Source: a virus. Taken from it: a stretch of 59,637 bases of DNA. Below, one piece after another: positions 1 to 59,637 of the stretch. The notes below the pieces were generated by a model that saw only the letters and a list, made by a program, of their open reading frames with translations, searched no databases and was not told the origin of the DNA. The stretch spans positions 1 through 59,637 of the IMG/VR virus record IMGVR_UViG_3300047562_002733; one strand, written 5' to 3'. The translations under genes and the position numbers were made by a program. Each line of letters starts with the position of its first letter. The first letter of the stretch is position 1.

Positions 1-250
1 GCCCGCGATTGGTTCCAAAGTTACTAAGAACAGGAGTGGCCCCACCCAGATAGCCACGCCAGAACATCTCCAAGATGTCATCGCCAATTCCATTAATCCT
101 TAGATGCTTTTCTGCGGTTGTGGCGCAACGCTTCCACATGTCACGCGGCGTCTCGCCGGGTAGCAAATATCCTTTGCCCAGTACCTGCTGAGCCTCTTCT
201 GTCAACCACTCGGGATGGGTAGGCAGGTTGTTAGGATCAAAAGTAGTCAT
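1..250 (-). CDS. nrdA: Ribonucleotide reductase large subunit, N-terminal part (cut by window edge)
   Basis: The first 82 codons of a gene running leftward out of the window. The translation (MTTFDPNNLPTHPEW..., then ...FWRGYLGGATPVLSNFG) matches the N-terminus of a ribonucleotide reductase catalytic subunit, with the typical substrate-side stretch GGATPVLSNFGT. The ATG at 250-248 overlaps the nrdB stop as TGATG, so the two subunits are translationally coupled. The order nrdB-nrdA is the reverse of the usual nrdAB. The enzyme makes dNDPs for phage replication. Confidence 0.85.
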   Translation of the reverse strand, partial: MTTFDPNNLPTHPEWLTEEAQQVLGKGYLLPGETPRDMWKRCATTAEKHLRINGIGDDILEMFWRGYLGGATPVLSNFGTNRG

Positions 251-1257
251 CAAACGAGCTCCAGAGTCAGAGTGGACAGGTCAACGGCTTCATAGTTCTG
301 GGTGGGCTTCGCCACGTAGCTATCACCAGCCTTTGCGCGAGCAAAGAAGTCATGGCTGACTTGACCCTTTGCCATTGGTTCAAACCAGTCCGCCACGCGA
401 CGAGCCAAGATCACCTCTTGGTCGGTCATGACGATACGGGGCTCCAGCCCCAAGTTCTTCAGGCGATCATTGGCGCGATGCTTAATGTATGCCTTGACAT
501 CATCGAGTTCAATCGGCAAGGCGCCGGCCTGAGGACTGGTAAAAATGTTATCCAGAAACGAGAATTCATTGCCTATGACCGCTTGAAAGCCTTCATAGAT
601 CTCGTTGATTTCGGCTTCAGTAATACCTACCTCTGCCACTAAGTCACGGAATAATTGCGAGGCTCCATCGCTATGCGAGATTTCGTCGATTATACTCCAT
701 GATATAATTTGCTGAATACCCTTGAAGCGCCCGTCTTTGCAAAACGACAACAAGATAGCAAAAGAACTGAACAGGCTTACACCTTCGCCAGCGCCACCAA
801 AGAAGGCCAGTCCAACCTTCTCTGATTCGCATTCAGAAAAGAAGCGCTCGACCTTTTGTTTAGCAATCGGGTCAGAAATAAATTCTTCAAACTCGTTCAG
901 CCCAAGTGTATCGCTAAGGTAATTGTACGCATGAGCATGAATCTGTTCAAAGGCACTGAACACCCGTGCCATTGCGTGAATCTCAGGCTTTGGAAAAATC
1001 CGGCAAATCTCCGTTCCCCAGTGACATCCAATGCCTAGTTCAGCAGACGTGAATCCACGTAAGACGCCAGCAATTAAATCACGTTCTGCCTGAGTCGTAT
1101 TGTGCTGCCAGTCACGGAGATCAGATTCTAGGGCAACTTCCTCGGGCCTCCAGATCGAAGCAACAGCATTTCGAAAGTATTCAAAATACTCCGGGTAATC
1201 AAAGCCATAGTCGAACTTGTAGACCATAGCAGGATGAGTGAGCAAAGATCGAGGCAT
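250..1257 (-). CDS. nrdB: Class I ribonucleotide reductase small (radical) subunit
   Basis: 335 aa, somewhat shorter than E. coli NrdB (376). By alignment with E. coli R2 the di-iron and radical residues are present: E73 in place of Asp84, E104 and H107 in FEQIHAHAY, the tyrosyl-radical residue Y111, then the GEG glutamate and the EISH Glu/His pair. It supplies the radical to NrdA for reducing ribonucleotides. It lies in the leftward nucleotide-metabolism operon, immediately upstream of nrdA. Confidence 0.95.
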   Translation of the reverse strand: MPRSLLTHPAMVYKFDYGFDYPEYFEYFRNAVASIWRPEEVALESDLRDWQHNTTQAERDLIAGVLRGFTSAELGIGCHWGTEICRIFPKPEIHAMARVFSAFEQIHAHAYNYLSDTLGLNEFEEFISDPIAKQKVERFFSECESEKVGLAFFGGAGEGVSLFSSFAILLSFCKDGRFKGIQQIISWSIIDEISHSDGASQLFRDLVAEVGITEAEINEIYEGFQAVIGNEFSFLDNIFTSPQAGALPIELDDVKAYIKHRANDRLKNLGLEPRIVMTDQEVILARRVADWFEPMAKGQVSHDFFARAKAGDSYVAKPTQNYEAVDLSTLTLELV

Positions 1258-1315
1258 ATCGAAAAAAAATGGACCTCTGGCCCAAGTACAGCAAGGTTAG
1301 ACTGCCTAATGACAG

Positions 1316-1618
1316 TTAGTCCAAAAGTTCAGGATTTGCACCGAACTGAGTGTATTGGACCAGTCCTGGAATGGTTGCATTGCATACGGAAAGATCTGAT
1401 GCCATTGAACACTTAATGATCGTCGCTGTCATTGAGAATTTGCTTTGATCAACAGCATCCAGGACTCGATCCTTGACGTAGACCCACTCCTCGGTGTGCC
1501 ACTTGTTCAAATGAAACAAGAACACACAGGCTTCAGCAAAACGAAACTCTTCAATCATCTGCATGACCAGATTAATTGAATTGTTTACATGAGGACCAAA
1601 GCCTGATGCTGTTCCCAT
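1316..1618 (-). CDS. Hypothetical protein (100 aa)
   Basis: Unrecognised soluble protein. Its ATG directly follows the TAG of the upstream 46-aa gene (TAGATG), which supports it as real and translationally coupled. A 58-bp gap separates it from nrdB. No motif seen. Confidence 0.7.
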   Translation of the reverse strand: MGTASGFGPHVNNSINLVMQMIEEFRFAEACVFLFHLNKWHTEEWVYVKDRVLDAVDQSKFSMTATIIKCSMASDLSVCNATIPGLVQYTQFGANPELLD

Positions 1619-1759
1619 CTAATGCCCCTGGCCGCGCCGTAGTTTCCGCGTGCCTTTGCGCTTAGACCGCAGCCCATTGCCTTGCCGAGTCTTTTTGCCA
1701 GGGCGCTCGATTGTGATAGTAGCGCCACTCAGCGTCTTTTTCTTGTTGCCGGTTTTCAT
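1619..1759 (-). CDS. Small Lys/Arg-rich basic protein (46 aa)
   Basis: Short ORF filling the space between two coupled genes: its ATG overlaps the upstream stop (ATGA at 1759-1756) and its TAG abuts the next ATG. The C-terminal half is dense in Lys/Arg/Gly (RSKRKGTRKLRRGQGH), so nucleic-acid binding is plausible. No family recognised. Confidence 0.65.
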   Translation of the reverse strand: MKTGNKKKTLSGATITIERPGKKTRQGNGLRSKRKGTRKLRRGQGH

Positions 1760-1980
1760 GGATGAAATCCGATATGGGTCATTGCTTCGCTTGGCACTTT
1801 AGCGGAAGAGATCATGGCCTGTCGGAGAACCCATTGAGTTGCAGCCCTTTGCTTGAACCATCCTTCGAGGAGTGTCTTCGAGATTTCCTTCAACTGGTTC
1901 GCGTCGGACGATTCGTCAATCGCACGCATGAACCGCTCTTTCTCGAAAGATTGGCTCATCGTTAACTCAAATGGATTCAT
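1756..1980 (-). CDS. NblA-like small protein (candidate phycobilisome degradation adaptor)
   Basis: 74 aa. Residues about 3-50 (NPFELTMSQSFEKERFMRAI... L-EISKTLLEGWFKQRA... VLRQ) follow the pattern of NblA proteins: a [E/K]LT--Q-F start, then a helix pair with Leu/Gln/Arg spacing and an L(R/K) near the C-terminus. NblA tags phycobilisomes for Clp proteolysis, and freshwater and marine cyanophages are known to carry it. Here it is longer at the C-terminus and the match is by eye only, so it could be an unrelated helical hairpin. GGAG precedes the ATG. Confidence 0.42.
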   Translation of the reverse strand: MNPFELTMSQSFEKERFMRAIDESSDANQLKEISKTLLEGWFKQRAATQWVLRQAMISSAKVPSEAMTHIGFHP

Positions 1981-2027
1981 GTGCTCCGGACGCTGCCGCC
2001 TTAGTCTAGGTTAGTTTTCCTAGCATG

Positions 2028-2213
2028 CTAAACGCCTGGCTCATGAAGTCCAGCCGTCTTTTCCAAAGAAAAAACGTATTTTTCGATCGCTCCTAAGATT
2101 TGTTTCCACTCAGGATGCTTGGCAGCGTAAAACCGAATTGTGTCTAGTGCGTCTTCATAAGCGTCAGCCTCGGTCTTGAAGCAATAGCTCGCAGAGTTGG
2201 GCGTAACCACCAA
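2028..2213 (-). CDS. Hypothetical protein (61 aa)
   Basis: Same strand and operon as its neighbours. It overlaps the 3' end of the glutaredoxin-like gene by 50 nt, more than usual here. Helical composition, no motif recognised. A real but minor gene is the likeliest reading. Confidence 0.5.
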   Translation of the reverse strand: MVVTPNSASYCFKTEADAYEDALDTIRFYAAKHPEWKQILGAIEKYVFSLEKTAGLHEPGV

Positions 2214-2394
2214 TCAACTCCTTTCCTAGGGGTGTTATCAAATAGATTGCCGGCAGCACTGGCCACTCGTCGCATTCCTCGTCCTTTGTTTTATATTCGG
2301 CACCACAATAATCAAGCAAGGCCTTTGCTTGCGAGCAATTATCACACCCGTCGCATACGTAAACGAGATACTCATTGTCCGCTTTACTGGTCAA
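2164..2394 (-). CDS. Glutaredoxin-like protein
   Basis: 76 aa, glutaredoxin size. It has the redox pair C17-x-x-C20 (CDNC) followed by AKALLDYCGAEY, a cis-Pro site at VLPAI (P48) and a GG motif at residues 62-63 before the last helix, the glutaredoxin fold order. It is probably the electron donor for the phage ribonucleotide reductase, as NrdC is in T4. Extra cysteines (C14, C30, C41) are unusual. Confidence 0.75.
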   Translation of the reverse strand: MTSKADNEYLVYVCDGCDNCSQAKALLDYCGAEYKTKDEECDEWPVLPAIYLITPLGKELIGGYAQLCELLLQDRG

Positions 2395-3958
2395 TTGTTA
2401 AAGTCTCTCCAAGGACTTGCTCCGCATGACACAGTATTCCTTCGTTTGCCTGTAGTTTTATAGTTGGACTGATAATCGCCCTGAGGGACCTTGTGTACTG
2501 CGGTTCGCAAATCACCAGGAACACCATCAACATATCAACAGTAACGGATTCGGCATAGTTCTCAAGCTCGACAATGCGATTCCACAACCAGAGATGTGAC
2601 GGACCCTGTAATTTATCCATCAAAGGCCTGAGCCTTGCCCTGTCATTAGGGAAATGCACGTAATAACGAAGAACACGTTTCTCTACTTGATTTCGCACCC
2701 AGGATGGAGAAGGCTTTTGCCAAACACCAGAATGCCTGATCTTTGGCAGGCTTTTGTTCCAGTTTACAGCAAGCTTGACCGCCGCTTTTTGATCTGCTGC
2801 CAAGATTTTTGCAGCCTTGTCGATATAAAACTGCCTCAGCGCTGGTGACCTAATCGACTCAACAAGATTCCTTACTGCCTGCTCAATAGCAGAAAACCCT
2901 TGTGTGTCAGAGCGGTCAATATTGGCAAGCCAGCAATCAAGTTGCCAGTCCAGCCATTGCGGAGCGCTTTCAATAAGGCTATGCAAATCCGTATCCTCGC
3001 GGATACAGTCGTCCGGATCCTTGCCGGATGGCAACTGAGCAACAGTCAGGGTCAGTTCACCCTGGCATGCCATTGGACCAGCGACCTTAACGAAATGCTC
3101 TATGGCTTTTAGGCCGCCACTATCTCCATCGTAACACAGAACAAAACGCTTACAGGTTCGACTTAGCCGCTTAATCGTTTGCGGCAATGGCGCAGCAGTA
3201 CCTTGAATAGCTACGACATTCTTTATTCCGTATTGGTGCATGCTAATGACATCAAAATGCCCTTCAACGAAGACCATGTATCCAGAAAGCCTGGCGGCTT
3301 CAACCGCTCGATGTTCATTGAATAAAATGGCACTCTTATCAAAGATCTCGCTTGACTTGGAATTCTTATATTTCTGACTGGATTGGCTATCGTATATTTG
3401 CCGACCGGTAAACCCAATTAAATTACCTCGATGGTCATGAATTGGGATAGTCACACGCCCAGCAAAGTAGCCGGACTGAGCCCATCCCAGTTCAAACTCC
3501 TTGGAGGTGGATGCTTTTATCCCTCTGAAACGCAGCCATTCTCTCGCCTGGAGACCACCTGTGGATTTGATTCCATCCCTAAAGGTAGAATGTTCTGCCT
3601 TGATCTGATCTAGCGCATTCTTTCGCTGTAATGCAAGCCTGTATGCTTCCTCGGGATCTAGATTATCATACTCAACCGAAATAGAATGTTTGTCTGCTAT
3701 TCGGTTAACTGCATCCGAGAAATCAATACTAAACTTCTGTCGTACATAAGAGATCGCGTCACTGCCGCCGCCACAAGCAAAGCAGAAGCACATTCCTTTA
3801 TCATCGTTGATTGTTAACGATGGGTTGGAATCTGCGTGCCAAGGACATAATGTAATAGCCTCTTTCCCGATCTTTTTGAAGGCAATTCCTTCTGCCTTCA
3901 GGATTTCGGTCAAGGGAATCTCCCTGATCCTTTTGATCGTAGACTCTTTGATCCCCAT
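2384..3958 (-). CDS. DnaG-type DNA primase
   Basis: 524 aa. An N-terminal CHC2 zinc finger (C38-x2-H41-x17-C59-x2-C62) is followed by the primase core with a Toprim domain: MVFVEGHFDV (catalytic Glu) and CYDGDSGG (metal-binding DGD). It synthesises RNA primers with the DnaB-type helicase encoded at 14959-16743. It overlaps the glutaredoxin gene start by 11 nt. Confidence 0.93.
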   Translation of the reverse strand: MGIKESTIKRIREIPLTEILKAEGIAFKKIGKEAITLCPWHADSNPSLTINDDKGMCFCFACGGGSDAISYVRQKFSIDFSDAVNRIADKHSISVEYDNLDPEEAYRLALQRKNALDQIKAEHSTFRDGIKSTGGLQAREWLRFRGIKASTSKEFELGWAQSGYFAGRVTIPIHDHRGNLIGFTGRQIYDSQSSQKYKNSKSSEIFDKSAILFNEHRAVEAARLSGYMVFVEGHFDVISMHQYGIKNVVAIQGTAAPLPQTIKRLSRTCKRFVLCYDGDSGGLKAIEHFVKVAGPMACQGELTLTVAQLPSGKDPDDCIREDTDLHSLIESAPQWLDWQLDCWLANIDRSDTQGFSAIEQAVRNLVESIRSPALRQFYIDKAAKILAADQKAAVKLAVNWNKSLPKIRHSGVWQKPSPSWVRNQVEKRVLRYYVHFPNDRARLRPLMDKLQGPSHLWLWNRIVELENYAESVTVDMLMVFLVICEPQYTRSLRAIISPTIKLQANEGILCHAEQVLGETLTIDQ

Positions 3959-3980
3959 TGGGCGCTCCGTTTGGCCCAGT

Positions 3981-4622
3981 CTACTTCAATGGCAGGTAGT
4001 TGCCAAGCTCACTCCTGAGGGCCTTGGAGGGCTCGCCAGAGCGGGTCCGACAGAAGCGCAGCAGCTTATTCAGGAACGCCTCTGGCATTTTGTCTAGGGC
4101 CTCCTCGACATCACGGACGAACGGCTCAAGGCGGTCGATCTCGTCAGGCTCCAGGGCCTTGCTGGGGTTTGCCTGATCTTTGAGTTCAAGCGGCGGACCC
4201 GAGCACGCTGACTTTGTGTCCTGCCACTCCTTGAGGCTAATACCTAGATCAATACTAATCTCAAGATCAGTATAGCCTTTGTTTAGCATACGACGGCCTT
4301 TCACCCATAGCTCTCGCATTCGATGGGTCAAACGCATTGAATACGTTTTATCCCTGATGTAATGAAGGATACTGCCACGAATATATGGAACAGCCAGGGA
4401 GGAAAATCGCATCGGCATGCCAGTCTCCTCGTTCAATAGCTCTGGGTCATACTTTGCTGCTGCCTGGCATAAGCCCTCGAAAGCGGCAGACTCCAGGATT
4501 GCGTATTCAATATTTGTAGAGCGATGATATTTCCACGCAATATTTCTTGCTAAGTTCAGGTTGCAGCCAGCAAGGATCTGCTGCTCACCGCTCAGCCTAA
4601 GGTCTTTATTCTTTTTGGTCAT
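3981..4622 (-). CDS. Sigma-70-family factor, short (regions 2-3, weak 4)
   Basis: 213 aa. Residues about 22-105 match sigma region 2: ARNIAWKYH, then E--AFEGLCQAAAKYDP and RFSSLAVPYIRGSILHYIRD, which corresponds to the core-binding helix and the -10-recognition RF--YA---IR--I---IR pattern. Region 3 follows. Region 4 is poorly recognisable, so DNA recognition may be altered. Start overlaps the terminase stop (TAATG). It is the first of two sigma factors in the window and may direct a phage gene class. Confidence 0.8.
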   Translation of the reverse strand: MTKKNKDLRLSGEQQILAGCNLNLARNIAWKYHRSTNIEYAILESAAFEGLCQAAAKYDPELLNEETGMPMRFSSLAVPYIRGSILHYIRDKTYSMRLTHRMRELWVKGRRMLNKGYTDLEISIDLGISLKEWQDTKSACSGPPLELKDQANPSKALEPDEIDRLEPFVRDVEEALDKMPEAFLNKLLRFCRTRSGEPSKALRSELGNYLPLK

Positions 4623-6148
4623 TACCAGACATCAAAGCGAGACAATTCCGCTGGCAATGCAGCGGCACGTCCCCAGTGTACTTCAGTAATCTGCTGAGGG
4701 GTGCGTTGATTCATGTAATTAATGCACTGAGCTACGCTGTCACAAATGTCATCATTCTTGGCTGCAGGAAACAGGGTGAATTCATTAATAAAAGCATCAA
4801 GCCAATCGACGTTCGAAGGTAGGTAGACGTTACCGGCTTCCACTGTAGGAACAATGCCAGCCAGTCTTGCGGCCTTCGACTTGTCACCAGGCTTGTATCC
4901 AATCAGACCTGGAATGCGGCTCTGTAAAATCTGGAATACGGCGTGACCATTTGCGGCTAGCTCGATGATAACACCGCTTAGCTGATGTTTCTCCCTCATG
5001 CTTAACATCATGGAAATAGTCCCAGTTATGTCCGTTTTTGTTCGACTCATGTCAAGCACATAGAACTTGTTTTGCGACTGCCCAATGACGGTCCCAACAA
5101 CATAGTCAGAGTTTTTGCTATTGGTGAATGTGCAGTCCATGCTAAGCATGACCCTGTCCATAGGGGGCAGATTCTGTTTGGAGTCGTAGTATTTCCACCA
5201 GGAGGCATTGAACATATTGCCTTCCAGTGGAGCAGGGCGCTGCTGATAGAGTGCAGCCCATTCCCTTGGTCCCACAACTTGACGGATGCGATTAAGGTCA
5301 ATCTCGTCGTACCGTTGTGGGCACAATGCGATCCCAGGCTCCTCTCTCCAGTCAGGAATCACCTCGCAATGAGAAGGCAGGGGAGGCCTGGAGCCTGGAT
5401 CCTCGCTGAGGGCAGGCAAGTCAATGATTGTCCAGTTCTCTCGATACTTTTCAGGGACACTAGCCTCAAGTTCAAGCACCCGTCCAGTCAGGTCAGCCTC
5501 GCCCCATCTGGTGGCAACAATAACAATTGCGCTATCGCCAGGCTCAAGGCGAGTGTAAAGCGAGCCCTGATAAAAGGACCACAGCTTCTCCATCGTCCTG
5601 GGACTATCAGCCTCTTCCCTCCCTTTGATTGTGTCATCAGCAATGATCAAGTTCGCGGATCGGCCAGTCACAGAGCCTCCAATGCCAACCGCCCAGCAAC
5701 TGCCACCAGCCTCGGTTCCCCAACGATTGACGGCCTTTGCACCTTGATCTAACTTGCCACCGGCCTGCCCGTAATACTCTCTTGCTTCTTTCGAGAATGT
5801 TTCAGCAAGTTCAGCGCTGTATGAACAAATTGCTACATTCTTAGAAGGATGCGCCAACAGAAATGCTGCAGGAAGCAGCCTGGAAGACAACAAGCTCTTG
5901 CCAGTCCTGGGCGGAACAGAAACGATTAGCCGCTTACATTCTCCATCGATAACTTTCTGTAGTTGCTTGATTAGCGTCGCATGGAACCTATAGAACCTGT
6001 AATTAGGAAACACCTCTTTAATCATCTTGTGAAAGATGACGTTTTGCCCGCCTTGACTAGCCTTGGATTTTGCGTCCCTAAGCTCTTTGACAAGCCCGAC
6101 CTGGGCTGCCATGCTAGATAGATATTTACTACCAACAGATTTTGGCAT
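4622..6148 (-). CDS. terL: Terminase large subunit
   Basis: 508 aa. ATPase domain with Walker A PPRTGKS (79-85), Walker B LIIADD (167-172) and coupling motif VATRWGEADLTGR. The C-terminal RNase-H-like nuclease has SMDCTF (D338), a second Asp at 348 and a late Asp cluster (KNDDICDS). It cuts and translocates DNA into proheads. It overlaps terS at one end and the sigma gene at the other. Confidence 0.95.
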   Translation of the reverse strand: MPKSVGSKYLSSMAAQVGLVKELRDAKSKASQGGQNVIFHKMIKEVFPNYRFYRFHATLIKQLQKVIDGECKRLIVSVPPRTGKSLLSSRLLPAAFLLAHPSKNVAICSYSAELAETFSKEAREYYGQAGGKLDQGAKAVNRWGTEAGGSCWAVGIGGSVTGRSANLIIADDTIKGREEADSPRTMEKLWSFYQGSLYTRLEPGDSAIVIVATRWGEADLTGRVLELEASVPEKYRENWTIIDLPALSEDPGSRPPLPSHCEVIPDWREEPGIALCPQRYDEIDLNRIRQVVGPREWAALYQQRPAPLEGNMFNASWWKYYDSKQNLPPMDRVMLSMDCTFTNSKNSDYVVGTVIGQSQNKFYVLDMSRTKTDITGTISMMLSMREKHQLSGVIIELAANGHAVFQILQSRIPGLIGYKPGDKSKAARLAGIVPTVEAGNVYLPSNVDWLDAFINEFTLFPAAKNDDICDSVAQCINYMNQRTPQQITEVHWGRAAALPAELSRFDVW

Positions 6149-6768
6149 TACTCTTCGATCTCAAACTCGTAAGGGTTTTCTTCGCTAAGTTCTTCTACTC
6201 GAACTTTTTCGACTTCGCTATCAACCACCTCAAGTAACTCATTGATACCTAGGGCATTACCCCATTCTTCCCTTGATTGCTCATTGATACTCGCTGCAGC
6301 CTTTAGCAGACCGCTGATCTGGTTCATTGGGATCTCTTCGTCTTCTTCTTCAGCTTTTGCAATTCTTTTACCAAGGACACGTATCAAATCCTCCGACACT
6401 CTTGACATAATACGAGCACGACGTTCCGAAGATCGCCTGAATTCAGCGATTGCTTCTCGATGCGTGTTTCGTTGGAGTTTTTCTGCTTGTCTCCAGGCTA
6501 ATGCCATTTGATCTTTCTGCCAAGCAGCAATACGCTTATCCCAGTTATACTTTTCCGACCATTTTGATAATGAAGCTTGCGCATGACCTGTCATCACCGA
6601 AAGCTCGGTAAGTGACCGACCGCTGCTCATACGTAAGTAATTCTGAAAGGCGGCATACTGATCGGCGCTTTCGTGCCGACCAGCATCTCGCACCTTGTAC
6701 CCTCTCCTGAAGTTATAAATTGGCCCAGGATCTCCAGAAGGGTAAGGGGCTTCGCGCCATTCACTCAC
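6148..6768 (-). CDS. terS: Terminase small subunit (probable)
   Basis: 206 aa, GTG start overlapping the upstream stop. Residues about 45-75 look like a helix-turn-helix (RSLTELSVMTGHAQASLSKW), followed by a long charged helical region and an acidic tail, the usual TerS layout. Position immediately upstream of terL supports the call. Confidence 0.78.
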   Translation of the reverse strand: MSEWREAPYPSGDPGPIYNFRRGYKVRDAGRHESADQYAAFQNYLRMSSGRSLTELSVMTGHAQASLSKWSEKYNWDKRIAAWQKDQMALAWRQAEKLQRNTHREAIAEFRRSSERRARIMSRVSEDLIRVLGKRIAKAEEEDEEIPMNQISGLLKAAASINEQSREEWGNALGINELLEVVDSEVEKVRVEELSEENPYEFEIEE

Positions 6769-6988
6769 TTTCGCTACGCCTATTCCAAAGCAACATATTG
6801 TTCCGGCTTAGGGCTAGTTTGATGTCTTTCTTGAACTGTTTAATGCCTCTTCTGGAGTCGGAAGGAGTGGCAGGGCCGACCACTATTGTGCCATTGGCAT
6901 GCTTGAAGATAGCATGCTTCTTGCATCTGACCAGTACGAATCCATATTCTTTGGCCAGTTCAACGTAATCTCTCTTGGGTCTACTCAT
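6761..6988 (-). CDS. HicA-like / dsRBD-fold small protein without a HicB partner
   Basis: 75 aa. The stretch EYGFVLVRCKKHAIFKHANG followed by a PATPSDSRRG loop and a helix resembles HicA mRNA interferase-fold proteins (GF-lvR---H-i--h-nG). The usual catalytic His lies in a similar KHAIF context. No HicB antitoxin is adjacent: the neighbours are dNMP kinase and TerS. It may be a non-toxic RNA-binding relative or an orphan toxin. Confidence 0.55.
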   Translation of the reverse strand: MSRPKRDYVELAKEYGFVLVRCKKHAIFKHANGTIVVGPATPSDSRRGIKQFKKDIKLALSRNNMLLWNRRSESE

Positions 6989-7568
6989 TCAGAGGGGTGC
7001 GCTCAGCCCATCCTAGCACAAGCTCTCGGACCGCGTCTTGGTACTCAAGTACAGATCCATTATTGGTGACAGAGACGCGGGTGACGCCAGGCAGGTCAAT
7101 ATACGAACGGCTATCGCCCTCAAAAGAGAAACCATCGCGATACACACGAATGAGCAACGTATTCTCGCGGCCAAAGAGGTCAATAACAGGCTCTGCTTCG
7201 GCAGCAAAACCGCTATCAGAAGAAACAAACAATTGATTGTTTGGATACATCTTGATTGTCTTCGCTAAACTGCGAGCCGCCAAACGACCGAAAATGTCTT
7301 GACCAAGCTTGGGCTTCAGCCAGTCTTCGCTGAAAGATATTTGAATATCCCTGTAGCTCATGTCACTAAAAAGTTCGGTTGGCTTTGACTTGGTCGCTTC
7401 CAACACATCAACCTCAACGTCCGACAGTTGAAATGCGGCCTTGATAGCATCTTTTATTGGGCGACTGAACTTGAACGCATGGGCACCAAGCGAGTGGACT
7501 AAATAGTCAGCGGCGGTGTCCTTACCGCAACGGGGGCAGCCATTCAGAAGTATTAGCTTGCGATTCAT
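6981..7568 (-). CDS. Deoxynucleoside monophosphate kinase-like P-loop kinase
   Basis: 195 aa. N-terminal P-loop GCPRCGKDT (10-18) directly after a hydrophobic strand, then a Y/F-S-R-P-(I/L) substrate-side segment and a SDSGF switch-like motif, as in phage dNMP kinases. It would phosphorylate dNMPs to feed the dNTP pool alongside RNR and ThyX. Start overlap with the upstream gene is ATGA. Confidence 0.75.
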   Translation of the reverse strand: MNRKLILLNGCPRCGKDTAADYLVHSLGAHAFKFSRPIKDAIKAAFQLSDVEVDVLEATKSKPTELFSDMSYRDIQISFSEDWLKPKLGQDIFGRLAARSLAKTIKMYPNNQLFVSSDSGFAAEAEPVIDLFGRENTLLIRVYRDGFSFEGDSRSYIDLPGVTRVSVTNNGSVLEYQDAVRELVLGWAERTPLNE

Positions 7569-7981
7569 TTTACTCGCCCCGCTTCAGAGATCGGCAGCGG
7601 CACCAGGCCATCGGTGGGAATGTAGACAACGGTTTTTTCGCCATTGCCATTTGCTTGTTCCTGAAGGCCTTGGATATACAGCCAACGAAGATAGCTTTCG
7701 CTATTGCCAAGCTCTTTTTTTAATGCAGCGATTGCCTTGGCACTGCCTTCTGCCCTGGTGACCTCGGCATTGGCTTCAAGCTCTGCCGACTCTTGTTTTG
7801 CTTTAGCTTCCAGGACACGAACTTGACGAGTAGATTCCGCTTCCATCAAGGCGGCCTTGCCAGCCAGTGTGCGGTTGTAGACGCCTAGCTGAGGCATCCC
7901 CCAAAGGACCAGAGTCAAGGCACCAGCGCAGACAGCGCCAATTGCGATCAGTTGAACGAAGCCTTTGTCGTTAGTAGTCAT
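7565..7981 (-). CDS. Membrane-anchored coiled-coil protein, SPFH-like C-terminal part
   Basis: 138 aa. One transmembrane segment (about 9-29), then a long Ala/Glu/Lys helix with EAKAKQESAELEANAEVTRAEG, and a short strand end VVYIPTDGLVPLP. The helix plus the YIP(T/S)DG end resembles the C-terminal third of SPFH (prohibitin/HflK) proteins; the SPFH domain itself is absent. It may sit in the host inner membrane. Confidence 0.5.
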   Translation of the reverse strand: MTTNDKGFVQLIAIGAVCAGALTLVLWGMPQLGVYNRTLAGKAALMEAESTRQVRVLEAKAKQESAELEANAEVTRAEGSAKAIAALKKELGNSESYLRWLYIQGLQEQANGNGEKTVVYIPTDGLVPLPISEAGRVK

Positions 7982-7994
7982 GATTTACACCAGA

Positions 7995-8642
7995 TTAAAC
8001 CCATTCAAGGGCGGAACAGATTGACGGCATTTGCTGCTTCATAATCCCTTTGATGTCTTGAGCAATCATTCGATGCTCTAACTGAGTTTCGATAGCGGCT
8101 CTTATTTCCACATAATGAATAAATGAGCGAATAGTGCCGGACATGTAAAGACGGGTTGGAGTGCCTAGCGGCAGAATACTGCGAGCGCATTCTTTTGCAA
8201 CCCCACAATACAGCATGTTACCGTAAATGCTCAGCAAGTCGCTATAAGCTTTTTCTATTTTTTTGTGAAAATTCAGAATAAGTTTTTGTTCGAGATCGTC
8301 ATGACTTGCTTGTTTGTTTTTTACGTCTTGCCTCCTAATTCGTGGCAGTAAAAGTTTGGGAAGGCTGCTTACGTCACTATAGCGTTGCGAAAATTCTTGA
8401 AAGCTAAAAGATCGATGCCTTAAGACTTGAGCAGCGATAGCACGAGTTGTATTGATCTCGACCTGCATCGAAGCCATCTCAAATGGGCTCCAATGTTTGT
8501 GCTTGATCAGATACCGGATTAGCCGTGAAGCCGTATCCGACAAAGCTTGATTTGATGGATTGCTAACCCTTGCCATGTAAACTATATTTTCTTCTGCTTT
8601 TGGGGTAATTGAAACAAGCGAAGCGGAATGGATTTCAAGCAT
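7995..8642 (-). CDS. thyX: Flavin-dependent thymidylate synthase
   Basis: 215 aa, normal length for ThyX. Carries the signature RHR-x7-S (R75-S85, RHRSFSFQEFS) and the C-terminal E-R-----Q-EHR segment. It methylates dUMP to dTMP using FAD and methylenetetrahydrofolate. Start overlaps the upstream stop as TAATG. Confidence 0.95.
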   Translation of the reverse strand: MLEIHSASLVSITPKAEENIVYMARVSNPSNQALSDTASRLIRYLIKHKHWSPFEMASMQVEINTTRAIAAQVLRHRSFSFQEFSQRYSDVSSLPKLLLPRIRRQDVKNKQASHDDLEQKLILNFHKKIEKAYSDLLSIYGNMLYCGVAKECARSILPLGTPTRLYMSGTIRSFIHYVEIRAAIETQLEHRMIAQDIKGIMKQQMPSICSALEWV

Positions 8643-8848
8643 TAGCGTCGTGTGAAGTATTGGATGGAAATCACAATGATGCTCAGCACCGAATCATAAG
8701 TGAAAGGAATCCAGATCGGGGCCAAAATCCAGACCAATGGCCAGTTAATAACACCCAGGAACTTCAGTACAGAAAGGATCCCAGAGGCAAGAACAAACAA
8801 GCCAATTACTCTTGGCTTGACTTCTAGTTGGAACTTGATTGGCGTCAT
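8642..8848 (-). CDS. Small two-helix membrane protein (68 aa)
   Basis: Two hydrophobic segments (about 13-32 and 36-63) joined by NWPLVWILAPIWIP, a pattern seen in small phage membrane proteins of the transmembrane Fragile-X-F-associated type (by memory of the W-x-P motif). Coupled to thyX by TAATG. Function unknown. Confidence 0.6.
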   Translation of the reverse strand: MTPIKFQLEVKPRVIGLFVLASGILSVLKFLGVINWPLVWILAPIWIPFTYDSVLSIIVISIQYFTRR

Positions 8849-8853
8849 TTTTA

Positions 8854-9753
8854 TTAAAGAGACATCTCGAACACGCTGAAGGCGTTGTCCACCTCTGCCT
8901 GCTCTGCCATCATCTTAGCACCTTCCACGGGAGACGCAAACCATGGCGGCAGTGTCAGCACTTCATGTTCGATCGCTGGCGGCTCCCAGGTTTTCGACTT
9001 CAGGCACTCGGCAAGAAGGTTCCTTGCCGTGGCAGTCTGTTGCAAGCCTTCATAAATCATTTCTTCGGACACCTCGAATATCTTGGTGGCATACGGCGCT
9101 GTCCGTTCGATACCGACAAAAACAAATGACGCCGGCATCTTGTAGGCAGCCTGAGTGCCCTCAACATACCATGCCGCCTGAAACAGGTAGTTCATTGAGC
9201 CAATTACTTTTTTGAGAAAGTCCTTGGAATCAACGCTGTCAGTTGTCTTCAAATCAAGAATGATTGCTCGATCATCTTCAAAAACAAGACGGTCAAGACG
9301 ACACTTACAGTCAAGACCATCAGCCTCCCAGTACAGGCTTAGCTCGTTGAACTTCCTGTAGTCTTTCTGGGCAGGATCAAACCATTCAAGCCTTTGCAGC
9401 GACTCAGCCATGCCATGAACAGCATCCCAGGAGGCATACTGATCGGTTTTGGACAGAATCGTTTTACCCTTCTGCTCTGCTCGCCATTCCTTGCCCTTGC
9501 TCGTCGTAAGAGAAATGTCGTCCGGCTTAAGTACAAAGCCGCGATCAAACTGCTCTTTCCCTTCCAGCACAAGGCAATGCAGCGCAGAGCCGATTTGCAT
9601 TGATATTGTAGGACTAAATTTGCGCTTGGTTGCCGCCTGGTAATGAGCAGGTGACTTCAGGATGTGCTTGACGTATGACTGCGCATAGCCAGGGTCTGCA
9701 CGGTAAGAGGCATCTGACTGCTCGTAGCTAATTGCAGTGGCGGGCACGACCAT
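8854..9753 (-). CDS. RecE/exonuclease VIII-like PDDEXK nuclease
   Basis: 299 aa from the ATG at 9753; the TTG one codon upstream is less likely. It shows MQIGSALHCLVLE, KCRLDRL, the metal site AIILDLKTTDS (D-x-K) and the following QAAWYVEG motif, as in exonuclease VIII/RecE-type phage nucleases. It would resect DNA ends for the annealase at 12623-13279. Together with RusA and SSB this is a complete recombination kit. Confidence 0.8.
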   Translation of the reverse strand: MVVPATAISYEQSDASYRADPGYAQSYVKHILKSPAHYQAATKRKFSPTISMQIGSALHCLVLEGKEQFDRGFVLKPDDISLTTSKGKEWRAEQKGKTILSKTDQYASWDAVHGMAESLQRLEWFDPAQKDYRKFNELSLYWEADGLDCKCRLDRLVFEDDRAIILDLKTTDSVDSKDFLKKVIGSMNYLFQAAWYVEGTQAAYKMPASFVFVGIERTAPYATKIFEVSEEMIYEGLQQTATARNLLAECLKSKTWEPPAIEHEVLTLPPWFASPVEGAKMMAEQAEVDNAFSVFEMSL

Positions 9754-9775
9754 CAAGACTTACGCTGCCGCCATT

Positions 9776-10192
9776 CTAGAGTAAGGCAATCTGAACGGTC
9801 CAAACAGAATCAGATTTCTTTGCCTTGTCCCACTCGACAAGCAATGTCGAGATCACGGAAACTCGATCGTCAGTCCAGAGCAACCCAGGAGAATGTTTTG
9901 ATGGTCCCGCCGCATCCATAAGGAATCCGGCAATGTTGTCAGCATCGCCCCTGCCTTCACCCCTGATGTTCAAGTACAAAGCAATAGGACCGTTTAAGGG
10001 CGGGTGATTCCACTGCTTTTGTAACTCATTCCTCATCTGACTCTGAGCACGTCGATAGCTTTCGGCCATGTAAGCGTGCCCAGACTTCGTCATCCTTGGC
10101 CTAGCCTTTGAGTGCAAAGGCATCTGAACAGATAGCACATAATCAGGAGAAACGATCGCCTTCACTATAGCGTCGGAAATACGACTGCTCAT
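9776..10192 (-). CDS. rusA: RusA-like Holliday junction resolvase
   Basis: 138 aa. It has the RusA features K-A-R-P-R near residue 30, the metal-binding GDADN (D83, D85) and TDDR (D108, D109). It cleaves four-way junctions before packaging and could act on recombination intermediates made by the neighbouring nuclease and annealase. Its 5' end overlaps a small upstream ORF. Confidence 0.88.
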   Translation of the reverse strand: MSSRISDAIVKAIVSPDYVLSVQMPLHSKARPRMTKSGHAYMAESYRRAQSQMRNELQKQWNHPPLNGPIALYLNIRGEGRGDADNIAGFLMDAAGPSKHSPGLLWTDDRVSVISTLLVEWDKAKKSDSVWTVQIALL

Positions 10193-10304
10193 CCTGGGTG
10201 CTACTTACTTCTACAGTGTTCCTGGGATGGCCTGGTTCAATGTCTGAACCGTCCCACTGAGTGTCGGATTTGCGGTTATCGCTCCCTGTATCTTGAAGCT
10301 TCAT
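10143..10304 (-). CDS. Small acidic/polar protein (53 aa) overlapping rusA
   Basis: ATG overlaps the upstream stop (ATGA at 10304-10301), and the ORF fills the otherwise empty gap before rusA and overlaps the rusA start by 50 nt in another frame. Sequence is hydrophilic (MKLQDTGSDNRKSD...), no motif. The coupling argues for translation; the long overlap argues for caution. Confidence 0.45.
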   Translation of the reverse strand: MKLQDTGSDNRKSDTQWDGSDIEPGHPRNTVEVSSTQDEQSYFRRYSEGDRFS

Positions 10305-10552
10305 TTTGTAAACGGGATGATATTACGATTGTCAACACAGGTTACCATTCTCTGCTCTCTTGATAAGAAAATGCAACATCTTGTCAAATCACCATATTTA
10401 ACGTAGCCCGCTGCCCATCCAAAGCCCATATATACCTTGACATGGCTACCAACGGGCCATAATTTCATCGGAATTACTGGGGCCGACAGTCTTGTGCTTT
10501 CTTTGTAAGCGGAAGCCTTGTACCTGACCTCACCACTTTTTAAGACTCTCAC
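10301..10552 (-). CDS. Hypothetical protein (83 aa), possibly SH3/KOW-like
   Basis: GTG start overlapping the upstream stop (GTGA). The middle part WPVGSHVKVYMGFGWAAGYV looks like a small beta-barrel turn-strand pattern. No family assigned. Confidence 0.6.
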   Translation of the reverse strand: MRVLKSGEVRYKASAYKESTRLSAPVIPMKLWPVGSHVKVYMGFGWAAGYVKYGDLTRCCIFLSREQRMVTCVDNRNIIPFTK

Positions 10553-10731
10553 AACCTGTTGCCCCTGTAGGTCCTAAGAGCGGCACGATTCCAGGCGCAC
10601 ACAAAAGCATTCTTCAAGGCATTTACAGCAAATTGATCGTTTCGCTGTTCAGCGCATCGTATGGCGTCCTTGTATTGACCAAGAATGTATTCCGGCTTCC
10701 AGTTTACCTCTGTATCTTCAGGCCTTAGCAT
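10549..10731 (-). CDS. Hypothetical helical protein (60 aa)
   Basis: Start placed at the ATG at 10731, reducing the overlap with the upstream gene to 14 nt; a TTG at 10755 is the alternative. The body YKDAIRCAEQRNDQFAVNALKNAFVCAWNRAAL is strongly helical. Unknown function. Confidence 0.55.
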   Translation of the reverse strand: MLRPEDTEVNWKPEYILGQYKDAIRCAEQRNDQFAVNALKNAFVCAWNRAALRTYRGNRL

Positions 10732-11212
10732 ACCAGGGGGTGACTTGCTCGGCAAATTCTCTCGGCATTCTAGCGTCCAAGACTGTCAGCCAGGAGATGA
10801 TTGTCGTCAGCTTTTCGGGATTCATAAAATAAGCTTCCCTGCTGCTGTCGTACATAATGATTCCACTGTCCTGTAGGCCCTCAATGGCTTGACCAACAAC
10901 ATGCTCAAGCCGAGTGCCTGATATTTCCTTCATCTCAAAAGAATCCCATCCCGCCTTTAAGTCATCCATCGGACACAGTGGAACCATTGCAGTGACAACT
11001 TCATGAAGACGCATCCTGCCTCGATGAAGTAAAATTGCAACAATGTATGGCCTGACGATTGCCAACGTTGTCAACGGAATATCTTCCCTGAATTCGCCAA
11101 CAGAGCCGGGGATTGATTGCTTGTCGTCCATTGGGGATTTGCGCGGTCCTGAGACAGTATCAATGTAATGGGCGTCAACAAGGTAGTGATTCCGATCAAA
11201 GCCCCAAAACAA
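10718..11212 (-). CDS. Hypothetical protein (up to 164 aa), possible winged-helix
   Basis: The furthest start is TTG at 11212; ATG at codon 28 (11131) is an alternative. Segments LTTLAIVRPYIVAILLHRGRMRLHEVVTAM and VGQAIEGLQDSGIIMYD look like a winged helix (helices then a beta wing), suggesting DNA binding. No specific family recognised. Confidence 0.55.
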   Translation of the reverse strand: MFWGFDRNHYLVDAHYIDTVSGPRKSPMDDKQSIPGSVGEFREDIPLTTLAIVRPYIVAILLHRGRMRLHEVVTAMVPLCPMDDLKAGWDSFEMKEISGTRLEHVVGQAIEGLQDSGIIMYDSSREAYFMNPEKLTTIISWLTVLDARMPREFAEQVTPWYAKA

Positions 11213-11261
11213 TTATTGACAATTGTACTACATAACTCTAAATCTTCCATATCAAAAAGAA

Positions 11262-11283
11262 AGCCCCGTCGATTGGCGGGGCT
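11262..11283 (-). terminator. Rho-independent terminator after ssb
   Basis: A 7-bp stem (AGCCCCG/CGGGGCT) followed on the minus strand by TTCTTTTT. Lies just downstream of the SSB gene stop. Confidence 0.75.
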
Positions 11284-11298
11284 ATTCCTAGTTGTCTA

Positions 11299-11655
11299 TC
11301 AGAAAGGAATTTCAGCACCGGAACGCGGATTATCGCGTGCCGGCTCCTGGGACACCACCCGTGCATTCTTCACGGTCAAATAGACCTTGTCCTGGTAAGG
11401 GCGTTGTACCAGTTGCCCATGGACACCAACACGGTCGCCACGCTGCAAGCGATCAGCAAAGATCTCTGCTGCCTTGCCGTTTACCTCAACGGAGTAAAAC
11501 TGGCCAGGACGGTCTTCCCCTTGCTTGACGTAGAAATACTCATTGTCAACGACAGAGAAGGAGGCAATTTGATTGCCGTTCTCGAAAGTCTTCAGATTCA
11601 CGGCGGGGGTGCCTTCTTTGCACACCACTTTGCCAACGATAGAAATGGAAGCCAT
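11299..11655 (-). CDS. ssb: Single-stranded DNA-binding protein
   Basis: 118 aa from the ATG at 11655, which has a GGGGGA ribosome site; the longer open frame upstream overlaps the sigma gene and is not used. OB-fold strand pattern: SISIVGKVV, NLKTFENGNQIASFSVVDN, FYSVEVNGKAAEIFADRLQRGDRVGVHGQLV. It ends in an acidic SGAEIPF-type tip. Protects ssDNA during replication and recombination. Followed by a terminator. Confidence 0.88.
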   Translation of the reverse strand: MASISIVGKVVCKEGTPAVNLKTFENGNQIASFSVVDNEYFYVKQGEDRPGQFYSVEVNGKAAEIFADRLQRGDRVGVHGQLVQRPYQDKVYLTVKNARVVSQEPARDNPRSGAEIPF

Positions 11656-11686
11656 CGGATCCCCCAAGGGGGTTGTTTTGTTTACA

Positions 11687-12502
11687 CTACAGTGTACCGG
11701 ATTCAAAGAATTCGTGGTGCTGTTTAGCCAGTTCCAGGGCTGCTTTCTTTTCACGCTTAATGCGCTCGTATGGCAACCCCAGGTCTTTAGATATCTGACG
11801 ACAGGTCTCGTCGTAGACATAAAGACGCACAAGGACCTGCTGGCCAATGGCATTAATACCTGACCGCTGCATGGCCTCATACAGGTCGGTACCAATGGAT
11901 TCCAGGGTGTTTACATTGCCCTTATCGACCAGTGACTCAACCAATGAGGAGCCCTTATCATTAGACACATCAAGCGACAAGCAAGAATAAGCAACTGCTG
12001 CACGAGCCTTAACTTCTTCCGCCTGTTCTGTCGATAGCTTGCGATTGTCGTACTTGGCCTTCATGAAGCCATTACGGTTGTAAAACATGATTTGACGTGT
12101 TACGTTTTCGCTGACGTAAACAGGCGTCAAGGTCTTAAGGCTGTAGCGACCAACCTCGCTGCGAATCCAGTGATTGGCATACGTCGAGAAAGCATAACCA
12201 CGAGTGTGGTCATACTTTTCTGCGGCACGAATCAAGCCAACACAACCTGCCTGGAGATAGTCAACAGTCTCACTGGAGCCCCATTTATTATGAGACGTTT
12301 TCATGTATTGCTTAACAAACCGAACAACAAGCAAAAGATTGCTGGTGACGATTTTGTTGATCAGATGCCGACGTTTGGGACTGCGCTCTGGCAGTGATTG
12401 AATCTGCCTGCAAATCATGTTGATCCGCTCTGGCGGCAACAAAGGAAACCGCCCAGCGTTATCGAGCCAAGCGGTAATATCGGGCTTAATCTCAGAGCTC
12501 AT
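11687..12502 (-). CDS. Sigma-70-family RNA polymerase sigma factor
   Basis: 271 aa. Region 1.2 (ITAWLDNAGRFPLLPPERI), region 2 (LINKIVTSNLLLVVRFVKQY, DYLQAGCVGLIRAAEKYDHTRGYAFSTYANHWIRSEVGRY), region 3 and a region 4 helix-turn-helix (QISKDLGLPYERIKREKKAAL) are all present. More complete than the sigma at 3981-4622. It probably redirects host RNA polymerase to a set of phage promoters. Confidence 0.9.
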   Translation of the reverse strand: MSSEIKPDITAWLDNAGRFPLLPPERINMICRQIQSLPERSPKRRHLINKIVTSNLLLVVRFVKQYMKTSHNKWGSSETVDYLQAGCVGLIRAAEKYDHTRGYAFSTYANHWIRSEVGRYSLKTLTPVYVSENVTRQIMFYNRNGFMKAKYDNRKLSTEQAEEVKARAAVAYSCLSLDVSNDKGSSLVESLVDKGNVNTLESIGTDLYEAMQRSGINAIGQQVLVRLYVYDETCRQISKDLGLPYERIKREKKAALELAKQHHEFFESGTL

Positions 12503-12629
12503 TGATGTCGAAGTCCACTATTACGCCGTTGAACGCATTGACAAGGGCTGCCGCAGCAGCATCGAGCAGCCCCACAGTCTCCGTCACTGCAGACAATGGT
12601 CCGAGCGACGGATAGTCGCCGTCTACCAC
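12492..12629 (-). CDS. Small hydrophobic/acidic protein (45 aa)
   Basis: GTG start overlaps the annealase stop (GTGGTAG), and the stop lies 10 nt inside the sigma gene. The sequence VVDGDYPSLGPLSAVTETVG, then an Ala-rich helix and VIVDFDINEL, reads like a real protein. A competing frame at 12499-12687 is Arg/Cys-rich and less credible. Confidence 0.5.
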   Translation of the reverse strand: MVDGDYPSLGPLSAVTETVGLLDAAAAALVNAFNGVIVDFDINEL

Positions 12630-13279
12630 TGCTCGGCGTTGTCCTTTGGGGCGTTAGCCTCATTGAAGCTGGACACCCAAGCATCATCCTTTTCTGTCAG
12701 GCGCTTGATGCCAGCGTCGTACTTGCCCTTGAGTGCAGCAAGGAGCGCCTCGACGGAATGCGTCGTCAGACCGCGAGCGATGGCTGCCTCCATGAATTGC
12801 TCTTTGGTTGCACTCGTCGATACAATAGCCCTTTGAGCCACAGGCACAGCCTCCGTGGCATCGTTGTAGCCGCTTTCAACAGCAATCTTCGCCCAGAGCT
12901 CATAGGCAAGACCAAAGGTCATTGCCGCCGCCATGCACATCCCACGACGCTGGGTGTCAGTCACGTCGCGAGAGCTGATCTTCTCGTAGGGGATTGATTT
13001 ATTGCGGTTGTCCATCACCGCCTGCGGGACAGGAGGCGTGGTGGTCCCGTCAATGTGGCGGAACTGGATCATCAGATAACCACCCTCGCCTGGAGCGCGA
13101 TGAACCAGCCCGCCGTCATTATTTGGAATCGACTCCACACACCAACCGGGAGCGTGCTGATGCAGCAATTGCATTGTTCTTGCCCAGTTCACGTACTCAG
13201 CGCGATAACTGCCTGAGCCAATGGATTCGATCAGATCCTTGGTAACAACACCAGCCAGATTCGGAAGCTCTTGAGGCAT
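12623..13279 (-). CDS. ssDNA annealing protein, Sak3/DUF1071-like
   Basis: 218 aa. The segment PPVPQAVMDNRNKSIPYEKI... RRGMCMAAAMTFGLAYELWAKI matches the DUF1071 pattern (MD--n-ai---I------R--vkA-A--fGL---LW), a family of phage annealases related to Rad52/Sak proteins. It pairs resected strands, so with the RecE-like nuclease it can recombine short repeats. Confidence 0.72.
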   Translation of the reverse strand: MPQELPNLAGVVTKDLIESIGSGSYRAEYVNWARTMQLLHQHAPGWCVESIPNNDGGLVHRAPGEGGYLMIQFRHIDGTTTPPVPQAVMDNRNKSIPYEKISSRDVTDTQRRGMCMAAAMTFGLAYELWAKIAVESGYNDATEAVPVAQRAIVSTSATKEQFMEAAIARGLTTHSVEALLAALKGKYDAGIKRLTEKDDAWVSSFNEANAPKDNAEQW

Positions 13280-13325
13280 GACAAAGAAAGCGATTGATCA
13301 AGGATAAATGAATGGCCGGCGATCG

Positions 13326-13607
13326 TCAAGTGCTCGGTCGCCTTCTTGTCAGCGAATCAAGCTGATTGCGCCATCGCTGGACCTTCCGCTGGAGCCGGCG
13401 ACGCTTGCGCTCGGCCGCTTCGAGCTCATCGGCATGAACCTGCTTGTAGTGCTCGATCCATGCCTGGAGGTCCTTCGGCTTGTACCCAAGCAGCTTAGCG
13501 AGCTCCCTGCCCCAAGCGATGGTCTTGTAGCCCTCGACAATCGGCATGGCAAGGGTCTCCCCGACATCAGTGTAACCCCTTGGGGGCTCGCCTGGGTTTG
13601 GTGTCAT
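13326..13607 (-). CDS. Hypothetical protein (93 aa), basic C-terminal helix
   Basis: First gene of the leftward replication operon. N-terminus is Pro/Gly-rich, then ELAKLLGYKPKDLQAWIEHY, which could be a small helix-turn-helix, then an Arg-rich helix (ERKRRRLQRKVQRWRNQL). Possible DNA binding. No family recognised. Confidence 0.65.
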   Translation of the reverse strand: MTPNPGEPPRGYTDVGETLAMPIVEGYKTIAWGRELAKLLGYKPKDLQAWIEHYKQVHADELEAAERKRRRLQRKVQRWRNQLDSLTRRRPST

Positions 13608-13697
13608 CTTGCTCGACCGACGAAAACGGCCCTCGACCTGGCTGCCATCTTAGTCGTAGTTCTTGGTTTTTGAGTCTAGGTTTTAAATCTTAGTATG
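13608..13697. other. Leader/promoter region upstream of the leftward operon
   Basis: 90 bp without a gene, next to the iteron cluster. The minus strand contains CATACT within CGCATACTAAGATTT, similar to the -10-like motif found upstream of structural genes. A leftward promoter here would be controlled by proteins bound to the adjacent dyads. Confidence 0.4.
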
Positions 13698-13866
13698 CGT
13701 TGCAAAATGCGACACCCCCTGTTGCAAAAAACGACACTCGTTGTTCAAAAAAACGACACCCTGGTGTTGCAAAAAACGACAGTGGAATCTGCGGAAAACC
13801 GCCAAAAGCGCGGATTTTGCGACACCAGAGTGCGCATTTTGCAACACGGTGTCGCATTTTGCGACA
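13698..13866. repeat. Iteron cluster: seven 17-bp dyads at about 22-bp spacing (candidate replication origin/operator)
   Basis: Copies begin at 13698, 13720, 13742, 13765, 13808, 13830 and 13850. The best copy is a perfect dyad, TGTCGCA-TTT-TGCGACA. The first four read with AAAA in the middle and the last three with TTTT. Starts are 22, 22, 23, 43, 22 and 20 bp apart, so all lie on about the same DNA face, with one site missing. The cluster lies between divergent operons, just upstream of the initiator-like gene. Confidence 0.8.
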
Positions 13867-13964
13867 GTCCTAAGGCCCGGAAGCTCAACATCTCTTAATG
13901 TTTCCTGGCCCCGCTTTCCCGCTACCCTGCAGACGGCTCGACGCCTCTTCCCTTTCCCGACCGA

Positions 13965-14972
13965 ATGACCTTCGCCGTCTCCAAAAGCAAGGACTGGAAC
14001 CTTGGGCGATTTCTTAAGGTTCCCTTCCAATTGATCTGTTGCGACCAGCTCAGTTCCAATGCGAGGCTGCTCCTGATGCTTCTTTTCAATCAGGTCGGCT
14101 TCAGGCCAGTCAGCTTCGCGACGCTCGACCGCCTGCTTGGCGTCCATCGCTCCACCAGGATCCGTTGCCTGGCGGAGCTCAAGGAGCTTGGTTTTGTTTC
14201 TGGCGCCAACAATCACATCGTCCTTGAGGACCCGATCCCTGTCTTGGAACGCCTTGGGAAGGCTGCCTCCAAGGCAAAGGCCGAGGCGGACGAGATCATT
14301 GAGCACTTTCGTGCGCCGGAGGTTAAGCCGCAAAACGAGTCCCCTAAAGAGGACTCAAAGACTGACTACTTAAAGAAGGCCACAGACGCCTGGAACCTTT
14401 ATCGCCCGAAGGACTACCAAAAGGTTCGGCGTATGTCGGTCCCAGTTGTCAAGGCTGTTGATCTTCACATGCGTGAGCTAGGTGTCAGTGCTCACGACTA
14501 CGAAGAGTTCTTTTCTGTGCTGAAGGCTGGTGTTGAGAAGTCTGCCTTTTGGTCAAAGACCAACAGTAACAAAACACTGCAGGCGATTACTGGCGTCGGA
14601 CAACCAACAGACAAGAAGAAAAAGAATGTCTACGAACTGTTCAATGTTGGCCTGGAGGCACCTGCTGAGCCAACGAAAGAGGAAGAACGTTCTGATACCG
14701 TTGTCTATCCTGTTGAGTACCGTGAATTGATCAATGAATATACTGCTGCTCAGTTCACATACGAACAAGCCTACTACGCCAGGGACATCAAGGACTACCA
14801 TGAGGCGTATGTTATTCGCACAGAGCAGGCGCTCAAGGACGTAGGGCTTGACCCCGCCAAGTTCAAGAAGAAGTCTTGCCTGAGTAGCTGGCCAACAGAC
14901 ACGCCAGACCCAGAAGAGTACCGCGAGCCTGACTGGCTGTTCGAGGATGAGGTGAACAATGGATACCACTGA
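13965..14972 (+). CDS. Winged-helix replication initiator/organiser-like protein
   Basis: 335 aa. Residues about 26-85 form a helix-turn-helix domain (LSSNARLLLMLLFNQVG, FATLDRLLGVHRSTRIRCLAELKELGFV), as in phage replisome organisers. A long charged region follows, then a C-terminal domain with no clear family. It is next to the iteron cluster and overlaps the helicase gene by 14 nt. It is the best candidate to bind the dyads and load the helicase. Confidence 0.7.
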   Translation: MTFAVSKSKDWNLGRFLKVPFQLICCDQLSSNARLLLMLLFNQVGFRPVSFATLDRLLGVHRSTRIRCLAELKELGFVSGANNHIVLEDPIPVLERLGKAASKAKAEADEIIEHFRAPEVKPQNESPKEDSKTDYLKKATDAWNLYRPKDYQKVRRMSVPVVKAVDLHMRELGVSAHDYEEFFSVLKAGVEKSAFWSKTNSNKTLQAITGVGQPTDKKKKNVYELFNVGLEAPAEPTKEEERSDTVVYPVEYRELINEYTAAQFTYEQAYYARDIKDYHEAYVIRTEQALKDVGLDPAKFKKKSCLSSWPTDTPDPEEYREPDWLFEDEVNNGYH

Positions 14973-16743
14973 TCTCCCGTACTACATCGCCAAGGCAGTT
15001 GATCTTGGGTTGCTTGAACTTGAAGACGGCAAGATTCAGTCCGTCAAGACAGACATCGCTTCAAAGGCACTTGATGTAGCGCGAGTTGTCGATAAGCTGC
15101 AGCCCACCAGCGTCCACGAAAGGGAGGACACAACCTCTCAGGAAGCAATCATCCTGAGCAAGGTTCTAACATCTCCAACCGGCTTGGCACGTCAGCATTG
15201 GGCTGAACTGCGTGGAGCATTTGGGGTTGGCCACGGGCAGGTCGTACCTCAGATCCTTTGGTCTGACACGCGCTTTCGGGCAATCGCAAGCGAAATTGAT
15301 CTTACGTTTATCGGGCAAGCGAATAATCAATTGATCTCCAGGGAGTCGTTAATCGCTGCATACAGCACAAGGAGCGATACCTCACGCCTGGTAAACGTCA
15401 TTGACTTCAATCAAGCGATATACGAGCTTTCAGATCCAGAGCTAATGGATCAATATGGCGACAGCTTCTCTGAATGGAATACGGCTCTTGATGTTCTGAA
15501 ACAGTTCAGGGTAAGGGCACTTTACCTGGAGACGTTACATGTCGCCAAACAAAATATCAAGGCAGACGCAAAGCTAGAAGAAGCATTGGAGTTTCTTCAG
15601 AAGCGAGCGATGGAAGGTGTCGCGATGATTCGCGGCTCCATTGGTTCACAAGGCCAAGCGAATGACGCAGTGGATTCGATCATCGGCGAACCAGAAGGAA
15701 TTAACCTGAACTGGATCGACCGGCTTTACGCTACTGATGATCTTGACCGTCCGGTATCAACTGGCTTTCCTGCTGTCGATCTTGATATTGGAGGTGGCGT
15801 TCCAAGGCCAAAAATTAACACACCAGTCGAAGGCAGGATGTTTACCTTTGCCGCGAGAACTGCAACAGGTAAAACTGCGTCGGCGGTTCATATTGCCACT
15901 TCCCTGGTTGCCGGCGGACTGACTGTTGGCTTCATTTCGGCAGAACTTGCCGCTAAAGCCATCGAAGCCAGGCTGTTCTCCTCGCTTAGCAGGAAACTAC
16001 TTGGGCAGACCGGCTACCACTGGACTGCCACAGATGATCGTCTTGGGTACATCACTGTTCTTGAGCTCTTAAATCCAACCAAAGAGCGCAGGGAAGGCAT
16101 CGCCAACGTGCTGGCCAACTTGGTTAATGCCTTACAGGGATGCGGTGGCCGCTTGCTTACTGAAGCGCCGTGGGGTGCTTGTGTCGATGCAGCAATTAAT
16201 TCGATGCGCTCCATGAAGGCAAAGCACCCAGAATTGAGGGCTGTAGTAGTTGACCACTTCCATGCTTTAACGAGGCACAAGAATGCTCCAATCAGTGACG
16301 CAGCGATGCTAGAGGATCGCGCTCAAAAGTTGATGGGGGCAGCAAAAGAACTTGGTATCGACTTGTTCGTTACAGCACAAATGAACCAAGTCGGTATTAA
16401 GGTTGAAACAGCGAACAAGGATCAACCGCCACCGCCACCTACTCAAGACCAAATTCGCGGAACCGATGCTCTATCGCACTTCTCTCATGCCGTATGGCTT
16501 GTTCGTAAGCACAAGGCATTGCAGGGAGAACCGAACAGTCAAGCCATTGAAGTTTGGCACTCTAAGTCACGGGAGGGACAAGTTTTCTGGGAGTCCACCG
16601 GCTTTGATGAACACCTAGTGATGGTACGAGGTGGAGTAGTGGATAAGTCGATTGTTCAACTCGATTATTCCACTTGTACACTCAAGAGTGATGACACCAT
16701 GAGTAATCCCGCAATTCTGTCCAGTCGCAAATACATTAAATGA
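14959..16743 (+). CDS. DnaB-type replicative helicase
   Basis: 594 aa, longer than DnaB (about 470) because of a divergent N-terminal part. RecA-fold core: Walker A within AARTATGKTA (near 300-307), GFISAELAAKAIEAR, Walker B LRAVVVDHFHAL and a downstream TAQMNQ motif, ending RGTDALSHFSHAVWLVRK. Unwinds the fork with the primase at 2384-3958. Confidence 0.88.
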   Translation: MDTTDLPYYIAKAVDLGLLELEDGKIQSVKTDIASKALDVARVVDKLQPTSVHEREDTTSQEAIILSKVLTSPTGLARQHWAELRGAFGVGHGQVVPQILWSDTRFRAIASEIDLTFIGQANNQLISRESLIAAYSTRSDTSRLVNVIDFNQAIYELSDPELMDQYGDSFSEWNTALDVLKQFRVRALYLETLHVAKQNIKADAKLEEALEFLQKRAMEGVAMIRGSIGSQGQANDAVDSIIGEPEGINLNWIDRLYATDDLDRPVSTGFPAVDLDIGGGVPRPKINTPVEGRMFTFAARTATGKTASAVHIATSLVAGGLTVGFISAELAAKAIEARLFSSLSRKLLGQTGYHWTATDDRLGYITVLELLNPTKERREGIANVLANLVNALQGCGGRLLTEAPWGACVDAAINSMRSMKAKHPELRAVVVDHFHALTRHKNAPISDAAMLEDRAQKLMGAAKELGIDLFVTAQMNQVGIKVETANKDQPPPPPTQDQIRGTDALSHFSHAVWLVRKHKALQGEPNSQAIEVWHSKSREGQVFWESTGFDEHLVMVRGGVVDKSIVQLDYSTCTLKSDDTMSNPAILSSRKYIK

Positions 16744-17174
16744 AGAAAATCCTGTTCCGCTCGATTGCCTCTTTTACAGCGCGGCTGATAGCCTTTAACC
16801 TAGGGGTCGGCACCTTCATTACGTCAGCCATCGCTAAATCCTTCAACCTACTCAATAAGCTGATCAGCGGATCAGCTAAATTTTTCTTGCATGCTATCGA
16901 CAAAAAACAGTACGAGTACGACAGTGCTCTAGTAAATCAAAAGGATGAGCTCGGCGAACTTGACCTTATGATCGCTGCTCACAAGGTCAAAGAAGACGCC
17001 ATGAGGCGGCGGATGTGGACTATGACGCACACCATCGCCATCAACAAGATCGGCAGTGGACTGCACACCGATTACGACTGGGAGGTTCCCCGTGTCCATC
17101 AGTACCTCCGGGACATTGTCGAAAGCATTCCCGGCATGGTCTACTGCAACGGAGACGACTACACGGCCGACTAA
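16740..17174 (+). CDS. Hypothetical protein (144 aa)
   Basis: Coupled to the helicase gene by an ATGA overlap. N-terminus is basic and amphipathic to hydrophobic (FTARLIAFNLGVGTFITSAI), followed by helices. Possibly membrane-associated. No family seen. Confidence 0.65.
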   Translation: MKKILFRSIASFTARLIAFNLGVGTFITSAIAKSFNLLNKLISGSAKFFLHAIDKKQYEYDSALVNQKDELGELDLMIAAHKVKEDAMRRRMWTMTHTIAINKIGSGLHTDYDWEVPRVHQYLRDIVESIPGMVYCNGDDYTAD

Positions 17175-17210
17175 TGTGCTATGATAGGCCCGTCTAGGAA
17201 AGGGTCCGAA

Positions 17211-17250
17211 GCGGGGAGCTGATTCGTCAGCCCTCGCTTTTTCTTTTTTC
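17211..17250. terminator. Bidirectional terminator between convergent operons
   Basis: An imperfect GC stem (GCGGGGAGCTGA/TCAGCCCTCGC) followed by TTTTTCTTTTTTC ends rightward transcription after the helicase operon. The T tract lies inside the last codons of the leftward 73-aa gene. Confidence 0.7.
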
Positions 17251-17448
17251 TAGGGCGCTCACGACCCCGTCGTGCCTGATAAAAAGACCGACCGCTGGCC
17301 CGTCTTGAAACAGTGGCCTTACATAGTACATCAGTTCGCCTGTCTCTCTGTTGATGAACTGGCTCGAAGGCAGTGCTGCCCCAGTCGAGACGACTTTGGA
17401 GCCATCAAACATGTATCCAGGCAAGTAGTCTAGTAAGACTTGTTTCAT
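17227..17448 (-). CDS. Hypothetical protein (73 aa) downstream of the endolysin
   Basis: Start overlaps the endolysin stop (ATGA). The sequence has FINRETGELMYYVRPLFQDGPAVGLFIRHDGVV, a likely all-beta small domain. Last gene of the leftward late operon. Unknown role. Confidence 0.65.
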   Translation of the reverse strand: MKQVLLDYLPGYMFDGSKVVSTGAALPSSQFINRETGELMYYVRPLFQDGPAVGLFIRHDGVVSALEKRKSEG

Positions 17449-18527
17449 CGTTCAATCACCCACAGCCATCCATCGGAGCTCGAATGGATCAGCCACCGCT
17501 TCATTAGGTTTTTTCTCGAATACCTAACGTTGCAACCGTCCTTAGGGCCGATTCTGGGATAACCACCGTTGATTAGGTCAAGCTCGCCAAATGGGTCGTG
17601 AACATGGAAGTTTGCACTGTCGTACCCGATCAGCGTCACCCAGTGCCCGCCGCCGGACGGCCTGGCAATATTGCCCTTATGCAGGATCCCAATAGGAACT
17701 GCAATCTTTTTGTCGAGCAGGTCGCATAGCATTTTCTCCGTACCATTCTGGCGAAACTGGGCCTTTAAGCCAAGGTGTGCCAAGGCCTTTTGGTGCGCAA
17801 TCTGAGCAGTTGTGTCCCCAAAGCGATTCACAATATCAAGATAGCTGTCGTCGTCACCAATAATGGTTGGGTCAATTTGTTCGACTCTCATTGCGATAGA
17901 ACTGGATTGACACATCCTTTCACCCTGCCACGTCTTGCTGTCTCGCTGATAAAAATAAGGAACATTTAACGGGAAAACAGTACCAGTTGCCGCCGACTGT
18001 TTTCGCCAAAGATTTGTGAATGTCTTCTTTTCCTCTAGTGATAACACACTGTTAATGTACTGAAGCGCTTCGATCTGATGAGGAGCACCAACGTAGTTTT
18101 CTGGCACATTGGTCAAATCTACATAATCGGTAGTCGTTGTCATGATCTTCAACAGCTTCTGAGCGTACCAGGGATCAGTAGCATATCCTTCCGAAACCAG
18201 CATATACGCCGCGTCTTCAATCGTCTTAGCGTTATTGACTCCACGGTATCCCTTGTAGTCCTTGTACCATCGATCAACTAAGTATTGAACACATTCTTTT
18301 GGTGATGCAAAATCAATGAAGGAATCTTTAATTGTGACTTCTTTGCCCCCGTAGTATTCTAATGTCGTCTTTACAGTGCCAGGTCCCTTCAGCCCGAAGA
18401 AGTTATTTTTACCGCTTACGTATTTCCCATGACCACTCTCTAGCTTGAATTGTGCAACAACAAGTTCAGGCCATCTTGCTCCTGCTTCTTGCGCGTACTG
18501 AAGTATCTGGCTGGCTGAGGTGGTCAC
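17445..18527 (-). CDS. Endolysin: glucosaminidase plus C39-like peptidase
   Basis: 360 aa, GTG start directly after the upstream TAA. Residues 1-135 match the glucosaminidase fold, with E30 in FKLESGHGKY. Residues about 185-360 match C39-type papain-fold peptidases, with C206 (ERMCQSSS), H295 (GGGHWVTLIGYD) and D311 (HVHDPFG). It cuts both glycan and peptide bonds of peptidoglycan. The genes upstream of it encode membrane proteins that could be holins. Confidence 0.88.
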   Translation of the reverse strand: MTTSASQILQYAQEAGARWPELVVAQFKLESGHGKYVSGKNNFFGLKGPGTVKTTLEYYGGKEVTIKDSFIDFASPKECVQYLVDRWYKDYKGYRGVNNAKTIEDAAYMLVSEGYATDPWYAQKLLKIMTTTTDYVDLTNVPENYVGAPHQIEALQYINSVLSLEEKKTFTNLWRKQSAATGTVFPLNVPYFYQRDSKTWQGERMCQSSSIAMRVEQIDPTIIGDDDSYLDIVNRFGDTTAQIAHQKALAHLGLKAQFRQNGTEKMLCDLLDKKIAVPIGILHKGNIARPSGGGHWVTLIGYDSANFHVHDPFGELDLINGGYPRIGPKDGCNVRYSRKNLMKRWLIHSSSDGWLWVIER

Positions 18528-18878
18528 TTATTGCGAGTGGTAACTGCGCTCTATCTTTCCTTTTTCGTGGTTGATTTCAGTTGGCCGACTGATACTAATT
18601 GAGTCCTTACCAACCATCCATGCAATAACTATCGCTAGAATCGGTATTGCGAAATCACGGGCCAAGGAGACGATGCCATTTGCTGCACCTTTACTGGAGG
18701 AAATTGAGTTCTCCATTATCGTTTGGCGTGTTTCTATTACATCAATCCTGGCATGAATGTCCTTCAATGACATTTGAAAGCCGGAGACATTTGAAGACAA
18801 TGTCTCCATTAGTCCTTCTAATTTTCCCAGCTTTAGGTAAATCTCGTTTTGCGAGATCTGCGAATCGCTTTTCTCCAT
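18528..18878 (-). CDS. Coiled-coil, tail-anchored membrane protein (holin-class candidate)
   Basis: 116 aa from the ATG at 18878, one base past the upstream stop; the longer frame is not needed. A long coiled coil (about 10-65: LEGLMETLSS, IHARIDVIETRQ) is followed by one transmembrane helix FAIPILAIVIAWMVG. This is the layout of XhlA-type haemolysin/holin-associated proteins. Confidence 0.6.
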   Translation of the reverse strand: MEKSDSQISQNEIYLKLGKLEGLMETLSSNVSGFQMSLKDIHARIDVIETRQTIMENSISSSKGAANGIVSLARDFAIPILAIVIAWMVGKDSISISRPTEINHEKGKIERSYHSQ

Positions 18879-18879
18879 C

Positions 18880-19146
18880 TTACTCTTGAAACGCCTTGAT
18901 AGCGCCAACAATGGGAGAATAAAGTTCGATTACTTTGTTGATCTGACGCTTGGTTGCCTTTTTACCAGTCACACCTTCAATGGCTCTGGTAATTAGCTCC
19001 TTAACCTCATAGCCCGTGGCATGACCAATCATTCCAGGGAGGTACTTGTCGATATCATTGAAGATAAAAGGAAGCAGGTCGTTGAATCGTTTCCGACCAC
19101 GAAAAAAGTCGATTACCAGAGAAGCAGTCTTCCAGAACTTCTTCAT
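18880..19146 (-). CDS. Hypothetical lysis-region protein (88 aa)
   Basis: Basic helical protein (FRGRKRFNDLLPFIFNDIDKYLPG). Its ATG overlaps the stop of the upstream membrane gene, and its stop nearly touches the next start. No motif recognised. Position suggests a lysis or virion role. Confidence 0.6.
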   Translation of the reverse strand: MKKFWKTASLVIDFFRGRKRFNDLLPFIFNDIDKYLPGMIGHATGYEVKELITRAIEGVTGKKATKRQINKVIELYSPIVGAIKAFQE

Positions 19147-19409
19147 GATACCTCCCGGTCATTAGAACGGCTTCTACCAGAGGAGGATCCAGACTTACCA
19201 GACACTGGTGAATCAGCGAGCCAAGCTAGCAAGGTACCAGGGATTGCCGTAGCAGCGCCCCTGAGCTCCGCTCGTTGTGATTCACATTGTCCGGGTCGTC
19301 TTGCTTCGCAGTTCACAAGATCATACACAGCAACCGATCCCCATGCTGCATAGCAAACGAGGACTGATCGTATGATCAAGAAGGCGAATGGATTAGCCAA
19401 ATCCAGCAA
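19143..19409 (-). CDS. Small membrane protein (88 aa), possible holin
   Basis: TTG is the only plausible start (AGGAAG upstream). Hydrophobic N-terminus (FAFLIIRSVLVCYAAWGSVAVYDL), a CEARRPGQC loop, a second weak hydrophobic stretch and a Ser-rich tail. Two membrane segments next to an endolysin fit a holin. Confidence 0.5.
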   Translation of the reverse strand: MLDLANPFAFLIIRSVLVCYAAWGSVAVYDLVNCEARRPGQCESQRAELRGAATAIPGTLLAWLADSPVSGKSGSSSGRSRSNDREVS

Positions 19410-19438
19410 GAAGATACTCTAGTCTTCCTGCTCGGTTA

Positions 19439-19741
19439 TCACTTAGAAGATTTTTTAGTGCCTTTCCCAGGTGCTAGTCGCGGGTTTTTACCGTGACCAT
19501 TACGAGCCCTGTTCTTGGAAGCATTTTCCAGTTTGAATCCACCGCCAGAGGCGTGGGAAACATCAGGCCCTCCCTTGCCCATGATCCCCCTGGCACGCCG
19601 TTCTCGCGCCAACTCTGCCCTGTATTCCTTGCGATCGGGCCGAGCATTGCGCTTTTTGTCGTAGGCGAGCTTCTTCTTGTACGCCTCTGGGTTGTTGGCG
19701 TAGAAGTCAGCAGTGGATCTCTTCTTCTTGCGCTCGGCCAT
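19439..19741 (-). CDS. Basic protein with NPEAY...SKNRARNG signature (paralogue of 50034-50303)
   Basis: 100 aa, very rich in Lys/Arg/Gly. It has a conserved order: Y-x-NNPEAYKKK, RAELARERRARG, DVSHASGGGFKLENASKNRARNG. The same order occurs in the 89-aa gene at 50034-50303, so the phage carries two copies. Function unknown; the charge suggests nucleic-acid or capsid-interior binding. Confidence 0.75.
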   Translation of the reverse strand: MAERKKKRSTADFYANNPEAYKKKLAYDKKRNARPDRKEYRAELARERRARGIMGKGGPDVSHASGGGFKLENASKNRARNGHGKNPRLAPGKGTKKSSK

Positions 19742-19748
19742 GGTGATC

Positions 19749-19862
19749 CTACTTACTCTTTAGACTTCCGTTACTCTTTTTTTTCGCTTTTTGCTTGCTT
19801 GGTTTTTGCTGTTTTGATTGCGGTTTTGCAAATGGAGCGGCAATCATACGAGACATCGGCAT
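19749..19862 (-). CDS. Small Lys-rich peptide (37 aa)
   Basis: ATG two bases after the upstream TAG; the ORF fills the gap before the next gene. PSKQKAKKKSNGSLKSK is strongly basic. Possibly a minor virion or DNA-binding peptide. Confidence 0.5.
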   Translation of the reverse strand: MPMSRMIAAPFAKPQSKQQKPSKQKAKKKSNGSLKSK

Positions 19863-19864
19863 GG

Positions 19865-20053
19865 CTAAATCAGCGAATTGTCTTTATTCAATTGACCCGC
19901 CTCATACTGACTTGGCCCAAGGCTGCCATCGGAAACCGGATCAAAAATTTGGCGGTGCTTGATAACAGGATGGACAGCTTTGATGTCAGCATCCAGGTTT
20001 GTGCCGTCCTCCAAAATGCGTGGACCTATTGTGTAAACAGGTTCTTGCATCAT
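19865..20053 (-). CDS. Hypothetical protein (62 aa)
   Basis: Start overlaps the upstream stop (ATGA). Sequence MMQEPVYTIGPRILEDG... gives no motif. Located among late genes. Confidence 0.55.
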   Translation of the reverse strand: MMQEPVYTIGPRILEDGTNLDADIKAVHPVIKHRQIFDPVSDGSLGPSQYEAGQLNKDNSLI

Positions 20054-20388
20054 AATGCCTCACAGGCTTCGATCATTTCCGCTTTGAGACTCGTCTGCTG
20101 AAGCTCAACACCTCGATCCTTGGCGTACTTGATTAATTCGGCTTTGGTCATGAATTCAAATGCTGGTTTTTCTGTTGCGCCTTCCACCTGAATTTCAACG
20201 ATAACTTCTTCTGTTTGTGCAACCGGTTCCGGCTCGGGCTCTGGCTCTGGTTGAATCTTCCGCTCCGGTTTAGGCCTACCTTCGGGCCTCCATCCCATGG
20301 CTATCAGGTCCCTGACTTCGCCCGTGAAGTAGACGGCTCGACGCTTGCCGTCTTTCACAAAATACTTGGGATAACCAGCGAGGTGCAT
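20050..20388 (-). CDS. Hypothetical protein with C-terminal HeH/SAP-like helix-extension-helix
   Basis: 112 aa. An N-terminal part (GYPKYFVKDGKRRAVYFTGEV) is joined by a Pro/Glu repeat linker (PEPEPEPEPV) to MTKAELIKYAKDRGVELQQTSLKAEMIEA, a HeH/LEM/SAP-like motif common in phage structural operons. Precedes a strong terminator-promoter boundary. Confidence 0.65.
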   Translation of the reverse strand: MHLAGYPKYFVKDGKRRAVYFTGEVRDLIAMGWRPEGRPKPERKIQPEPEPEPEPVAQTEEVIVEIQVEGATEKPAFEFMTKAELIKYAKDRGVELQQTSLKAEMIEACEAL

Positions 20389-20428
20389 GATGTTCTAGCG
20401 GTGTAATTAGTGTGCCAACAAAACAAAA

Positions 20429-20447
20429 CCCCGCCTTAAAGGCGGGG
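20429..20447 (-). terminator. Rho-independent terminator
   Basis: Perfect 7-bp stem CCCCGCC/GGCGGGG with a 5-nt loop, followed on the minus strand by TTTTGTTTTG. Terminates the 20473-20877 transcript. Confidence 0.85.
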
Positions 20448-20472
20448 TATTTTAGTAGCTACCGAATCAGAA

Positions 20473-20877
20473 TCAGTAGTTCACTTCGACGGCATCCAGG
20501 TAGACCGAGAAGCCGGAAATGGCACCAGCAGTACCGCCACCAGCCACGCCAGCGGTGTAGGCATACTTGATGTTCTGGCGACCCTCCCACAGAGCACCGC
20601 GAACATGATCAATGTAGACGCCATTGGCATCCACGTTGGCCAGGTCCGAGGAGGTGATTGTGTAGAACACCGCATCGGAATCATCGGCATCCTGGAATTC
20701 GATGGTAGCATCGGTACCACCACCAGCGGCCTGGACCACGGTGGCATCCAGAACGACGACACGGATGGTCTTGACGGTGCCCAGGTCAAGGCCCATGTCC
20801 TTGGCAGCGGTGGTCACCTTAGTATTTTCGTCAAGCAGAAAGGCTTCACGAATCGGATAAGTAGCGCGAGCGCCCAT
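20473..20877 (-). CDS. Probable virion protein (134 aa)
   Basis: Beta-rich, low in Lys, with a smooth composition typical of phage decoration or tail proteins (MGARATYPIREAFLLDEN..., DATIEFQDADDSDAVFY). It has its own GGTATCCTA motif 55 nt upstream, an AGGAG ribosome site and its own terminator, so it is a separately expressed, probably abundant protein. Confidence 0.6.
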   Translation of the reverse strand: MGARATYPIREAFLLDENTKVTTAAKDMGLDLGTVKTIRVVVLDATVVQAAGGGTDATIEFQDADDSDAVFYTITSSDLANVDANGVYIDHVRGALWEGRQNIKYAYTAGVAGGGTAGAISGFSVYLDAVEVNY

Positions 20878-20932
20878 GACAATACTCCTGTTGAGAATGA
20901 CGTGCCTCGTAGAGAATCGGCCCCGTCATCAT

Positions 20933-20941
20933 TAGGATACC
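20933..20941 (-). promoter_or_regulatory. GGTATCCTA motif, candidate late promoter
   Basis: One of at least five GGYATMCTA motifs found 20-130 nt upstream of structural genes on the minus strand (others at 26897, 29839, 30678, 31973). It could be a -10 type element read by host or phage sigma. Confidence 0.45.
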
Positions 20942-20964
20942 AAGGAACACTAGGAAAAACAAAA

Positions 20965-21069
20965 ATGTCTTGCTTTACGAAGACAATCGGCGGCCTCAAC
21001 CCATGGGGAATGCCAAGTGATGGCGTCAATGGTAAGTTTATTAATCTTCACAGAAAAACAAAGAAATAA
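20965..21069 (+). CDS. Possible tiny plus-strand ORF (34 aa)
   Basis: The gap 20878-21131 has no minus-strand gene. The plus strand holds an ATG frame reading MSCFTKTIGGLNPWGMPSDG and on to RKTKK. Upstream AGGAAA could be a ribosome site. No independent support; it may be chance. Confidence 0.25.
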   Translation: MSCFTKTIGGLNPWGMPSDGVNGKFINLHRKTKK

Positions 21070-21131
21070 GAAAAGCGGCAGTACAGTAAAGCACGCCGCC
21101 GAGAAAACAGGCAAATTGCTAAATCGCAGGA

Positions 21132-21524
21132 CTAAGCGAGTGTCGGCCCTACGGCATAGAATGCGATCGATTCGTCAAGAAGTAGGGTGTTCTGGAGGCC
21201 TGCCTGGGTCATGTAAAACACCGGGATCATCGTGCCAAATTGATAGTGTTCAAGGGTAGGTGCATAAGCGAAATATTCAAGAGCACCGCCGTCGTATCCA
21301 TAGGCAAGTGCTGCATCACGCGCACCCAACTGATTCAGGTACCAAGGCGTGCTAGTAATTTGATCGCTGTATTGCTCAAAAGAGCCATAGATTAAACCGA
21401 CATTCTCGGGCTCCTTCGGCTCAACGGGGTTGTTGATAATTGGATCACGGGTCAGCAGATCACGATCACGAATCCGGTCACGCCGGCCGCCACGTCCACG
21501 CCCACGTCCACGATTTTTAGACAT
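21132..21524 (-). CDS. Hypothetical structural protein with RG-rich N-terminus
   Basis: 130 aa. It begins with an Arg-Gly repeat (SKNRGRGRGRGGRRDRIRDR) then a Tyr-rich body (FEQYSDQITSTPWYLNQLG, YGYDGGALEYFAYAP). No family recognised. Located in the fibre region. Confidence 0.6.
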   Translation of the reverse strand: MSKNRGRGRGRGGRRDRIRDRDLLTRDPIINNPVEPKEPENVGLIYGSFEQYSDQITSTPWYLNQLGARDAALAYGYDGGALEYFAYAPTLEHYQFGTMIPVFYMTQAGLQNTLLLDESIAFYAVGPTLA

Positions 21525-21590
21525 GATGAGAAAGCAAAGATTCTGGCTCTGGCGCCAGTAGGACCAGTGTAACGCCTTTGGGCTCGGTTT

Positions 21591-21722
21591 TTATTGAAAA
21601 AACATTAAGATCCCAGCATCCCACGCCAAGTCTGTTAGCGTGTCCACAGAGCCAACAATAGTTTGCCAGCACTGGGTTTCCGTTCCCTTGCTTGAGCCGT
21701 CCACCTGCAGCAACAGCGTCAA
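21591..21722 (-). CDS. Small protein (43 aa) after the fibre genes
   Basis: TTG start overlapping the stop of the frameshifted fibre tail (TTGA). LTLLLQVDGSSKGTETQCWQ, then VDTLTDLAWDAGILMFFQ is protein-like. The rest of 21525-21590 shows nothing clear. Confidence 0.38.
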   Translation of the reverse strand: MTLLLQVDGSSKGTETQCWQTIVGSVDTLTDLAWDAGILMFFQ

Positions 21723-21789
21723 GGGATGGCCGCTGCGAGGTCGTTCATCAGCGTGGTGACGCGGGCATCCAAGAGGGCGAGGTCAGATG
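21719..21789 (-). pseudogene. Out-of-frame C-terminal fibre remnant
   Basis: At the 3' end of the lectin gene the alternative frame reads SLTSDLALLDARVTTLMNDL and then AAAIP stop. This matches the C-terminus of the fibre protein at 23356-24114 (GESLDLAALDGRVTDLMTAI, GAAIP stop). Either a recombination scar or a frameshift-accessible extension. Confidence 0.55.
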
Positions 21790-22526
21790 TCAGGGAACGG
21801 TGCAGTAGGTGGGGTGAAGTTACTGGTGTAGCGGGCAACGCCTTGGGTGAGGCGAAATTCGTCAATATAGCATAGAACATCCTTGACGCCATCTGTGTAT
21901 GCACGCCCCAATAAAAGTGTCCTGCCGTTGTCGCCACCAGGGTCATAAACTGATTCAGCAGAAGTAAATTGACTCTTTATCTGTCCGTTTTCAAATGTGT
22001 ACCAGTTGCTTCCATTTCTGGTGATGCTCCAATGAAGCCAAGTGTCACGAACAATAGTAGTGAAGGGGACGTTTGCCGCTATGTTCCAGGCAGGAGAGTT
22101 TTGCCCGTTAATGTAGGAAACAACGCTTCCGGCACTGTCTCTGATGCTGAACGGTGAGAAGATAATGTTATTAGTTCCCCCTATGTATAAGGGGCTTGCT
22201 CCTTGCAGAAATGTAAAACCTGTCGGGAAATAAACCCAAAACTCAATAGTAAAATCACTGCTGCCTAGCCTCATTGCGTCGTCTACAGCCTGTAAGTAAT
22301 CCCCGTTTCCGTCAAAGTATAAAGCATTCCCAAATGTACTATTGCCATTTGGGTACGAAGGTGGAATGGTTGATGTAGTGTCGCCAAACTTGGTAATAGT
22401 CTTGGGCGATGGGCTGGAATCCAAAATGTTGCCGCTGCCGTCGGCGTTTCCGTGGAGCAGCAGAGAGACATTGTTTCTGTAGGGATCGGTTTCGTACTTC
22501 TGCGTCCCAGTAATAATCCAACTCAT
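21783..22526 (-). CDS. Concanavalin-A-like lectin (LamG) tail fibre protein
   Basis: 247 aa from the ATG at 22526 (TGATG with the tiny upstream ORF). LamG pattern: NNVSLLLHGNADGSGNILDS, ALYFDGNGDYLQA, FTIEFWVYFPTG, HWSITRNGSNWYTFENGQ, IDEFRLTQGVARYTSNFTPP. Likely carbohydrate-binding receptor module at the tail tip. Confidence 0.8.
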   Translation of the reverse strand: MSWIITGTQKYETDPYRNNVSLLLHGNADGSGNILDSSPSPKTITKFGDTTSTIPPSYPNGNSTFGNALYFDGNGDYLQAVDDAMRLGSSDFTIEFWVYFPTGFTFLQGASPLYIGGTNNIIFSPFSIRDSAGSVVSYINGQNSPAWNIAANVPFTTIVRDTWLHWSITRNGSNWYTFENGQIKSQFTSAESVYDPGGDNGRTLLLGRAYTDGVKDVLCYIDEFRLTQGVARYTSNFTPPTAPFPDI

Positions 22527-22638
22527 CACAACACCTCCTCAGTGCGCAGGGTCCAGGTCCAGGTCATGGGATTGCAGCCCCCAGGGCGGTCCAGGTGGCA
22601 GTGTCTTGTGGGGTGGTCGTGATGTAGGTCATGGTCAT
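22526..22638 (-). other. Two tiny coupled ORFs between fibre genes
   Basis: A 24-aa ORF (22564-22638; ends WTALGAAIP) and a 13-aa ORF (22526-22567; MTWTWTLRTEEVL) are chained by ATGA/TGATG overlaps to both neighbours. The GAAIP end matches full-length fibre C-termini, so the first looks like a fibre remnant. The second carries the GAGGAGGTG ribosome site of the lectin gene. Confidence 0.45.
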
Positions 22639-23312
22639 GGCAGGGCTATGCGGCGGAAGGCGCGGACTCTGTAAGAAACAGCTTTGCCTACAGCATCTCT
22701 AAACCCATCAAGAGGGCGATAGCGGGTAGCTCCTAATACGCTAGTTTCTGTTGAACACCAGTGAAAGGGATTACTTGCGGTTGAGAACCCTTGCGAAGAA
22801 GTGCTGAACGCCTCGACGCTTGTTACTGTGGGGTAAGTAGTCGTGAAGTTAGACTCTCTTTTGGGTACCGAATAAGCATTAACGCCTACACTTGTAATGT
22901 TTGCTACCGTGGATGGTTTTAGATTAAAATAAGCAATATCAAGCTCATAGAGGCTAGGTAGATACCAATCGGTAAAACCTCCAATACTTAGATTCACGCA
23001 AAACTCAGCAGCAGGGTGATCTGCAATACCTGCTGTCACCATTGCAGCGGTGTTGGCGGCACCATCAAACTCGCTGGATGCGCCTCCAGTGGTTGTGGCT
23101 GCGGTTTTCCACTGCAGGTCGGTGGTCAACGTGTACCCAGTCCCAGTAGCACCAGTCTCGCTAGGAGCGATAATCAGCGCATGGGTAGGGTTCCCATCAG
23201 CGGTGTGGCTGATGTAGCCAGCAAAATAACCACCGCCCCAGGGTTCACCGATGACAGCCGGATACTGCTGGATGCGGCTTAGCGTCAACTTGCCTGGCAC
23301 GTAGATCGTCAT
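22635..23312 (-). CDS. DUF1566-like tail protein (C-type-lectin-like fold)
   Basis: 225 aa. GYFAGYISHTADGNPTHALIIAP and GFTDWYLPSLYELDIAYFN, with a late WCSTE and YRVRAFRR, match DUF1566-type domains found in phage adhesins. Likely a receptor-binding module. Coupled to neighbours by tiny ORFs. Confidence 0.7.
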   Translation of the reverse strand: MTIYVPGKLTLSRIQQYPAVIGEPWGGGYFAGYISHTADGNPTHALIIAPSETGATGTGYTLTTDLQWKTAATTTGGASSEFDGAANTAAMVTAGIADHPAAEFCVNLSIGGFTDWYLPSLYELDIAYFNLKPSTVANITSVGVNAYSVPKRESNFTTTYPTVTSVEAFSTSSQGFSTASNPFHWCSTETSVLGATRYRPLDGFRDAVGKAVSYRVRAFRRIALP

Positions 23313-23359
23313 CGCATCACCTCCCTGGTCGTAGCGTTACAAGATTGTGCGTGGGTCAT
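23309..23359 (-). other. Tiny coupling ORF (16 aa)
   Basis: MTHAQSCNATTREVMR: its ATG overlaps the upstream fibre stop, its TGA overlaps the next ATG, and it encodes the AGGGAGGTGATG ribosome site. Probably acts in translational coupling rather than as a protein. Confidence 0.4.
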
Positions 23360-24114
23360 GGTATAGCGGCTCCGATAGCGGTCATCAGGTCGGTCACGCG
23401 ACCATCGAGGGCGGCCAGGTCTAGGGATTCGCCGATGGAGTAGAAGGCGATGACATTGGTCGAATAACCGCCTCCGCCAGAGTACGCAAATACGGAAACA
23501 CTTTGTCCTGCAGTTGGGGACTGGGAGGCAGTAGATACAGTCTGAGTGGCAGAGTCTCTTCTACGTGCATACGCAGAACTTGAAGATCTAGATGTGCCCC
23601 AGAATCCAAAACCTCCAGACCACGCAGTAACAGTAGATGACCGTATGCTTGTATTGAACCCGTTAAGGAAGTTTCTACCGGCTAGGTTGTTTCCTGTTCC
23701 TATTGCAAACCCAGTTCCTGATGTATTCCATACTGCATTGTGATTGTCGTCTTGGGGATCAGCATCGTTAGCCCTGTTGCTATCCAGATAGTTATCTGTC
23801 CCATTCCCCTGTAGCCCAGTCTTACGGTTGTAGTTCCAACCTCCTTCGGTGCCGTATTTGGTTGGTGCAGTCCCCACCAACGGCACCAACGCGCCCTGCA
23901 ACGTCCTCGCCCCAGCCAAGATGCAACTTGCCTTGATGGCGCTCCAGATCCCATCCTGCTTGCAGCCGATCACGAAGTTGTTGATGGCATACCGCACGCC
24001 GGTTTCCAGTGCCCCGATACCGGGAGATGCGATTTCATCCGCCGCTTCCACGGCCTCGATGTAGGCCGAGGCGTCAACGTCAAACTGAAACCCAGGCCGC
24101 CAGGTCAGGCTCAT
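23356..24114 (-). CDS. Tail fibre protein
   Basis: 252 aa. Starts MSLTWRPGFQFDVDA..., contains a helical IKASCILAGARTLQGALVPL segment, then a beta-rich, Gly/Ser/Asn-rich part (WNTSGTGFAIGTGNN) and ends FYSIGESLDLAALDGRVTDL. This C-terminal motif recurs downstream as a fragment. Domain resembles LamG-like adhesins; receptor role inferred. Confidence 0.65.
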   Translation of the reverse strand: MSLTWRPGFQFDVDASAYIEAVEAADEIASPGIGALETGVRYAINNFVIGCKQDGIWSAIKASCILAGARTLQGALVPLVGTAPTKYGTEGGWNYNRKTGLQGNGTDNYLDSNRANDADPQDDNHNAVWNTSGTGFAIGTGNNLAGRNFLNGFNTSIRSSTVTAWSGGFGFWGTSRSSSSAYARRRDSATQTVSTASQSPTAGQSVSVFAYSGGGGYSTNVIAFYSIGESLDLAALDGRVTDLMTAIGAAIP

Positions 24115-24758
24115 TGCGCACCCCCAGGTGTGGGACGGGCATAGAACAGGATCTCCCCAGGGCGCGAGGCATCCAAGAGGCCCAAGTTCACCAGCAGCTC
24201 CAGGCCGGCGATAGCGCGGGGATCATCTAGAGCCACCAAGGGGGATGCGAACAGCTCATCTAGGAGGGCTTGCACCTGGGTGGCCTGGGCGTTGTGGGCC
24301 TCTGCTGCGTCGATTTCAGCCTGGTTGGTGGTTGCGATTGCAGCCATGTAGCTATCGAACACCGCTTGATACATCGCCGTCTCTTCTGCTGTTGGTTCTT
24401 CAATCAACGCATAGGCGGCCACCATGTCGTCATACGCCTGCTGTTCGTCGGCGGTTGGAACACCAGGGATGGGATCTGGTACGGGTACGGTGTCCTGGGC
24501 GGCAGCCAGGATGTTGCCGTACTCCTGGGGTGTGAAGCGGGCGACAAAGGCAGCGCTGGTGATGACGCCATAGCTGTTGGCATCAGCAAAGCGGTGGCCG
24601 TCTTGGGTGAGCAGGAATGTGCAGTAGTCCTCGGGGGACATCTTGGCAGTATTGGAAGCAAACACCAGCCCGTCAATAACGCGAGGGGCGGTGATGGTGA
24701 TGGTCAGGGAATCAAGGGCCATGGGACTAGCAGCGGAGGTGTCAACAGAGGATGTCAT
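24111..24758 (-). CDS. Tail-associated protein (215 aa)
   Basis: N-terminal beta part (SLTITITAPRVIDGLVFASN), a Pro-rich linker (VPVPDPIPGVPTADE) and a long Ala-rich helix (EIDAAEAHNAQATQVQALLDEL). Resembles a tail fibre chaperone or connector by composition. Overlaps both neighbours (ATGA, TGATG type). Confidence 0.55.
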   Translation of the reverse strand: MTSSVDTSAASPMALDSLTITITAPRVIDGLVFASNTAKMSPEDYCTFLLTQDGHRFADANSYGVITSAAFVARFTPQEYGNILAAAQDTVPVPDPIPGVPTADEQQAYDDMVAAYALIEEPTAEETAMYQAVFDSYMAAIATTNQAEIDAAEAHNAQATQVQALLDELFASPLVALDDPRAIAGLELLVNLGLLDASRPGEILFYARPTPGGAQ

Positions 24759-26527
24759 CAGCCGATCCTCCAGTCAGTGCCATCGCTGTAGACCGGCACC
24801 ACATTGGCGCCACCACCTGCAACGACGGATGCAAAGGTCGTGGCATTGGCGTCATTGACAAAACCCCTGGTGCCGGCGCCTACGGTTGCAGCAGAAGGCA
24901 GGGCAGATACGGCAACGGGATCTTGCTTGATGTAGCCGGTGCCGGTGGAGCCGTTGGTGACTTTGACGACGCCAGCGGAATCGCGGGCTAGACCAACGTC
25001 AGCAGTGCCAATGGCACTCCAAGAGTCACCTGCTGTATCCCTCCACTCAAGACTTAAGTCTTGGTTAAGCAGCATCCTATGACCAGACCCAATGAGATTG
25101 AATATCTCTCGGTCGGTTCCGCCTGCAGAGTCATTAACAAAAAACCTAAACCTTCCGGGTATAGCACTTATTCTTGCAACGTCTTGGCTAAAGTAATTCC
25201 TAAAGTAAATATATGTGTTACTAACGCCGTTAAACCCCTCTTTTAGGATTAAACCGGTTGAGTTGACGCTATTGGGACCACTAATAGTGGCAAAACCGCT
25301 CGATGATGTTGAAAAATAACTCGTACCATCCAGCTTCACATCCAACAAATTCGTTGGATCTGCGCCAGTGCCGGCCTTTTGTGCATCAATAACAAGACCG
25401 CTGGAATCGCGGGTTATTGAGGTGCGCTCGTAGTTACTAGCGTCGGTGTAGGTGTTATAGAGGCGATAGGTCTGGGCGTTGGTGCCGTTGCGTTGGGCGA
25501 GGGTGTTGGCGGCGTCGCGGGCAATAAATGCGTCTGGGCTAGAGGCATTATTATTGCTTAGTCCCAACTCCGAAACAGTTGAAAACCTTGTAGTACCAGC
25601 TCTAAACGAAGTTGTTGCGCCTCTGGTAAATATAAAATCATTGGGACACGTAAGCGCTGCTTCTTTGTTCAACTTGAACTGACTCACCCCACCCACCTGC
25701 AAATCCAGCAGGTTGCTAGCACTGGCACTTGCCGTATCGGTTACATTCAGCTTTATCCCAGTGAACGTAACCGCAGCGTTGTTCCACGACTGGCTGAGGT
25801 TGATGACAGGTGCATCTGCCGAAACGGTCTTGCCGCCAACGGTCAGCGCACCAGTGGTGGCGTCATAGAGTAGGCCGCTATCACCGGACAGCGCACCAGC
25901 AGAGTTGAACTGGACCGTCTGGTTTGAGCCTGCAACCAGGGCGACGGTGCCAGTAGCGTCAGGGAAGCTGATGGTGCGGTTAGCGGTAGCTGTCACCATC
26001 TGGAGTGTGGTGGTATAGGTGCCACCGTCATCCAGGTTGATGTCACCGCCGACGCCCAGCTCCTTGGCAGTGTCGTCCCATGTCAGGTCGGCCGAGCCAG
26101 CAAAGCTGCCGCCATCGTTGAACTGCACCTGGGTGTCAGAGCCACCAGGGGTGCCGCCACCACCTGTCTGATCGACCCATTCGGTGTCGTAGTCGTCACC
26201 ACTGGCCTTCCCGAGCACCTGGCCGGTGGTGCCACCCGCAGGGACGCCAACGCCAGCAGCGCCGTCGGCGCCATTAGCGCCGTCAGCGCCAGCAGGCCCC
26301 GGATCGCCTTGGATGCCCTGAGGGCCAACAAGAGTTCCTAAATTATCCCAGGCAGCACCATCCCAAACATAAAACTCACCAGTATCTTCTGTCTGGTATA
26401 CATCACCAGTTGTTGCACCACCAGGCAGTGCCGCCTCATTGACGACGGTGCCCAGCACATTTAAGGCACTGATTGGAGCGGCAACAAAATCTAGATTCCC
26501 GGTAAACGGGTTGAATTGAAGCGGCAT
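24758..26527 (-). CDS. Tail fibre with collagen-like repeat
   Basis: 589 aa. The N-terminus MPLQFNPFTGNLDFVAA is typical of phage fibre openers. It is followed by GDVYQTEDTGEFYVWDGAAW and a short collagen-like GPQGIQGDPGPAG run near residues 69-92, then a beta-rich shaft. Probably a trimeric side or tip fibre. Confidence 0.8.
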   Translation of the reverse strand: MPLQFNPFTGNLDFVAAPISALNVLGTVVNEAALPGGATTGDVYQTEDTGEFYVWDGAAWDNLGTLVGPQGIQGDPGPAGADGANGADGAAGVGVPAGGTTGQVLGKASGDDYDTEWVDQTGGGGTPGGSDTQVQFNDGGSFAGSADLTWDDTAKELGVGGDINLDDGGTYTTTLQMVTATANRTISFPDATGTVALVAGSNQTVQFNSAGALSGDSGLLYDATTGALTVGGKTVSADAPVINLSQSWNNAAVTFTGIKLNVTDTASASASNLLDLQVGGVSQFKLNKEAALTCPNDFIFTRGATTSFRAGTTRFSTVSELGLSNNNASSPDAFIARDAANTLAQRNGTNAQTYRLYNTYTDASNYERTSITRDSSGLVIDAQKAGTGADPTNLLDVKLDGTSYFSTSSSGFATISGPNSVNSTGLILKEGFNGVSNTYIYFRNYFSQDVARISAIPGRFRFFVNDSAGGTDREIFNLIGSGHRMLLNQDLSLEWRDTAGDSWSAIGTADVGLARDSAGVVKVTNGSTGTGYIKQDPVAVSALPSAATVGAGTRGFVNDANATTFASVVAGGGANVVPVYSDGTDWRIG

Positions 26528-26530
26528 GAC

Positions 26531-26875
26531 TTAGACCTCTACAATCTTAACAAGATTGCCGCCGCTATAAACAAGCTCAAGTTCGGCGACAACAGTGCCG
26601 CCGCTGTAGGTCTCGGTTCCACTGTCCCAGATCCCCCCAGTCTTGTAAGCGACACTAGTAACGTCAGATCCTGTATATCCAAGCTCCACATAATCATGGG
26701 CCGGAATAGACAGACCTGTTACGGTCGGAATTGGGTTTCCAACATCGTTAGAAATCTCAATTCCATCCGCATTTAACTCAAGAGATGCGCCTTCAATGTT
26801 TACGGGAATCGGATCGCCAACACCGGCCAGCTTATCTCTGATTTCCCTGACGAACTGACCGAGCGTGCCAATCAC
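26531..26875 (-). CDS. Small tail protein (114 aa)
   Basis: GTG start 8 nt after AGGAG. Beta-rich (PIPVNIEGASLELNADGIEI, IPAHDYVELGYTG). It sits between two fibre genes; exact role unknown. Confidence 0.55.
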   Translation of the reverse strand: MIGTLGQFVREIRDKLAGVGDPIPVNIEGASLELNADGIEISNDVGNPIPTVTGLSIPAHDYVELGYTGSDVTSVAYKTGGIWDSGTETYSGGTVVAELELVYSGGNLVKIVEV

Positions 26876-26896
26876 AGCTAACTCCTGGGGCTATCT

Positions 26897-26905
26897 TAGT
26901 ATGCC
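26897..26905 (-). promoter_or_regulatory. GGCATACTA motif, candidate late promoter
   Basis: Located 21 nt upstream of the 26875 start. Same GGYATMCTA form as at the capsid gene. Confidence 0.45.
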
Positions 26906-26909
26906 TTTT

Positions 26910-27782
26910 TTAGCCCTCAAGTGCAGCAACTCGCTGCTCAAGCAGTGTCAGACGGTCACTGGGCTCCCACCTAGAATTACTGGCATTCCAATGAAGGACA
27001 TCAAGATTAGCCTTTGCCCCGTTTGCCTCTACGTCATGCAAGTCCTGAAGTCTGGAGCCACTGTCCGCTCGAACCATCAGTATTCCATTGTTGGCGGACG
27101 AGACGACCGCCGCCACTGGTAGTTTTACATTTGGCGCACTTGGCTCTGTAACAGTAAATCCACCAGGATTTGCCGGGTCACACCATAAAATAACACCTTC
27201 ATCGTAGTCATTCGTGTTGACCCCGCGAACCTTCCCAAATGTCGTTACAAATCCATCTGCGCCCGGAGCGATAGATTGAGTCGTCACCCCCAAAAATAGA
27301 TATCCAGGAACCGTTCCATTGGCAATCATCTTATCGACGACAAGCCTGCCAGAATTACCGATAGTGCCAGCAAACTTGACGGCAGTTCCGATGTTCAGGG
27401 TTACACCGCTACCATTGCGGCAGTACAGCATTACCTCTTGGCCAATCTTGCTGATGACTCCTCCGCCGAGACCAAGGCCAACAGTGCTATTGTCTGCGTC
27501 CCATGCTAATTCCCCTTGCGCTACTTCAACAGCAGCCGCCAAGTTAAATTTGATTTTATCAAATTCGCCGGGAGTAAGTGTAAAAGAAGAAGCGCCCCAT
27601 CCGCTTGTGGTCTTTGGTCCGTAAACATCGCCACTGGCGTCGTCAAGATAAAGATCTCCAACTTTACCAAGCGATGCACCAGGAGCGCCGGTTCCGATCA
27701 ACCAAACGCTGCCAGGCTCCAGAACACGGACAACTTGAACACCGCCTTCTTCGATGACATTAATAACAGGTTGAACAGCCAT
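26910..27782 (-). CDS. Tail fibre protein with C-terminal coiled coil (290 aa)
   Basis: N-terminal MAVQPVINVIEEGGVQVVRV, a Gly-rich module (GTGAPGASLGKVGDLYLDDASGDVYGP), a beta body similar to fibre insertion domains (GVTLNIGTAVKFAGTIGNSG) and a trimerisation-like tail LTLLEQRVAALEG. Coupled to the upstream gene by TAATG. Confidence 0.7.
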   Translation of the reverse strand: MAVQPVINVIEEGGVQVVRVLEPGSVWLIGTGAPGASLGKVGDLYLDDASGDVYGPKTTSGWGASSFTLTPGEFDKIKFNLAAAVEVAQGELAWDADNSTVGLGLGGGVISKIGQEVMLYCRNGSGVTLNIGTAVKFAGTIGNSGRLVVDKMIANGTVPGYLFLGVTTQSIAPGADGFVTTFGKVRGVNTNDYDEGVILWCDPANPGGFTVTEPSAPNVKLPVAAVVSSANNGILMVRADSGSRLQDLHDVEANGAKANLDVLHWNASNSRWEPSDRLTLLEQRVAALEG

Positions 27783-28117
27783 TAGACATTCTCCGGGTTT
27801 TCGGTGTAACCAGCATCAAGTGTCGCAGTGCCGCGAATCCAGTAGTCAGACTCCCCACTAGGGTAAACAACCAATAGATCCCAATATCCATTAACAGTTA
27901 CATCTTCGGTGTCAATCGAATCTGCAACTAAATCAAACTCACCACTAGCCTGATCGACCCAGTCAATAGAGAAATCAAGCAATTTTTTGGTTCGCCTGAT
28001 GGTACTCCATGTCTGCGCATACAACGTGTGCCCAGTGCAATCAAAAGGCAACTGGAAGCGCTGCCTAAAGGTTGCACGCCTAGGAATTGTTATGTTGTAT
28101 GTGCCAGGCGTAACCAT
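27782..28117 (-). CDS. Tail/baseplate small protein (111 aa)
   Basis: Sequence MVTPGTYNITIPRRATFRQR followed by YWDLLVVYPSG resembles small beta-sandwich phage proteins that precede fibre genes. Role inferred from position only. Confidence 0.55.
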   Translation of the reverse strand: MVTPGTYNITIPRRATFRQRFQLPFDCTGHTLYAQTWSTIRRTKKLLDFSIDWVDQASGEFDLVADSIDTEDVTVNGYWDLLVVYPSGESDYWIRGTATLDAGYTENPENV

Positions 28118-28170
28118 TGGTAAATACTGACTTCTTTAGTCTTCCGGCAAAAGAAAAGCCCCGCGCTGAA

Positions 28171-28716
28171 TCAGTGAGTGCCAGCAGGAGCATACTCCCA
28201 GCGCATGCCATTTTCTTTTTTCCAACACAGAGCAACCAGGGAGGCTTCGTAAGGGTTGGCGTAATAGCCAAGAAAATTGCTTGTCTTTTTGCCCTCTACC
28301 TTTTTGCCTACGTGCGAGATATAAGGACATCCGTTTTTATGGTTACTTTTGTCAATGCAAACATTTCGATAAGGTACAACACCCTTTACCGCAGAATTCA
28401 CTCGTTGTTCTCCACGAGTGGCCATCATCAAGTTTGCGCCATTATTGTTCGATTTATCTCGATCATAGTGGTCTATCTCAAGATCGACAGGATCGATACC
28501 CGTATACATCTTGTAGATGATCCGATGAGACTTATACAGAACTTTATTTAACCTAACTTCCCAGTAGCCAAAGACAGTTTTACGCCCTGCAGGACTACCT
28601 ATAATAGTATTTTTCGAGGATTTTCTCTTCCATCGGAGCCCATTAGGTATCAAAGGGTCTAAGTCAAAGTATTTATTAAGGATTTCCATTGAGGGAAGAG
28701 GTATGTGTGGCTTCAT
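28171..28716 (-). CDS. HNH homing endonuclease with AP2-like end
   Basis: 181 aa. HNH core: H64 (YKSHRIIY), D82-H83 (LEIDHYDRD) and NLMMATRGEQ. The C-terminal NFLGYYANPYEASLVALCWKK resembles an AP2 DNA-binding domain. Free-standing, inserted between fibre and capsid genes and followed by the capsid terminator boundary. Likely a mobile selfish gene. Confidence 0.85.
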   Translation of the reverse strand: MKPHIPLPSMEILNKYFDLDPLIPNGLRWKRKSSKNTIIGSPAGRKTVFGYWEVRLNKVLYKSHRIIYKMYTGIDPVDLEIDHYDRDKSNNNGANLMMATRGEQRVNSAVKGVVPYRNVCIDKSNHKNGCPYISHVGKKVEGKKTSNFLGYYANPYEASLVALCWKKENGMRWEYAPAGTH

Positions 28717-28753
28717 TGGACGGCTTCAGTTCAAACTACTCTAGCACAAAAAA

Positions 28754-28770
28754 CCCCGCACTAGGCGGGG
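28754..28770 (-). terminator. Terminator after the major capsid gene
   Basis: 6-bp stem CCCCGC/GCGGGG, 5-nt loop, then TTTTTTG on the minus strand. Confidence 0.82.
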
Positions 28771-28794
28771 CAGTAATCCATTCGCTAGAGTGAA

Positions 28795-29706
28795 TCAGGC
28801 GATGGCAGCGGTGGCGTCGATGTTGGTCAGACGACTGGCGGCGCGACCATTGATCAGAGCGATTGACACCATCCATTCGACCCGAGTCACAAGCACAGGA
28901 GCGCTAGTAGCTTCACCCAGGTCCCGGACACTCGGGCCGCCGTTCTGGATACCAGTCAGGTGATCGTTGCCGAAGGACACAACATAGATCGACTGATCAC
29001 CAGGGGTGCCGTCCAGGATGGGCACGTTCTTGTGGTCGCGATCGATCTCCAGTACCGGCAGACCGCCGTACACCAGTTGCTGGCCGCCGAACTCGGAACG
29101 CTGGATGTCGATCTGGCCGGAGGCACGGGCCACGGCGCTCAGATGACGACGAGCGGACTTGGACATTACCAGATACTTCTGGCCGCCCTGGGCATCAACA
29201 GCGTCGATGGCTTCATCGAGTTTGTTCAGGTCCAGCGCAGCAGCACTGGAATCATTGGCAATGATCTGGGAGTGGCTGCCGGCCTCAGCGGCGGGCAGAC
29301 GGACGCTCAGGCCATCGAACTCAGCGGCAGTGCTGTTGCTGTCACCATTGATGAACAGACCCTCGAAGGCCAGGCGCATGGCGCGAACCTTGGCCTGCAC
29401 CTGATAGGCGCGGGCCTGGGGGCCTTCCAGTTCAACGATAGCACGATCGACCTTGATGTCGCCACCAAAGAGTTTCAGCGCTTCGCTGTACTGACGCACC
29501 TCGGCGTAGCTCTCGCTGTAGCCATCATTGAAGGCGCGGAAACCCACGTCCCCAAGATTCTCTTCACGCTTATAGAACAGACCAGAGCCCTGCACTTCAC
29601 GGAAGGGCAGCGTGCTCAGCAGGGGACCCGCAGAAAGCTCGGTGATGATAGCAATCTCTTGGGGATTGCGGCTATGCTTTTTAGCCTCAACAAGACTGAG
29701 ACCCAT
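28795..29706 (-). CDS. Major capsid protein (HK97-fold type)
   Basis: 303 aa. Composition and order fit a phage major capsid: N-arm, LPFREVQGSGLFYKREE, YSESYAEVRQYSEALKLFGGDIKVDRAI (E-loop and spine region), FEGLFINGD, KYLVMSKSARRHL, YGGLPVLEID and a late ALINGRAASRLTNID. Flanked by its own promoter motif and terminator, with the scaffold gene just upstream. Confidence 0.85.
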   Translation of the reverse strand: MGLSLVEAKKHSRNPQEIAIITELSAGPLLSTLPFREVQGSGLFYKREENLGDVGFRAFNDGYSESYAEVRQYSEALKLFGGDIKVDRAIVELEGPQARAYQVQAKVRAMRLAFEGLFINGDSNSTAAEFDGLSVRLPAAEAGSHSQIIANDSSAAALDLNKLDEAIDAVDAQGGQKYLVMSKSARRHLSAVARASGQIDIQRSEFGGQQLVYGGLPVLEIDRDHKNVPILDGTPGDQSIYVVSFGNDHLTGIQNGGPSVRDLGEATSAPVLVTRVEWMVSIALINGRAASRLTNIDATAAIA

Positions 29707-29838
29707 GGTAAACCTCTAAAGGGTAGACAAGAAAAGAACGGGTGATTTGCTTCTGATGGCATCTCGCCTAGACCAAAAGCTTGACACCCTTCTAATCCTT
29801 GTCGTCTCGACTTCGGATATCAGGGTATCTCCTCAGCC

Positions 29839-29847
29839 TAGTATGCC
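29839..29847 (-). promoter_or_regulatory. GGCATACTA motif upstream of the capsid gene
   Basis: Followed on the minus strand by GAGATACCCTG, the same 11-mer that follows the motif at the scaffold gene. The untranslated leader to the capsid ATG would be about 120 nt. Nothing else is evident in 29707-29838. Confidence 0.5.
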
Positions 29848-29870
29848 AATTTATTTAAAATGTTACAAAA

Positions 29871-29889
29871 AAGCCCCTAAGTGGGGCTT
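29871..29889 (-). terminator. Terminator after the scaffold gene
   Basis: 7-bp stem AAGCCCC/GGGGCTT, loop of 5, then TTTTG on the minus strand. Confidence 0.82.
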
Positions 29890-29894
29890 GTTTA

Positions 29895-30644
29895 TTACAT
29901 GCTGCCAAATGCGCGTTCAAACATTGCATCAGAACTCAGAGAGCCAAAGTCTTCGGCCGTCATACCATTGGCGTCAGTTCCTCCAAAGCCAATGCCTGCT
30001 CCACTACCAAGTTGTCCCTTGAAGAACGTCCCGTAGATAGGATGGGACTTAAAGGAACTCAGGTATTCCTCAGGAGCAATTCGCTTGCCAGTATCGGCAT
30101 CCAGGATCGGATCGCCATTGCTGTCTACAACGGTGATGCCACCATTCGCCTCCAGGCGGAAACTGGAACCAAGACGATCTGCCAGTAAGTCAAAGAAGCT
30201 AATGCCACCTTCGGAGTCAGTGCGGCCACCAGCAGCAAAAAATACCTTCTCCAGGGCATAACGCTTGCGAAACTCTTTGAGCTCGCTCTGGTATTGCTCC
30301 GCCTTCTTGTTGGCTTCAGCAGCTTGAGCACCGTACTTCTCTTCCAGAAGGGAAGTCCGTTCCTCCGCCGCCAGGCGTTCACGTTCAGCAATCGCGGCCT
30401 CTTCTTGTAGGCGGCGATACTCCTCGGGATTGATTTGCGCAAACTTCTCCAGTTGCGCAGACTTTTCCTTGAGTTCTTTCTCGTAGGTTTTCCTCGATTC
30501 GCGCTCGGCCCGGAGGGCCTTCATTAGGTTGTCAACTTCAGACTTAGGAATCAGGTCGGTGTTAACGGCGCCGACACCAGACTCCTGGTTGGCATTGCTT
30601 TCATTGACTTCCGTCTCGGAGGTCATTGCTTGGTTTTCGGGCAT
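29895..30644 (-). CDS. Capsid scaffold protein
   Basis: 249 aa. Long Glu/Lys/Ala coiled coil (about 35-130: NLMKALRAERESRKTYEKEL, EEYRRLQEEAAIAERERLAA), then a DSNGDPILDADTGKRIAPEEYL segment and a Gly-rich end. Located directly upstream of the capsid gene, as scaffolds are. Confidence 0.8.
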   Translation of the reverse strand: MPENQAMTSETEVNESNANQESGVGAVNTDLIPKSEVDNLMKALRAERESRKTYEKELKEKSAQLEKFAQINPEEYRRLQEEAAIAERERLAAEERTSLLEEKYGAQAAEANKKAEQYQSELKEFRKRYALEKVFFAAGGRTDSEGGISFFDLLADRLGSSFRLEANGGITVVDSNGDPILDADTGKRIAPEEYLSSFKSHPIYGTFFKGQLGSGAGIGFGGTDANGMTAEDFGSLSSDAMFERAFGSM

Positions 30645-30677
30645 TGCTAGCAGGGTATCTCACCCTATGGGGCGCAA

Positions 30678-30686
30678 TAGGATACC
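30678..30686 (-). promoter_or_regulatory. GGTATCCTA motif upstream of the scaffold gene
   Basis: 33 nt before the scaffold ATG, followed by GAGATACCCTG. It overlaps the stop of the preceding 40-aa gene. Confidence 0.5.
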
Positions 30687-30808
30687 TAAGAACTTTTCTT
30701 GATTTGAACTGTATTGATCGGAGGCTTTGAATTCATAATAGAAAACTGCCGCCTTAATAGTGCTGCTGTAATTTTTGATTTCTGCAACAAAACTTGATCT
30801 TGATTCAT
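30686..30808 (-). CDS. Small basic protein (40 aa)
   Basis: ATG one base after the upstream TAA. MNQDQVLLQKSKITAALLRR then a KPPINTVQIKKSS tail. It fills the whole gap before the scaffold promoter. No family. Confidence 0.5.
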   Translation of the reverse strand: MNQDQVLLQKSKITAALLRRQFSIMNSKPPINTVQIKKSS

Positions 30809-30809
30809 T

Positions 30810-31541
30810 TTAACCTATGTGGGGTAAGAGCCAGTTCTCTGCGCTACTGCTTATCACGTTAGGGGTTACACCATAAAGAGAAGCTATGTCACCCTTGAAA
30901 GCATTAAGGTCGGGTTCTACGGTTGCAAGGTCCATCGAGCCTGATGTGTCAACGAAGATGTTAACACTGTCAATGACCTGATTACCGGAATTTATACTGC
31001 TGGGCAACAAGGTCTTCCAGGCTGGACCACTGGTTTTCTGAAAGGGGTCGCCCGGTCTTCCAACTGACGCGATTTTTGCTGCAGGGTCGTTAGCGATAAC
31101 CGATGGGGAGTTGACACTACTGATTTGAGAGCTATTATATGTTGGTACTAATAGCATAAATTGAGAATATGGGTTTGCCGAACGATAGCGCTGCCAATCG
31201 GCTTGTTGGTCTCCGCTATAATTGTCATCTTCGTCTATTACGGAAACATCTAATCTAACCCTTCGTGCTCCTGGTTTTTCTTTCTTCTCTTCCCTCTGAA
31301 TCGGAGACCATGTTTGTGCAATTTCACCTCCGTTATAAGTGTCAATAACTAGCGTGTCTTGGACAAAAGGCTGAGAAGGAGAATAAAAGCCAGGTAGTCT
31401 TTCGTATGGCAAGCCAAGTTTTTTCTTTGCAAGCTGTTGTATTGCCCACGCTGCAACTCTTCTTGATGTCGCGGCACTCAAAGATCCTCTCAACAAGGCA
31501 GACAGTTCTTCGTTTACCGAGATGTTGATATCGAGGCTCAT
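30810..31541 (-). CDS. Virion-region protein with vWA-type MIDAS motif
   Basis: 243 aa. The first part is basic and helical (SAATSRRVAAWAIQQLAKKK), the middle is polar, and VNIFVDTSGSMDLATV (D198-S202) is the D-x-S-x-S metal site of von Willebrand factor A domains. Only the first strand and helix of such a domain fit before the end, so it is truncated or divergent. Confidence 0.5.
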   Translation of the reverse strand: MSLDINISVNEELSALLRGSLSAATSRRVAAWAIQQLAKKKLGLPYERLPGFYSPSQPFVQDTLVIDTYNGGEIAQTWSPIQREEKKEKPGARRVRLDVSVIDEDDNYSGDQQADWQRYRSANPYSQFMLLVPTYNSSQISSVNSPSVIANDPAAKIASVGRPGDPFQKTSGPAWKTLLPSSINSGNQVIDSVNIFVDTSGSMDLATVEPDLNAFKGDIASLYGVTPNVISSSAENWLLPHIG

Positions 31542-31542
31542 G

Positions 31543-31953
31543 TCAGTCGTCTATGTTTAGGTTGATTCGATACCTTTGAATCTGGTCGGCAAACATAACA
31601 ATTCCTGGGTCTTCTATGACCAAGGAATGTGGATACAATTCAGAATCAAGATAGATGACAATCCTGTTGAAGCTGTAGCTATCTGTTGCGGTAAACTCAG
31701 CATCTATATAAGGGATTTCATACCTGCCGTCAACCAAGTCATAACTGCCCGCAGGTACAACCTGGGAATACTCCGTATATCCGGCAGCATCAATTTCTAT
31801 TGTTTTCCAGTCCGCAATGCTAGTATTTTCATCGTAGTCAAGTGCGGCTTCTGTCGTGGCGTTGCAAAGCATGACCCTCAAGGTCTTGCCTTCATAAGCC
31901 AGAACAGCGATACGCTCTAGCTCTTTTGAACTAAGTGTTGACGTAATCGCCAT
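31543..31953 (-). CDS. Tail protein, member of a three-gene family (136 aa)
   Basis: Shares with 31970-33157 and 33167-33598 a pattern: Y-GKT-(x)-V-LCN, then an ADWKTIEI-A-GYTEY stretch and a beta-rich end. Looks like a duplicated tail-tip or baseplate adaptor domain. GGTATCCTA lies 20 nt upstream. Confidence 0.6.
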   Translation of the reverse strand: MAITSTLSSKELERIAVLAYEGKTLRVMLCNATTEAALDYDENTSIADWKTIEIDAAGYTEYSQVVPAGSYDLVDGRYEIPYIDAEFTATDSYSFNRIVIYLDSELYPHSLVIEDPGIVMFADQIQRYRINLNIDD

Positions 31954-31969
31954 ATCCGCCTATTAACTG

Positions 31970-33157
31970 CTATAGGATACCCGAATAAGAAGGTAATTCC
32001 GGCGGTTCAAAATTGTCTTCATACCTTGCTGTTCCGATCGTCATCCGAAAGTTGTCTATGTATCCGTTAAAATTGCGACTCACAGAATCCTCGGATGCCC
32101 CTAGGACGAGTTCTGCCACAGATGTTTGAATAGAAAAGAAATCGTCAAATGTTTCCTCACTAGCAATCACGCCGTCAACAAATAGGATAAACCTTGTTTC
32201 GGCTCGAACAAATGCCACATGGCACCACCTTTTCTCTGGTACCAACGCTCCAACGCTCGTTATCGGATAAACAAATTTAGGGCTTCCTGTGTCAGTAACC
32301 ATATTAGCATTAAGTACAAATCCGTTCGGATTTTCCGTTGTGGCAAAATCACTATCTTTTCCTACGTAAAAAATCCAGCTCCCTCCAGGGCCGTGGGCAA
32401 TGGTCGCCCTAGAGGAAGAGAAGGCACCAGCAAGAAAAATATGCGCTTCAATTGTGAAGTCAAGATTGTCAAGATTCAATGAAACCAGTTGCTGAATATA
32501 CAGTCCGCCCTTAACCCCGCCGGAATCAGTAAATGATTCAAGAGAATGCGCTCCAAATTTAGACCTTTTCCTAGAAATAAGTGAACCACTAAGCAATTGA
32601 AAACTACCCAGATCAAGCCTGTAAAAGCCAGAATCAGTTGCACCCGAAGCAAAAGAACTTCCCTCTCCGCCCTCCTCGAACGTAATATAAACCCGTGTTT
32701 GACCAAAAAACGGGTCTTCAGGTGCTTCTATCTGAAGAGGGAAGTCTACTTGACTTAGCTTAATGTCAACACGATATGAAACACTTTCTCCATCGCCAAG
32801 GGATTTTGCTGGTGAAATCGTTGACACCGAAACAGGGTACAAAGCTGATTGCTCAAAAATCACTAGACTGTCGTAGGTGTACGATCCACCAGTCGCGCTG
32901 AAATCAGCAGGAATCTCAGCGGCAAGACAGGTTCCATCGGTTAAGCTAGGAGATCCTACATCCTGTAGCAGGTAATTACTTCTTGAATAGCCATTGCCTG
33001 AAACCTCTATGGTCTCCCAGTCAGAAATACTGCTTTCGGCTGTGTAACTGGTATCACCATTTGTGTTGCACAAAATGGTGACATAGGTTTTGCCTGAATA
33101 AGCATCTTCAGCTATTCGCCTAAGACCTTCCCTTGCGGTAGAACCCAGTAAACCCAT
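31970..33157 (-). CDS. Tail protein: adaptor-family domain fused to LamG lectin
   Basis: 395 aa. Residues 1-135 match the neighbouring adaptor domain (GKTYVTILCNTNGDTSYTAE, SDWETIEVSGNGY). Residues about 155-395 are LamG-like (LDFTIEAHIFLAG, WCHVAFVRAETRFILFVDG, IDNFRMTIGTARYEDNFEPP). A fusion of structural anchor and carbohydrate-binding head. Confidence 0.75.
   Translation of the reverse strand: MGLLGSTAREGLRRIAEDAYSGKTYVTILCNTNGDTSYTAESSISDWETIEVSGNGYSRSNYLLQDVGSPSLTDGTCLAAEIPADFSATGGSYTYDSLVIFEQSALYPVSVSTISPAKSLGDGESVSYRVDIKLSQVDFPLQIEAPEDPFFGQTRVYITFEEGGEGSSFASGATDSGFYRLDLGSFQLLSGSLISRKRSKFGAHSLESFTDSGGVKGGLYIQQLVSLNLDNLDFTIEAHIFLAGAFSSSRATIAHGPGGSWIFYVGKDSDFATTENPNGFVLNANMVTDTGSPKFVYPITSVGALVPEKRWCHVAFVRAETRFILFVDGVIASEETFDDFFSIQTSVAELVLGASEDSVSRNFNGYIDNFRMTIGTARYEDNFEPPELPSYSGIL
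31973..31981 (-). promoter_or_regulatory. GGTATCCTA motif at gene boundary
   Basis: Overlaps the last codons of 31970-33157, 20 nt before the next ATG (31953). Confidence 0.4.
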
Positions 33158-33166
33158 TACTGATTA

Positions 33167-33598
33167 CTATGCAACCACAAACTGGAAAATACCATTGGCA
33201 TTCCAGACAATTTTGAAATCAGTACCATCGCCTGCTTCTTCAATTTGCCCAAAATCAACCAAAGCCAAAGGTGGATCACCGGCAATTGTGTCATTATAGA
33301 GCAATGCGTAACTGGCGATAATGGAGCCTCCACTCGCGGTCCACGTCACGTCATCAGCATCAAAAGACGCGTCATTAGTAGTGACAGTACCAACAGTTAC
33401 GTTCGCCAAAGACTGGCCGCCAGTGGTATACCCATTGCCGTTTGCAACCTCGGTGTAGGTTACACCAGCCAAGGTCGTATTGGTTGCATCAAAGGTTACC
33501 GCAGTGCAAAGGATTACCTGATACGTGTCGGTATAGTTCAGCGACCCCTCAGCAAAAAGCTTAGAAGTATGATTATAGAGCGAAACAGTAACAGCCAC
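33167..33598 (-). CDS. Tail protein, third member of the adaptor family (143 aa)
   Basis: NYTDTYQVILCTAVTFDATN and TEVANGNGYTTGG align with the two downstream genes. No lectin extension. Its upstream gap carries GGTAAACTA at 33624-33632. Confidence 0.6.
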   Translation of the reverse strand: MAVTVSLYNHTSKLFAEGSLNYTDTYQVILCTAVTFDATNTTLAGVTYTEVANGNGYTTGGQSLANVTVGTVTTNDASFDADDVTWTASGGSIIASYALLYNDTIAGDPPLALVDFGQIEEAGDGTDFKIVWNANGIFQFVVA

Positions 33599-33647
33599 GA
33601 TCCGGTGCCGACTTTAACTGAATTAGTTTACCATTTCATCAAGCGGA

Positions 33648-35480
33648 CTACGGACCTATGACCACGGAAGGAGAGGCGCTATCCAGTGAAATACTTAATG
33701 CTGGAGCAGCAACAGAGACTCCTGTCTTCACTGAAGGATCTTCAACGTTAACTGCCACAGCAGCAGCAGGAACAAGAATTCTTACATTGATTGCTGCCGT
33801 TGCCGAACCTGGGTACTGCCGCCCAGGACCCCAGATAATCCTGACAGCGCCACCGCCGCCATCAGAACCAACCCTGGCCGTGTCGTCCTCTGCACCACCA
33901 CCGCCGCCGCCATAGAGACCGCCAACACCAGCAGCGCGACCGCTGCCGCCGCCAGAGCCGCCGCCTCCTGGGTTATTTGGAGCACCACCAAGCCCGTTAG
34001 CTCCTTCCCCAAAGATCCCGACACCGCCGCCAGCGTTATTTGGAGCGCCGCCGGCTTGCTGGCCGCCGCCACCGCCGCCACCGCCGCCACGTCCATCACT
34101 GCCAATACCGGTATTGGTTTCCCCGCCGTCACCTCCATAACCGGAGTAACCGCCAGCACCGCCACCACCGCCGCCGCCTTGGTTTGAGGTGCCGCCTCCG
34201 CCGAATCCGCCTTCTCCAGCCCAGTCCGGAGAGGCATAATTTGCATCAGTTATAGCTGGATATCCAGGCTGAGCCGAGGACCCGGTTCTAGGGCCGCCTG
34301 CTCCCCCTACGGCCCAGCATAATTCGCTGGTTCCGCGAAGTAGGACTGAATCTCCACCTTTGGAGCCGGCGCTATCGACCGTTGCCCCGCCAGCGCCGCC
34401 AGCGCCAACATTAACGGTCAACAACTCTCCTGGGGTTACAAGAATATCATTGACATAAGCAATGGCACCGCCGCCGCCACCGCCGGCACTGATTGCGCTA
34501 CCTCCAGGGCAACCCGACGATCCGCCGCCACCACTGACACAAAGAACAGAAATGCTGAAGACGTTGTCTGGCACCTCAAAGCTATAGCTTCCTGCTGTGG
34601 TGTAAATCTGCTGACCATATTGAGCGATGTAGGGTGGATTAGCCACCAAAGAAGTGGTTGCAACAGGAGGTCTAACCGCTATCGGGGTCTCGACTTCTGG
34701 AATATAATTTACAACTCGTAACTCAGTAGTAGAAACAAACACAATAGTAGCTGGCTCGCCAACATTAGCAGGGGGTACCCCTGTCGTGTAAATACTGGAA
34801 ACAACAGGAACGTTAGCGATAACACCAGTCGAAACGATTGGCGCTGCACCAATTAGTTCAATGGTCTTAATATCAGGAACTCCTCTCGCATTGATTGACG
34901 GGCTCAGTCCAACTGTTTGAATTGTCGCGAGGGGGACTGTTTCTGTCGTGGTAATTTCTACATTAGTAATAATGGTGTCGAATTCAGATAAGACTGGAGT
35001 AACTGAGTAGCCAAATGATTGGATTTGTGGTTTTATGTATGTATTCCCCTCTACTTCTACTGTTTCATTCCAAACAGGAAGCACCTCAGAGACGACCATC
35101 TTTGGCCCTGGATTTGGACCAACGTTCGTCCAGAGGGTTCCATCGTAAACCCAAATATCATTATTGAACCTTTCGACGACCCCATCTCCACTAATAGCAG
35201 ACGGAAACAAAGCGTTCAGACGACCTTGAGGATTATCGCCGGTATCATTGATACACCCTATCATCTGATCCGGAGAATCATCATAGATAACCGGTTCTGG
35301 AGGCAAATTTACATAAGTGATACCTGGCGCTACCGGAGTAAAAATTGCAGCACTCTCGGACGCAGGTACTTCCGGCGTTATGCCGCCTGAATCAGGGACA
35401 GAAACATAGCAGGATTGAATTATGTCCGGTGGAACTGCCGAAAGCGAAATGGCTATTACACTGGCGAGAACTTCTATCAT
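33648..35480 (-). CDS. Large glycine-rich tail-tip protein
   Basis: 610 aa. N-terminal half is Val/Thr/Pro beta-rich. Residues about 310-540 are dominated by Gly/Ala loops (GGGGGGGAGGYSG and similar), as in glycine-rich receptor-binding fibres. Short C-terminal beta domain. Start overlaps the hub gene stop (ATGA). Confidence 0.7.
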   Translation of the reverse strand: MIEVLASVIAISLSAVPPDIIQSCYVSVPDSGGITPEVPASESAAIFTPVAPGITYVNLPPEPVIYDDSPDQMIGCINDTGDNPQGRLNALFPSAISGDGVVERFNNDIWVYDGTLWTNVGPNPGPKMVVSEVLPVWNETVEVEGNTYIKPQIQSFGYSVTPVLSEFDTIITNVEITTTETVPLATIQTVGLSPSINARGVPDIKTIELIGAAPIVSTGVIANVPVVSSIYTTGVPPANVGEPATIVFVSTTELRVVNYIPEVETPIAVRPPVATTSLVANPPYIAQYGQQIYTTAGSYSFEVPDNVFSISVLCVSGGGGSSGCPGGSAISAGGGGGGAIAYVNDILVTPGELLTVNVGAGGAGGATVDSAGSKGGDSVLLRGTSELCWAVGGAGGPRTGSSAQPGYPAITDANYASPDWAGEGGFGGGGTSNQGGGGGGGAGGYSGYGGDGGETNTGIGSDGRGGGGGGGGGQQAGGAPNNAGGGVGIFGEGANGLGGAPNNPGGGGSGGGSGRAAGVGGLYGGGGGGAEDDTARVGSDGGGGAVRIIWGPGRQYPGSATAAINVRILVPAAAVAVNVEDPSVKTGVSVAAPALSISLDSASPSVVIGP

Positions 35481-37522
35481 GACGACCTACCAATCACTCC
35501 CCAATATAACGCATCAATAGAAGCAACAACTCCAGTGTTGCTAAAAGTCCACGATAATCCATTGGTCCTGTACAAGGCGGATGTACCATTTGCCCTGATA
35601 ATAACAGAAGAAAATGGCTGGTTTGGTATGACCTCTGGGATAGTTTGGATATTCATGCCATTCCTGTTACCAAGCAGCATCTTGTTTTGAATTGTGCCAA
35701 ATTTCTTTGCCTTTTGAGCCGCGTCACTTTTTCTGCTTACATAAGTATTCCCTTGTTTTATGAATACATCATCAGGGGCGTAAGGCATCGAAAACTCGGT
35801 TATACGTTGTGCTTGAGCACTTCCAAGTGCCAACTCCAGGCCGGAACTGGATTCCACAGTAAATCCAAGATTATTAGCATTTGCCCTAGAGGCGCTATCA
35901 GGCCTGGTCTCAGCGAAAGCACTTCGACCGGAGATCATTCTGACTGAAACATTTTCAACCTCCATATCCTTTTCTTCCCATAACTCATAAACAGTAGGAC
36001 TGAAGCTTACAGACCTAGCCAAGGTGGGTATTTTGTACTCTTCTGTGATAATCTTGGACACAAATCTTCTGTCTGTTACAATTTCATTAAAGCTAGCAGA
36101 ACGTACAAAGTCCCTAAGAGCCTTTCGTCTCACGTTGACACCAAAGACCCCTGAATCTTCATAAGTAATAACAGTCTTTTCCGAGATTTCATTCTGGGTT
36201 AAGTCTCTGGGCTGACTCCAGACCGGGGTCTTGTATTTTATCTTATAGGTCTTCTTTTTGCCACGCCACTTGAACTTAAAACTGCTTTTGACTGTTTCAT
36301 ATCTGAAGTTATTGTACAAGAAGAACTGTGAATAAAGCAGGCCAGGCTCTGACTGCTGCACAGTCGCGCAAATAGGTTGGTACGTCTTGGTGATTTCCCT
36401 TTTTATTGTATCATAGTCTTCTGGTTTTTGGCCAACGTCTCTGTACTTGTACTCATAGTTCGTCACTGTAACTTTTCTCGACAGCACTGAGCCTATTCGT
36501 TGCATTTGTAGGCGCTTGTAGTACGGGTCTAACAGGAAGGCTGTTTTGCCTTTAATATAATCCGGAGCGGTTTCAGCTAGTATACTATGCTCCACTGTTC
36601 TTCTTTGTTTTACTCTGTCCCATTTGTCATACAGTGTAATCGTCTCCGTCTTTGGAACGTAAGAGAATACAGGAGGAGCATAATAGTACCTAGAGGTAAC
36701 ACCCTCATCTTCGTCAAAACCTGCATCACCCTGTCCCCATACGATTGTTTTTTCGGGGGAAAGAACTATATCGTAATCCCAGTTATAAGGATTGGCACCT
36801 CCCTGGTCCGCAGCAACCTCTTTTTTCCCTAGCACAAGGGTGTTGTAGCTAACGGTAACAGCTTCTCCAGGTAGTTCGCCGCTGTTGATACTGCCAACTT
36901 CTACTACATTTTGCTCACTGAAAATTGGTGTCGGCCCATCATAAGAATCTAGTGCCCTAATCCTGAATACTTCACCTTGATCAAGGTACCCAAAATACGA
37001 CTCCGACACCAGTAGGTCATTCAAGATATTAACGTAGCCGCTACCAAAATCAAAAGTCGATATGCTGAATTTATTTGTTAACGGGATTGGATCGTGCTGA
37101 AGTCCTAGTGCATCTAGACATTGTTTGGCTATAGATTTCGCATTGATCGGAACAGTAACTATATCCTGCTCTGCTTCAGTTCTGTCTGCATTTTCGGGAT
37201 CGTTAAATGCAGTCCAGTCAATTGCCTCTCGTAAACTCGACAAATAAGTAAGTTTACAGCCAAGGCTTACTGTGGTCTGCTTGGTAAAAGGATTGGCAAA
37301 AAAGCTTAAAACACGCAGTCGCCTTGGAATGTTTCTTGCTAGCCCATTTTTCACGTATCCAAACGTCACTTGTTGACCGACGCTCGGCGTGATAATTCCA
37401 TCTATGACGCAATCACCCGTTGTAGTGATCAGGCCAGCCCCTTGGATAAAACTATCACTAACAGAGCCAGAGATCACCCTCCCTAAACTGCATGATACGG
37501 TGGCCCTGAGATCGATAGCCAT
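35477..37522 (-). CDS. Central tail hub / tail-associated protein
   Basis: 681 aa, second gene downstream of the tape measure in the position of siphovirus tail hub (Tal/gp27-like) proteins. N-terminal beta domain (VSCSLGRVISGSVSDSFIQG), helical insert, aromatic repeats. Assigned by position and size; no catalytic motif seen. Confidence 0.6.
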   Translation of the reverse strand: MAIDLRATVSCSLGRVISGSVSDSFIQGAGLITTTGDCVIDGIITPSVGQQVTFGYVKNGLARNIPRRLRVLSFFANPFTKQTTVSLGCKLTYLSSLREAIDWTAFNDPENADRTEAEQDIVTVPINAKSIAKQCLDALGLQHDPIPLTNKFSISTFDFGSGYVNILNDLLVSESYFGYLDQGEVFRIRALDSYDGPTPIFSEQNVVEVGSINSGELPGEAVTVSYNTLVLGKKEVAADQGGANPYNWDYDIVLSPEKTIVWGQGDAGFDEDEGVTSRYYYAPPVFSYVPKTETITLYDKWDRVKQRRTVEHSILAETAPDYIKGKTAFLLDPYYKRLQMQRIGSVLSRKVTVTNYEYKYRDVGQKPEDYDTIKREITKTYQPICATVQQSEPGLLYSQFFLYNNFRYETVKSSFKFKWRGKKKTYKIKYKTPVWSQPRDLTQNEISEKTVITYEDSGVFGVNVRRKALRDFVRSASFNEIVTDRRFVSKIITEEYKIPTLARSVSFSPTVYELWEEKDMEVENVSVRMISGRSAFAETRPDSASRANANNLGFTVESSSGLELALGSAQAQRITEFSMPYAPDDVFIKQGNTYVSRKSDAAQKAKKFGTIQNKMLLGNRNGMNIQTIPEVIPNQPFSSVIIRANGTSALYRTNGLSWTFSNTGVVASIDALYWGVIGRSS

Positions 37523-38269
37523 TTAGATTATCTGCCCCAATTGCATGGTGACGATATATTCTGTGGTTTTTACTCCGCTGATCACTTTTCTCTCGGCTGT
37601 CGCTATTGGCACGGAAATCGGATATAGATCCCCCGTGGTAGGCGTTGTTACGATTGTAGCTTCATACCATGCCCTGATATTGTTCCAACCAGCTTCCGTT
37701 GTCGCTCCTTCGATGTCTTTAATTTTGTAGACTACTTTGGGTCCTTCAATGTAATGAACTCCGCCCGCAGTCAGGTTGACACTGGGACCTTCCCCATAAG
37801 TATCGACTGGTTTTTTAAGCGTCAGGACGACGCCATTGATTGTAATCGTTCCAAAATCAGGCAGGTCTTCCTGCTCTGTTGCTAGCGCCTGTTCTCGCAG
37901 GAGTACCGCTAAGGCCTCGTTGGCATCAATGACTGATGCTGTTACGGCCAGCCAGTAACCATTTTGGTCAGCAACTGGTGGCTCATCAAACCAGCAGGCT
38001 ATATTACTCCAGGTCTGTCCTCCGGCTCCAGTGCCAGAAAACAAGACAGTTGTTCCGATGGATTCAGACGTGAGCGAATCTTCGTCGTTAATCCTAAGTG
38101 CTCGCCAGGCGTCGTACACGCTGACCAGGCTCAGCCATTCTGATGGTGTAACCAAGCCGGAAACCACCCATCGACGGGCAACCAGTCCAGCCCTTCCATT
38201 GGTCGCGTCATAAACCAAGGGCTGAGCGATTAACCTAGAGAAAGAAACACCGCCAATGGATATTGCCAT
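37523..38269 (-). CDS. Distal tail protein (probable)
   Basis: 248 aa, immediately downstream of the tape measure (TAATG overlap). Two beta-rich halves (LVTPSEWLSLVSVYDAWR, GPSVNLTAGGVHYIEG). Size and position match distal tail (Dit-like) proteins. Confidence 0.6.
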   Translation of the reverse strand: MAISIGGVSFSRLIAQPLVYDATNGRAGLVARRWVVSGLVTPSEWLSLVSVYDAWRALRINDEDSLTSESIGTTVLFSGTGAGGQTWSNIACWFDEPPVADQNGYWLAVTASVIDANEALAVLLREQALATEQEDLPDFGTITINGVVLTLKKPVDTYGEGPSVNLTAGGVHYIEGPKVVYKIKDIEGATTEAGWNNIRAWYEATIVTTPTTGDLYPISVPIATAERKVISGVKTTEYIVTMQLGQII

Positions 38270-41200
38270 TACAGTCCGTGTCTCAGGGCATCAAGAACAA
38301 AGTCGTTGTCATTACTGCGAACTTTTACATGGACATTCCAATCTTTAGCTGCAAGTGTGTTAACGGCACTACTTAGCTTTCCGATCTGAAGGGCTTGTTG
38401 AGCTTGGACGGATGCAAGTTCATTGATTGCCCTGCCACTTCTGATGTTGGCAGAAAGGCTGGACTGCAAGGCCTTAGTCATTTGACTTGAGGCGCCAGAT
38501 GCCGCTGCCACTGAAGCGCCAGGAATATTCGCTTTGACGCCTGTTTTTGGAGCGTCTAGTGCGCTCATGATATGGGCTGGGATCACAGTACCAGCACTTG
38601 GAGCTCTCCATAAGGCGTTTTTAGGTTTGTTGATCGGCCTAAGAGTACCCCCAGCACTTAAGAAGCCCTCCTGACCGAGTTCATTAACTTGATATACTTT
38701 ACCCGCCTCGGTGGGACCACCAGTCCACAGTCCTGGGATTCCAGCAATATTTATGCGGACAGTCAGACCATCTAGTGCTCTGATCTTGTTGCCTATCTGA
38801 GTTGCGGCTTCTGCAGCGTTATACAATTGACCCGCGACAAATTCAGCAGCAGGAGCGCCTACAGACGACAACGCATCACTGGCTTCGCTTGTTCCTTCGC
38901 CAAAGCTTGCTGCGGTGTTTGCCACTCCTTCTGAGATACCAGCAATCTCCTTGTTGATTTCAGCCGCTTTCTCAAGGTCTCCGACTTCTTCGGCTTCCTT
39001 TCGTTTTGCCAACAGGTAATCGATTACTTCTTCTTCTGCCTCCAGCCTCTTCAGTCGGAGTTCGTCAGCTCTCTCTTGAAGCTTCTGTCTTTCTGCTTCA
39101 AACTGTAGATTTTTTTTGGCGCCTTCTAATTCGAGCTCGGCAGTTTGTGCTTTTTGTGCTCTAATTCCTTCTTCAATCTTTTTAATTTCGAGTTTATCTG
39201 CTTGTTCTTTTGCTCTGGCTTCTTCTTCAATTGCTGCAATCCTGCGTGCGGACTCTTCTTCATCTCTTCTGATTGCTTCTTGTTCTGCTGCTCTTCGCTG
39301 CTCGATCGCCTCCCTATCGGCCGCCGCTTGCTCTGCCGCTTTTCTAGCTTTTTCTTGCACTGATGCTATTGCCTTTTCTCTCGCAAGTCGCTCTAGCTGA
39401 GCTCTGGCATCGAGTTTTTCTTCTTCGGTCTTTCCAAAAGCTGCTTGAAATTTAAGCTCTTTTTCTTTGATCGCTTGCTGTTCTTTTTCGGCTTTTGTCA
39501 GTCCTTGAAGTGATCTGATTTGGGCGGCATAACCGGCCTGCAATCGATTGTTATTTGCATCAATTTTAGCTGCTTCTTGGTCCAAGAACCTTAGACGAGA
39601 TTCAGAGGCGGTTCTTGCAGCCTGCAGGGCCTGTTGGATCAATTGAATTTGCTGCTGTGTAGCAGCTCTTCTTGCCTCTGAAGCAGCCTGGATTTGCTGA
39701 ATTTCTGCTTGCGCACTTCTTTCTGCTGCTGCATCAGCAGTTTTGCGACCTTTGATCTCGTTATCTATCTTATTCTTTTGCTTGTTTTCAATTATATCAA
39801 GCCTTTTCAGTTGATTTTGTATGGAACGCTCTTCCAGTTGATCATTGGTTAAAGTGCCTAGCTCTTTTCGCTGGTTAACCTCTTCAATTTTTGTTAGAAC
39901 TTCGTCTATGCCAGGACTGTCTATAGGTATTGATACTGACTGAGCCCCTAGCGCCTTCAATTGCTGATCCAAAACTCCCACCGTTTCTCGTAATGCACCA
40001 GTGCTCAATCCTTGTTCAATTACTTTTACAGTTACAGTGGCAACATAGCCGTTGATATCATCCAGGTTCTGACGTGCTTGCACCAGATTTGCTATTACAC
40101 TGGGGAGCTCAGGGGCTCTAACATTAATCAGGGCTTCAGCGGTTTCAAGTGAGCTTACGATTCGTTTTGCATTTTCTACCGAATCAGCGAGAGCTCCTGT
40201 GTCAATACCGATTCGGATGGTCGTCGCGGTAAACAGCGCTTGCAGCCCCTCTGCGCTGTCCTTCAGACGCTGAAGGTTGACCTGTGCAATAGCGATCTCT
40301 GCATTAACTTCACGCCATTTTTCTGGCTTCAAGCCTGGATCAAGCTCTTCTTCCAGCAACTGCTTGAGTCTGGAGATTTCATCTGATACACTAGATATCG
40401 TTGTAGCGTACTCTTTTTCTTCTGATGTCAACAAACCAGTCGCCCTGGCTGCTTCATCTTTTGCTATTTTCTGAGCCTTCAAGTCGGCCTCTAATTGCTT
40501 AACAGCTTCATCAAGCTGCTGAAGTTGAGACTCATATTGCGCTGCCGCTGCTATTGCCGCCTGCAGTTGAGGGTCTTGCTGAGCCCCTTGAATATCAACA
40601 CCTTTACCTTGTAATTCTCTTTGGATTGCAGCAATTTGTTCCCTTACCGTCTTTTCTTCCTGTGCCGCCAAGACCAGTCTCTGCTGGGCGTCAGTGGCAT
40701 CAATGAGACCTTCTCTGACTCGATCCTGTAGAGTTTGTTGAAGTCCTATGTTGGCATTTAAGTTCTTTTGCAGATTGAATAATTGAACAAGCTCAGGCCT
40801 TACGTTGGCATACCCCTCAGGGAATTTACCGGCTGCTATGGTAGCTTCTTCTTGTTTCGCTTTTAATTGTGTCAAGGCAGCCTCGGTCTTAGCTACCTGA
40901 GTCGAAATCAAGCCGTAACTTGCGCCCAGTTTTGCACTGGAAGCATTCAGTTGATTTTGCTTTTGTAGTATCTGCTCCGTCAGTTTATTGATTTCCTCCT
41001 GTGGAGCTCCTGCATTAGTTTTCGCTTCTAACTCTTTTTTTAGCTTGGCGATCTCGTCCTTTGTCTTGGCTGCATCGTTTGCACCGGTAACCAGCGCAGC
41101 AGACAGCCTGCTAATTGCTACTGTTTCCCTAGCGGAGGCATTCTCAACAGCCTTGAACTCTAATGCAAGTTGCTTTAATTGCGCTTCTGTTGCATCACCT

Positions 41201-43836
41201 GTCGCGGCCAGAGTAATTAATGTTCCAGTGACGGCGCCAATAGCGGTGCCTACCGGGCCAAAAACCGAACCAGCAAGAGCGCCAAAGCCAGCTCCTGCAA
41301 GCACCTTAGCAAAACGATCAAACGCGTTAGCAGCATTGTCGGCACCACCAGCAGCGGCATCAGAGCTAGGCGCCAGCGAATCCAGCAAGCTCTTGACGGC
41401 ATCAACCGACTCTTTTACGACCAGCGAGAACTCAAGCCACGCAAGTCCAAGTCCACTGATAGGCTGCTCCAGATCCTGGGTTTTGCCGGTGAGGTCCGTA
41501 ATTGCAGAATCAATTGCCTTCAGGCTTGTTTCAGACTCTCGATAAATGGTGTTTGACTTTTGAGCCGCATTGTTATATGCCTGTTGAAAAACAGCCAGGA
41601 CTCCAAGAGCAATACCGATCGGGCCTAATGCGGCCAAAAGTCCCCTGGCGCCAGCAGCGACACCATTGAACAGGCTGCCCAGGGGAGACAAGGCAGCCTT
41701 ACTGGCCTGTAGCCCACGGTTCAGTAACGAAGTCTTTGCCGACAGACTTTCCTTGCTAGCACCCAGGCCATCTGCTCCCTTCTTTGCTTCCTTACTGGAG
41801 GCAACAACATCAACCATCGCGGCCTTTAGTTCATTCAAGTTAGTCTTCAGGGCAATTGCTTGGGCTCCACCTTTGTCGAGTCCTGCGAGCTCTCTTCGCG
41901 TTGCGCCGATTGCGTTACGCAGTAGTGCCATCGATGTAGCGGGATCCTTTTTGGCTAATTCTCTGAGGCCAGCGAGTGTCTCTTTAGAGACGATCCTGGG
42001 GAAGCCGGCGATATTAGCAATACTCCTCAGCAGATTGCTAGATGCTATCTTTGCCGCCTCAGCAGACCTTACATACTTGGAAGTTCCGGACTGATAATCA
42101 TTGATAACTTTTGCTGCTTGCTGCACATTTTGCCCGAGGGCGCCGATGGCAGTGTTTGTTCCCTTTGCTGCATCTCCGACATTTTTCGTGGCGGCGGCGC
42201 CGGCCTTTGCGGCATCACTGAGGGTGCTAGTCCCCTCTCCCGCCGATTTCGCGGCACTAGCATATTGACCAATGCCAGAGGCGGCGCCACCAAGGGCTGA
42301 CTGAATGTCCGAGATATACTTAGTGACCGCGCCACCAAGGCCGCCAATCACTTTGACGCCAGACTGCAATGGCTTTAAGAATTTACCCAGAATCGCTAAA
42401 CCAACAGCCTCCAGAACTCCCGGAACCGAAGTCAGTTTTTCGATTAAAGGCGCAATCGCATTAATCAGCAAAACTACGGCCTCTACCAGGCTCAGGAACG
42501 CCTGTACTGCCCTGCCTCCGGCTGCACCGAAATTAGCAAGGATCTGGCCAATCGATTCAATATTGCTGACTTGACTCAGTCTTGAGAAAAAGTCAGTTAC
42601 AATTGCCTGTAATTTGATGAATACGTTAATAACTGGCTCAAACGCAGTTGCCAGATTTCTCAGGTTAAGCTCATTAAGGTTCCCAAATTGAGTTCTGACC
42701 TGATCAATCGTAACATTGCCTTCGGCCAGGCTGTTGGCTGCATCAATCGCAGAATCACCAAGCTTGCCGAACAGTAATGCGCTTTTACTTAGTTTTGGGA
42801 TATTTTCAAGCAGCACCTTACCTGTTATTCCCCCTGCTTTGACAAGTCGCTCAAGCTCCGCTACGCTGACGCCAATCGCATTAGCCAAATCGGATTTAAA
42901 GGCTGGATCCGCTTCAGATATCTGTTGGGTCAATTCTTCCGCCTGCAGCTTACCTTTTGCAAAGGCCTGAATGACGCCGTTTGTGACCCGCCGAGCTCGA
43001 TCACCGGAAATACCAAACGCAGCAAATCGACTCGAAAGTGCCTCCACAACGCTGGAAACGTCTTGGATACTCCCGCCAGTATTCAGGATAACAGGAGATA
43101 ACTGCTTGAAAGAATCCTGGACTGTATTGATATTTGTTCCAAGGCCCAGGGCGATTCGTTGAGACTCTTGCAGTGCTAAATTAGCGCCGGCACTACCCGT
43201 GCCAATAGCCTCAAATGCCAACCCAAAGGACTGTAGGTCTGCTGCACTTTTTATTACGGTATTGATTCCGCTAACAAACTGTCCGATTGCAATCGAGGCT
43301 GCCTGCAATCCCTGGGTGATACCTGCCAGTCCATCAAGGAAATCAACCAGACCCTGGGCTCTAAAGGATACCTTAACCTTGTCCCAGAAGCCCGAGGCGT
43401 TGGCTTCAGCTAGTTGGCGGCCTACTTCAGAGACCTTCCGGCTTGCAATCTCCCATTCTTTATTGATGACTCGGACGCTCGCCCCAGAGGCGACGACAAT
43501 CTCTCGATACTGAGCAATTGAGTCTCTAAGCTGCTTTTGTCTGTTGTATTGCTGCCTCAGGCTGGTCAGGCTACCGGCCTGGAGCTCCTCGGACTTCCTT
43601 TGTAGACTGATAATTTTATCAGCAGCCGTCAGCCTTTGTTTTTCAACAGCAACTAATTCTTTTACGCCCTTACTATTAACTCTGACTGAGACATCGATAA
43701 ACTTTTCTACGGTGCCACCAAGCAGTTTGTTAAGAGCTCTATCGGCACCTGCTACATCATTTAAGGCGTCTTGAAGAGCCTTGTTTACCTCGCTGGCATC
43801 AGCCTCAACTTTAAATCGAAGACTGTCAGCGGCCAC
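38269..43836 (-). CDS. Tape measure protein
   Basis: 1855 aa. Coiled coil almost throughout, with a tape-measure N-terminal domain at about 165-400 (TNGVIQAFAKGKLQAEELTQQI, then SEADPAFKSDLANAIGVSVA), central hydrophobic segments near 785-800 and 905-920, and long Glu/Arg/Ala helices around 1500-1650. At about 0.15 nm per residue it predicts a tail near 280 nm, hence a siphovirus. Confidence 0.95.
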   Translation of the reverse strand: MAADSLRFKVEADASEVNKALQDALNDVAGADRALNKLLGGTVEKFIDVSVRVNSKGVKELVAVEKQRLTAADKIISLQRKSEELQAGSLTSLRQQYNRQKQLRDSIAQYREIVVASGASVRVINKEWEIASRKVSEVGRQLAEANASGFWDKVKVSFRAQGLVDFLDGLAGITQGLQAASIAIGQFVSGINTVIKSAADLQSFGLAFEAIGTGSAGANLALQESQRIALGLGTNINTVQDSFKQLSPVILNTGGSIQDVSSVVEALSSRFAAFGISGDRARRVTNGVIQAFAKGKLQAEELTQQISEADPAFKSDLANAIGVSVAELERLVKAGGITGKVLLENIPKLSKSALLFGKLGDSAIDAANSLAEGNVTIDQVRTQFGNLNELNLRNLATAFEPVINVFIKLQAIVTDFFSRLSQVSNIESIGQILANFGAAGGRAVQAFLSLVEAVVLLINAIAPLIEKLTSVPGVLEAVGLAILGKFLKPLQSGVKVIGGLGGAVTKYISDIQSALGGAASGIGQYASAAKSAGEGTSTLSDAAKAGAAATKNVGDAAKGTNTAIGALGQNVQQAAKVINDYQSGTSKYVRSAEAAKIASSNLLRSIANIAGFPRIVSKETLAGLRELAKKDPATSMALLRNAIGATRRELAGLDKGGAQAIALKTNLNELKAAMVDVVASSKEAKKGADGLGASKESLSAKTSLLNRGLQASKAALSPLGSLFNGVAAGARGLLAALGPIGIALGVLAVFQQAYNNAAQKSNTIYRESETSLKAIDSAITDLTGKTQDLEQPISGLGLAWLEFSLVVKESVDAVKSLLDSLAPSSDAAAGGADNAANAFDRFAKVLAGAGFGALAGSVFGPVGTAIGAVTGTLITLAATGDATEAQLKQLALEFKAVENASARETVAISRLSAALVTGANDAAKTKDEIAKLKKELEAKTNAGAPQEEINKLTEQILQKQNQLNASSAKLGASYGLISTQVAKTEAALTQLKAKQEEATIAAGKFPEGYANVRPELVQLFNLQKNLNANIGLQQTLQDRVREGLIDATDAQQRLVLAAQEEKTVREQIAAIQRELQGKGVDIQGAQQDPQLQAAIAAAAQYESQLQQLDEAVKQLEADLKAQKIAKDEAARATGLLTSEEKEYATTISSVSDEISRLKQLLEEELDPGLKPEKWREVNAEIAIAQVNLQRLKDSAEGLQALFTATTIRIGIDTGALADSVENAKRIVSSLETAEALINVRAPELPSVIANLVQARQNLDDINGYVATVTVKVIEQGLSTGALRETVGVLDQQLKALGAQSVSIPIDSPGIDEVLTKIEEVNQRKELGTLTNDQLEERSIQNQLKRLDIIENKQKNKIDNEIKGRKTADAAAERSAQAEIQQIQAASEARRAATQQQIQLIQQALQAARTASESRLRFLDQEAAKIDANNNRLQAGYAAQIRSLQGLTKAEKEQQAIKEKELKFQAAFGKTEEEKLDARAQLERLAREKAIASVQEKARKAAEQAAADREAIEQRRAAEQEAIRRDEEESARRIAAIEEEARAKEQADKLEIKKIEEGIRAQKAQTAELELEGAKKNLQFEAERQKLQERADELRLKRLEAEEEVIDYLLAKRKEAEEVGDLEKAAEINKEIAGISEGVANTAASFGEGTSEASDALSSVGAPAAEFVAGQLYNAAEAATQIGNKIRALDGLTVRINIAGIPGLWTGGPTEAGKVYQVNELGQEGFLSAGGTLRPINKPKNALWRAPSAGTVIPAHIMSALDAPKTGVKANIPGASVAAASGASSQMTKALQSSLSANIRSGRAINELASVQAQQALQIGKLSSAVNTLAAKDWNVHVKVRSNDNDFVLDALRHGL

Positions 43837-43890
43837 TGGCTATTACTACGGCTTTCGTCCTCTAGTTTTCCGTAATTATTCCAACAAAAA

Positions 43891-43907
43891 GAGGCCCATT
43901 GGGCCTC
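43891..43907 (-). terminator. Terminator after the tail tube gene
   Basis: Stem GAGGCC/GGCCTC with a 5-nt loop, then TTTTTG on the minus strand. Would reduce transcription from tail tube into tape measure. Confidence 0.75.
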
Positions 43908-43930
43908 AGATGATGCGTTGTAACCGATGA

Positions 43931-44518
43931 TCAGGCGTTGAAGTCAGGATCAATCAGGTAAGGGCCATACCCCTGGATGGTGGCCTCCCAGGAAGCAATC
44001 GAGCCAGCCTCGATCGATTCAGTGTAGCCATTGATGGTGCCGTAGCCGTACACCGCTTCGTCGGTACCGGTCGGACCCACACGTAGCACCTTCACACGCA
44101 GCGCGTCGGCAATCGTGTTCCGCTCAGTCAGACGCAGCACATGATAGCCGGCATCCTTGAAGTCAGCAACGCCAGCAATCGACAGGCTCCAGGTCTTGGA
44201 GGTCGGCAGGCTTACGTTAAAGCCCTCGGTTTCATCATCATAGGTGATGATGTCTTCCGTGTTGGTATCAGTCTCCAGGGAAGCATTCGTCAGGCCGTAC
44301 AGACGGAACGGATCGTCCGTGCCGTCCATCGCCAGCGGCGTTGCGCCAACGCTGAAGATGCCAGAGGCATACGAAATCACCGCGCTGGCTGCAACGGGGG
44401 TTGCGGTATCAATGAAAGAAGCGGCATTCGTCACGCCAGTGAATGCCAGATCAACGTCAGCGGCAGCCAGCGGAACGATGAACAGATTATAGCCGAAGCT
44501 AGTAGAAAAATTTGCCAT
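43931..44518 (-). CDS. Major tail tube protein
   Basis: 195 aa. Position before the tape measure, beta-rich sequence and a tail-tube-like end (IASWEATIQGYGPYLIDPDFNA) support the call. It is set off by a long leader and a terminator, in keeping with high expression. Confidence 0.75.
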   Translation of the reverse strand: MANFSTSFGYNLFIVPLAAADVDLAFTGVTNAASFIDTATPVAASAVISYASGIFSVGATPLAMDGTDDPFRLYGLTNASLETDTNTEDIITYDDETEGFNVSLPTSKTWSLSIAGVADFKDAGYHVLRLTERNTIADALRVKVLRVGPTGTDEAVYGYGTINGYTESIEAGSIASWEATIQGYGPYLIDPDFNA

Positions 44519-44528
44519 GGCTTGGGTT

Positions 44529-44580
44529 CAGGTAGGAATGCCAGAGATTGGCACAAAGGAACGAAGCAGGTGCCTACCTG
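44529..44580 (-). promoter_or_regulatory. Structured leader of the tail tube gene
   Basis: Inverted repeat CAGGTAGG/CCTACCTG encloses a smaller GCCA/TGGC hairpin. It lies between a GGAATACTG motif (44608-44616) and the ATG (44518), so it would be in the mRNA leader. The rest of 44519-44636 has no gene. Confidence 0.35.
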
Positions 44581-44636
44581 CCTGCCCTAGGGTTCCAACT
44601 TGTTTATCAGTATTCCGAATATTTGGTTTTTATCAG

Positions 44637-45092
44637 TTATGCGAGTACAACTGAATCAGACGGGATCAGCACCAACAATTGCATCATTGCGTTGATGTCA
44701 CTAGGGCCTGGCATTGTTTCAATTGTTACTGCCTTCGAAAATAGCTGCATGATTCGACGTGCCGCATTGTTCAATGTCGCACCATTTGCCCCATCCCACG
44801 CCAACAGGAACACCTTCCATTTTGTCATGATATCAATGTCGTCCGTGATGTATTCACGCCTGGATAGGTCACTTATGTCATGGATGACAACCTCCATGCC
44901 GTTGATCGACTTGATTGCAGGAAGCTTTTCCCCTGGTGTTACAATCGAAATTGCGTCAAGCTCTGTGTTGTTAGCGCGAAAGGTCCTGGTGCCAACATAC
45001 GACATGAATGTCGCGTCATTGGTCAGTGTGTCGTAAATAACCCGAGGGGTTTCAGCATGTTGCTGCGTCATTTTATAACACGAAACCTGCAC
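44637..45092 (-). CDS. Tail terminator-like protein
   Basis: 151 aa from GTG at 45092 (AAGGATTA before it) or 144 aa from ATG at 45071. ETPRVIYDTLTNDATFMSYV resembles the N-terminus of tail completion/terminator proteins, and position before the tail tube agrees. Confidence 0.55.
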   Translation of the reverse strand: MQVSCYKMTQQHAETPRVIYDTLTNDATFMSYVGTRTFRANNTELDAISIVTPGEKLPAIKSINGMEVVIHDISDLSRREYITDDIDIMTKWKVFLLAWDGANGATLNNAARRIMQLFSKAVTIETMPGPSDINAMMQLLVLIPSDSVVLA

Positions 45093-45176
45093 TAATCCTT
45101 AGTTTTCCGGCTACTATCAAGGCAAACTAGCCCAGTGTCTGTTGACATCATGCTACTGTTTTCCTGGAGGCAATTC

Positions 45177-45203
45177 ATGCCCACTCAGGAACGACAGGTC
45201 TGA
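45177..45203 (+). other. 8-codon leader ORF before the HNH gene
   Basis: MPTQERQV with a strong CTGGAGG ribosome site. Its TGA is one base before the HNH ATG (TGAGATG), so HNH translation may depend on re-initiation. A TGCTACTGT -10-like box (45150-45158) precedes it, similar to boxes in the cassette array. Confidence 0.45.
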
Positions 45204-45204
45204 G

Positions 45205-45624
45205 ATGCCCCAAAACCTTGGTGTTGCCCTTAGTGGGCCGGTTGAGTCGTATCATCAGTACCTGGCGAACATGGAATGCCTAACAAGCAGTGAAGCAAAA
45301 CGTCGCTGGAGGAAATCAATCAAAGATGCCTGGAATAACTGTTGCTGCTTCTGCGGTCAGCCGCCAATCTCTGATCAATCACTGACGATTGATCACATGC
45401 GCCCGCGCAGTAAGGGCGGTGAAGACATCTCCAGGAACTGCCTGCCGGCATGCTGGAAACACAACCAAGCAAAGGGATCTGATGACTGGCGACCCTGGTT
45501 CAGGTCTCAGTTGTTCTATGATCAGGTGCGTGAGGCTCGGATCATGTTCTGGCTCGAAAACTCACGTTTACCCAACGAACAAGAGCTAGAAGACACGTTA
45601 AAACGTCTACCCATAGATCCTTAG
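45205..45624 (+). CDS. HNH endonuclease, free-standing
   Basis: 139 aa. Zinc-type HNH: C47-x2-C50 (CCFCG), D63-H64 (LTIDHMRPRSKGGED), N78-C79, C83, H86-N87 (ACWKHNQAKG). It is the only rightward gene inside the tail operon and overlaps the 3' end of the chaperone gene by 18 nt tail-to-tail. Typical of a mobile homing endonuclease. Confidence 0.88.
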   Translation: MPQNLGVALSGPVESYHQYLANMECLTSSEAKRRWRKSIKDAWNNCCCFCGQPPISDQSLTIDHMRPRSKGGEDISRNCLPACWKHNQAKGSDDWRPWFRSQLFYDQVREARIMFWLENSRLPNEQELEDTLKRLPIDP

Positions 45625-46236
45625 CTCTACCTCTTCATCGGCCTCAAACTTGCCCTTGATCTCCGGCATTTCGACGTGTAATACATTGCCACATGGTGAT
45701 CGCATCTCACGTCGTTTTCTGCTTGCTGTATTGGCCGCAATCAGCATCCCGCTGACGTGTTGGCCCTCGATGCTCGGTGCCAAAATAATTGCGTCCTCGC
45801 ACTGTAAACACAGCACCTCAGGTGGGTTTGCTTGGTCTGCTTTTGCCTTTAGTTCTTTGAAGGTAAACAATGCCCAACCAGGGAACATGTCCATCTCGAT
45901 TAGTTTCATTGCCGCAGCGCCATACCTCGCTTCCGGCAGTGGCAGTTCATCGCGATCTTGATACATATAGAAGTCTGAAGGGCTGAACGGCTTTCGCCTT
46001 TTCTTGCGGTCGCGGTTGATCTCCGCATTCTGGTACGCCAGATATGCGATCGGCCGTTCAGTGACGTGCGCTTCCTCTTGTTGTAGCTTGTTGAGCCGTC
46101 TTACCGCCTGCAGTACATACATGTACGGCAGTTGCCAGTAATTCCGGAAGCTGAACTCAGGATCTCCCGGAAACCCCCTTTTTAGCCGCCAGTAGTAGTC
46201 TTCGAACGGGATCCGGTTGTCTTGCTTGGCTTTTTT
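45607..46236 (-). CDS. Tail assembly chaperone, frameshift extension (T part of GT)
   Basis: Open -1 frame entered from the slippery site at 46230-46236. It continues through DYYWRLKRGFPGDPEFSFRN into MYVLQAVRRLNKLQQ... The 171-aa ORF from 46122 is therefore the distal part, not a separate gene. Predicted fusion: 188 G residues plus 207, or 395 aa. Confidence 0.75.
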   Translation of the reverse strand, partial: KKAKQDNRIPFEDYYWRLKRGFPGDPEFSFRNYWQLPYMYVLQAVRRLNKLQQEEAHVTERPIAYLAYQNAEINRDRKKRRKPFSPSDFYMYQDRDELPLPEARYGAAAMKLIEMDMFPGWALFTFKELKAKADQANPPEVLCLQCEDAIILAPSIEGQHVSGMLIAANTASRKRREMRSPCGNVLHVEMPEIKGKFEADEEVELRIYG

Positions 46237-46793
46237 TCAACTTCCTCAATGCTGGGTGCTGCCTCCTCTTCGGGGGGTTTTTCCTGGAACGCATCCACCA
46301 GGCGCGATTCTTCTTCTCGATACAACGCAGCCAGGCCTTCGATGATGTCAGGATGAAGGCTTGAAATCTGGTCGATTTCAAAATTGGGGTCAATTCGATA
46401 CTTCAGCATGCACGCCGCAAAGACCAGTTCCTCGCGTGCCTTGCTGTTTGCCAGACCCTTGACAACACTTGTCAGGTCGGTCGCAAATTCTGCTTCGATT
46501 TCTGCTGCTAACGCATTGTCCTCTTCGTTTTCTTGGCTTACGCCCGAAATGATCGCTAACACCATCCGATACGCACGGTCCATCCCCAGGGAATACCTCC
46601 GTGCCACCTGACGGCTTACCGTAACGATCTCCGTCGTTCCATTGTCAAACTGCTGGACCTGTTGCACAAACGACTTCTCGCCAGTCGTTAAGTACCCGCG
46701 TCGTTCGATCTCGATGATGCCAGAGTCTTCATTGCCGATCTTCTCCATGATCGGTTGACGACGCGGCTCTACAACAAAAGGAAGCTTGACCAT
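46182..46793 (-). CDS. Tail assembly chaperone (G protein)
   Basis: 203 aa with an acidic, Pro-rich end. It sits upstream of the tail tube and tape measure and has the slippery A-AAA-AAG at codons 186-188. G and GT bind the tape measure during tail assembly. Sequence itself is only weakly family-like; the frameshift architecture is the main evidence. Confidence 0.75.
   Translation of the reverse strand: MVKLPFVVEPRRQPIMEKIGNEDSGIIEIERRGYLTTGEKSFVQQVQQFDNGTTEIVTVSRQVARRYSLGMDRAYRMVLAIISGVSQENEEDNALAAEIEAEFATDLTSVVKGLANSKAREELVFAACMLKYRIDPNFEIDQISSLHPDIIEGLAALYREEESRLVDAFQEKPPEEEAAPSIEEVEKKPSKTTGSRSKTTTGG
46230..46236 (-). promoter_or_regulatory. -1 ribosomal frameshift slippery heptamer
   Basis: A-AAA-AAG in phase with the G frame (GAA AAA AAG). 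After a -1 slip the frame reads on 207 codons. Confidence 0.75.
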
Positions 46794-46832
46794 TACCGCT
46801 TATGTTGATCCTGTGCCTACTATCTTACCGAT

Positions 46833-47333
46833 TTAACGGAATGCTGTAAGGATTTCCTCTTGGTAGTATTTTTTTAGGTCGAACTTAGGTACCGGCCCGC
46901 CGCCAATCATCACAGCTTCAATCCACTTCCGTGGCGGTAGATACACCTTGGCTTCAGTATTGCCGTACACATTAATGTATCCGCCGTAATGAATCAAGGC
47001 CGCATACGGTGCTGAATACGATATTGTAATGCCATTGCTGTCGATATTAACGGTGCCTGATTCCAATAACTCGCCACTGTCATATAGGTCATTGTCGTTA
47101 CCTCCGATTGACCACACACCACTGCGTAACGCATCATCCAAGGCACGTTTTAAATCAATTGCCGCCTTCTGGCTTGCTTGGTTGATTGCCTGCTGAAACT
47201 TTTCCAGGATCTTGGCTGTTGGTACCTCTGACTTGAACTTAATCAGCCCCTCCTTGTTGATCTTCGCGGTGAACCGCGTTTTCTTGGGCACATTGCCAAC
47301 AATATCCTGTAAAGTAATGATTGGTTTCGCCAC
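46833..47333 (-). CDS. Tail completion / HK97 gp10-like protein
   Basis: 166 aa. The motif LYDSGELLESGTVNIDSN, then ISYSAPYAALIHYGGYI and VYLPPRKWIEAVM, is the signature of HK97 gp10-type neck/tail completion proteins (D-G-L--S--, Y-A--H--G, P-R-w). Confidence 0.72.
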   Translation of the reverse strand: MAKPIITLQDIVGNVPKKTRFTAKINKEGLIKFKSEVPTAKILEKFQQAINQASQKAAIDLKRALDDALRSGVWSIGGNDNDLYDSGELLESGTVNIDSNGITISYSAPYAALIHYGGYINVYGNTEAKVYLPPRKWIEAVMIGGGPVPKFDLKKYYQEEILTAFR

Positions 47334-47334
47334 C

Positions 47335-47838
47335 TTAATTTGTTACCTCGCTGCTGCGGACGACAATCGGAAGTCCCTTGATGTTTCTACTGATGACCTC
47401 ATCGATCTGCGTGCCGCCGTACTTGCCGCTGATCACCTCAATGTTCGATGTCTTGATTTCTTCGCTGCCCTGCAGGTGTTGGACACTGATCGCATTCGTC
47501 AGCCATGCTGGTTTGTTTGATGTGCTTAATTCTGTCCATGACCCACTGATCTGATCGCCCAGTGAGTAGCCGCTTGTTACCTCAATGAATCGTAAGGCAT
47601 AGCCTCGATACAGGAATGATTGGCCACCAGCACCTGGCAGACTGTCGCCCGGTGTTCTTCGTACAGGGTAATACTCCGCTCCTGTTTCAGTGCCGGTACT
47701 ATCCTGACGTTTTAAATAGCATTGGATAACGTAGTACGCACTCGCGCTCGTGCTGATTCTGCCATCAATGACCGATGGCGCTCCGCTTGCGGTAATCAGT
47801 AGGTAGCCATTGGCATACGGCAGTAACGGTGAAGTCAT
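47335..47838 (-). CDS. Head-tail connector region protein (167 aa)
   Basis: Beta-rich; no motif. Position in the neck gene block suggests a head closure or neck role. Start overlaps the zinc-ribbon stop (ATGA). Confidence 0.55.
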   Translation of the reverse strand: MTSPLLPYANGYLLITASGAPSVIDGRISTSASAYYVIQCYLKRQDSTGTETGAEYYPVRRTPGDSLPGAGGQSFLYRGYALRFIEVTSGYSLGDQISGSWTELSTSNKPAWLTNAISVQHLQGSEEIKTSNIEVISGKYGGTQIDEVISRNIKGLPIVVRSSEVTN

Positions 47839-48002
47839 GCGTCTTGGTTACGACAATGCCGACACTTGTTGATGCCGGTTTCTTTGATGTATGGTAAATA
47901 TACCTTGTTTACAGGGGCTTCGCTTCCGCAACTTTTGCACACCATCATCACAACCTCGCTGCTTAGGATCTCTTGGAATGGGCTGTCGCTTTCGTTGCTC
48001 AT
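47835..48002 (-). CDS. Small zinc-ribbon protein (55 aa)
   Basis: MSNESDSPFQEILSSEV, then CKSC and CRHC: two CxxC pairs about 25 residues apart. Both ends are coupled by ATGA overlaps, which establishes this frame over the competing ORF 47848-48057. Confidence 0.7.
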   Translation of the reverse strand: MSNESDSPFQEILSSEVVMMVCKSCGSEAPVNKVYLPYIKETGINKCRHCRNQDA

Positions 48003-48388
48003 GATCGTACCAGCGGTGTTCCGTTGTTGCTTGCCTCAAACAGGATGCTAGACGCAAAGTATTGGTAAAGCAAGCCCCTGATGCGCATTAGCTCACGTTC
48101 AGGGCCGTAGCCGCCGCCAGGCATCAATGGCTCCCACTCCAGGACATCTACTTTCTTCAGGATCTTGCCCTCGCTGTTGGTATTTAACTCCTTGTAGGTG
48201 GTCTGGATTGCGTCGTACTCGTCCAGTAAGTCCTTGACCGGACTGATGATTGATGGGATCGCCGTACCGATATAATTCATGTCGCGTTGGATTTGTTGGA
48301 TCTGGTAGATCCCAACGCTGATGCCTGCCGCCACTAAAACACGGACATCATCGCCTAATGACCACCCTAGGTCCGTGTTTAATGACAT
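47999..48388 (-). CDS. Neck/connector region protein (129 aa)
   Basis: Start at ATG 48388 (MSLNTDLGWSLGDDVRVLV); the upstream part of the open frame overlaps the divergent promoter. Helical, with VKDLLDEYDAIQTTYKELN. First gene of the leftward structural block. Role inferred from position. Confidence 0.55.
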   Translation of the reverse strand: MSLNTDLGWSLGDDVRVLVAAGISVGIYQIQQIQRDMNYIGTAIPSIISPVKDLLDEYDAIQTTYKELNTNSEGKILKKVDVLEWEPLMPGGGYGPERELMRIRGLLYQYFASSILFEASNNGTPLVRS

Positions 48389-48395
48389 CTTTTTG

Positions 48396-48412
48396 TATAA
48401 TACTCCTATGAT
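48396..48412. promoter_or_regulatory. Divergent promoter region
   Basis: Consensus TATAAT on the plus strand (48396-48401) and TATCAT on the minus strand (48412-48407) between diverging genes. AGGAG for the leftward gene lies here too. Confidence 0.5.
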
Positions 48413-48658
48413 ATGTTTCCGATCATTATTGCTGCCATGCAAAACCTGAGGTTGCTTAAGGATTCGTTGGTTCTTGCTTGTGTCATTAATGCCCAAGATC
48501 GATACGCCGCAATTCAGTTCTTTCGTTACTTAACCACACTCCAGGTGTCGTATGTGGGGGTGCCTAATTACCCGAAGGCGGTTGCTCTTAAGGCCGTTTC
48601 GTTTCTAAGGGACTCAACAGAAGGTCGGTTGTGGGTTCAGTCGATCTTCGATTCCTGA
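48413..48658 (+). CDS. Hypothetical protein (up to 81 aa)
   Basis: Helical, FRYLTTLQVSYVGVPNYPKA, then VSFLRDSTEGRLWVQSI. ATG at 48413 or at 48437 (MQNLRLLKDS). First rightward gene before the palindrome array; not flanked by a clear palindrome on its left. Confidence 0.55.
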   Translation: MFPIIIAAMQNLRLLKDSLVLACVINAQDRYAAIQFFRYLTTLQVSYVGVPNYPKAVALKAVSFLRDSTEGRLWVQSIFDS

Positions 48659-48718
48659 ATTTTTGTAGGAAATTTTGAGGGGGTTGCTATAGCACTGGCA
48701 ATGCAGTTTCGGGGTGGG

Positions 48719-48746
48719 GGTACCTAGGCGATTCGCGCCAGGTTCC
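48719..48746. repeat. Decayed palindrome copy (R0)
   Basis: GGTACCTAGG as in copy R5, followed at the expected distance by TCGCGCCAGGTTCC, which is the right arm with an insertion. Left arm lost. Confidence 0.45.
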
Positions 48747-48750
48747 GACC

Positions 48751-48777
48751 TTGATTTGCTGTATTATTTTATACAAT
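48751..48777 (+). promoter_or_regulatory. Promoter with overlapping palindrome
   Basis: TTGATT, 15 bp, TACAAT. The inverted pair TGTAT/ATACA overlaps the -10, a possible operator. Lies just before copy R1. Confidence 0.45.
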
Positions 48778-48796
48778 AAACAATACACATGGCACA

Positions 48797-48827
48797 TGCG
48801 AACGGTCCCCAGGGCCAATTGATCGCA
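48797..48827. repeat. Array palindrome R1 (class I)
   Basis: Core GGTCCCCAGGGCC; inner arms TGCGA/TCGCA; left outer arm missing. Confidence 0.85.
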
Positions 48828-48842
48828 GGTTCCCTGCCGTGC

Positions 48843-48848
48843 TACACT
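48843..48848 (+). promoter_or_regulatory. TGCTACACT extended -10
   Basis: TACACT preceded by TGC. TTGATC, supplied by the palindrome itself, lies 18 bp upstream as a -35. Same box recurs in several cassettes. Confidence 0.5.
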
Positions 48849-48876
48849 AAACCAGAACCTTAAGAAGGCCAGACTC

Positions 48877-49194
48877 ATGCCCCTCCAGCTCCCCGTTAAC
48901 AGCACGCTGTCTCGACTGGCAGCCTTCCGCACTAGCACCCAGCGACGCATGATGCAGGCAGGCCTGCCCGCTCTGTTTGTAGCCACCGAGCTCCCCGACG
49001 TGGCACGTTGTATCGGGGCTGCCGAGTACACCCTTAAGTCGTCCTGGTGGGAGTGCCTTACCGATGATGTGGCACTCTGCATCAGGGCTGCCAGGTATGG
49101 GCACAAGCCGTCCTGGTGGGAGTGTCTTACCAGTGGTTCAACCAGTGCCCTACTCGCGGAAGCCGAGCACCGAGCCAAGGCTCTGTGGGACTAG
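48877..49194 (+). CDS. Cassette protein with tandem 23-residue repeat (105 aa)
   Basis: Two adjacent 23-residue units, DVARCIGAAEYTLKSSWWEC-LTD and DVALCIRAARYGHKPSWWEC-LTS, follow a basic helical start. Conserved Cys/Trp suggest a small repeat fold like helical solenoids. Flanked by palindromes R1 and R2 with identical cores. Confidence 0.65.
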   Translation: MPLQLPVNSTLSRLAAFRTSTQRRMMQAGLPALFVATELPDVARCIGAAEYTLKSSWWECLTDDVALCIRAARYGHKPSWWECLTSGSTSALLAEAEHRAKALWD

Positions 49195-49209
49195 ATCCCC
49201 TGATTGAAC

Positions 49210-49252
49210 GGAACCTGCGAACGGTCCCCAGGGCCAATTGATCGCAGGTTCC
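49210..49252. repeat. Array palindrome R2 (class I)
   Basis: 11-bp perfect arms GGAACCTGCGA/TCGCAGGTTCC around core GGTCCCCAGGGCC. Between convergent genes; the next stop codon starts at the base after it. Confidence 0.9.
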
Positions 49253-49405
49253 TTAGCAGATCACCCAGGCCAGCAGCAGGATCGCGGCGATGGCCAGGGC
49301 GTTGCGTTGCCGGCGGAGTTCCTGCACCGACTCTTGCTGGTCGTCGATCAGGGCCAATGCCTCAGTGATGATCTCGGCCTTGCTGTTGCGCTCAGTGATG
49401 TTCAT
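49253..49405 (-). CDS. Cassette membrane protein (50 aa)
   Basis: Start at ATG 49405 after AGAGGG. Helical MNITERNSKAEIITEALALI..., then a C-terminal membrane segment NALAIAAILLLAWVIC. Own minus-strand promoter box TACACT at 49433-49428. Confidence 0.6.
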   Translation of the reverse strand: MNITERNSKAEIITEALALIDDQQESVQELRRQRNALAIAAILLLAWVIC

Positions 49406-49445
49406 GGGATGATCCCTCTCTTGTGGTAGTGTAGCACGAACGGAT

Positions 49446-49488
49446 GGAACTTGCGAACGGTCCCTAGGGCCAATTGATCGCAAGTGCC
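49446..49488. repeat. Array palindrome R3 (class I)
   Basis: Arms GGAACTTGCGA/TCGCAAGTGCC, core GGTCCCTAGGGCC. Between divergent genes. Confidence 0.9.
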
Positions 49489-49500
49489 TGGCTGACGTGT

Positions 49501-49506
49501 TACACT
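49501..49506 (+). promoter_or_regulatory. TGTTACACT extended -10
   Basis: Just after R3, 28 nt before the next ATG. Confidence 0.45.
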
Positions 49507-49533
49507 CATTCCGCAACCGACAGGATTCGATCC

Positions 49534-49707
49534 ATGCCTTATCAGTCCTCCCGTCCCTTCCACGTCCTGGCCGCCGTGATCGGCCTGGGATCCATTGGCC
49601 TGGCTCTGGCGATGGACTTCGGAGGGGTCCCCGCTGCTCGCTTGGCTGCTCGCTGTGATGCCATCAAGTGCGAGGTGGTGCGAGTCGCAAGCATACCCCT
49701 TCGCTGA
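49534..49707 (+). CDS. Cassette membrane protein (57 aa)
   Basis: ATG after GACAGGA. MPYQSSRPFHVLAAVIGLGS and IGLALAMDFGG give one N-terminal membrane helix, followed by a Cys-containing tail. Flanked by R3 and R4 (same core). Confidence 0.6.
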   Translation: MPYQSSRPFHVLAAVIGLGSIGLALAMDFGGVPAARLAARCDAIKCEVVRVASIPLR

Positions 49708-49713
49708 TTGGAT

Positions 49714-49756
49714 GGAACTTGCGAACGGTCCCTAGGGCCAATTGATCGCAGGTTCC
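49714..49756. repeat. Array palindrome R4 (class I)
   Basis: Left arm of the R3 type, right arm of the R2 type; core GGTCCCTAGGGCC. Confidence 0.9.
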
Positions 49757-49779
49757 GCAGATCCGTTGCTGTCACTGCC

Positions 49780-49989
49780 ATGTTCCGCACCATCCTCGCC
49801 CTTCCACGCGCCGCCTGGGAGACGCCCCTGTTCTACGGCTACCTGCTGGCCAAGGGTTACAACCTGAGCCGTAGAGACGTGTTGCTCTCCCTGGCTAGGG
49901 TCCGCCCCTGGGAGAACACCGATAAGCGTGTGGCTCCCTGGCGTCTCGTTCGAGACGTTGCGGTCCTGGGGCCGATCGGTTACAATTAA
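49780..49989 (+). CDS. Cassette protein (69 aa)
   Basis: ATG at 49780 (MFRTILALPRAAWETPLFYG). No clear ribosome site. GYNLSRRDVLLSLARVRPWE may be a helix-turn-helix. Ends just before R5. Confidence 0.55.
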   Translation: MFRTILALPRAAWETPLFYGYLLAKGYNLSRRDVLLSLARVRPWENTDKRVAPWRLVRDVAVLGPIGYN

Positions 49990-49991
49990 GG

Positions 49992-50034
49992 GGAACCTGC
50001 GAACGGTACCTAGGGCCAATTGATCGCAAGTGCC
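49992..50034. repeat. Array palindrome R5 (class I)
   Basis: Left arm of the R2 type, right arm of the R3 type; core GGTACCTAGGGCC. Its last base is part of the stop codon of the leftward gene. Confidence 0.9.
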
Positions 50035-50303
50035 TACTTCAGCGTGCGACGGCCACCTTCGCCGTTTCTGGCCCTGTTCTTGCTGCGGTTTTCCAAGACA
50101 AGGCGCCCATCCTTGGTGTGGCTCATGTCTCTGTTACCCATCCTGCCTTCAAGGCCCATTGCTCGCTTCTTGCGACGACGTTCATTATATCTCTCGCGTT
50201 CTCGATCTGTCTTGCGCCGGTCTGCTTCATATTGCTTTTTCTTTTCATACGCTTCCGGATTCTTCTTGTAGTAGTCCATCGTATTGCGCTTCTTCTGGGC
50301 CAT
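50034..50303 (-). CDS. Cassette copy of the NPEAY...SKNRARNG basic protein
   Basis: 89 aa. Same motif order as 19439-19741 (KKNPEAYEKKKQY, RRRKKRAMG, DMSHTKDGRLVLENRSKNRA). This cassette carries a paralogue of a late-operon gene. Possible -10 upstream on the minus strand: GAATAAAG. Confidence 0.75.
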   Translation of the reverse strand: MAQKKRNTMDYYKKNPEAYEKKKQYEADRRKTDRERERYNERRRKKRAMGLEGRMGNRDMSHTKDGRLVLENRSKNRARNGEGGRRTLK

Positions 50304-50339
50304 GAATCCAGTGCTGATTCTTTATTCTTCCGCAGCGTG

Positions 50340-50375
50340 ATCGCGAGCGGTCCCCATGGCCATTGCTCACGATCT
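50340..50375. repeat. Array palindrome R6 (class II)
   Basis: Arms GATCGCGAGC/GCTCACGATC, core GGTCCCCATGGCC. Divergent junction. Confidence 0.9.
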
Positions 50376-50412
50376 CGGCTCTGCCGCTGCCATCTCCCAC
50401 CGCGACTCCATT

Positions 50413-50607
50413 ATGGTCACCCTGGCATTCTTCGATCCCCGCTACTCGATCCCCTTAGCGCAGACTACCTACTGTGAACCTGAATGGCGTTACGCAGCAG
50501 CAGCAGCGCTCCGACGTGGCAGCGCCTACGAGGCCTGGCGCGATGGTAGACTGATCGCCAGGGGCGGTCCCCGCTCCATACTGCCGCCGTGCTATTATAA
50601 ATCGTGA
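50413..50607 (+). CDS. Cassette protein (64 aa)
   Basis: MVTLAFFDPRYSIPLAQTTY..., then WRYAAAAALRRGSAYEAWRD. An in-frame ATG inside R6 (50356) would add 19 residues encoded by the repeat. Stop TGA overlaps the start of R7. Confidence 0.55.
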   Translation: MVTLAFFDPRYSIPLAQTTYCEPEWRYAAAAALRRGSAYEAWRDGRLIARGGPRSILPPCYYKS

Positions 50608-50641
50608 TCGCGAGCGGTCCCCATGGCCATTGTTCACGATC
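50606..50641. repeat. Array palindrome R7 (class II)
   Basis: Arms GATCGCGAGC/GTTCACGATC, core identical to R6. TGCTATTAT lies just upstream. Confidence 0.9.
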
Positions 50642-50664
50642 AAACCACAACCGGAGCCATTCCA

Positions 50665-50973
50665 GTGATTCTGCACTTCGCTGCATCAAACGACACAGAC
50701 GGCAACCCTCGTCGGGTGTTTGTCTACGTGACAGAAGACGGTCAACCAATCGCTGCCTGGCCAGAAGGATACTCCGGCCATGATGCAGTTCCAGGCCCCC
50801 TGAGGGGGCTTGCGTGGCAGGCTATGCAGCGGTCGATCATGATCACCGTTGACGAATACCTGCAGGCCCTGGCGCTGCCGCGTCCGATGTACTACAATCC
50901 AGAGCACTTCCAATCGGCGGCCTGCCTGCAGCGCCACATTAAGATGGGAGTTGTGGCCCTGGCGCCCGCGTGA
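50665..50973 (+). CDS. Cassette protein (102 aa)
   Basis: GTG start after the conserved leader CGGAGCCATTCCA. VFVYVTEDGQPIAAWPEGYS and ITVDEYLQALALPRPMYYNP: small mixed fold, unrecognised. Stop TGA overlaps R8. Confidence 0.6.
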   Translation: MILHFAASNDTDGNPRRVFVYVTEDGQPIAAWPEGYSGHDAVPGPLRGLAWQAMQRSIMITVDEYLQALALPRPMYYNPEHFQSAACLQRHIKMGVVALAPA

Positions 50974-51007
50974 TCGCGAGCGGTCCCTAGGGCCATTGTT
51001 CACGATC
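50972..51007. repeat. Array palindrome R8 (class II)
   Basis: Arms GATCGCGAGC/GTTCACGATC, core GGTCCCTAGGGCC. Confidence 0.9.
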
Positions 51008-51011
51008 ATGC

Positions 51012-51017
51012 TACACT
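51012..51017 (+). promoter_or_regulatory. TGCTACACT extended -10
   Basis: Immediately after R8. Downstream leader holds a GGGGGCTGGGCCCC hairpin before the ATG. Confidence 0.45.
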
Positions 51018-51060
51018 GTTCTCCGGGGGCTGGGCCCCGTCCATTTCATAGGGTCATCCC

Positions 51061-51261
51061 ATGACAACCGCTCACCAGTTCGCTGCAGTAGGCTCCGAGA
51101 CTTGGCACCTGAACTGCGCCAAGGTCTGGCAGGAAAACATGGAGGTCTGGAGGGTTCTCCGGGACGCTCGGCAGTACCGCTCAGGCATGAACCTCTGCTA
51201 TGAAGCCTTCTCCGAGCATATTCACGCCGTCATGCGAGCCGACAGCCGGCCTGAGCTTTGA
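51061..51261 (+). CDS. Cassette protein (66 aa)
   Basis: ATG after TAGGG. Helical (KVWQENMEVWRVLRDARQYR, CYEAFSEHIHAVMRA). Stop TGA overlaps R9. Confidence 0.6.
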   Translation: MTTAHQFAAVGSETWHLNCAKVWQENMEVWRVLRDARQYRSGMNLCYEAFSEHIHAVMRADSRPEL

Positions 51262-51295
51262 TCGTGAGCGGTCCCTGGGGCCATTGTTCACGATC
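51260..51295. repeat. Array palindrome R9 (class II)
   Basis: Arms GATCGTGAGC/GTTCACGATC, core GGTCCCTGGGGCC. Confidence 0.9.
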
Positions 51296-51324
51296 AATCC
51301 ATCGTCATCATCGGAGCCAATCCA

Positions 51325-51645
51325 ATGGAGAGCACCATCCAAGAACTGGCCTATCAGGCTGCCCCGTTTCAGATCGCCGACCCTGAGGCTTGGCTGTGGG
51401 TTGATGGCAACTGTATCTGGCTGATGTTCCAGACTGACTGGCGTTCGCTGTGGAACCAGATCAAGTGCAGTAGTGGAGTGCTGGATTGTCTTGATGTGGC
51501 GGCCGGCCAAGACCCTGACGAGGGCATCAACTGGAAGGACTCCTCAGTGTTCACTGAGTGGCTCAGACTGCCCGAGGAGCTCGAAAAGGACATCAAGGCT
51601 GGCGGCCACTACATGTGGCGCTACCTGCTACACTGCAGCGTATGA
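51325..51645 (+). CDS. Cassette protein (106 aa)
   Basis: Leader CGGAGCCAATCCAATG. Acidic, Trp-rich (EAWLWVDGNCIWLMFQTDWR, EWLRLPEELEKDI). Last codons include TACACT, which may serve as the next promoter. Flanked by R9 and R10 with identical cores. Confidence 0.65.
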   Translation: MESTIQELAYQAAPFQIADPEAWLWVDGNCIWLMFQTDWRSLWNQIKCSSGVLDCLDVAAGQDPDEGINWKDSSVFTEWLRLPEELEKDIKAGGHYMWRYLLHCSV

Positions 51646-51679
51646 TCGTGAGCGGTCCCTGGGGCCATTGTTCACGATC
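51644..51679. repeat. Array palindrome R10 (class II)
   Basis: Sequence identical to R9. Confidence 0.9.
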
Positions 51680-51704
51680 AAACCATCCCACTGGAGCCAA
51701 TCCA

Positions 51705-51935
51705 ATGCAAGTCACCGCCAAGTCCCGCAAGGATGACATCTGGGCCGCCTATGAAGCCCGCCTGCAGCAGCCGACCACCTGGGGCGATGTCTGGGGGCTG
51801 GCCGTCAGCACCGCCCGCACCATCGCCAAAGAAGTGCCCTTGGCCATGCGCGACGCTTACAACGCTGGAAGTGCAGTCAGGAACTGGGTTCTCAGCGTGG
51901 TTGACGAGCTCAACCGCCCGCTGCTAAAATCCTGA
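51705..51935 (+). CDS. Cassette protein (76 aa)
   Basis: Leader TGGAGCCAATCCAATG. Helical, amphipathic (DDIWAAYEARLQQPTTWGDV, TIAKEVPLAMRDAYNAG). Stop TGA overlaps R11. Confidence 0.6.
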   Translation: MQVTAKSRKDDIWAAYEARLQQPTTWGDVWGLAVSTARTIAKEVPLAMRDAYNAGSAVRNWVLSVVDELNRPLLKS

Positions 51936-51969
51936 TCGTGAGCGGTCCCAGGGGCCATTGTTCACGGTC
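51934..51969. repeat. Array palindrome R11 (class II)
   Basis: Arms GATCGTGAGC/GTTCACGGTC, core GGTCCCAGGGGCC. Convergent junction; both flanking genes use a TGA in an arm. Confidence 0.9.
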
Positions 51970-52201
51970 ACGCCGCGTTGATCGCCGCCTGGAGCTCCTC
52001 CAGGGCATTCAGAAGCTCTTGCGCCTGCTCGTGCATACCCTCCAGCCACCATGGGTCCGGGCTCCAGGCAGGGCGGTCTGTGCCGTTCTTCCAGGCGAGG
52101 TTAGAAGCGATCATCACCTCCAGGGTAGCGGAAGCCAGAGCGTCCTCTGCGGCGTCCCGCTGCTGCAGGCATTCAACCAAAAACTCTTTAGTGGCAGACA
52201 T
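51968..52201 (-). CDS. Cassette protein (77 aa)
   Basis: ATG after AAAGGAG. Helical, with Ala/Glu/Leu heptads (MSATKEFLVECLQQRDAAED, LLNALEELQAAINAA). Minus-strand TGCTACGAT box about 60 nt upstream. Stop TGA lies in the right arm of R11. Confidence 0.6.
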   Translation of the reverse strand: MSATKEFLVECLQQRDAAEDALASATLEVMIASNLAWKNGTDRPAWSPDPWWLEGMHEQAQELLNALEELQAAINAA

Positions 52202-52274
52202 GGATTTACTCCTTTGGTCTGAACTGACTGTAGGACTGGAAGCCCCCAGGCCGCCCGATCGTAGCACAACGGAT

Positions 52275-52310
52275 GATCGTGAGCGGTCCTAGGGGCCATT
52301 GTTCACGATC
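52275..52310. repeat. Array palindrome R12 (class II)
   Basis: Arms GATCGTGAGC/GTTCACGATC, core GGTCCTAGGGGCC. Divergent junction. Confidence 0.9.
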
Positions 52311-52312
52311 GC

Positions 52313-52341
52313 TTGACAGGCACGACCGCAGCCAGTACCAT
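52313..52341 (+). promoter_or_regulatory. Sigma-70 promoter right after R12
   Basis: TTGACA, 17-bp spacer, TACCAT. The clearest full promoter in the array. Confidence 0.65.
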
Positions 52342-52362
52342 TCGCTTAGTGGAGGCATTCCA

Positions 52363-52587
52363 ATGATCACCGACCACGGCACTCAGCAGGTTGCACAGTG
52401 GAGACTCGACGAACTCCATAGTCTCAAAGAAAAGCTCCGCAACGCGCTGGCCGATGCCCTTGAACTTGAGCGCACCGCCGACCCAGGAGTCCGATACGCA
52501 ATGATCGCCGGTCGCCTGACGGCTGCCGTTGACAATGCCCGGATTACCCTTGACTGCTATCTGCCGGATGATCGTGAGCGGTCCTAG
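52363..52587 (+). CDS. Cassette protein (74 aa) whose stop lies inside R13
   Basis: ATG after GTGGAGG. Helical (WRLDELHSLKEKLRNALADA, IAGRLTAAVDNARITLD). The frame enters R13 and encodes DDRERS before the TAG in the palindrome core, so five or six residues come from the repeat. Confidence 0.6.
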   Translation: MITDHGTQQVAQWRLDELHSLKEKLRNALADALELERTADPGVRYAMIAGRLTAAVDNARITLDCYLPDDRERS

Positions 52588-52606
52588 TGGCCAATTGTTC
52601 ACGATC
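52570..52606. repeat. Array palindrome R13 (class II)
   Basis: Core GGTCCTAGTGGCC with AATT spacer; 37 nt. Confidence 0.9.
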
Positions 52607-52632
52607 AAACCACACCCCATCGGAGCCAATCC

Positions 52633-52986
52633 ATGTCCGTCTATCTCAACACCTATGAAGTCTGGCAGGTCTACGGCGGCCCGGAAGAGGGTGGCTGGTG
52701 GTTTGAAGCCGGCACGCCAATGCAGTCGATCCTGGTGAGCCACGACGACCTGGAAGATTGGCTGGAAAACACTCCGGAGGAAGAGCAGGCGGCAATGCGC
52801 GAGCATGCCACACTGGGTTACACTCAGGGCAAAGCCCCAACCCCCAAAAAGACCGGCTATGGCGGTTACACGTTTGCCCCAGGGAGCGATGAGCCCCTCA
52901 CTTACCAGCAGGACAACGACTATCGGTCCTGGTTTGAGGACTCCTACGCTGAGCCCTTCCCTGTGGAGCGTCCATGCTATTGTTGA
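52633..52986 (+). CDS. Cassette protein (117 aa)
   Basis: Leader CGGAGCCAATCCATG. Acidic, aromatic: YEVWQVYGGPEEGGWWFEAG, DLEDWLENTPEEEQAAMREH and a Tyr/Pro-rich end. Unrecognised. Ends 5 nt before R14. Confidence 0.65.
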   Translation: MSVYLNTYEVWQVYGGPEEGGWWFEAGTPMQSILVSHDDLEDWLENTPEEEQAAMREHATLGYTQGKAPTPKKTGYGGYTFAPGSDEPLTYQQDNDYRSWFEDSYAEPFPVERPCYC

Positions 52987-52991
52987 CGCGT

Positions 52992-53027
52992 GAGCGTGAG
53001 CGGTCCTAGAGGCCATTGTTCACGATC
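52992..53027. repeat. Array palindrome R14 (class II)
   Basis: Arms GAGCGTGAGC/GTTCACGATC, core GGTCCTAGAGGCC. Followed by CTCGGCTCTGCC, also found after R6. Confidence 0.9.
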
Positions 53028-53066
53028 TCGGCTCTGCCCCCTGTCGAATCCCGCCCTGCTAGTGCT

Positions 53067-53243
53067 ATGACCATCACCGTCTACTACGTTCCCTCCACTA
53101 GTGCTACCGGCGTCACCGTGAAGGTCGATCCCTCACTGCCCGAGGAGGAGGCCCGCACCCTGGCTATCCGTAGAGTCCGCAACCGACTGAAGGGTCAGCA
53201 GCGTGCTCGATTCCACGCTCTTGCCACCTACGTGCATCCCTGA
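53067..53243 (+). CDS. Cassette protein (58 aa)
   Basis: ATG at 53067. MTITVYYVPSTSATGVTVKV then a basic helix AIRRVRNRLKGQQRARFHAL: small beta-alpha protein, perhaps nucleic-acid binding. Confidence 0.55.
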   Translation: MTITVYYVPSTSATGVTVKVDPSLPEEEARTLAIRRVRNRLKGQQRARFHALATYVHP

Positions 53244-53252
53244 TAGCATGAT

Positions 53253-53289
53253 GATCGTGAGCGGTCCTGGAGGCCAGTTGTTCACGATC
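53253..53289. repeat. Array palindrome R15 (class II)
   Basis: Arms GATCGTGAGC/GTTCACGATC, core GGTCCTGGAGGCC. Confidence 0.9.
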
Positions 53290-53323
53290 TCGCGCTAGCA
53301 TCCACATCATTGCCGATCCGACC

Positions 53324-53617
53324 ATGCTGCAGTTCGACCGCTACTACGGGCTTTATGCTCAGGTTCCTTTTTCTTGGGTCCCGTGGTTCCTGAACAACAC
53401 CGCCAAGACTGGGCTGTATGGCTGGCTTAGATTGGGCAGCTACTGCCTGTGCTTGAACATGGGATTGGAGCCTGACGAGAGAAGATTGGCCAGCTTTGGC
53501 CTGTTGATGCTGACGCGGCCAGAGACGCAAGAAGAACAGCAGGACAGAGAAGAAGCGGAAGCCGAAGAGGCTTTCATGGAGCGAGAGCTCAACCGCTACA
53601 CTGAATGGTATTATTAA
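53324..53617 (+). CDS. Cassette protein (97 aa)
   Basis: MLQFDRYYGLYAQVPFSWVP..., a hydrophobic middle (GLYGWLRLGSYCLCLNMGL) and a Glu-rich helix (EEQQDREEAEAEEAFMEREL). The last codons contain TACACT and TATTAT. Confidence 0.6.
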   Translation: MLQFDRYYGLYAQVPFSWVPWFLNNTAKTGLYGWLRLGSYCLCLNMGLEPDERRLASFGLLMLTRPETQEEQQDREEAEAEEAFMERELNRYTEWYY

Positions 53618-53618
53618 C

Positions 53619-53667
53619 TTTCGTGAGCGTGAGCGGTCCTGCGGGCCAATTGTTCACGGTCACGAAA
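53619..53667. repeat. Array palindrome R16 (class II, extended arms)
   Basis: 16-bp arms from TTTCGTGAGC to the matching CACGAAA, core GGTCCTGCGGGCC. Convergent junction. Confidence 0.9.
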
Positions 53668-53845
53668 CTTCACATTGCATCCAGGCATCCTCCAGATCCA
53701 TGACCCCGCAAAGCACGTCCTGTAGCGGGCCGCTCATGAGCTCATCAAAGGTTTCGTCGTCGATGGTTTTGCGGGCTTCTTCCATGTGCTTGTGCAGTGC
53801 TTCGCAGAACTCATGGAGGTTGGCGATCTTGTCAAAGGCGGTCAT
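53660..53845 (-). CDS. Cassette protein (61 aa)
   Basis: The leader CGGAGCCATTCCAATG occurs here on the minus strand. Acidic helices (HEFCEALHKHMEEARKTIDD). Stop TGA in the right arm of R16. Confidence 0.6.
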   Translation of the reverse strand: MTAFDKIANLHEFCEALHKHMEEARKTIDDETFDELMSGPLQDVLCGVMDLEDAWMQCEVS

Positions 53846-53881
53846 TGGAATGGCTCCGTTGATGGTTTGATTCTACACCGT

Positions 53882-53917
53882 GAGCGTGAGCGGCCCTGCG
53901 GGCCATTTGCTCACGAT
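53882..53917. repeat. Array palindrome R17 (class II)
   Basis: Arms GAGCGTGAGC/GCTCACGATC, core GGCCCTGCGGGCC. Both wobble positions are restored to perfect pairs here. Divergent junction. Confidence 0.9.
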
Positions 53918-53952
53918 CTCGCGCTCGTCGCGCCGCCCAACCCTGCCCCGTT

Positions 53953-53968
53953 ACACTTCGTTACAGTA
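53953..53968 (+). promoter_or_regulatory. GTTACACT and GTTACAGT boxes upstream of the PcfJ-like gene
   Basis: Two TTACA boxes 10 bp apart; a further TGGTATGAT box lies at about 54006. Which is used cannot be told by eye. Confidence 0.35.
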
Positions 53969-54036
53969 AACTTTTACAACAGGCCCTGCTTTGAGGCCGG
54001 CGGGTGGTATGATTGTATCGCCAACAGGAGGCATCC

Positions 54037-55830
54037 ATGCACTTCACTCTTCCCGAAAACCTGAAGTCTCAGATTCTTGCCTATGATCCGGCGATGAAGG
54101 CGCTGGCAGCAGCTCAAGTTAGCCAAGCAAAAAAAGAAGGCAAACCCAATAAGTTTAAAAGGTTTGGGGTGCCCGACAATCTTTTTCCTGCCTTTATTGC
54201 TACGCCGGAAGAACAAAAGGCTACCGCTGTTGCTATTAACAACTGCCAGGAATCGAACGGCTGGTCAAAGGTTCATCCCGAGAAAAAGGCGATCCTGGCT
54301 TACTACAACAACGTTTGGACGGCAGTGTGGGAAGATGACGAACACGGCATCGGCGTTACCTATTTGTCAAAAGGAACTGGCGGCAAGTTCGTTAATGACA
54401 TTCTTCGGCAATACTTTTCCAATGACGACAGCATATGGCAAGTTACCACCGAGCATGAAGTTACCTATAGCAGCAACCCAAGAATGAAATGGAACAAGGC
54501 TTGCTGCACGCTAACCAAAGAGCAACGCATTGAAGCCGCTTTGGGTGACAGCTATCGTAACATGTCCTATGCTTACCGGCACGAATGTAAGACTCATCTG
54601 CCCTCAGTGCAATCACTGCTTAGTGTCAATACCCACAGGATCTATCGCCAGAGAATGACCGCCAATGGTGCCAGCAGAGCTTCAGGAATCAATTTCAGTG
54701 GTAAAGGACGCATAAATGGTCTTGGCCTTGGTGGCAACAAGCTCCTTGAGGTTGCGCCTTTTTCTGTATTGATGTTCCTGGCAAACAGCGTCAATACCGA
54801 GTGCTACTACCCCCTCCATAGCATGGAGCCAATTGCCGCCACCCTTCAGAAGGGCTGCGAGGGTGGTTTCTATAAAGGGCGGCTAACGCTTAAAGGCTTC
54901 AATTGGTTCTGTTCTTCGATAGTTCCAGAGTTTTCAAAGTATGAAGACGTAACATACACTGATCGTATCATCAAAAAGACTGACACACCTACTATCAGGC
55001 GATACCAGCAGGAAGCGGTTGATCAAATTAACGCTTGTTTGTTCGACTCCAACAATGAGGTTCTTGCTGAGCCGATCCAAAGGGCCGTTAGCACGGGCGT
55101 TTACATTCTGATGATCGCCCAATTCTTCGATACTTTCTATCCTAACGCTTCAGTCGATCATATTCACCAAGTCGCTGGCAGGGTCATCAATAACAAAAAA
55201 CGAAAGTTTATCATGCGCGATGTTCACGCCATTAACAAGAACGTCTTTCCTGAGGCAATGAATTGGCTGACTAGCAATGCGCCAATACAAACAGTGCTAG
55301 GAATGCTGATTCCCGAAGAGTACAATGGAGAATCGATTAACATAAACATTGACTCTATCCGCATCATTGAGCGACTGCTAAACACTGAAGAATACCAAGA
55401 AGAACTGAAGCCCCCCAGGCGTTGGCGTGATCTTCATGACTACGTTATGTCGAAAGAGTGGAAGATCAAAACGCCAAATGAATTGCTGCCACAGGACCTG
55501 TTTCCTGAACCAGTAAAAGATGGACAGTGGACATTCTTTCAACCTCGCGATGTTCACCAACTAGCGGACTGGGGCCGCGCTGTTCGCAACTGCGTCGGAG
55601 GCACGCACTACGCCCAAGGCATCAAAAAGAAAAACCACTTTATCGTGCTAGCAATGGTGAACAGGGTGCCTATGGTTACTATTCAGTTGTCAGTTCAGAA
55701 TGGCGTGATGAATGTCGATCAAATCTCAAAGGTATCCAACGAGCTCCTTAACCCTGTTGAGAGGCTGTCTTATCAATCAGCCTTCAGCAATGCCCTGAAG
55801 ATACGCGAGAATCAACTAAAAGCAGCATAG
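54037..55830 (+). CDS. PcfJ-like protein (597 aa)
   Basis: ATG at 54037 after CAGGAGG. The C-terminal region (about 500-590) has the PcfJ pattern: LADWGRAVRNCVGGTHYAQG, then FIVLAMVNRVPMVTIQLSVQ and NVDQISKVSNEL. The long N-terminal part is unrecognised. PcfJ-like proteins occur on plasmids and phages; their role is unclear. By far the largest gene of the array; it has its own terminator. Confidence 0.7.
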   Translation: MHFTLPENLKSQILAYDPAMKALAAAQVSQAKKEGKPNKFKRFGVPDNLFPAFIATPEEQKATAVAINNCQESNGWSKVHPEKKAILAYYNNVWTAVWEDDEHGIGVTYLSKGTGGKFVNDILRQYFSNDDSIWQVTTEHEVTYSSNPRMKWNKACCTLTKEQRIEAALGDSYRNMSYAYRHECKTHLPSVQSLLSVNTHRIYRQRMTANGASRASGINFSGKGRINGLGLGGNKLLEVAPFSVLMFLANSVNTECYYPLHSMEPIAATLQKGCEGGFYKGRLTLKGFNWFCSSIVPEFSKYEDVTYTDRIIKKTDTPTIRRYQQEAVDQINACLFDSNNEVLAEPIQRAVSTGVYILMIAQFFDTFYPNASVDHIHQVAGRVINNKKRKFIMRDVHAINKNVFPEAMNWLTSNAPIQTVLGMLIPEEYNGESININIDSIRIIERLLNTEEYQEELKPPRRWRDLHDYVMSKEWKIKTPNELLPQDLFPEPVKDGQWTFFQPRDVHQLADWGRAVRNCVGGTHYAQGIKKKNHFIVLAMVNRVPMVTIQLSVQNGVMNVDQISKVSNELLNPVERLSYQSAFSNALKIRENQLKAA

Positions 55831-55836
55831 CCAACC

Positions 55837-55860
55837 GGGGGCAATCGCCCCCCTTTTTTT
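55837..55860 (+). terminator. Terminator after the PcfJ-like gene
   Basis: Stem GGGGGC/GCCCCC with an AATC loop, followed by T8. Confidence 0.9.
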
Positions 55861-55876
55861 TATAGAAACAGATGGT

Positions 55877-55914
55877 GAGCGTGAACAACAGCAGCGCGAC
55901 CGTTGTTCACGATC
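55877..55914. repeat. Array palindrome R18 (class III)
   Basis: 13-bp arms GAGCGTGAACAAC/GTTGTTCACGATC around a different loop (AGCAGCGCGACC); the GGTCC-GGCC core is gone. Confidence 0.85.
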
Positions 55915-55946
55915 TCGCTCCGCGCCCGCAAACGGCCCCTGCCCGC

Positions 55947-55952
55947 TATACT
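55947..55952 (+). promoter_or_regulatory. GCTATACT -10 box
   Basis: TATACT, 21 nt upstream of the ATG at 55974. Confidence 0.5.
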
Positions 55953-55973
55953 ATCTTCAGTGTATTCAAGTCA

Positions 55974-56240
55974 ATGCCTAATCTTCAACAGCGTGTAATG
56001 GGACCAATCAACGAAGCAGAGGCTCTTGATATCGTTGAGTTTATGGGCAAGAACATCAGTAAAAACGCTCTTATCATCAGGCAATCGCTGCCGGAGTGGA
56101 CGCAACATAATTGCCATCTAATGGCGCGAGCCTTGAAGAAGCATCGTTACTACAGCCATAATAACATATATGGAAGCACTATTCGCTCTCTCGCTAACAC
56201 AATTGCTATTGCAGAGCATCGCCTAGCAAGTCGATCTTGA
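55974..56240 (+). CDS. Cassette protein (88 aa)
   Basis: MPNLQQRVMGPINEAEALDI..., ALIIRQSLPEWTQHNCHLMA, LANTIAIAEHRL: helical. Stop TGA overlaps R19. Confidence 0.6.
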   Translation: MPNLQQRVMGPINEAEALDIVEFMGKNISKNALIIRQSLPEWTQHNCHLMARALKKHRYYSHNNIYGSTIRSLANTIAIAEHRLASRS

Positions 56241-56273
56241 TCGTGAACAACAAAAGGCAGGTTGTTCACGGTC
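56239..56273. repeat. Array palindrome R19 (class III)
   Basis: Arms GATCGTGAACAAC/GTTGTTCACGGTC, 9-nt loop. Confidence 0.85.
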
Positions 56274-56350
56274 ACGCGACGCGGCGATCCTACCACTCCC
56301 GGCCCTCTTTTGTTGCAATACTTAATATTTGCGAGGTGTGGGTGGCCTGC

Positions 56351-56356
56351 TATACT
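56351..56356 (+). promoter_or_regulatory. TGCTATACT extended -10
   Basis: 25 nt upstream of the next ATG; well-formed extended -10. Confidence 0.55.
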
Positions 56357-56381
56357 GCGAGGGCACCAGAGGGCTTGACCC

Positions 56382-56987
56382 ATGCAAATCACTCACGGCA
56401 GCATCTTGGCCATCTTTTTTATGGCCAGCGAAGCAGAAAAAGAGGAAGGAAGGGATTGGTATCCCCGTGCCAATCGCATCTCAATCAGCATCGCTAACAG
56501 CTACGTTCTGCCGCATCTTTCCCATACCGCTGCAGGCGTGCTGGCAGCCCTTAGCCCTAACAATAAGTGGGACAGAAACGTCCGTGATGCTGAAGCCTTG
56601 ATTAAGGCTTTTTATGCTGGCGCTGATCCTGACACCATTAAAGTTTCAACCTTCGGGAAGAACAAAAAGAAGGCGGTTCAAATACTGAAAGGCGATCACC
56701 CGCTTAATGTGCTTGGCGGGCTTAAGGTTCGCGCCTTTTATCGGTGCATTATTGGTGCCGACGCCGTTTGTATTGACGGCCATGCCTACAGCATTTGGAC
56801 CGGCCAGCGTGTCCCTACCACCAAAACGCCTAGTATCAGCGAAAAATTGTACAACAAAATCGCTGGAGACTACCGCCTAGCAGCAACGCAAATTAGCGAG
56901 ATTACCGGCGAGCAATACACTGCCGCCGAGGTTCAGGCGATCACCTGGGTTGTTTGGCGTAACATGCACGCAAAGGTGGCAGGCTGA
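56382..56987 (+). CDS. DUF7178-like / HhH-type phage protein (201 aa)
   Basis: AAGVLAALSPNNKWDRNVRD, KKKAVQILKGDHPLNVLGGL, VRAFYRCI and CIDGHAYSIWTGQ follow a pattern seen in small phage proteins resembling HhH DNA glycosylases (A-LSP---W--N, KA--IL-G, vL-G-K---F---I, D-Ha). Family number from memory. Enzymatic activity is not established. Confidence 0.55.
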   Translation: MQITHGSILAIFFMASEAEKEEGRDWYPRANRISISIANSYVLPHLSHTAAGVLAALSPNNKWDRNVRDAEALIKAFYAGADPDTIKVSTFGKNKKKAVQILKGDHPLNVLGGLKVRAFYRCIIGADAVCIDGHAYSIWTGQRVPTTKTPSISEKLYNKIAGDYRLAATQISEITGEQYTAAEVQAITWVVWRNMHAKVAG

Positions 56988-57289
56988 TGTGGTGGGCGTA
57001 TGATCCTGAAGGCGAACTAAAGGCACTGCCCCCTGGTCCGCTATTGCTGCCAGCATTGATGATAAGCGCGGTTGCGTTTATCTTTTCATCTGTATTTACA
57101 GATGAGCAATCGCTGGAATCTTTTGCTGCTGTTGCTACTTCACCTAGGTACAAAAGGGATCTTGATAGATACCTAGCTTTGGCCAGTAAATCTGCAGATG
57201 CAGAACAGACCTTGAGTGATTCTGAGTTCTACGAACTAAGAGCACTTACCGAACGGGTTTACAACGACAAAAACCGCTTCATCCCCTAG
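56987..57289 (+). CDS. Membrane-anchored protein (100 aa)
   Basis: TGATG overlap with the upstream gene. One membrane helix (LLLPALMISAVAFIFSSVF) then acidic helices. The only clear two-gene unit of the array's right part. Confidence 0.6.
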   Translation: MWWAYDPEGELKALPPGPLLLPALMISAVAFIFSSVFTDEQSLESFAAVATSPRYKRDLDRYLALASKSADAEQTLSDSEFYELRALTERVYNDKNRFIP

Positions 57290-57309
57290 ACAGGCGGGCG
57301 CCCATCGGC

Positions 57310-57315
57310 TACACT
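57310..57315 (+). promoter_or_regulatory. GCTACACT -10 box with downstream hairpin
   Basis: TACACT, then a CCGGGGCACACCCCGA hairpin before the AGGAG site. Confidence 0.45.
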
Positions 57316-57355
57316 CAGATCACCGGGGCACACCCCGACCCACAGGAGCAAATCC

Positions 57356-57721
57356 ATGTTTGAGAATCACAAGGCTTACAAGGCTGACACCGGCATCGGC
57401 AAGCGGCTCGCCCGTGTGCAAGAACTGATGACCACCATCGAAACCCTGGAGCGGGAGCTTGACGAGCAAAAGGCCTATTTGCTCGGCCATGCTATCCGTA
57501 GCGAACTGCATTCTATGCAGTTTGAGCATATGAAGGCAACAGTTTGCGAGACAACCCGCTGGATTTACAGCGATTCTGTCAAGCAATCAGAGAAGCGCCT
57601 AAAGGCAAAGAAGGCCCGCGAGCAGGAAGATGGCACTGCAATCGGCACAAAGAGTCAACATATTCGCGTAACCTTCAGCGCAAAGGGCATCCTGGCCGAA
57701 CAAGCAAAAGCGGAGGCGTGA
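57356..57721 (+). CDS. Hypothetical coiled-coil protein (121 aa)
   Basis: ATG after AGGAGCAAATCC. Helical (GKRLARVQELMTTIETLERE), basic tail with KRLKAKKAREQEDG. Unrecognised. Confidence 0.6.
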   Translation: MFENHKAYKADTGIGKRLARVQELMTTIETLERELDEQKAYLLGHAIRSELHSMQFEHMKATVCETTRWIYSDSVKQSEKRLKAKKAREQEDGTAIGTKSQHIRVTFSAKGILAEQAKAEA

Positions 57722-57873
57722 TGACATTCTCTGTCTTCAAATTAGACGAAGAGGGCTATGAGTTGACCCTCGCGAGCAGGCTGCAAACGCAAGAACAGGC
57801 CGAAATTATGGTAGACGACCTGTCAGAGAAGTGGCCTCACGCCTATATCGACTACAAGGAAGACAACCGGTAG
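57721..57873 (+). CDS. Hypothetical small protein (50 aa)
   Basis: ATG overlaps the upstream stop (TGATG). MTFSVFKLDEEGYELTLASR, then VDDLSEKWPHAYIDYKED. The longer open frame upstream is in a shadow frame. Confidence 0.6.
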   Translation: MTFSVFKLDEEGYELTLASRLQTQEQAEIMVDDLSEKWPHAYIDYKEDNR

Positions 57874-57879
57874 CAAATT

Positions 57880-57902
57880 GGGGCCATTCAGGCCCCTTTT
57901 TT
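57880..57902 (+). terminator. Terminator at the right end of the array
   Basis: Stem GGGGCC/GGCCCC, loop ATTCA, then T6. Confidence 0.9.
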
Positions 57903-57925
57903 ATGCTTACATCGAAAAAAATCGT

Positions 57926-57959
57926 GACCGTGAGCAGGGCGGAGCCGCTGTTCACGATC
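57926..57959. repeat. Array palindrome R20 (class III)
   Basis: Arms GACCGTGAGCAG/CTGTTCACGATC with two mismatches, loop GGCGGAGCCG. Last copy; no gene follows directly. Confidence 0.8.
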
Positions 57960-58358
57960 GCGCCCACGCCGGGGCACCCGATCCGGGTTCGCGATCACGG
58001 GGGAGCGGGGGAAACGGGGTATATAATAGTATTCCGAAAGCGGCTTAGGGATACGAGGTTAGGAGGTTGTGAGTATTTTTGCTTAAGATAATCGTGAGTT
58101 ATAAGTTTCGAGCCAACAGAGGAGGGGAGAAATTTGTGCGGCAGTGTGTTATAAGCCTGGCGGCGCCATTTCCGGTCCGCGATATACGTTATATATAGGT
58201 ACTTTAGTCGAAGGCTGCCAGGACGAACACTTATACCTTATCGCCTAGTCGGTCCGCGATCTGGCATGACGTGTGTATATAGACTGCCATGTCAGATCGA
58301 CGACGGGCTTCAGTAAGCTACCCCTAGCCCGAGAATGCTATACCTTATATATAGGTAC
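57960..58358. other. Non-coding stretch with internal direct repeats
   Basis: No convincing gene. Contains TATAAT at 58022-58027, an 11-mer CGGTCCGCGAT at 58173 and 58250, and a 14-mer TTATATATAGGTAC at 58189 and 58345, plus TATACCTTAT twice. May encode RNAs, hold several promoters or be a cis-acting site. Confidence 0.5.
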
Positions 58359-58395
58359 AAAAAACCGCCGACAGGGCAATGATGACCTTCGGCGG
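58359..58395 (-). terminator. Terminator for the leftward right-end genes
   Basis: Stem CCGCCGA/TCGGCGG with a long loop, then TTTTTT on the minus strand. Confidence 0.65.
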
Positions 58396-58407
58396 CATCT
58401 TCTGCCC

Positions 58408-58566
58408 CTAGAATGGGCTGATGGCTAAGAAGTATGCCGCCAGGATAGACCCCATTAACAGGAAGCAGATAGCCGGCCAGGGGTCGTAGGGGTCGTATAT
58501 TTCTATCGTAATGTTAAGAATTGCTAACAAAACAAGGGCTGAAGTTAGTGCGCTTACGAAATTCAT
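58408..58566 (-). CDS. Small membrane protein (52 aa)
   Basis: Two hydrophobic helices (SALTSALVLLAILNITIEI and PAICFLLMGSILAAYFLAI) around YDPYDPW. Preceded by TATACC and an A-rich stretch. Confidence 0.6.
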   Translation of the reverse strand: MNFVSALTSALVLLAILNITIEIYDPYDPWPAICFLLMGSILAAYFLAISPF

Positions 58567-58595
58567 CTTTTTTGGTATACTTTTTTTAGATGCAC

Positions 58596-58838
58596 TTAGT
58601 CCTGCTCTGGTATCTCATACGGAGGGTGACTCATCTGCTCATCGTAGTCATCTTCCTCCTCTAAAATCTCGATAATTTCGGTCAGGAAGTAGGTAATATT
58701 ACTCAATTTGTGCATTAAATAAAGACATTGGAATACTAATACCCATACCCCCAACTCCCCCAAAGAAACACCAAAACCGAGAACGCTAAAACTGGTTGAC
58801 ACCACAGCAAACCCCAGAAACAACAAGGACCCCAACAT
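58596..58838 (-). CDS. Small membrane protein (80 aa) with acidic tail
   Basis: Hydrophobic residues 1-45 (two helices), then EIIEILEEEDDYDEQMSHPP. Starts from the divergent promoter region. Unknown function. Confidence 0.6.
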   Translation of the reverse strand: MLGSLLFLGFAVVSTSFSVLGFGVSLGELGVWVLVFQCLYLMHKLSNITYFLTEIIEILEEEDDYDEQMSHPPYEIPEQD

Positions 58839-58878
58839 ATAACGCTATCGTTATACCGACATACCAGGAGCCTCCATC
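58839..58878. promoter_or_regulatory. Divergent promoter region
   Basis: TTATAC on the plus strand (58851-58856) and GTTATA on the minus strand between diverging small genes; AGGAG for the plus gene lies at its right end. Confidence 0.45.
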
Positions 58879-59037
58879 ATGACCGACATCAGGATTGCGA
58901 TCGACGTATTCATCACGATGATGTTCGTAGAAGTGATCATAAAGCCGACAGCAATCATCCTAGGGAAATGGTTATTGCGCAAGGCAGACAAGAGGGTGAA
59001 ATGGATCCCGGACTGGCTGTATTCAAGCACTAATTAA
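58879..59037 (+). CDS. Small amphipathic/membrane protein (52 aa)
   Basis: ATG 8 nt after AGGAG. MTDIRIAIDVFITMMFVEVI is a hydrophobic helix, followed by a basic C-terminal part (LRKADKRVKWIPDW). Overlaps the next leftward gene tail-to-tail by 8 nt. Confidence 0.6.
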   Translation: MTDIRIAIDVFITMMFVEVIIKPTAIILGKWLLRKADKRVKWIPDWLYSSTN

Positions 59038-59200
59038 ACTCAAAGGAGGCCCAGGTTCCGCACCAATCGGAGCAGGAAACGACCGGCCAACCATCGTGTC
59101 GGTCCTTGGGTTCAGCGTGACATTCAAGAGAATCACTGCGTGCAACGACGTAGTAACAGTTAGCGCAGTTCTGCTCTTTTTTCGGGAGATAGTTTACCAT
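59030..59200 (-). CDS. Cys-rich zinc-binding-type protein (56 aa)
   Basis: MVNYLPKKEQNCANCYYVVA..., LECHAEP and SCSDWCGTW: C-x2-C, a single Cys and C-x3-C spacing suit a small zinc or iron-sulfur knuckle. ATG is one base past the upstream stop. Confidence 0.6.
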   Translation of the reverse strand: MVNYLPKKEQNCANCYYVVARSDSLECHAEPKDRHDGWPVVSCSDWCGTWASFEFN

Positions 59201-59201
59201 T

Positions 59202-59528
59202 TCACGAACGCTTGTTAACAACATCAATCATACGCTGCCTGGCGGCGGCACGGACTTCTTTTTCTTGAATCGTCATCAAGGATTCCAGCCTTGATGCCGC
59301 GACCTCAGGGTCACCTTTACGAATGCAATCAGCAGGCGACCGAAGGTCGCGGAGCTTCCAGACCAGGAGATAACCAGGCGCTCCACCACCGGCCCCCAGG
59401 TCAGTGAAACGGAGCAAATCACCATTACGAGCGACGGCCTTCAGGGCAACCCGGCGATCAGTGGTGTACAGCTCAACGGTCTGGTCGTGGTAGTCCCACA
59501 CCAGGGTCGATTCACGAAATTCAGCCAT
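59202..59528 (-). CDS. Hypothetical protein (108 aa)
   Basis: ATG at 59528. Beta part STLVWDYHDQTVELYTTDRR then helices with basic residues (ASRLESLMTIQEKEVRAAAR). The 109 bp to its right show no gene start. Confidence 0.55.
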   Translation of the reverse strand: MAEFRESTLVWDYHDQTVELYTTDRRVALKAVARNGDLLRFTDLGAGGGAPGYLLVWKLRDLRSPADCIRKGDPEVAASRLESLMTIQEKEVRAAARQRMIDVVNKRS

Positions 59529-59637
59529 CAATCAACAACCCAACCACCACCATCATAACGCCATACCCCCACAACATGGCATTTTTCCCAATAAATCACC
59601 ACCAGCAACACCATCCCAACCCCCCTCAGGTACATCG

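Follow-up and report, generated by a model that had tools for sequence, protein, structure and literature searches.

Palindromic elements at the junctions of small accessory genes in a group of related viruses infecting Synechococcus-type cyanobacteria

The gain and loss of small accessory genes by phages is usually visible only as scars. In the window, meaning the whole 59,637-nucleotide stretch of the virus record IMGVR_UViG_3300047562_002733 that was analysed, 20 nearly identical palindromic elements (R1–R20) were found between small genes. Here, the unit, its borders, and its joins can be read directly and recur dozens of times, and the group of phages concerned has isolates; thus, rates, breakpoints, and required enzymes are measurable. 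The question raised by this locus is whether the palindromes are the borders of modules that move and, if so, how such modules are exchanged.

Elements and the genes between them

All elements were placed on the + strand, with lengths of 36–43 bp, which is short for a repeat causing misassembly. Class-A outer arms, GGAACYTGCGA/TCGCARGTKCC, were carried by R1 (48791..48833), R2 (49210..49252), R3 (49446..49488), R4 (49714..49756), and R5 (49992..50034). Class-B outer arms, TGATCGTGA/TCACGATCA, were carried by R6 (50338..50375), R7 (50605..50642), R8 (50971..51008), R9 (51259..51296), R10 (51643..51680), R11 (51933..51970), R12 (52274..52311), R13 (52569..52607), R14 (52991..53028), R15 (53252..53290), R16 (53624..53662), R17 (53881..53919), and R18–R20. 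In the last three, namely R18 (55876..55915, with a long stem), R19 (56238..56274), and R20 (57925..57960), which were designated type 2, the arms were retained and the core was replaced by longer perfect stems. A decayed class-A element, GGTACCTAGGCGATTCGCGCCAGGTTCC, was located at 48719..48746 (+) and resembled R1–R5, with likeness to the right half of R5/R1. The earlier note had described 20 palindromes plus one decayed copy, all of which were present, but its one common element was found to comprise two outer-arm classes.

The core GGTCC-N4-GGCC, which had been ascribed to the whole of R1–R17, was exact in 15 cases, all on the + strand at 48804–53647, and was absent from the minus strand and from the rest of the window. 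The chance expectation from 200 order-1 Markov shuffles was a mean of 0.5 and a maximum of 3. The cores of R5 (GGTAC) and R17 (GGCCC) were each one base off, and 40 cores were observed against 12.2 expected when one mismatch was allowed. Within any one array, the type-1 elements shared a single orientation, with genes on either strand. A covariance model of the element scored nearly all type-1 class-B copies at 45–61 bits on the canonical strand, and no comparable site was found outside these copies in the ten records searched. No Rfam family was matched above its gathering score; the array region gave just three matches, each falling far short of that score.

The claim that nearly every R1–R17 interval holds one gene on either strand was borne out when open frames were counted together with called genes. 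Gene calling gave at most one gene per interval, and the codon-based caller gave none in R4–R5, R6–R7, R8–R9, and R15–R16, where the gene is an open frame. From R1 onward, the cassette genes encode 105 aa with no family in R1–R2 (48877..49194, +, the gene strand not being certain), 50 aa in R2–R3 (49253..49405, −), 57 aa in R3–R4 (49534..49707, +), 69 aa in R4–R5 (49780..49989, +), and 89 aa assigned to phrog_6437 in R5–R6 (50034..50303, −). The last sits where class A meets class B, both in the window and in the related contig G003. These are followed by 64 aa in R6–R7 (50413..50607, +), 102 aa in R7–R8 (50665..50973, +, with the TGA of the R8 arm as its stop), 66 aa in R8–R9 (51061..51261, +, stop in the R9 arm), 106 aa in R9–R10 (51325..51645, +, stop in the R10 arm), 76 aa of family K in R10–R11 (51705..51935, +), and 77 aa in R11–R12 (51968..52201, −). 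R11 is a convergent junction, and the stops of both neighbours lie in its arms. In the case of R12–R13 (52363..52587, +, 74 aa), the gene is an open frame, the caller having favoured a 38-aa minus frame. The remaining single genes encode 117 aa in R13–R14 (52633..52986, +), 58 aa counted from ATG in R14–R15 (53067..53243, +), 97 aa in R15–R16 (53324..53617, +, homologous to interval 9 of G007), and 61 aa in R16–R17 (53660..53845, −, stop in the R16 arm). In about half of the genes called, on either side of an element, the TGA of an arm doubled as the stop codon. The R17–R18 interval contains a PcfJ-like gene of 597 aa (54037..55830, +) with homologues in G001, G006, and L303, R18–R19 contains an 80-aa gene (55998..56240, +), and R19–R20 contains four genes, the first of which is a DUF7178 gene of 201 aa (56382..56987, +). 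Inspecting the intervals between elements is a simple route to the accessory genes of these phages.

Gene order in related phages

The closest named phages of the window phage were S-CRES and S-CBS2, the latter of which is grouped with cyanosiphoviruses in the literature. The same elements were found in 12 IMG/VR phages including the window (11 further contigs), where some apparent absences may come from missing contig ends, and the carriers form a family of viruses that infect Synechococcus-type cyanobacteria. A scan of 84,980 genomes for a chromosomal-repeat origin gave, among the matches listed, single scattered chance-like ones, none of which was cyanobacterial.

Homologous cassettes were found in altered order and neighbourhood in at least ten arrays. 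The most widespread cassette, family K, occurred in ten arrays with changing neighbours; its predicted structure consists of two helices at low pTM, nothing convincing was matched in Pfam, and no homologue was found in named phages and plasmids. Order was swapped between G001 and G006, G002 and G006, and G007 and G008, and it differed even between distant phages. Moreover, the strand was switched relative to the elements in two families, namely, family K in G003 and the family of G003.3 and G006.7. Homologues of the R18–R19 cassette lay between type-1 elements with unchanged arms in G007 and G008. Eight adjacent late genes beside the array were colinear across relatives.

The breakpoints were located by 12 nucleotide alignments of at least 180 bp between the arrays of different phages. 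None of the 12 joined two cassettes, and 12 of their 24 ends lay no more than 5 bp from an element, the expected share being 10%. The alignment of the R13–R14 cassette with its G002 homologue spanned exactly from element to element. In the closest pair, G007/G008 (approximately 90% identical), the E1 junction of G008 had the left arm of family K, but its core and right side were those next to cassette 7 of G007. The switch lay inside the left arm, and this new junction was the sole crossover that could be precisely placed.

Cassettes were thus present, absent, or inverted in relatives and were joined at the palindromes, as anticipated by the earlier note: gene order was not fixed among relatives, strands flipped, alignments ended at elements, and the palindromes of the relatives lay between genes as in the window. 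As far as sequence comparison reaches, whole modules were shown to be gained, lost, rearranged, and sometimes inverted among related phages, and the palindromes were where they were joined. The view of the palindrome as the boundary of an accessory-gene unit is supported, and the hairpin itself could be regulatory and merely supply homology.

How the modules may be exchanged

The palindromes probably, at about 70%, mark the joins at which single-gene modules are exchanged by short-homology recombination, with enzymes proposed from the gene content. Each palindrome would join two neighbouring accessory-gene modules, a module consisting of a single small gene in type 1 and of a few genes in type 2, flanked by the inverted conserved arms. 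Exchange would most likely proceed through homologous recombination or single-strand annealing at the 36–43 bp repeats during mixed infection. As each arm is the inverted copy of the other, a module could be attached either way round, and recombination between direct repeats would keep all elements co-oriented. The presumed machinery is the phage's own, comprising a Sak-type single-strand annealing protein (12623..13279, −), a PDDEXK exonuclease-like protein (DUF3799; 8854..9756, −), and a RusA-type junction resolvase (9776..10192, −). The Sak protein scored above the cut-off in the window, G003, G006, S-CRES1, and S-CRES3, and weaker matches were obtained in G009 and G012. Arm identity was 93% within and 92% between phages, compared with 74% and 65% for the cores; the arms are constant across phages and the cores phage-specific. 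Neighbouring cores resembled each other more closely than cores in shuffled order did (P = 0.0002), and the data are no more than suggestive of arms travelling with genes (P about 0.04).

It is possible, with less weight, that the palindromes are primarily regulatory hairpins, serving as a 5′ leader or insulator near a promoter, and that shuffling is a by-product of a sequence shared by many intergenic gaps, a view already put forward for T4 PeSLs. Genes stop at the elements and start just after them, and a TANNNT −10-like motif peaked 14–17 bp upstream of the left arm, where 16 of 71 flanks had it and the remainder of the flank predicts about 3. Moreover, the type-2 stems differ and yet pair well; thus, pairing seems to be kept. 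However, a good promoter was missing at most elements, and the uniform orientation of the elements persisted even beside reversed genes. A consensus scan of R1–R20 gave no terminator-like element (0/20), and separate ordinary intrinsic terminators adjoin R18 (55837..55853, +) and R20 (57880..57896, +) on their upstream sides; a terminator role was not supported. Among the type-1 elements, whose inner helix is imperfectly aligned, no excess covariation was detected, and hairpin stability had no strand bias across phages. Therefore, an RNA-only role of these elements was set aside.

An unlikely reading is a dedicated site-specific system comparable to an integron or Cre-lox, in which an unrecognised phage protein would bind the inverted arms and exchange modules at the asymmetric core. 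The inverted 11-bp arms do flank an asymmetric core in one orientation per array, one core type per phage spans the two arm classes, and the G007/G008 core appears to stay with the right-hand gene. Since the conservation of arms between phages exceeds the need of homology within an array and the core is uniform per phage, a binding protein could be involved. Such a system might be an integron counterpart without an integrase, with a phage protein reading arms and cores and actively exchanging single-gene modules; the cores would then act as a recognition code determining between which phages cassettes can pass, a proposal regarded as doubtful. Against it, core length varied from about 16 to 25 bp among copies and phages, which is unusual for a strict crossover site. 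In the 14 records searched (several of 70–93 kb, some fragments), no tyrosine recombinase or integron integrase was matched by PF00589, which matched the control genomes, and neither a serine recombinase nor a Y1 (TnpA-REP) transposase was found; a host genome could carry the latter.

Transposon-like repeats (REP or MITE) inserted between unmoved genes would also be numerous, intergenic, and palindromic, but this origin is highly improbable given the uniform orientation in every array, the confinement to one genome region, the lack of a Y1 transposase in those records, and cassettes that move with the elements as boundaries. As the junctions come mostly from metagenome contigs, a single join could be a repeat misassembly, and contigs of the group often end about 10–130 bp from an element; however, chimeric assembly as a general explanation has very little probability, since a second-sample contig of the window phage, which ends at 49443, was 100% identical along 11,442 bp that include R1 and R2, another contig was identical to G008 as far as its first element, order differs between distant phages, and the isolates S-CRES1 and S-CRES2 have two elements each.

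Comparison with known systems

Phage morons are lone accessory genes with their own signals between conserved genes, and they are not known to occur as arrays that share boundary elements. Similar to integron cassettes and attC sites, the present arrays have one gene per interval, co-oriented imperfect palindromes, variable order, and, in one phage pair, a site that remains with one flank of the junction. Unlike integrons, they have no integrase found, no attI seen, sites of 36–43 bp, and often reversed genes. The attC boxes RYYYAAC and GTTRRRY were absent from the site ends, which consist of the arms GANCGYGA or GGMACYTGCGA.

The promoter early stem-loops (PeSLs) of T4-like myoviruses, attributed to Arbiol in 2010 and Comeau in 2014, are reportedly promoter–terminator composites and intergenic repeats between small accessory genes, with shuffling of single genes among related phages. 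The present elements are likewise stem-loops that recur between the small genes of a plastic genome region. However, they occur in S-CBS2-like phages, lack a terminator, have a promoter-like motif at a minority of copies, show a two-level structure of arm and core, and border cassettes that may face either way. These PeSL studies are cited in PMC4503421.

In cluster K mycobacteriophages, the SAS/ESAS comprise a 13 bp sequence, GGGATAGGAGCCC, which is located at start codons and for the most part stays with its gene family (PMC3203893). Both systems have repeats with inverted halves beside some small accessory genes, but the present element differs in sequence, is intergenic, and serves the genes on either side. 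The 17-bp dyad repeats of cluster O mycobacteriophages are spread genome-wide and partly inside genes, and their orientation is not meaningful (PMC4351075); these share with the present elements the many dyad-symmetric copies in one genome, whereas the present elements are confined to one region and uniformly oriented.

The independence from T4 PeSLs proposed in the earlier note finds support in sequence and organisation rather than in mechanism. On the best reading, the elements resemble T4 PeSLs in effect and are unrelated to them in sequence and organisation.

Elements and genes of the window phage

Terminase, primase and tail genes of the virus record (59,637 bases) were consistent with a tailed phage, and its DnaB-type helicase showed 45–51% identity to the counterparts in the Synechococcus phages S-CRES1, S-CRES3 and S-CBS2. 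Twenty palindromic elements (R1–R20) were located at 48.7–58.0 kb. The core GGTCC-N4-GGCC, which had been assigned to all of R1–R17 in the earlier note, was exact in 15 elements and on the plus strand only (approximately 0.5 expected, both strands counted), while R5 and R17 each deviated by one core base. R18–R20 retained the outer arms, with the core replaced by a longer stem of unrelated sequence (type 2, as opposed to core-bearing type 1). Class A arms (GGAACYTGCGA) were found in R1–R5 and class B arms (TGATCGTGA) in R6–R20.

The earlier claim of one small gene in nearly every R1–R17 interval, on either strand, was borne out. Each of these intervals contained at most one called gene; in four, the gene was taken from an open frame. 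A few individual gene calls are doubtful, and in interval 7 of the related contig G007 the conserved frame is on the opposite strand. Across eight arrays, the TGA of the arm was the stop codon of 24 of the 50 called genes, on both strands, and the others mostly stopped within 20 bp. A PcfJ-like protein (window 54037–55830) recurred in the array region of four phages. A cassette protein at L272 1486–1899 (minus strand) matched Kyanoviridae Gp96 (Pfam PF23790), a protein family that this cassette thus has in common with T4-like cyanophages.

Elements among related phages

Relatives were found by exact-pattern scans of IMG/VR and by searches with the neighbouring tail protein and family K, the most widespread cassette family (76 aa, R10–R11 in the window). 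Elements were carried by contigs G001 (records L009/L057), G002 (L046), G003 (L051/L245/L272), G006 (L224/L270), G007 (L234), G008 (L248/L271), G009 (L278/L363), G010 (L280/L364), G011 (L281/L365) and L302/L392, and probably also by G012 (L303). Among 50,697 named phages scanned, only S-CRES1, where two elements enclosed gp61 and gp62, and S-CRES2 had elements; a search of S-CRES3 and S-CBS2 found none. More contigs of the group broke off just past a first element. The ends of L283, L285, L313, L317, L353, L356 and L358 often lay approximately 10–130 bp from it, reflecting either assembly broken by repeats or population variation there.

The arm GANCGYGA was near-invariant on both sides in 82 class B elements, partly by construction since elements were found via that arm. 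Arm similarity was 92% between phages versus 93% within, core similarity was 65% versus 74%, and the cores of neighbouring elements were more alike than under shuffled order (P = 0.0002). Outside the window, class A arms occurred in the L302 phage and in G003; both in the window and in G003, class A elements shared the core type of the same phage's class B elements. A second element block in G003 (L272, minus strand, approximately 2600–4450) had class A arms like R1–R5 with a G003-type core, and its elements flanked a second family K copy. In both phages, a phrog_6437 gene (window 50034–50303; L272 2307–2582) formed the boundary between class A and class B elements. Type 1 elements were co-oriented throughout each array. 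By our reading of contig orientations, their direction was reversed in G009: this array (L363 3532–8849) adjoined the late genes that border the others, yet relative to those genes both its elements and its family K cassette pointed the opposite way.

Rearrangement of cassettes

Families were matched by protein comparison of all intervals and recurred with changed neighbours between arrays; family K was present in ten arrays with differing neighbours. Homologues of G006 intervals 4, 5, 8, 9, 10 and 11 were ordered 5, 4, 8, 10, 9, 11 in G001, and G006 intervals 3 and 4 were swapped in G002. The order was K-4-5-6-7 in G007 and K-7-unique-4 in G008, with approximately 90–93% identity in common cassettes. 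None of 12 alignments of at least 180 bp spanned two cassettes, and 12 of their 24 ends lay within 5 bp of an element, versus 10% expected. Family K of G003 was inverted relative to the elements, with homologous DNA aligning in the inverted sense, and a second family was on the plus strand in G003 interval 3 and on the minus strand in G006 interval 7. The R18–R19 cassette had type 2 flanks in the window and type 1 flanks in G007 and G008, with the same arms. In contrast, eight late genes adjoining the array were colinear across the window, G007 and G001. This comparison of metagenomic contigs, with few crossovers placed precisely, suggests that cassettes are exchanged at the elements.

Element E1 of G008, joining K and cassette 7, reads AAGCCGA-GATCGTGA-GCGGTCCG... 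Its left part was identical to G007 E3 (K/4 junction) and, from GCGG onward, it was similar to G007 E6 (6/7 junction), the switch point being the left arm's end. The other three G007/G008 comparisons were compatible with a core that stays with its right-hand gene.

Machinery, regulation and known systems

The window encodes a Sak-type single-strand annealing protein (above the cut-off in five records, weaker in two more), together with a RusA resolvase and an exonuclease-like protein of the PDDEXK type. Searches of 14 records, several of them fragmentary, detected neither tyrosine nor serine recombinases and no Y1 transposase (control genomes were positive). Therefore, annealing at short homology would be the most economical mechanism. 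The protein encoded just before the helicase (window 13965–14972) gave weak helix-turn-helix matches and is a candidate arm-binding protein. As the −10-like motif TANNNT was enriched 14–17 bp upstream of the left arm, some elements may double as leader hairpins. The elements had no terminator-like features, and ordinary terminators adjoined R18 and R20.

The arrays fall outside the integrons on both the integrase and the attC boxes. They also differ from the promoter early stem-loops (PeSLs) of T4 in the terminator feature and in the carrier, which is not a T4-like phage. PeSLs are nevertheless the nearest known kind, being stem-loops between genes associated with modular shuffling, as cited in PMC4503421.
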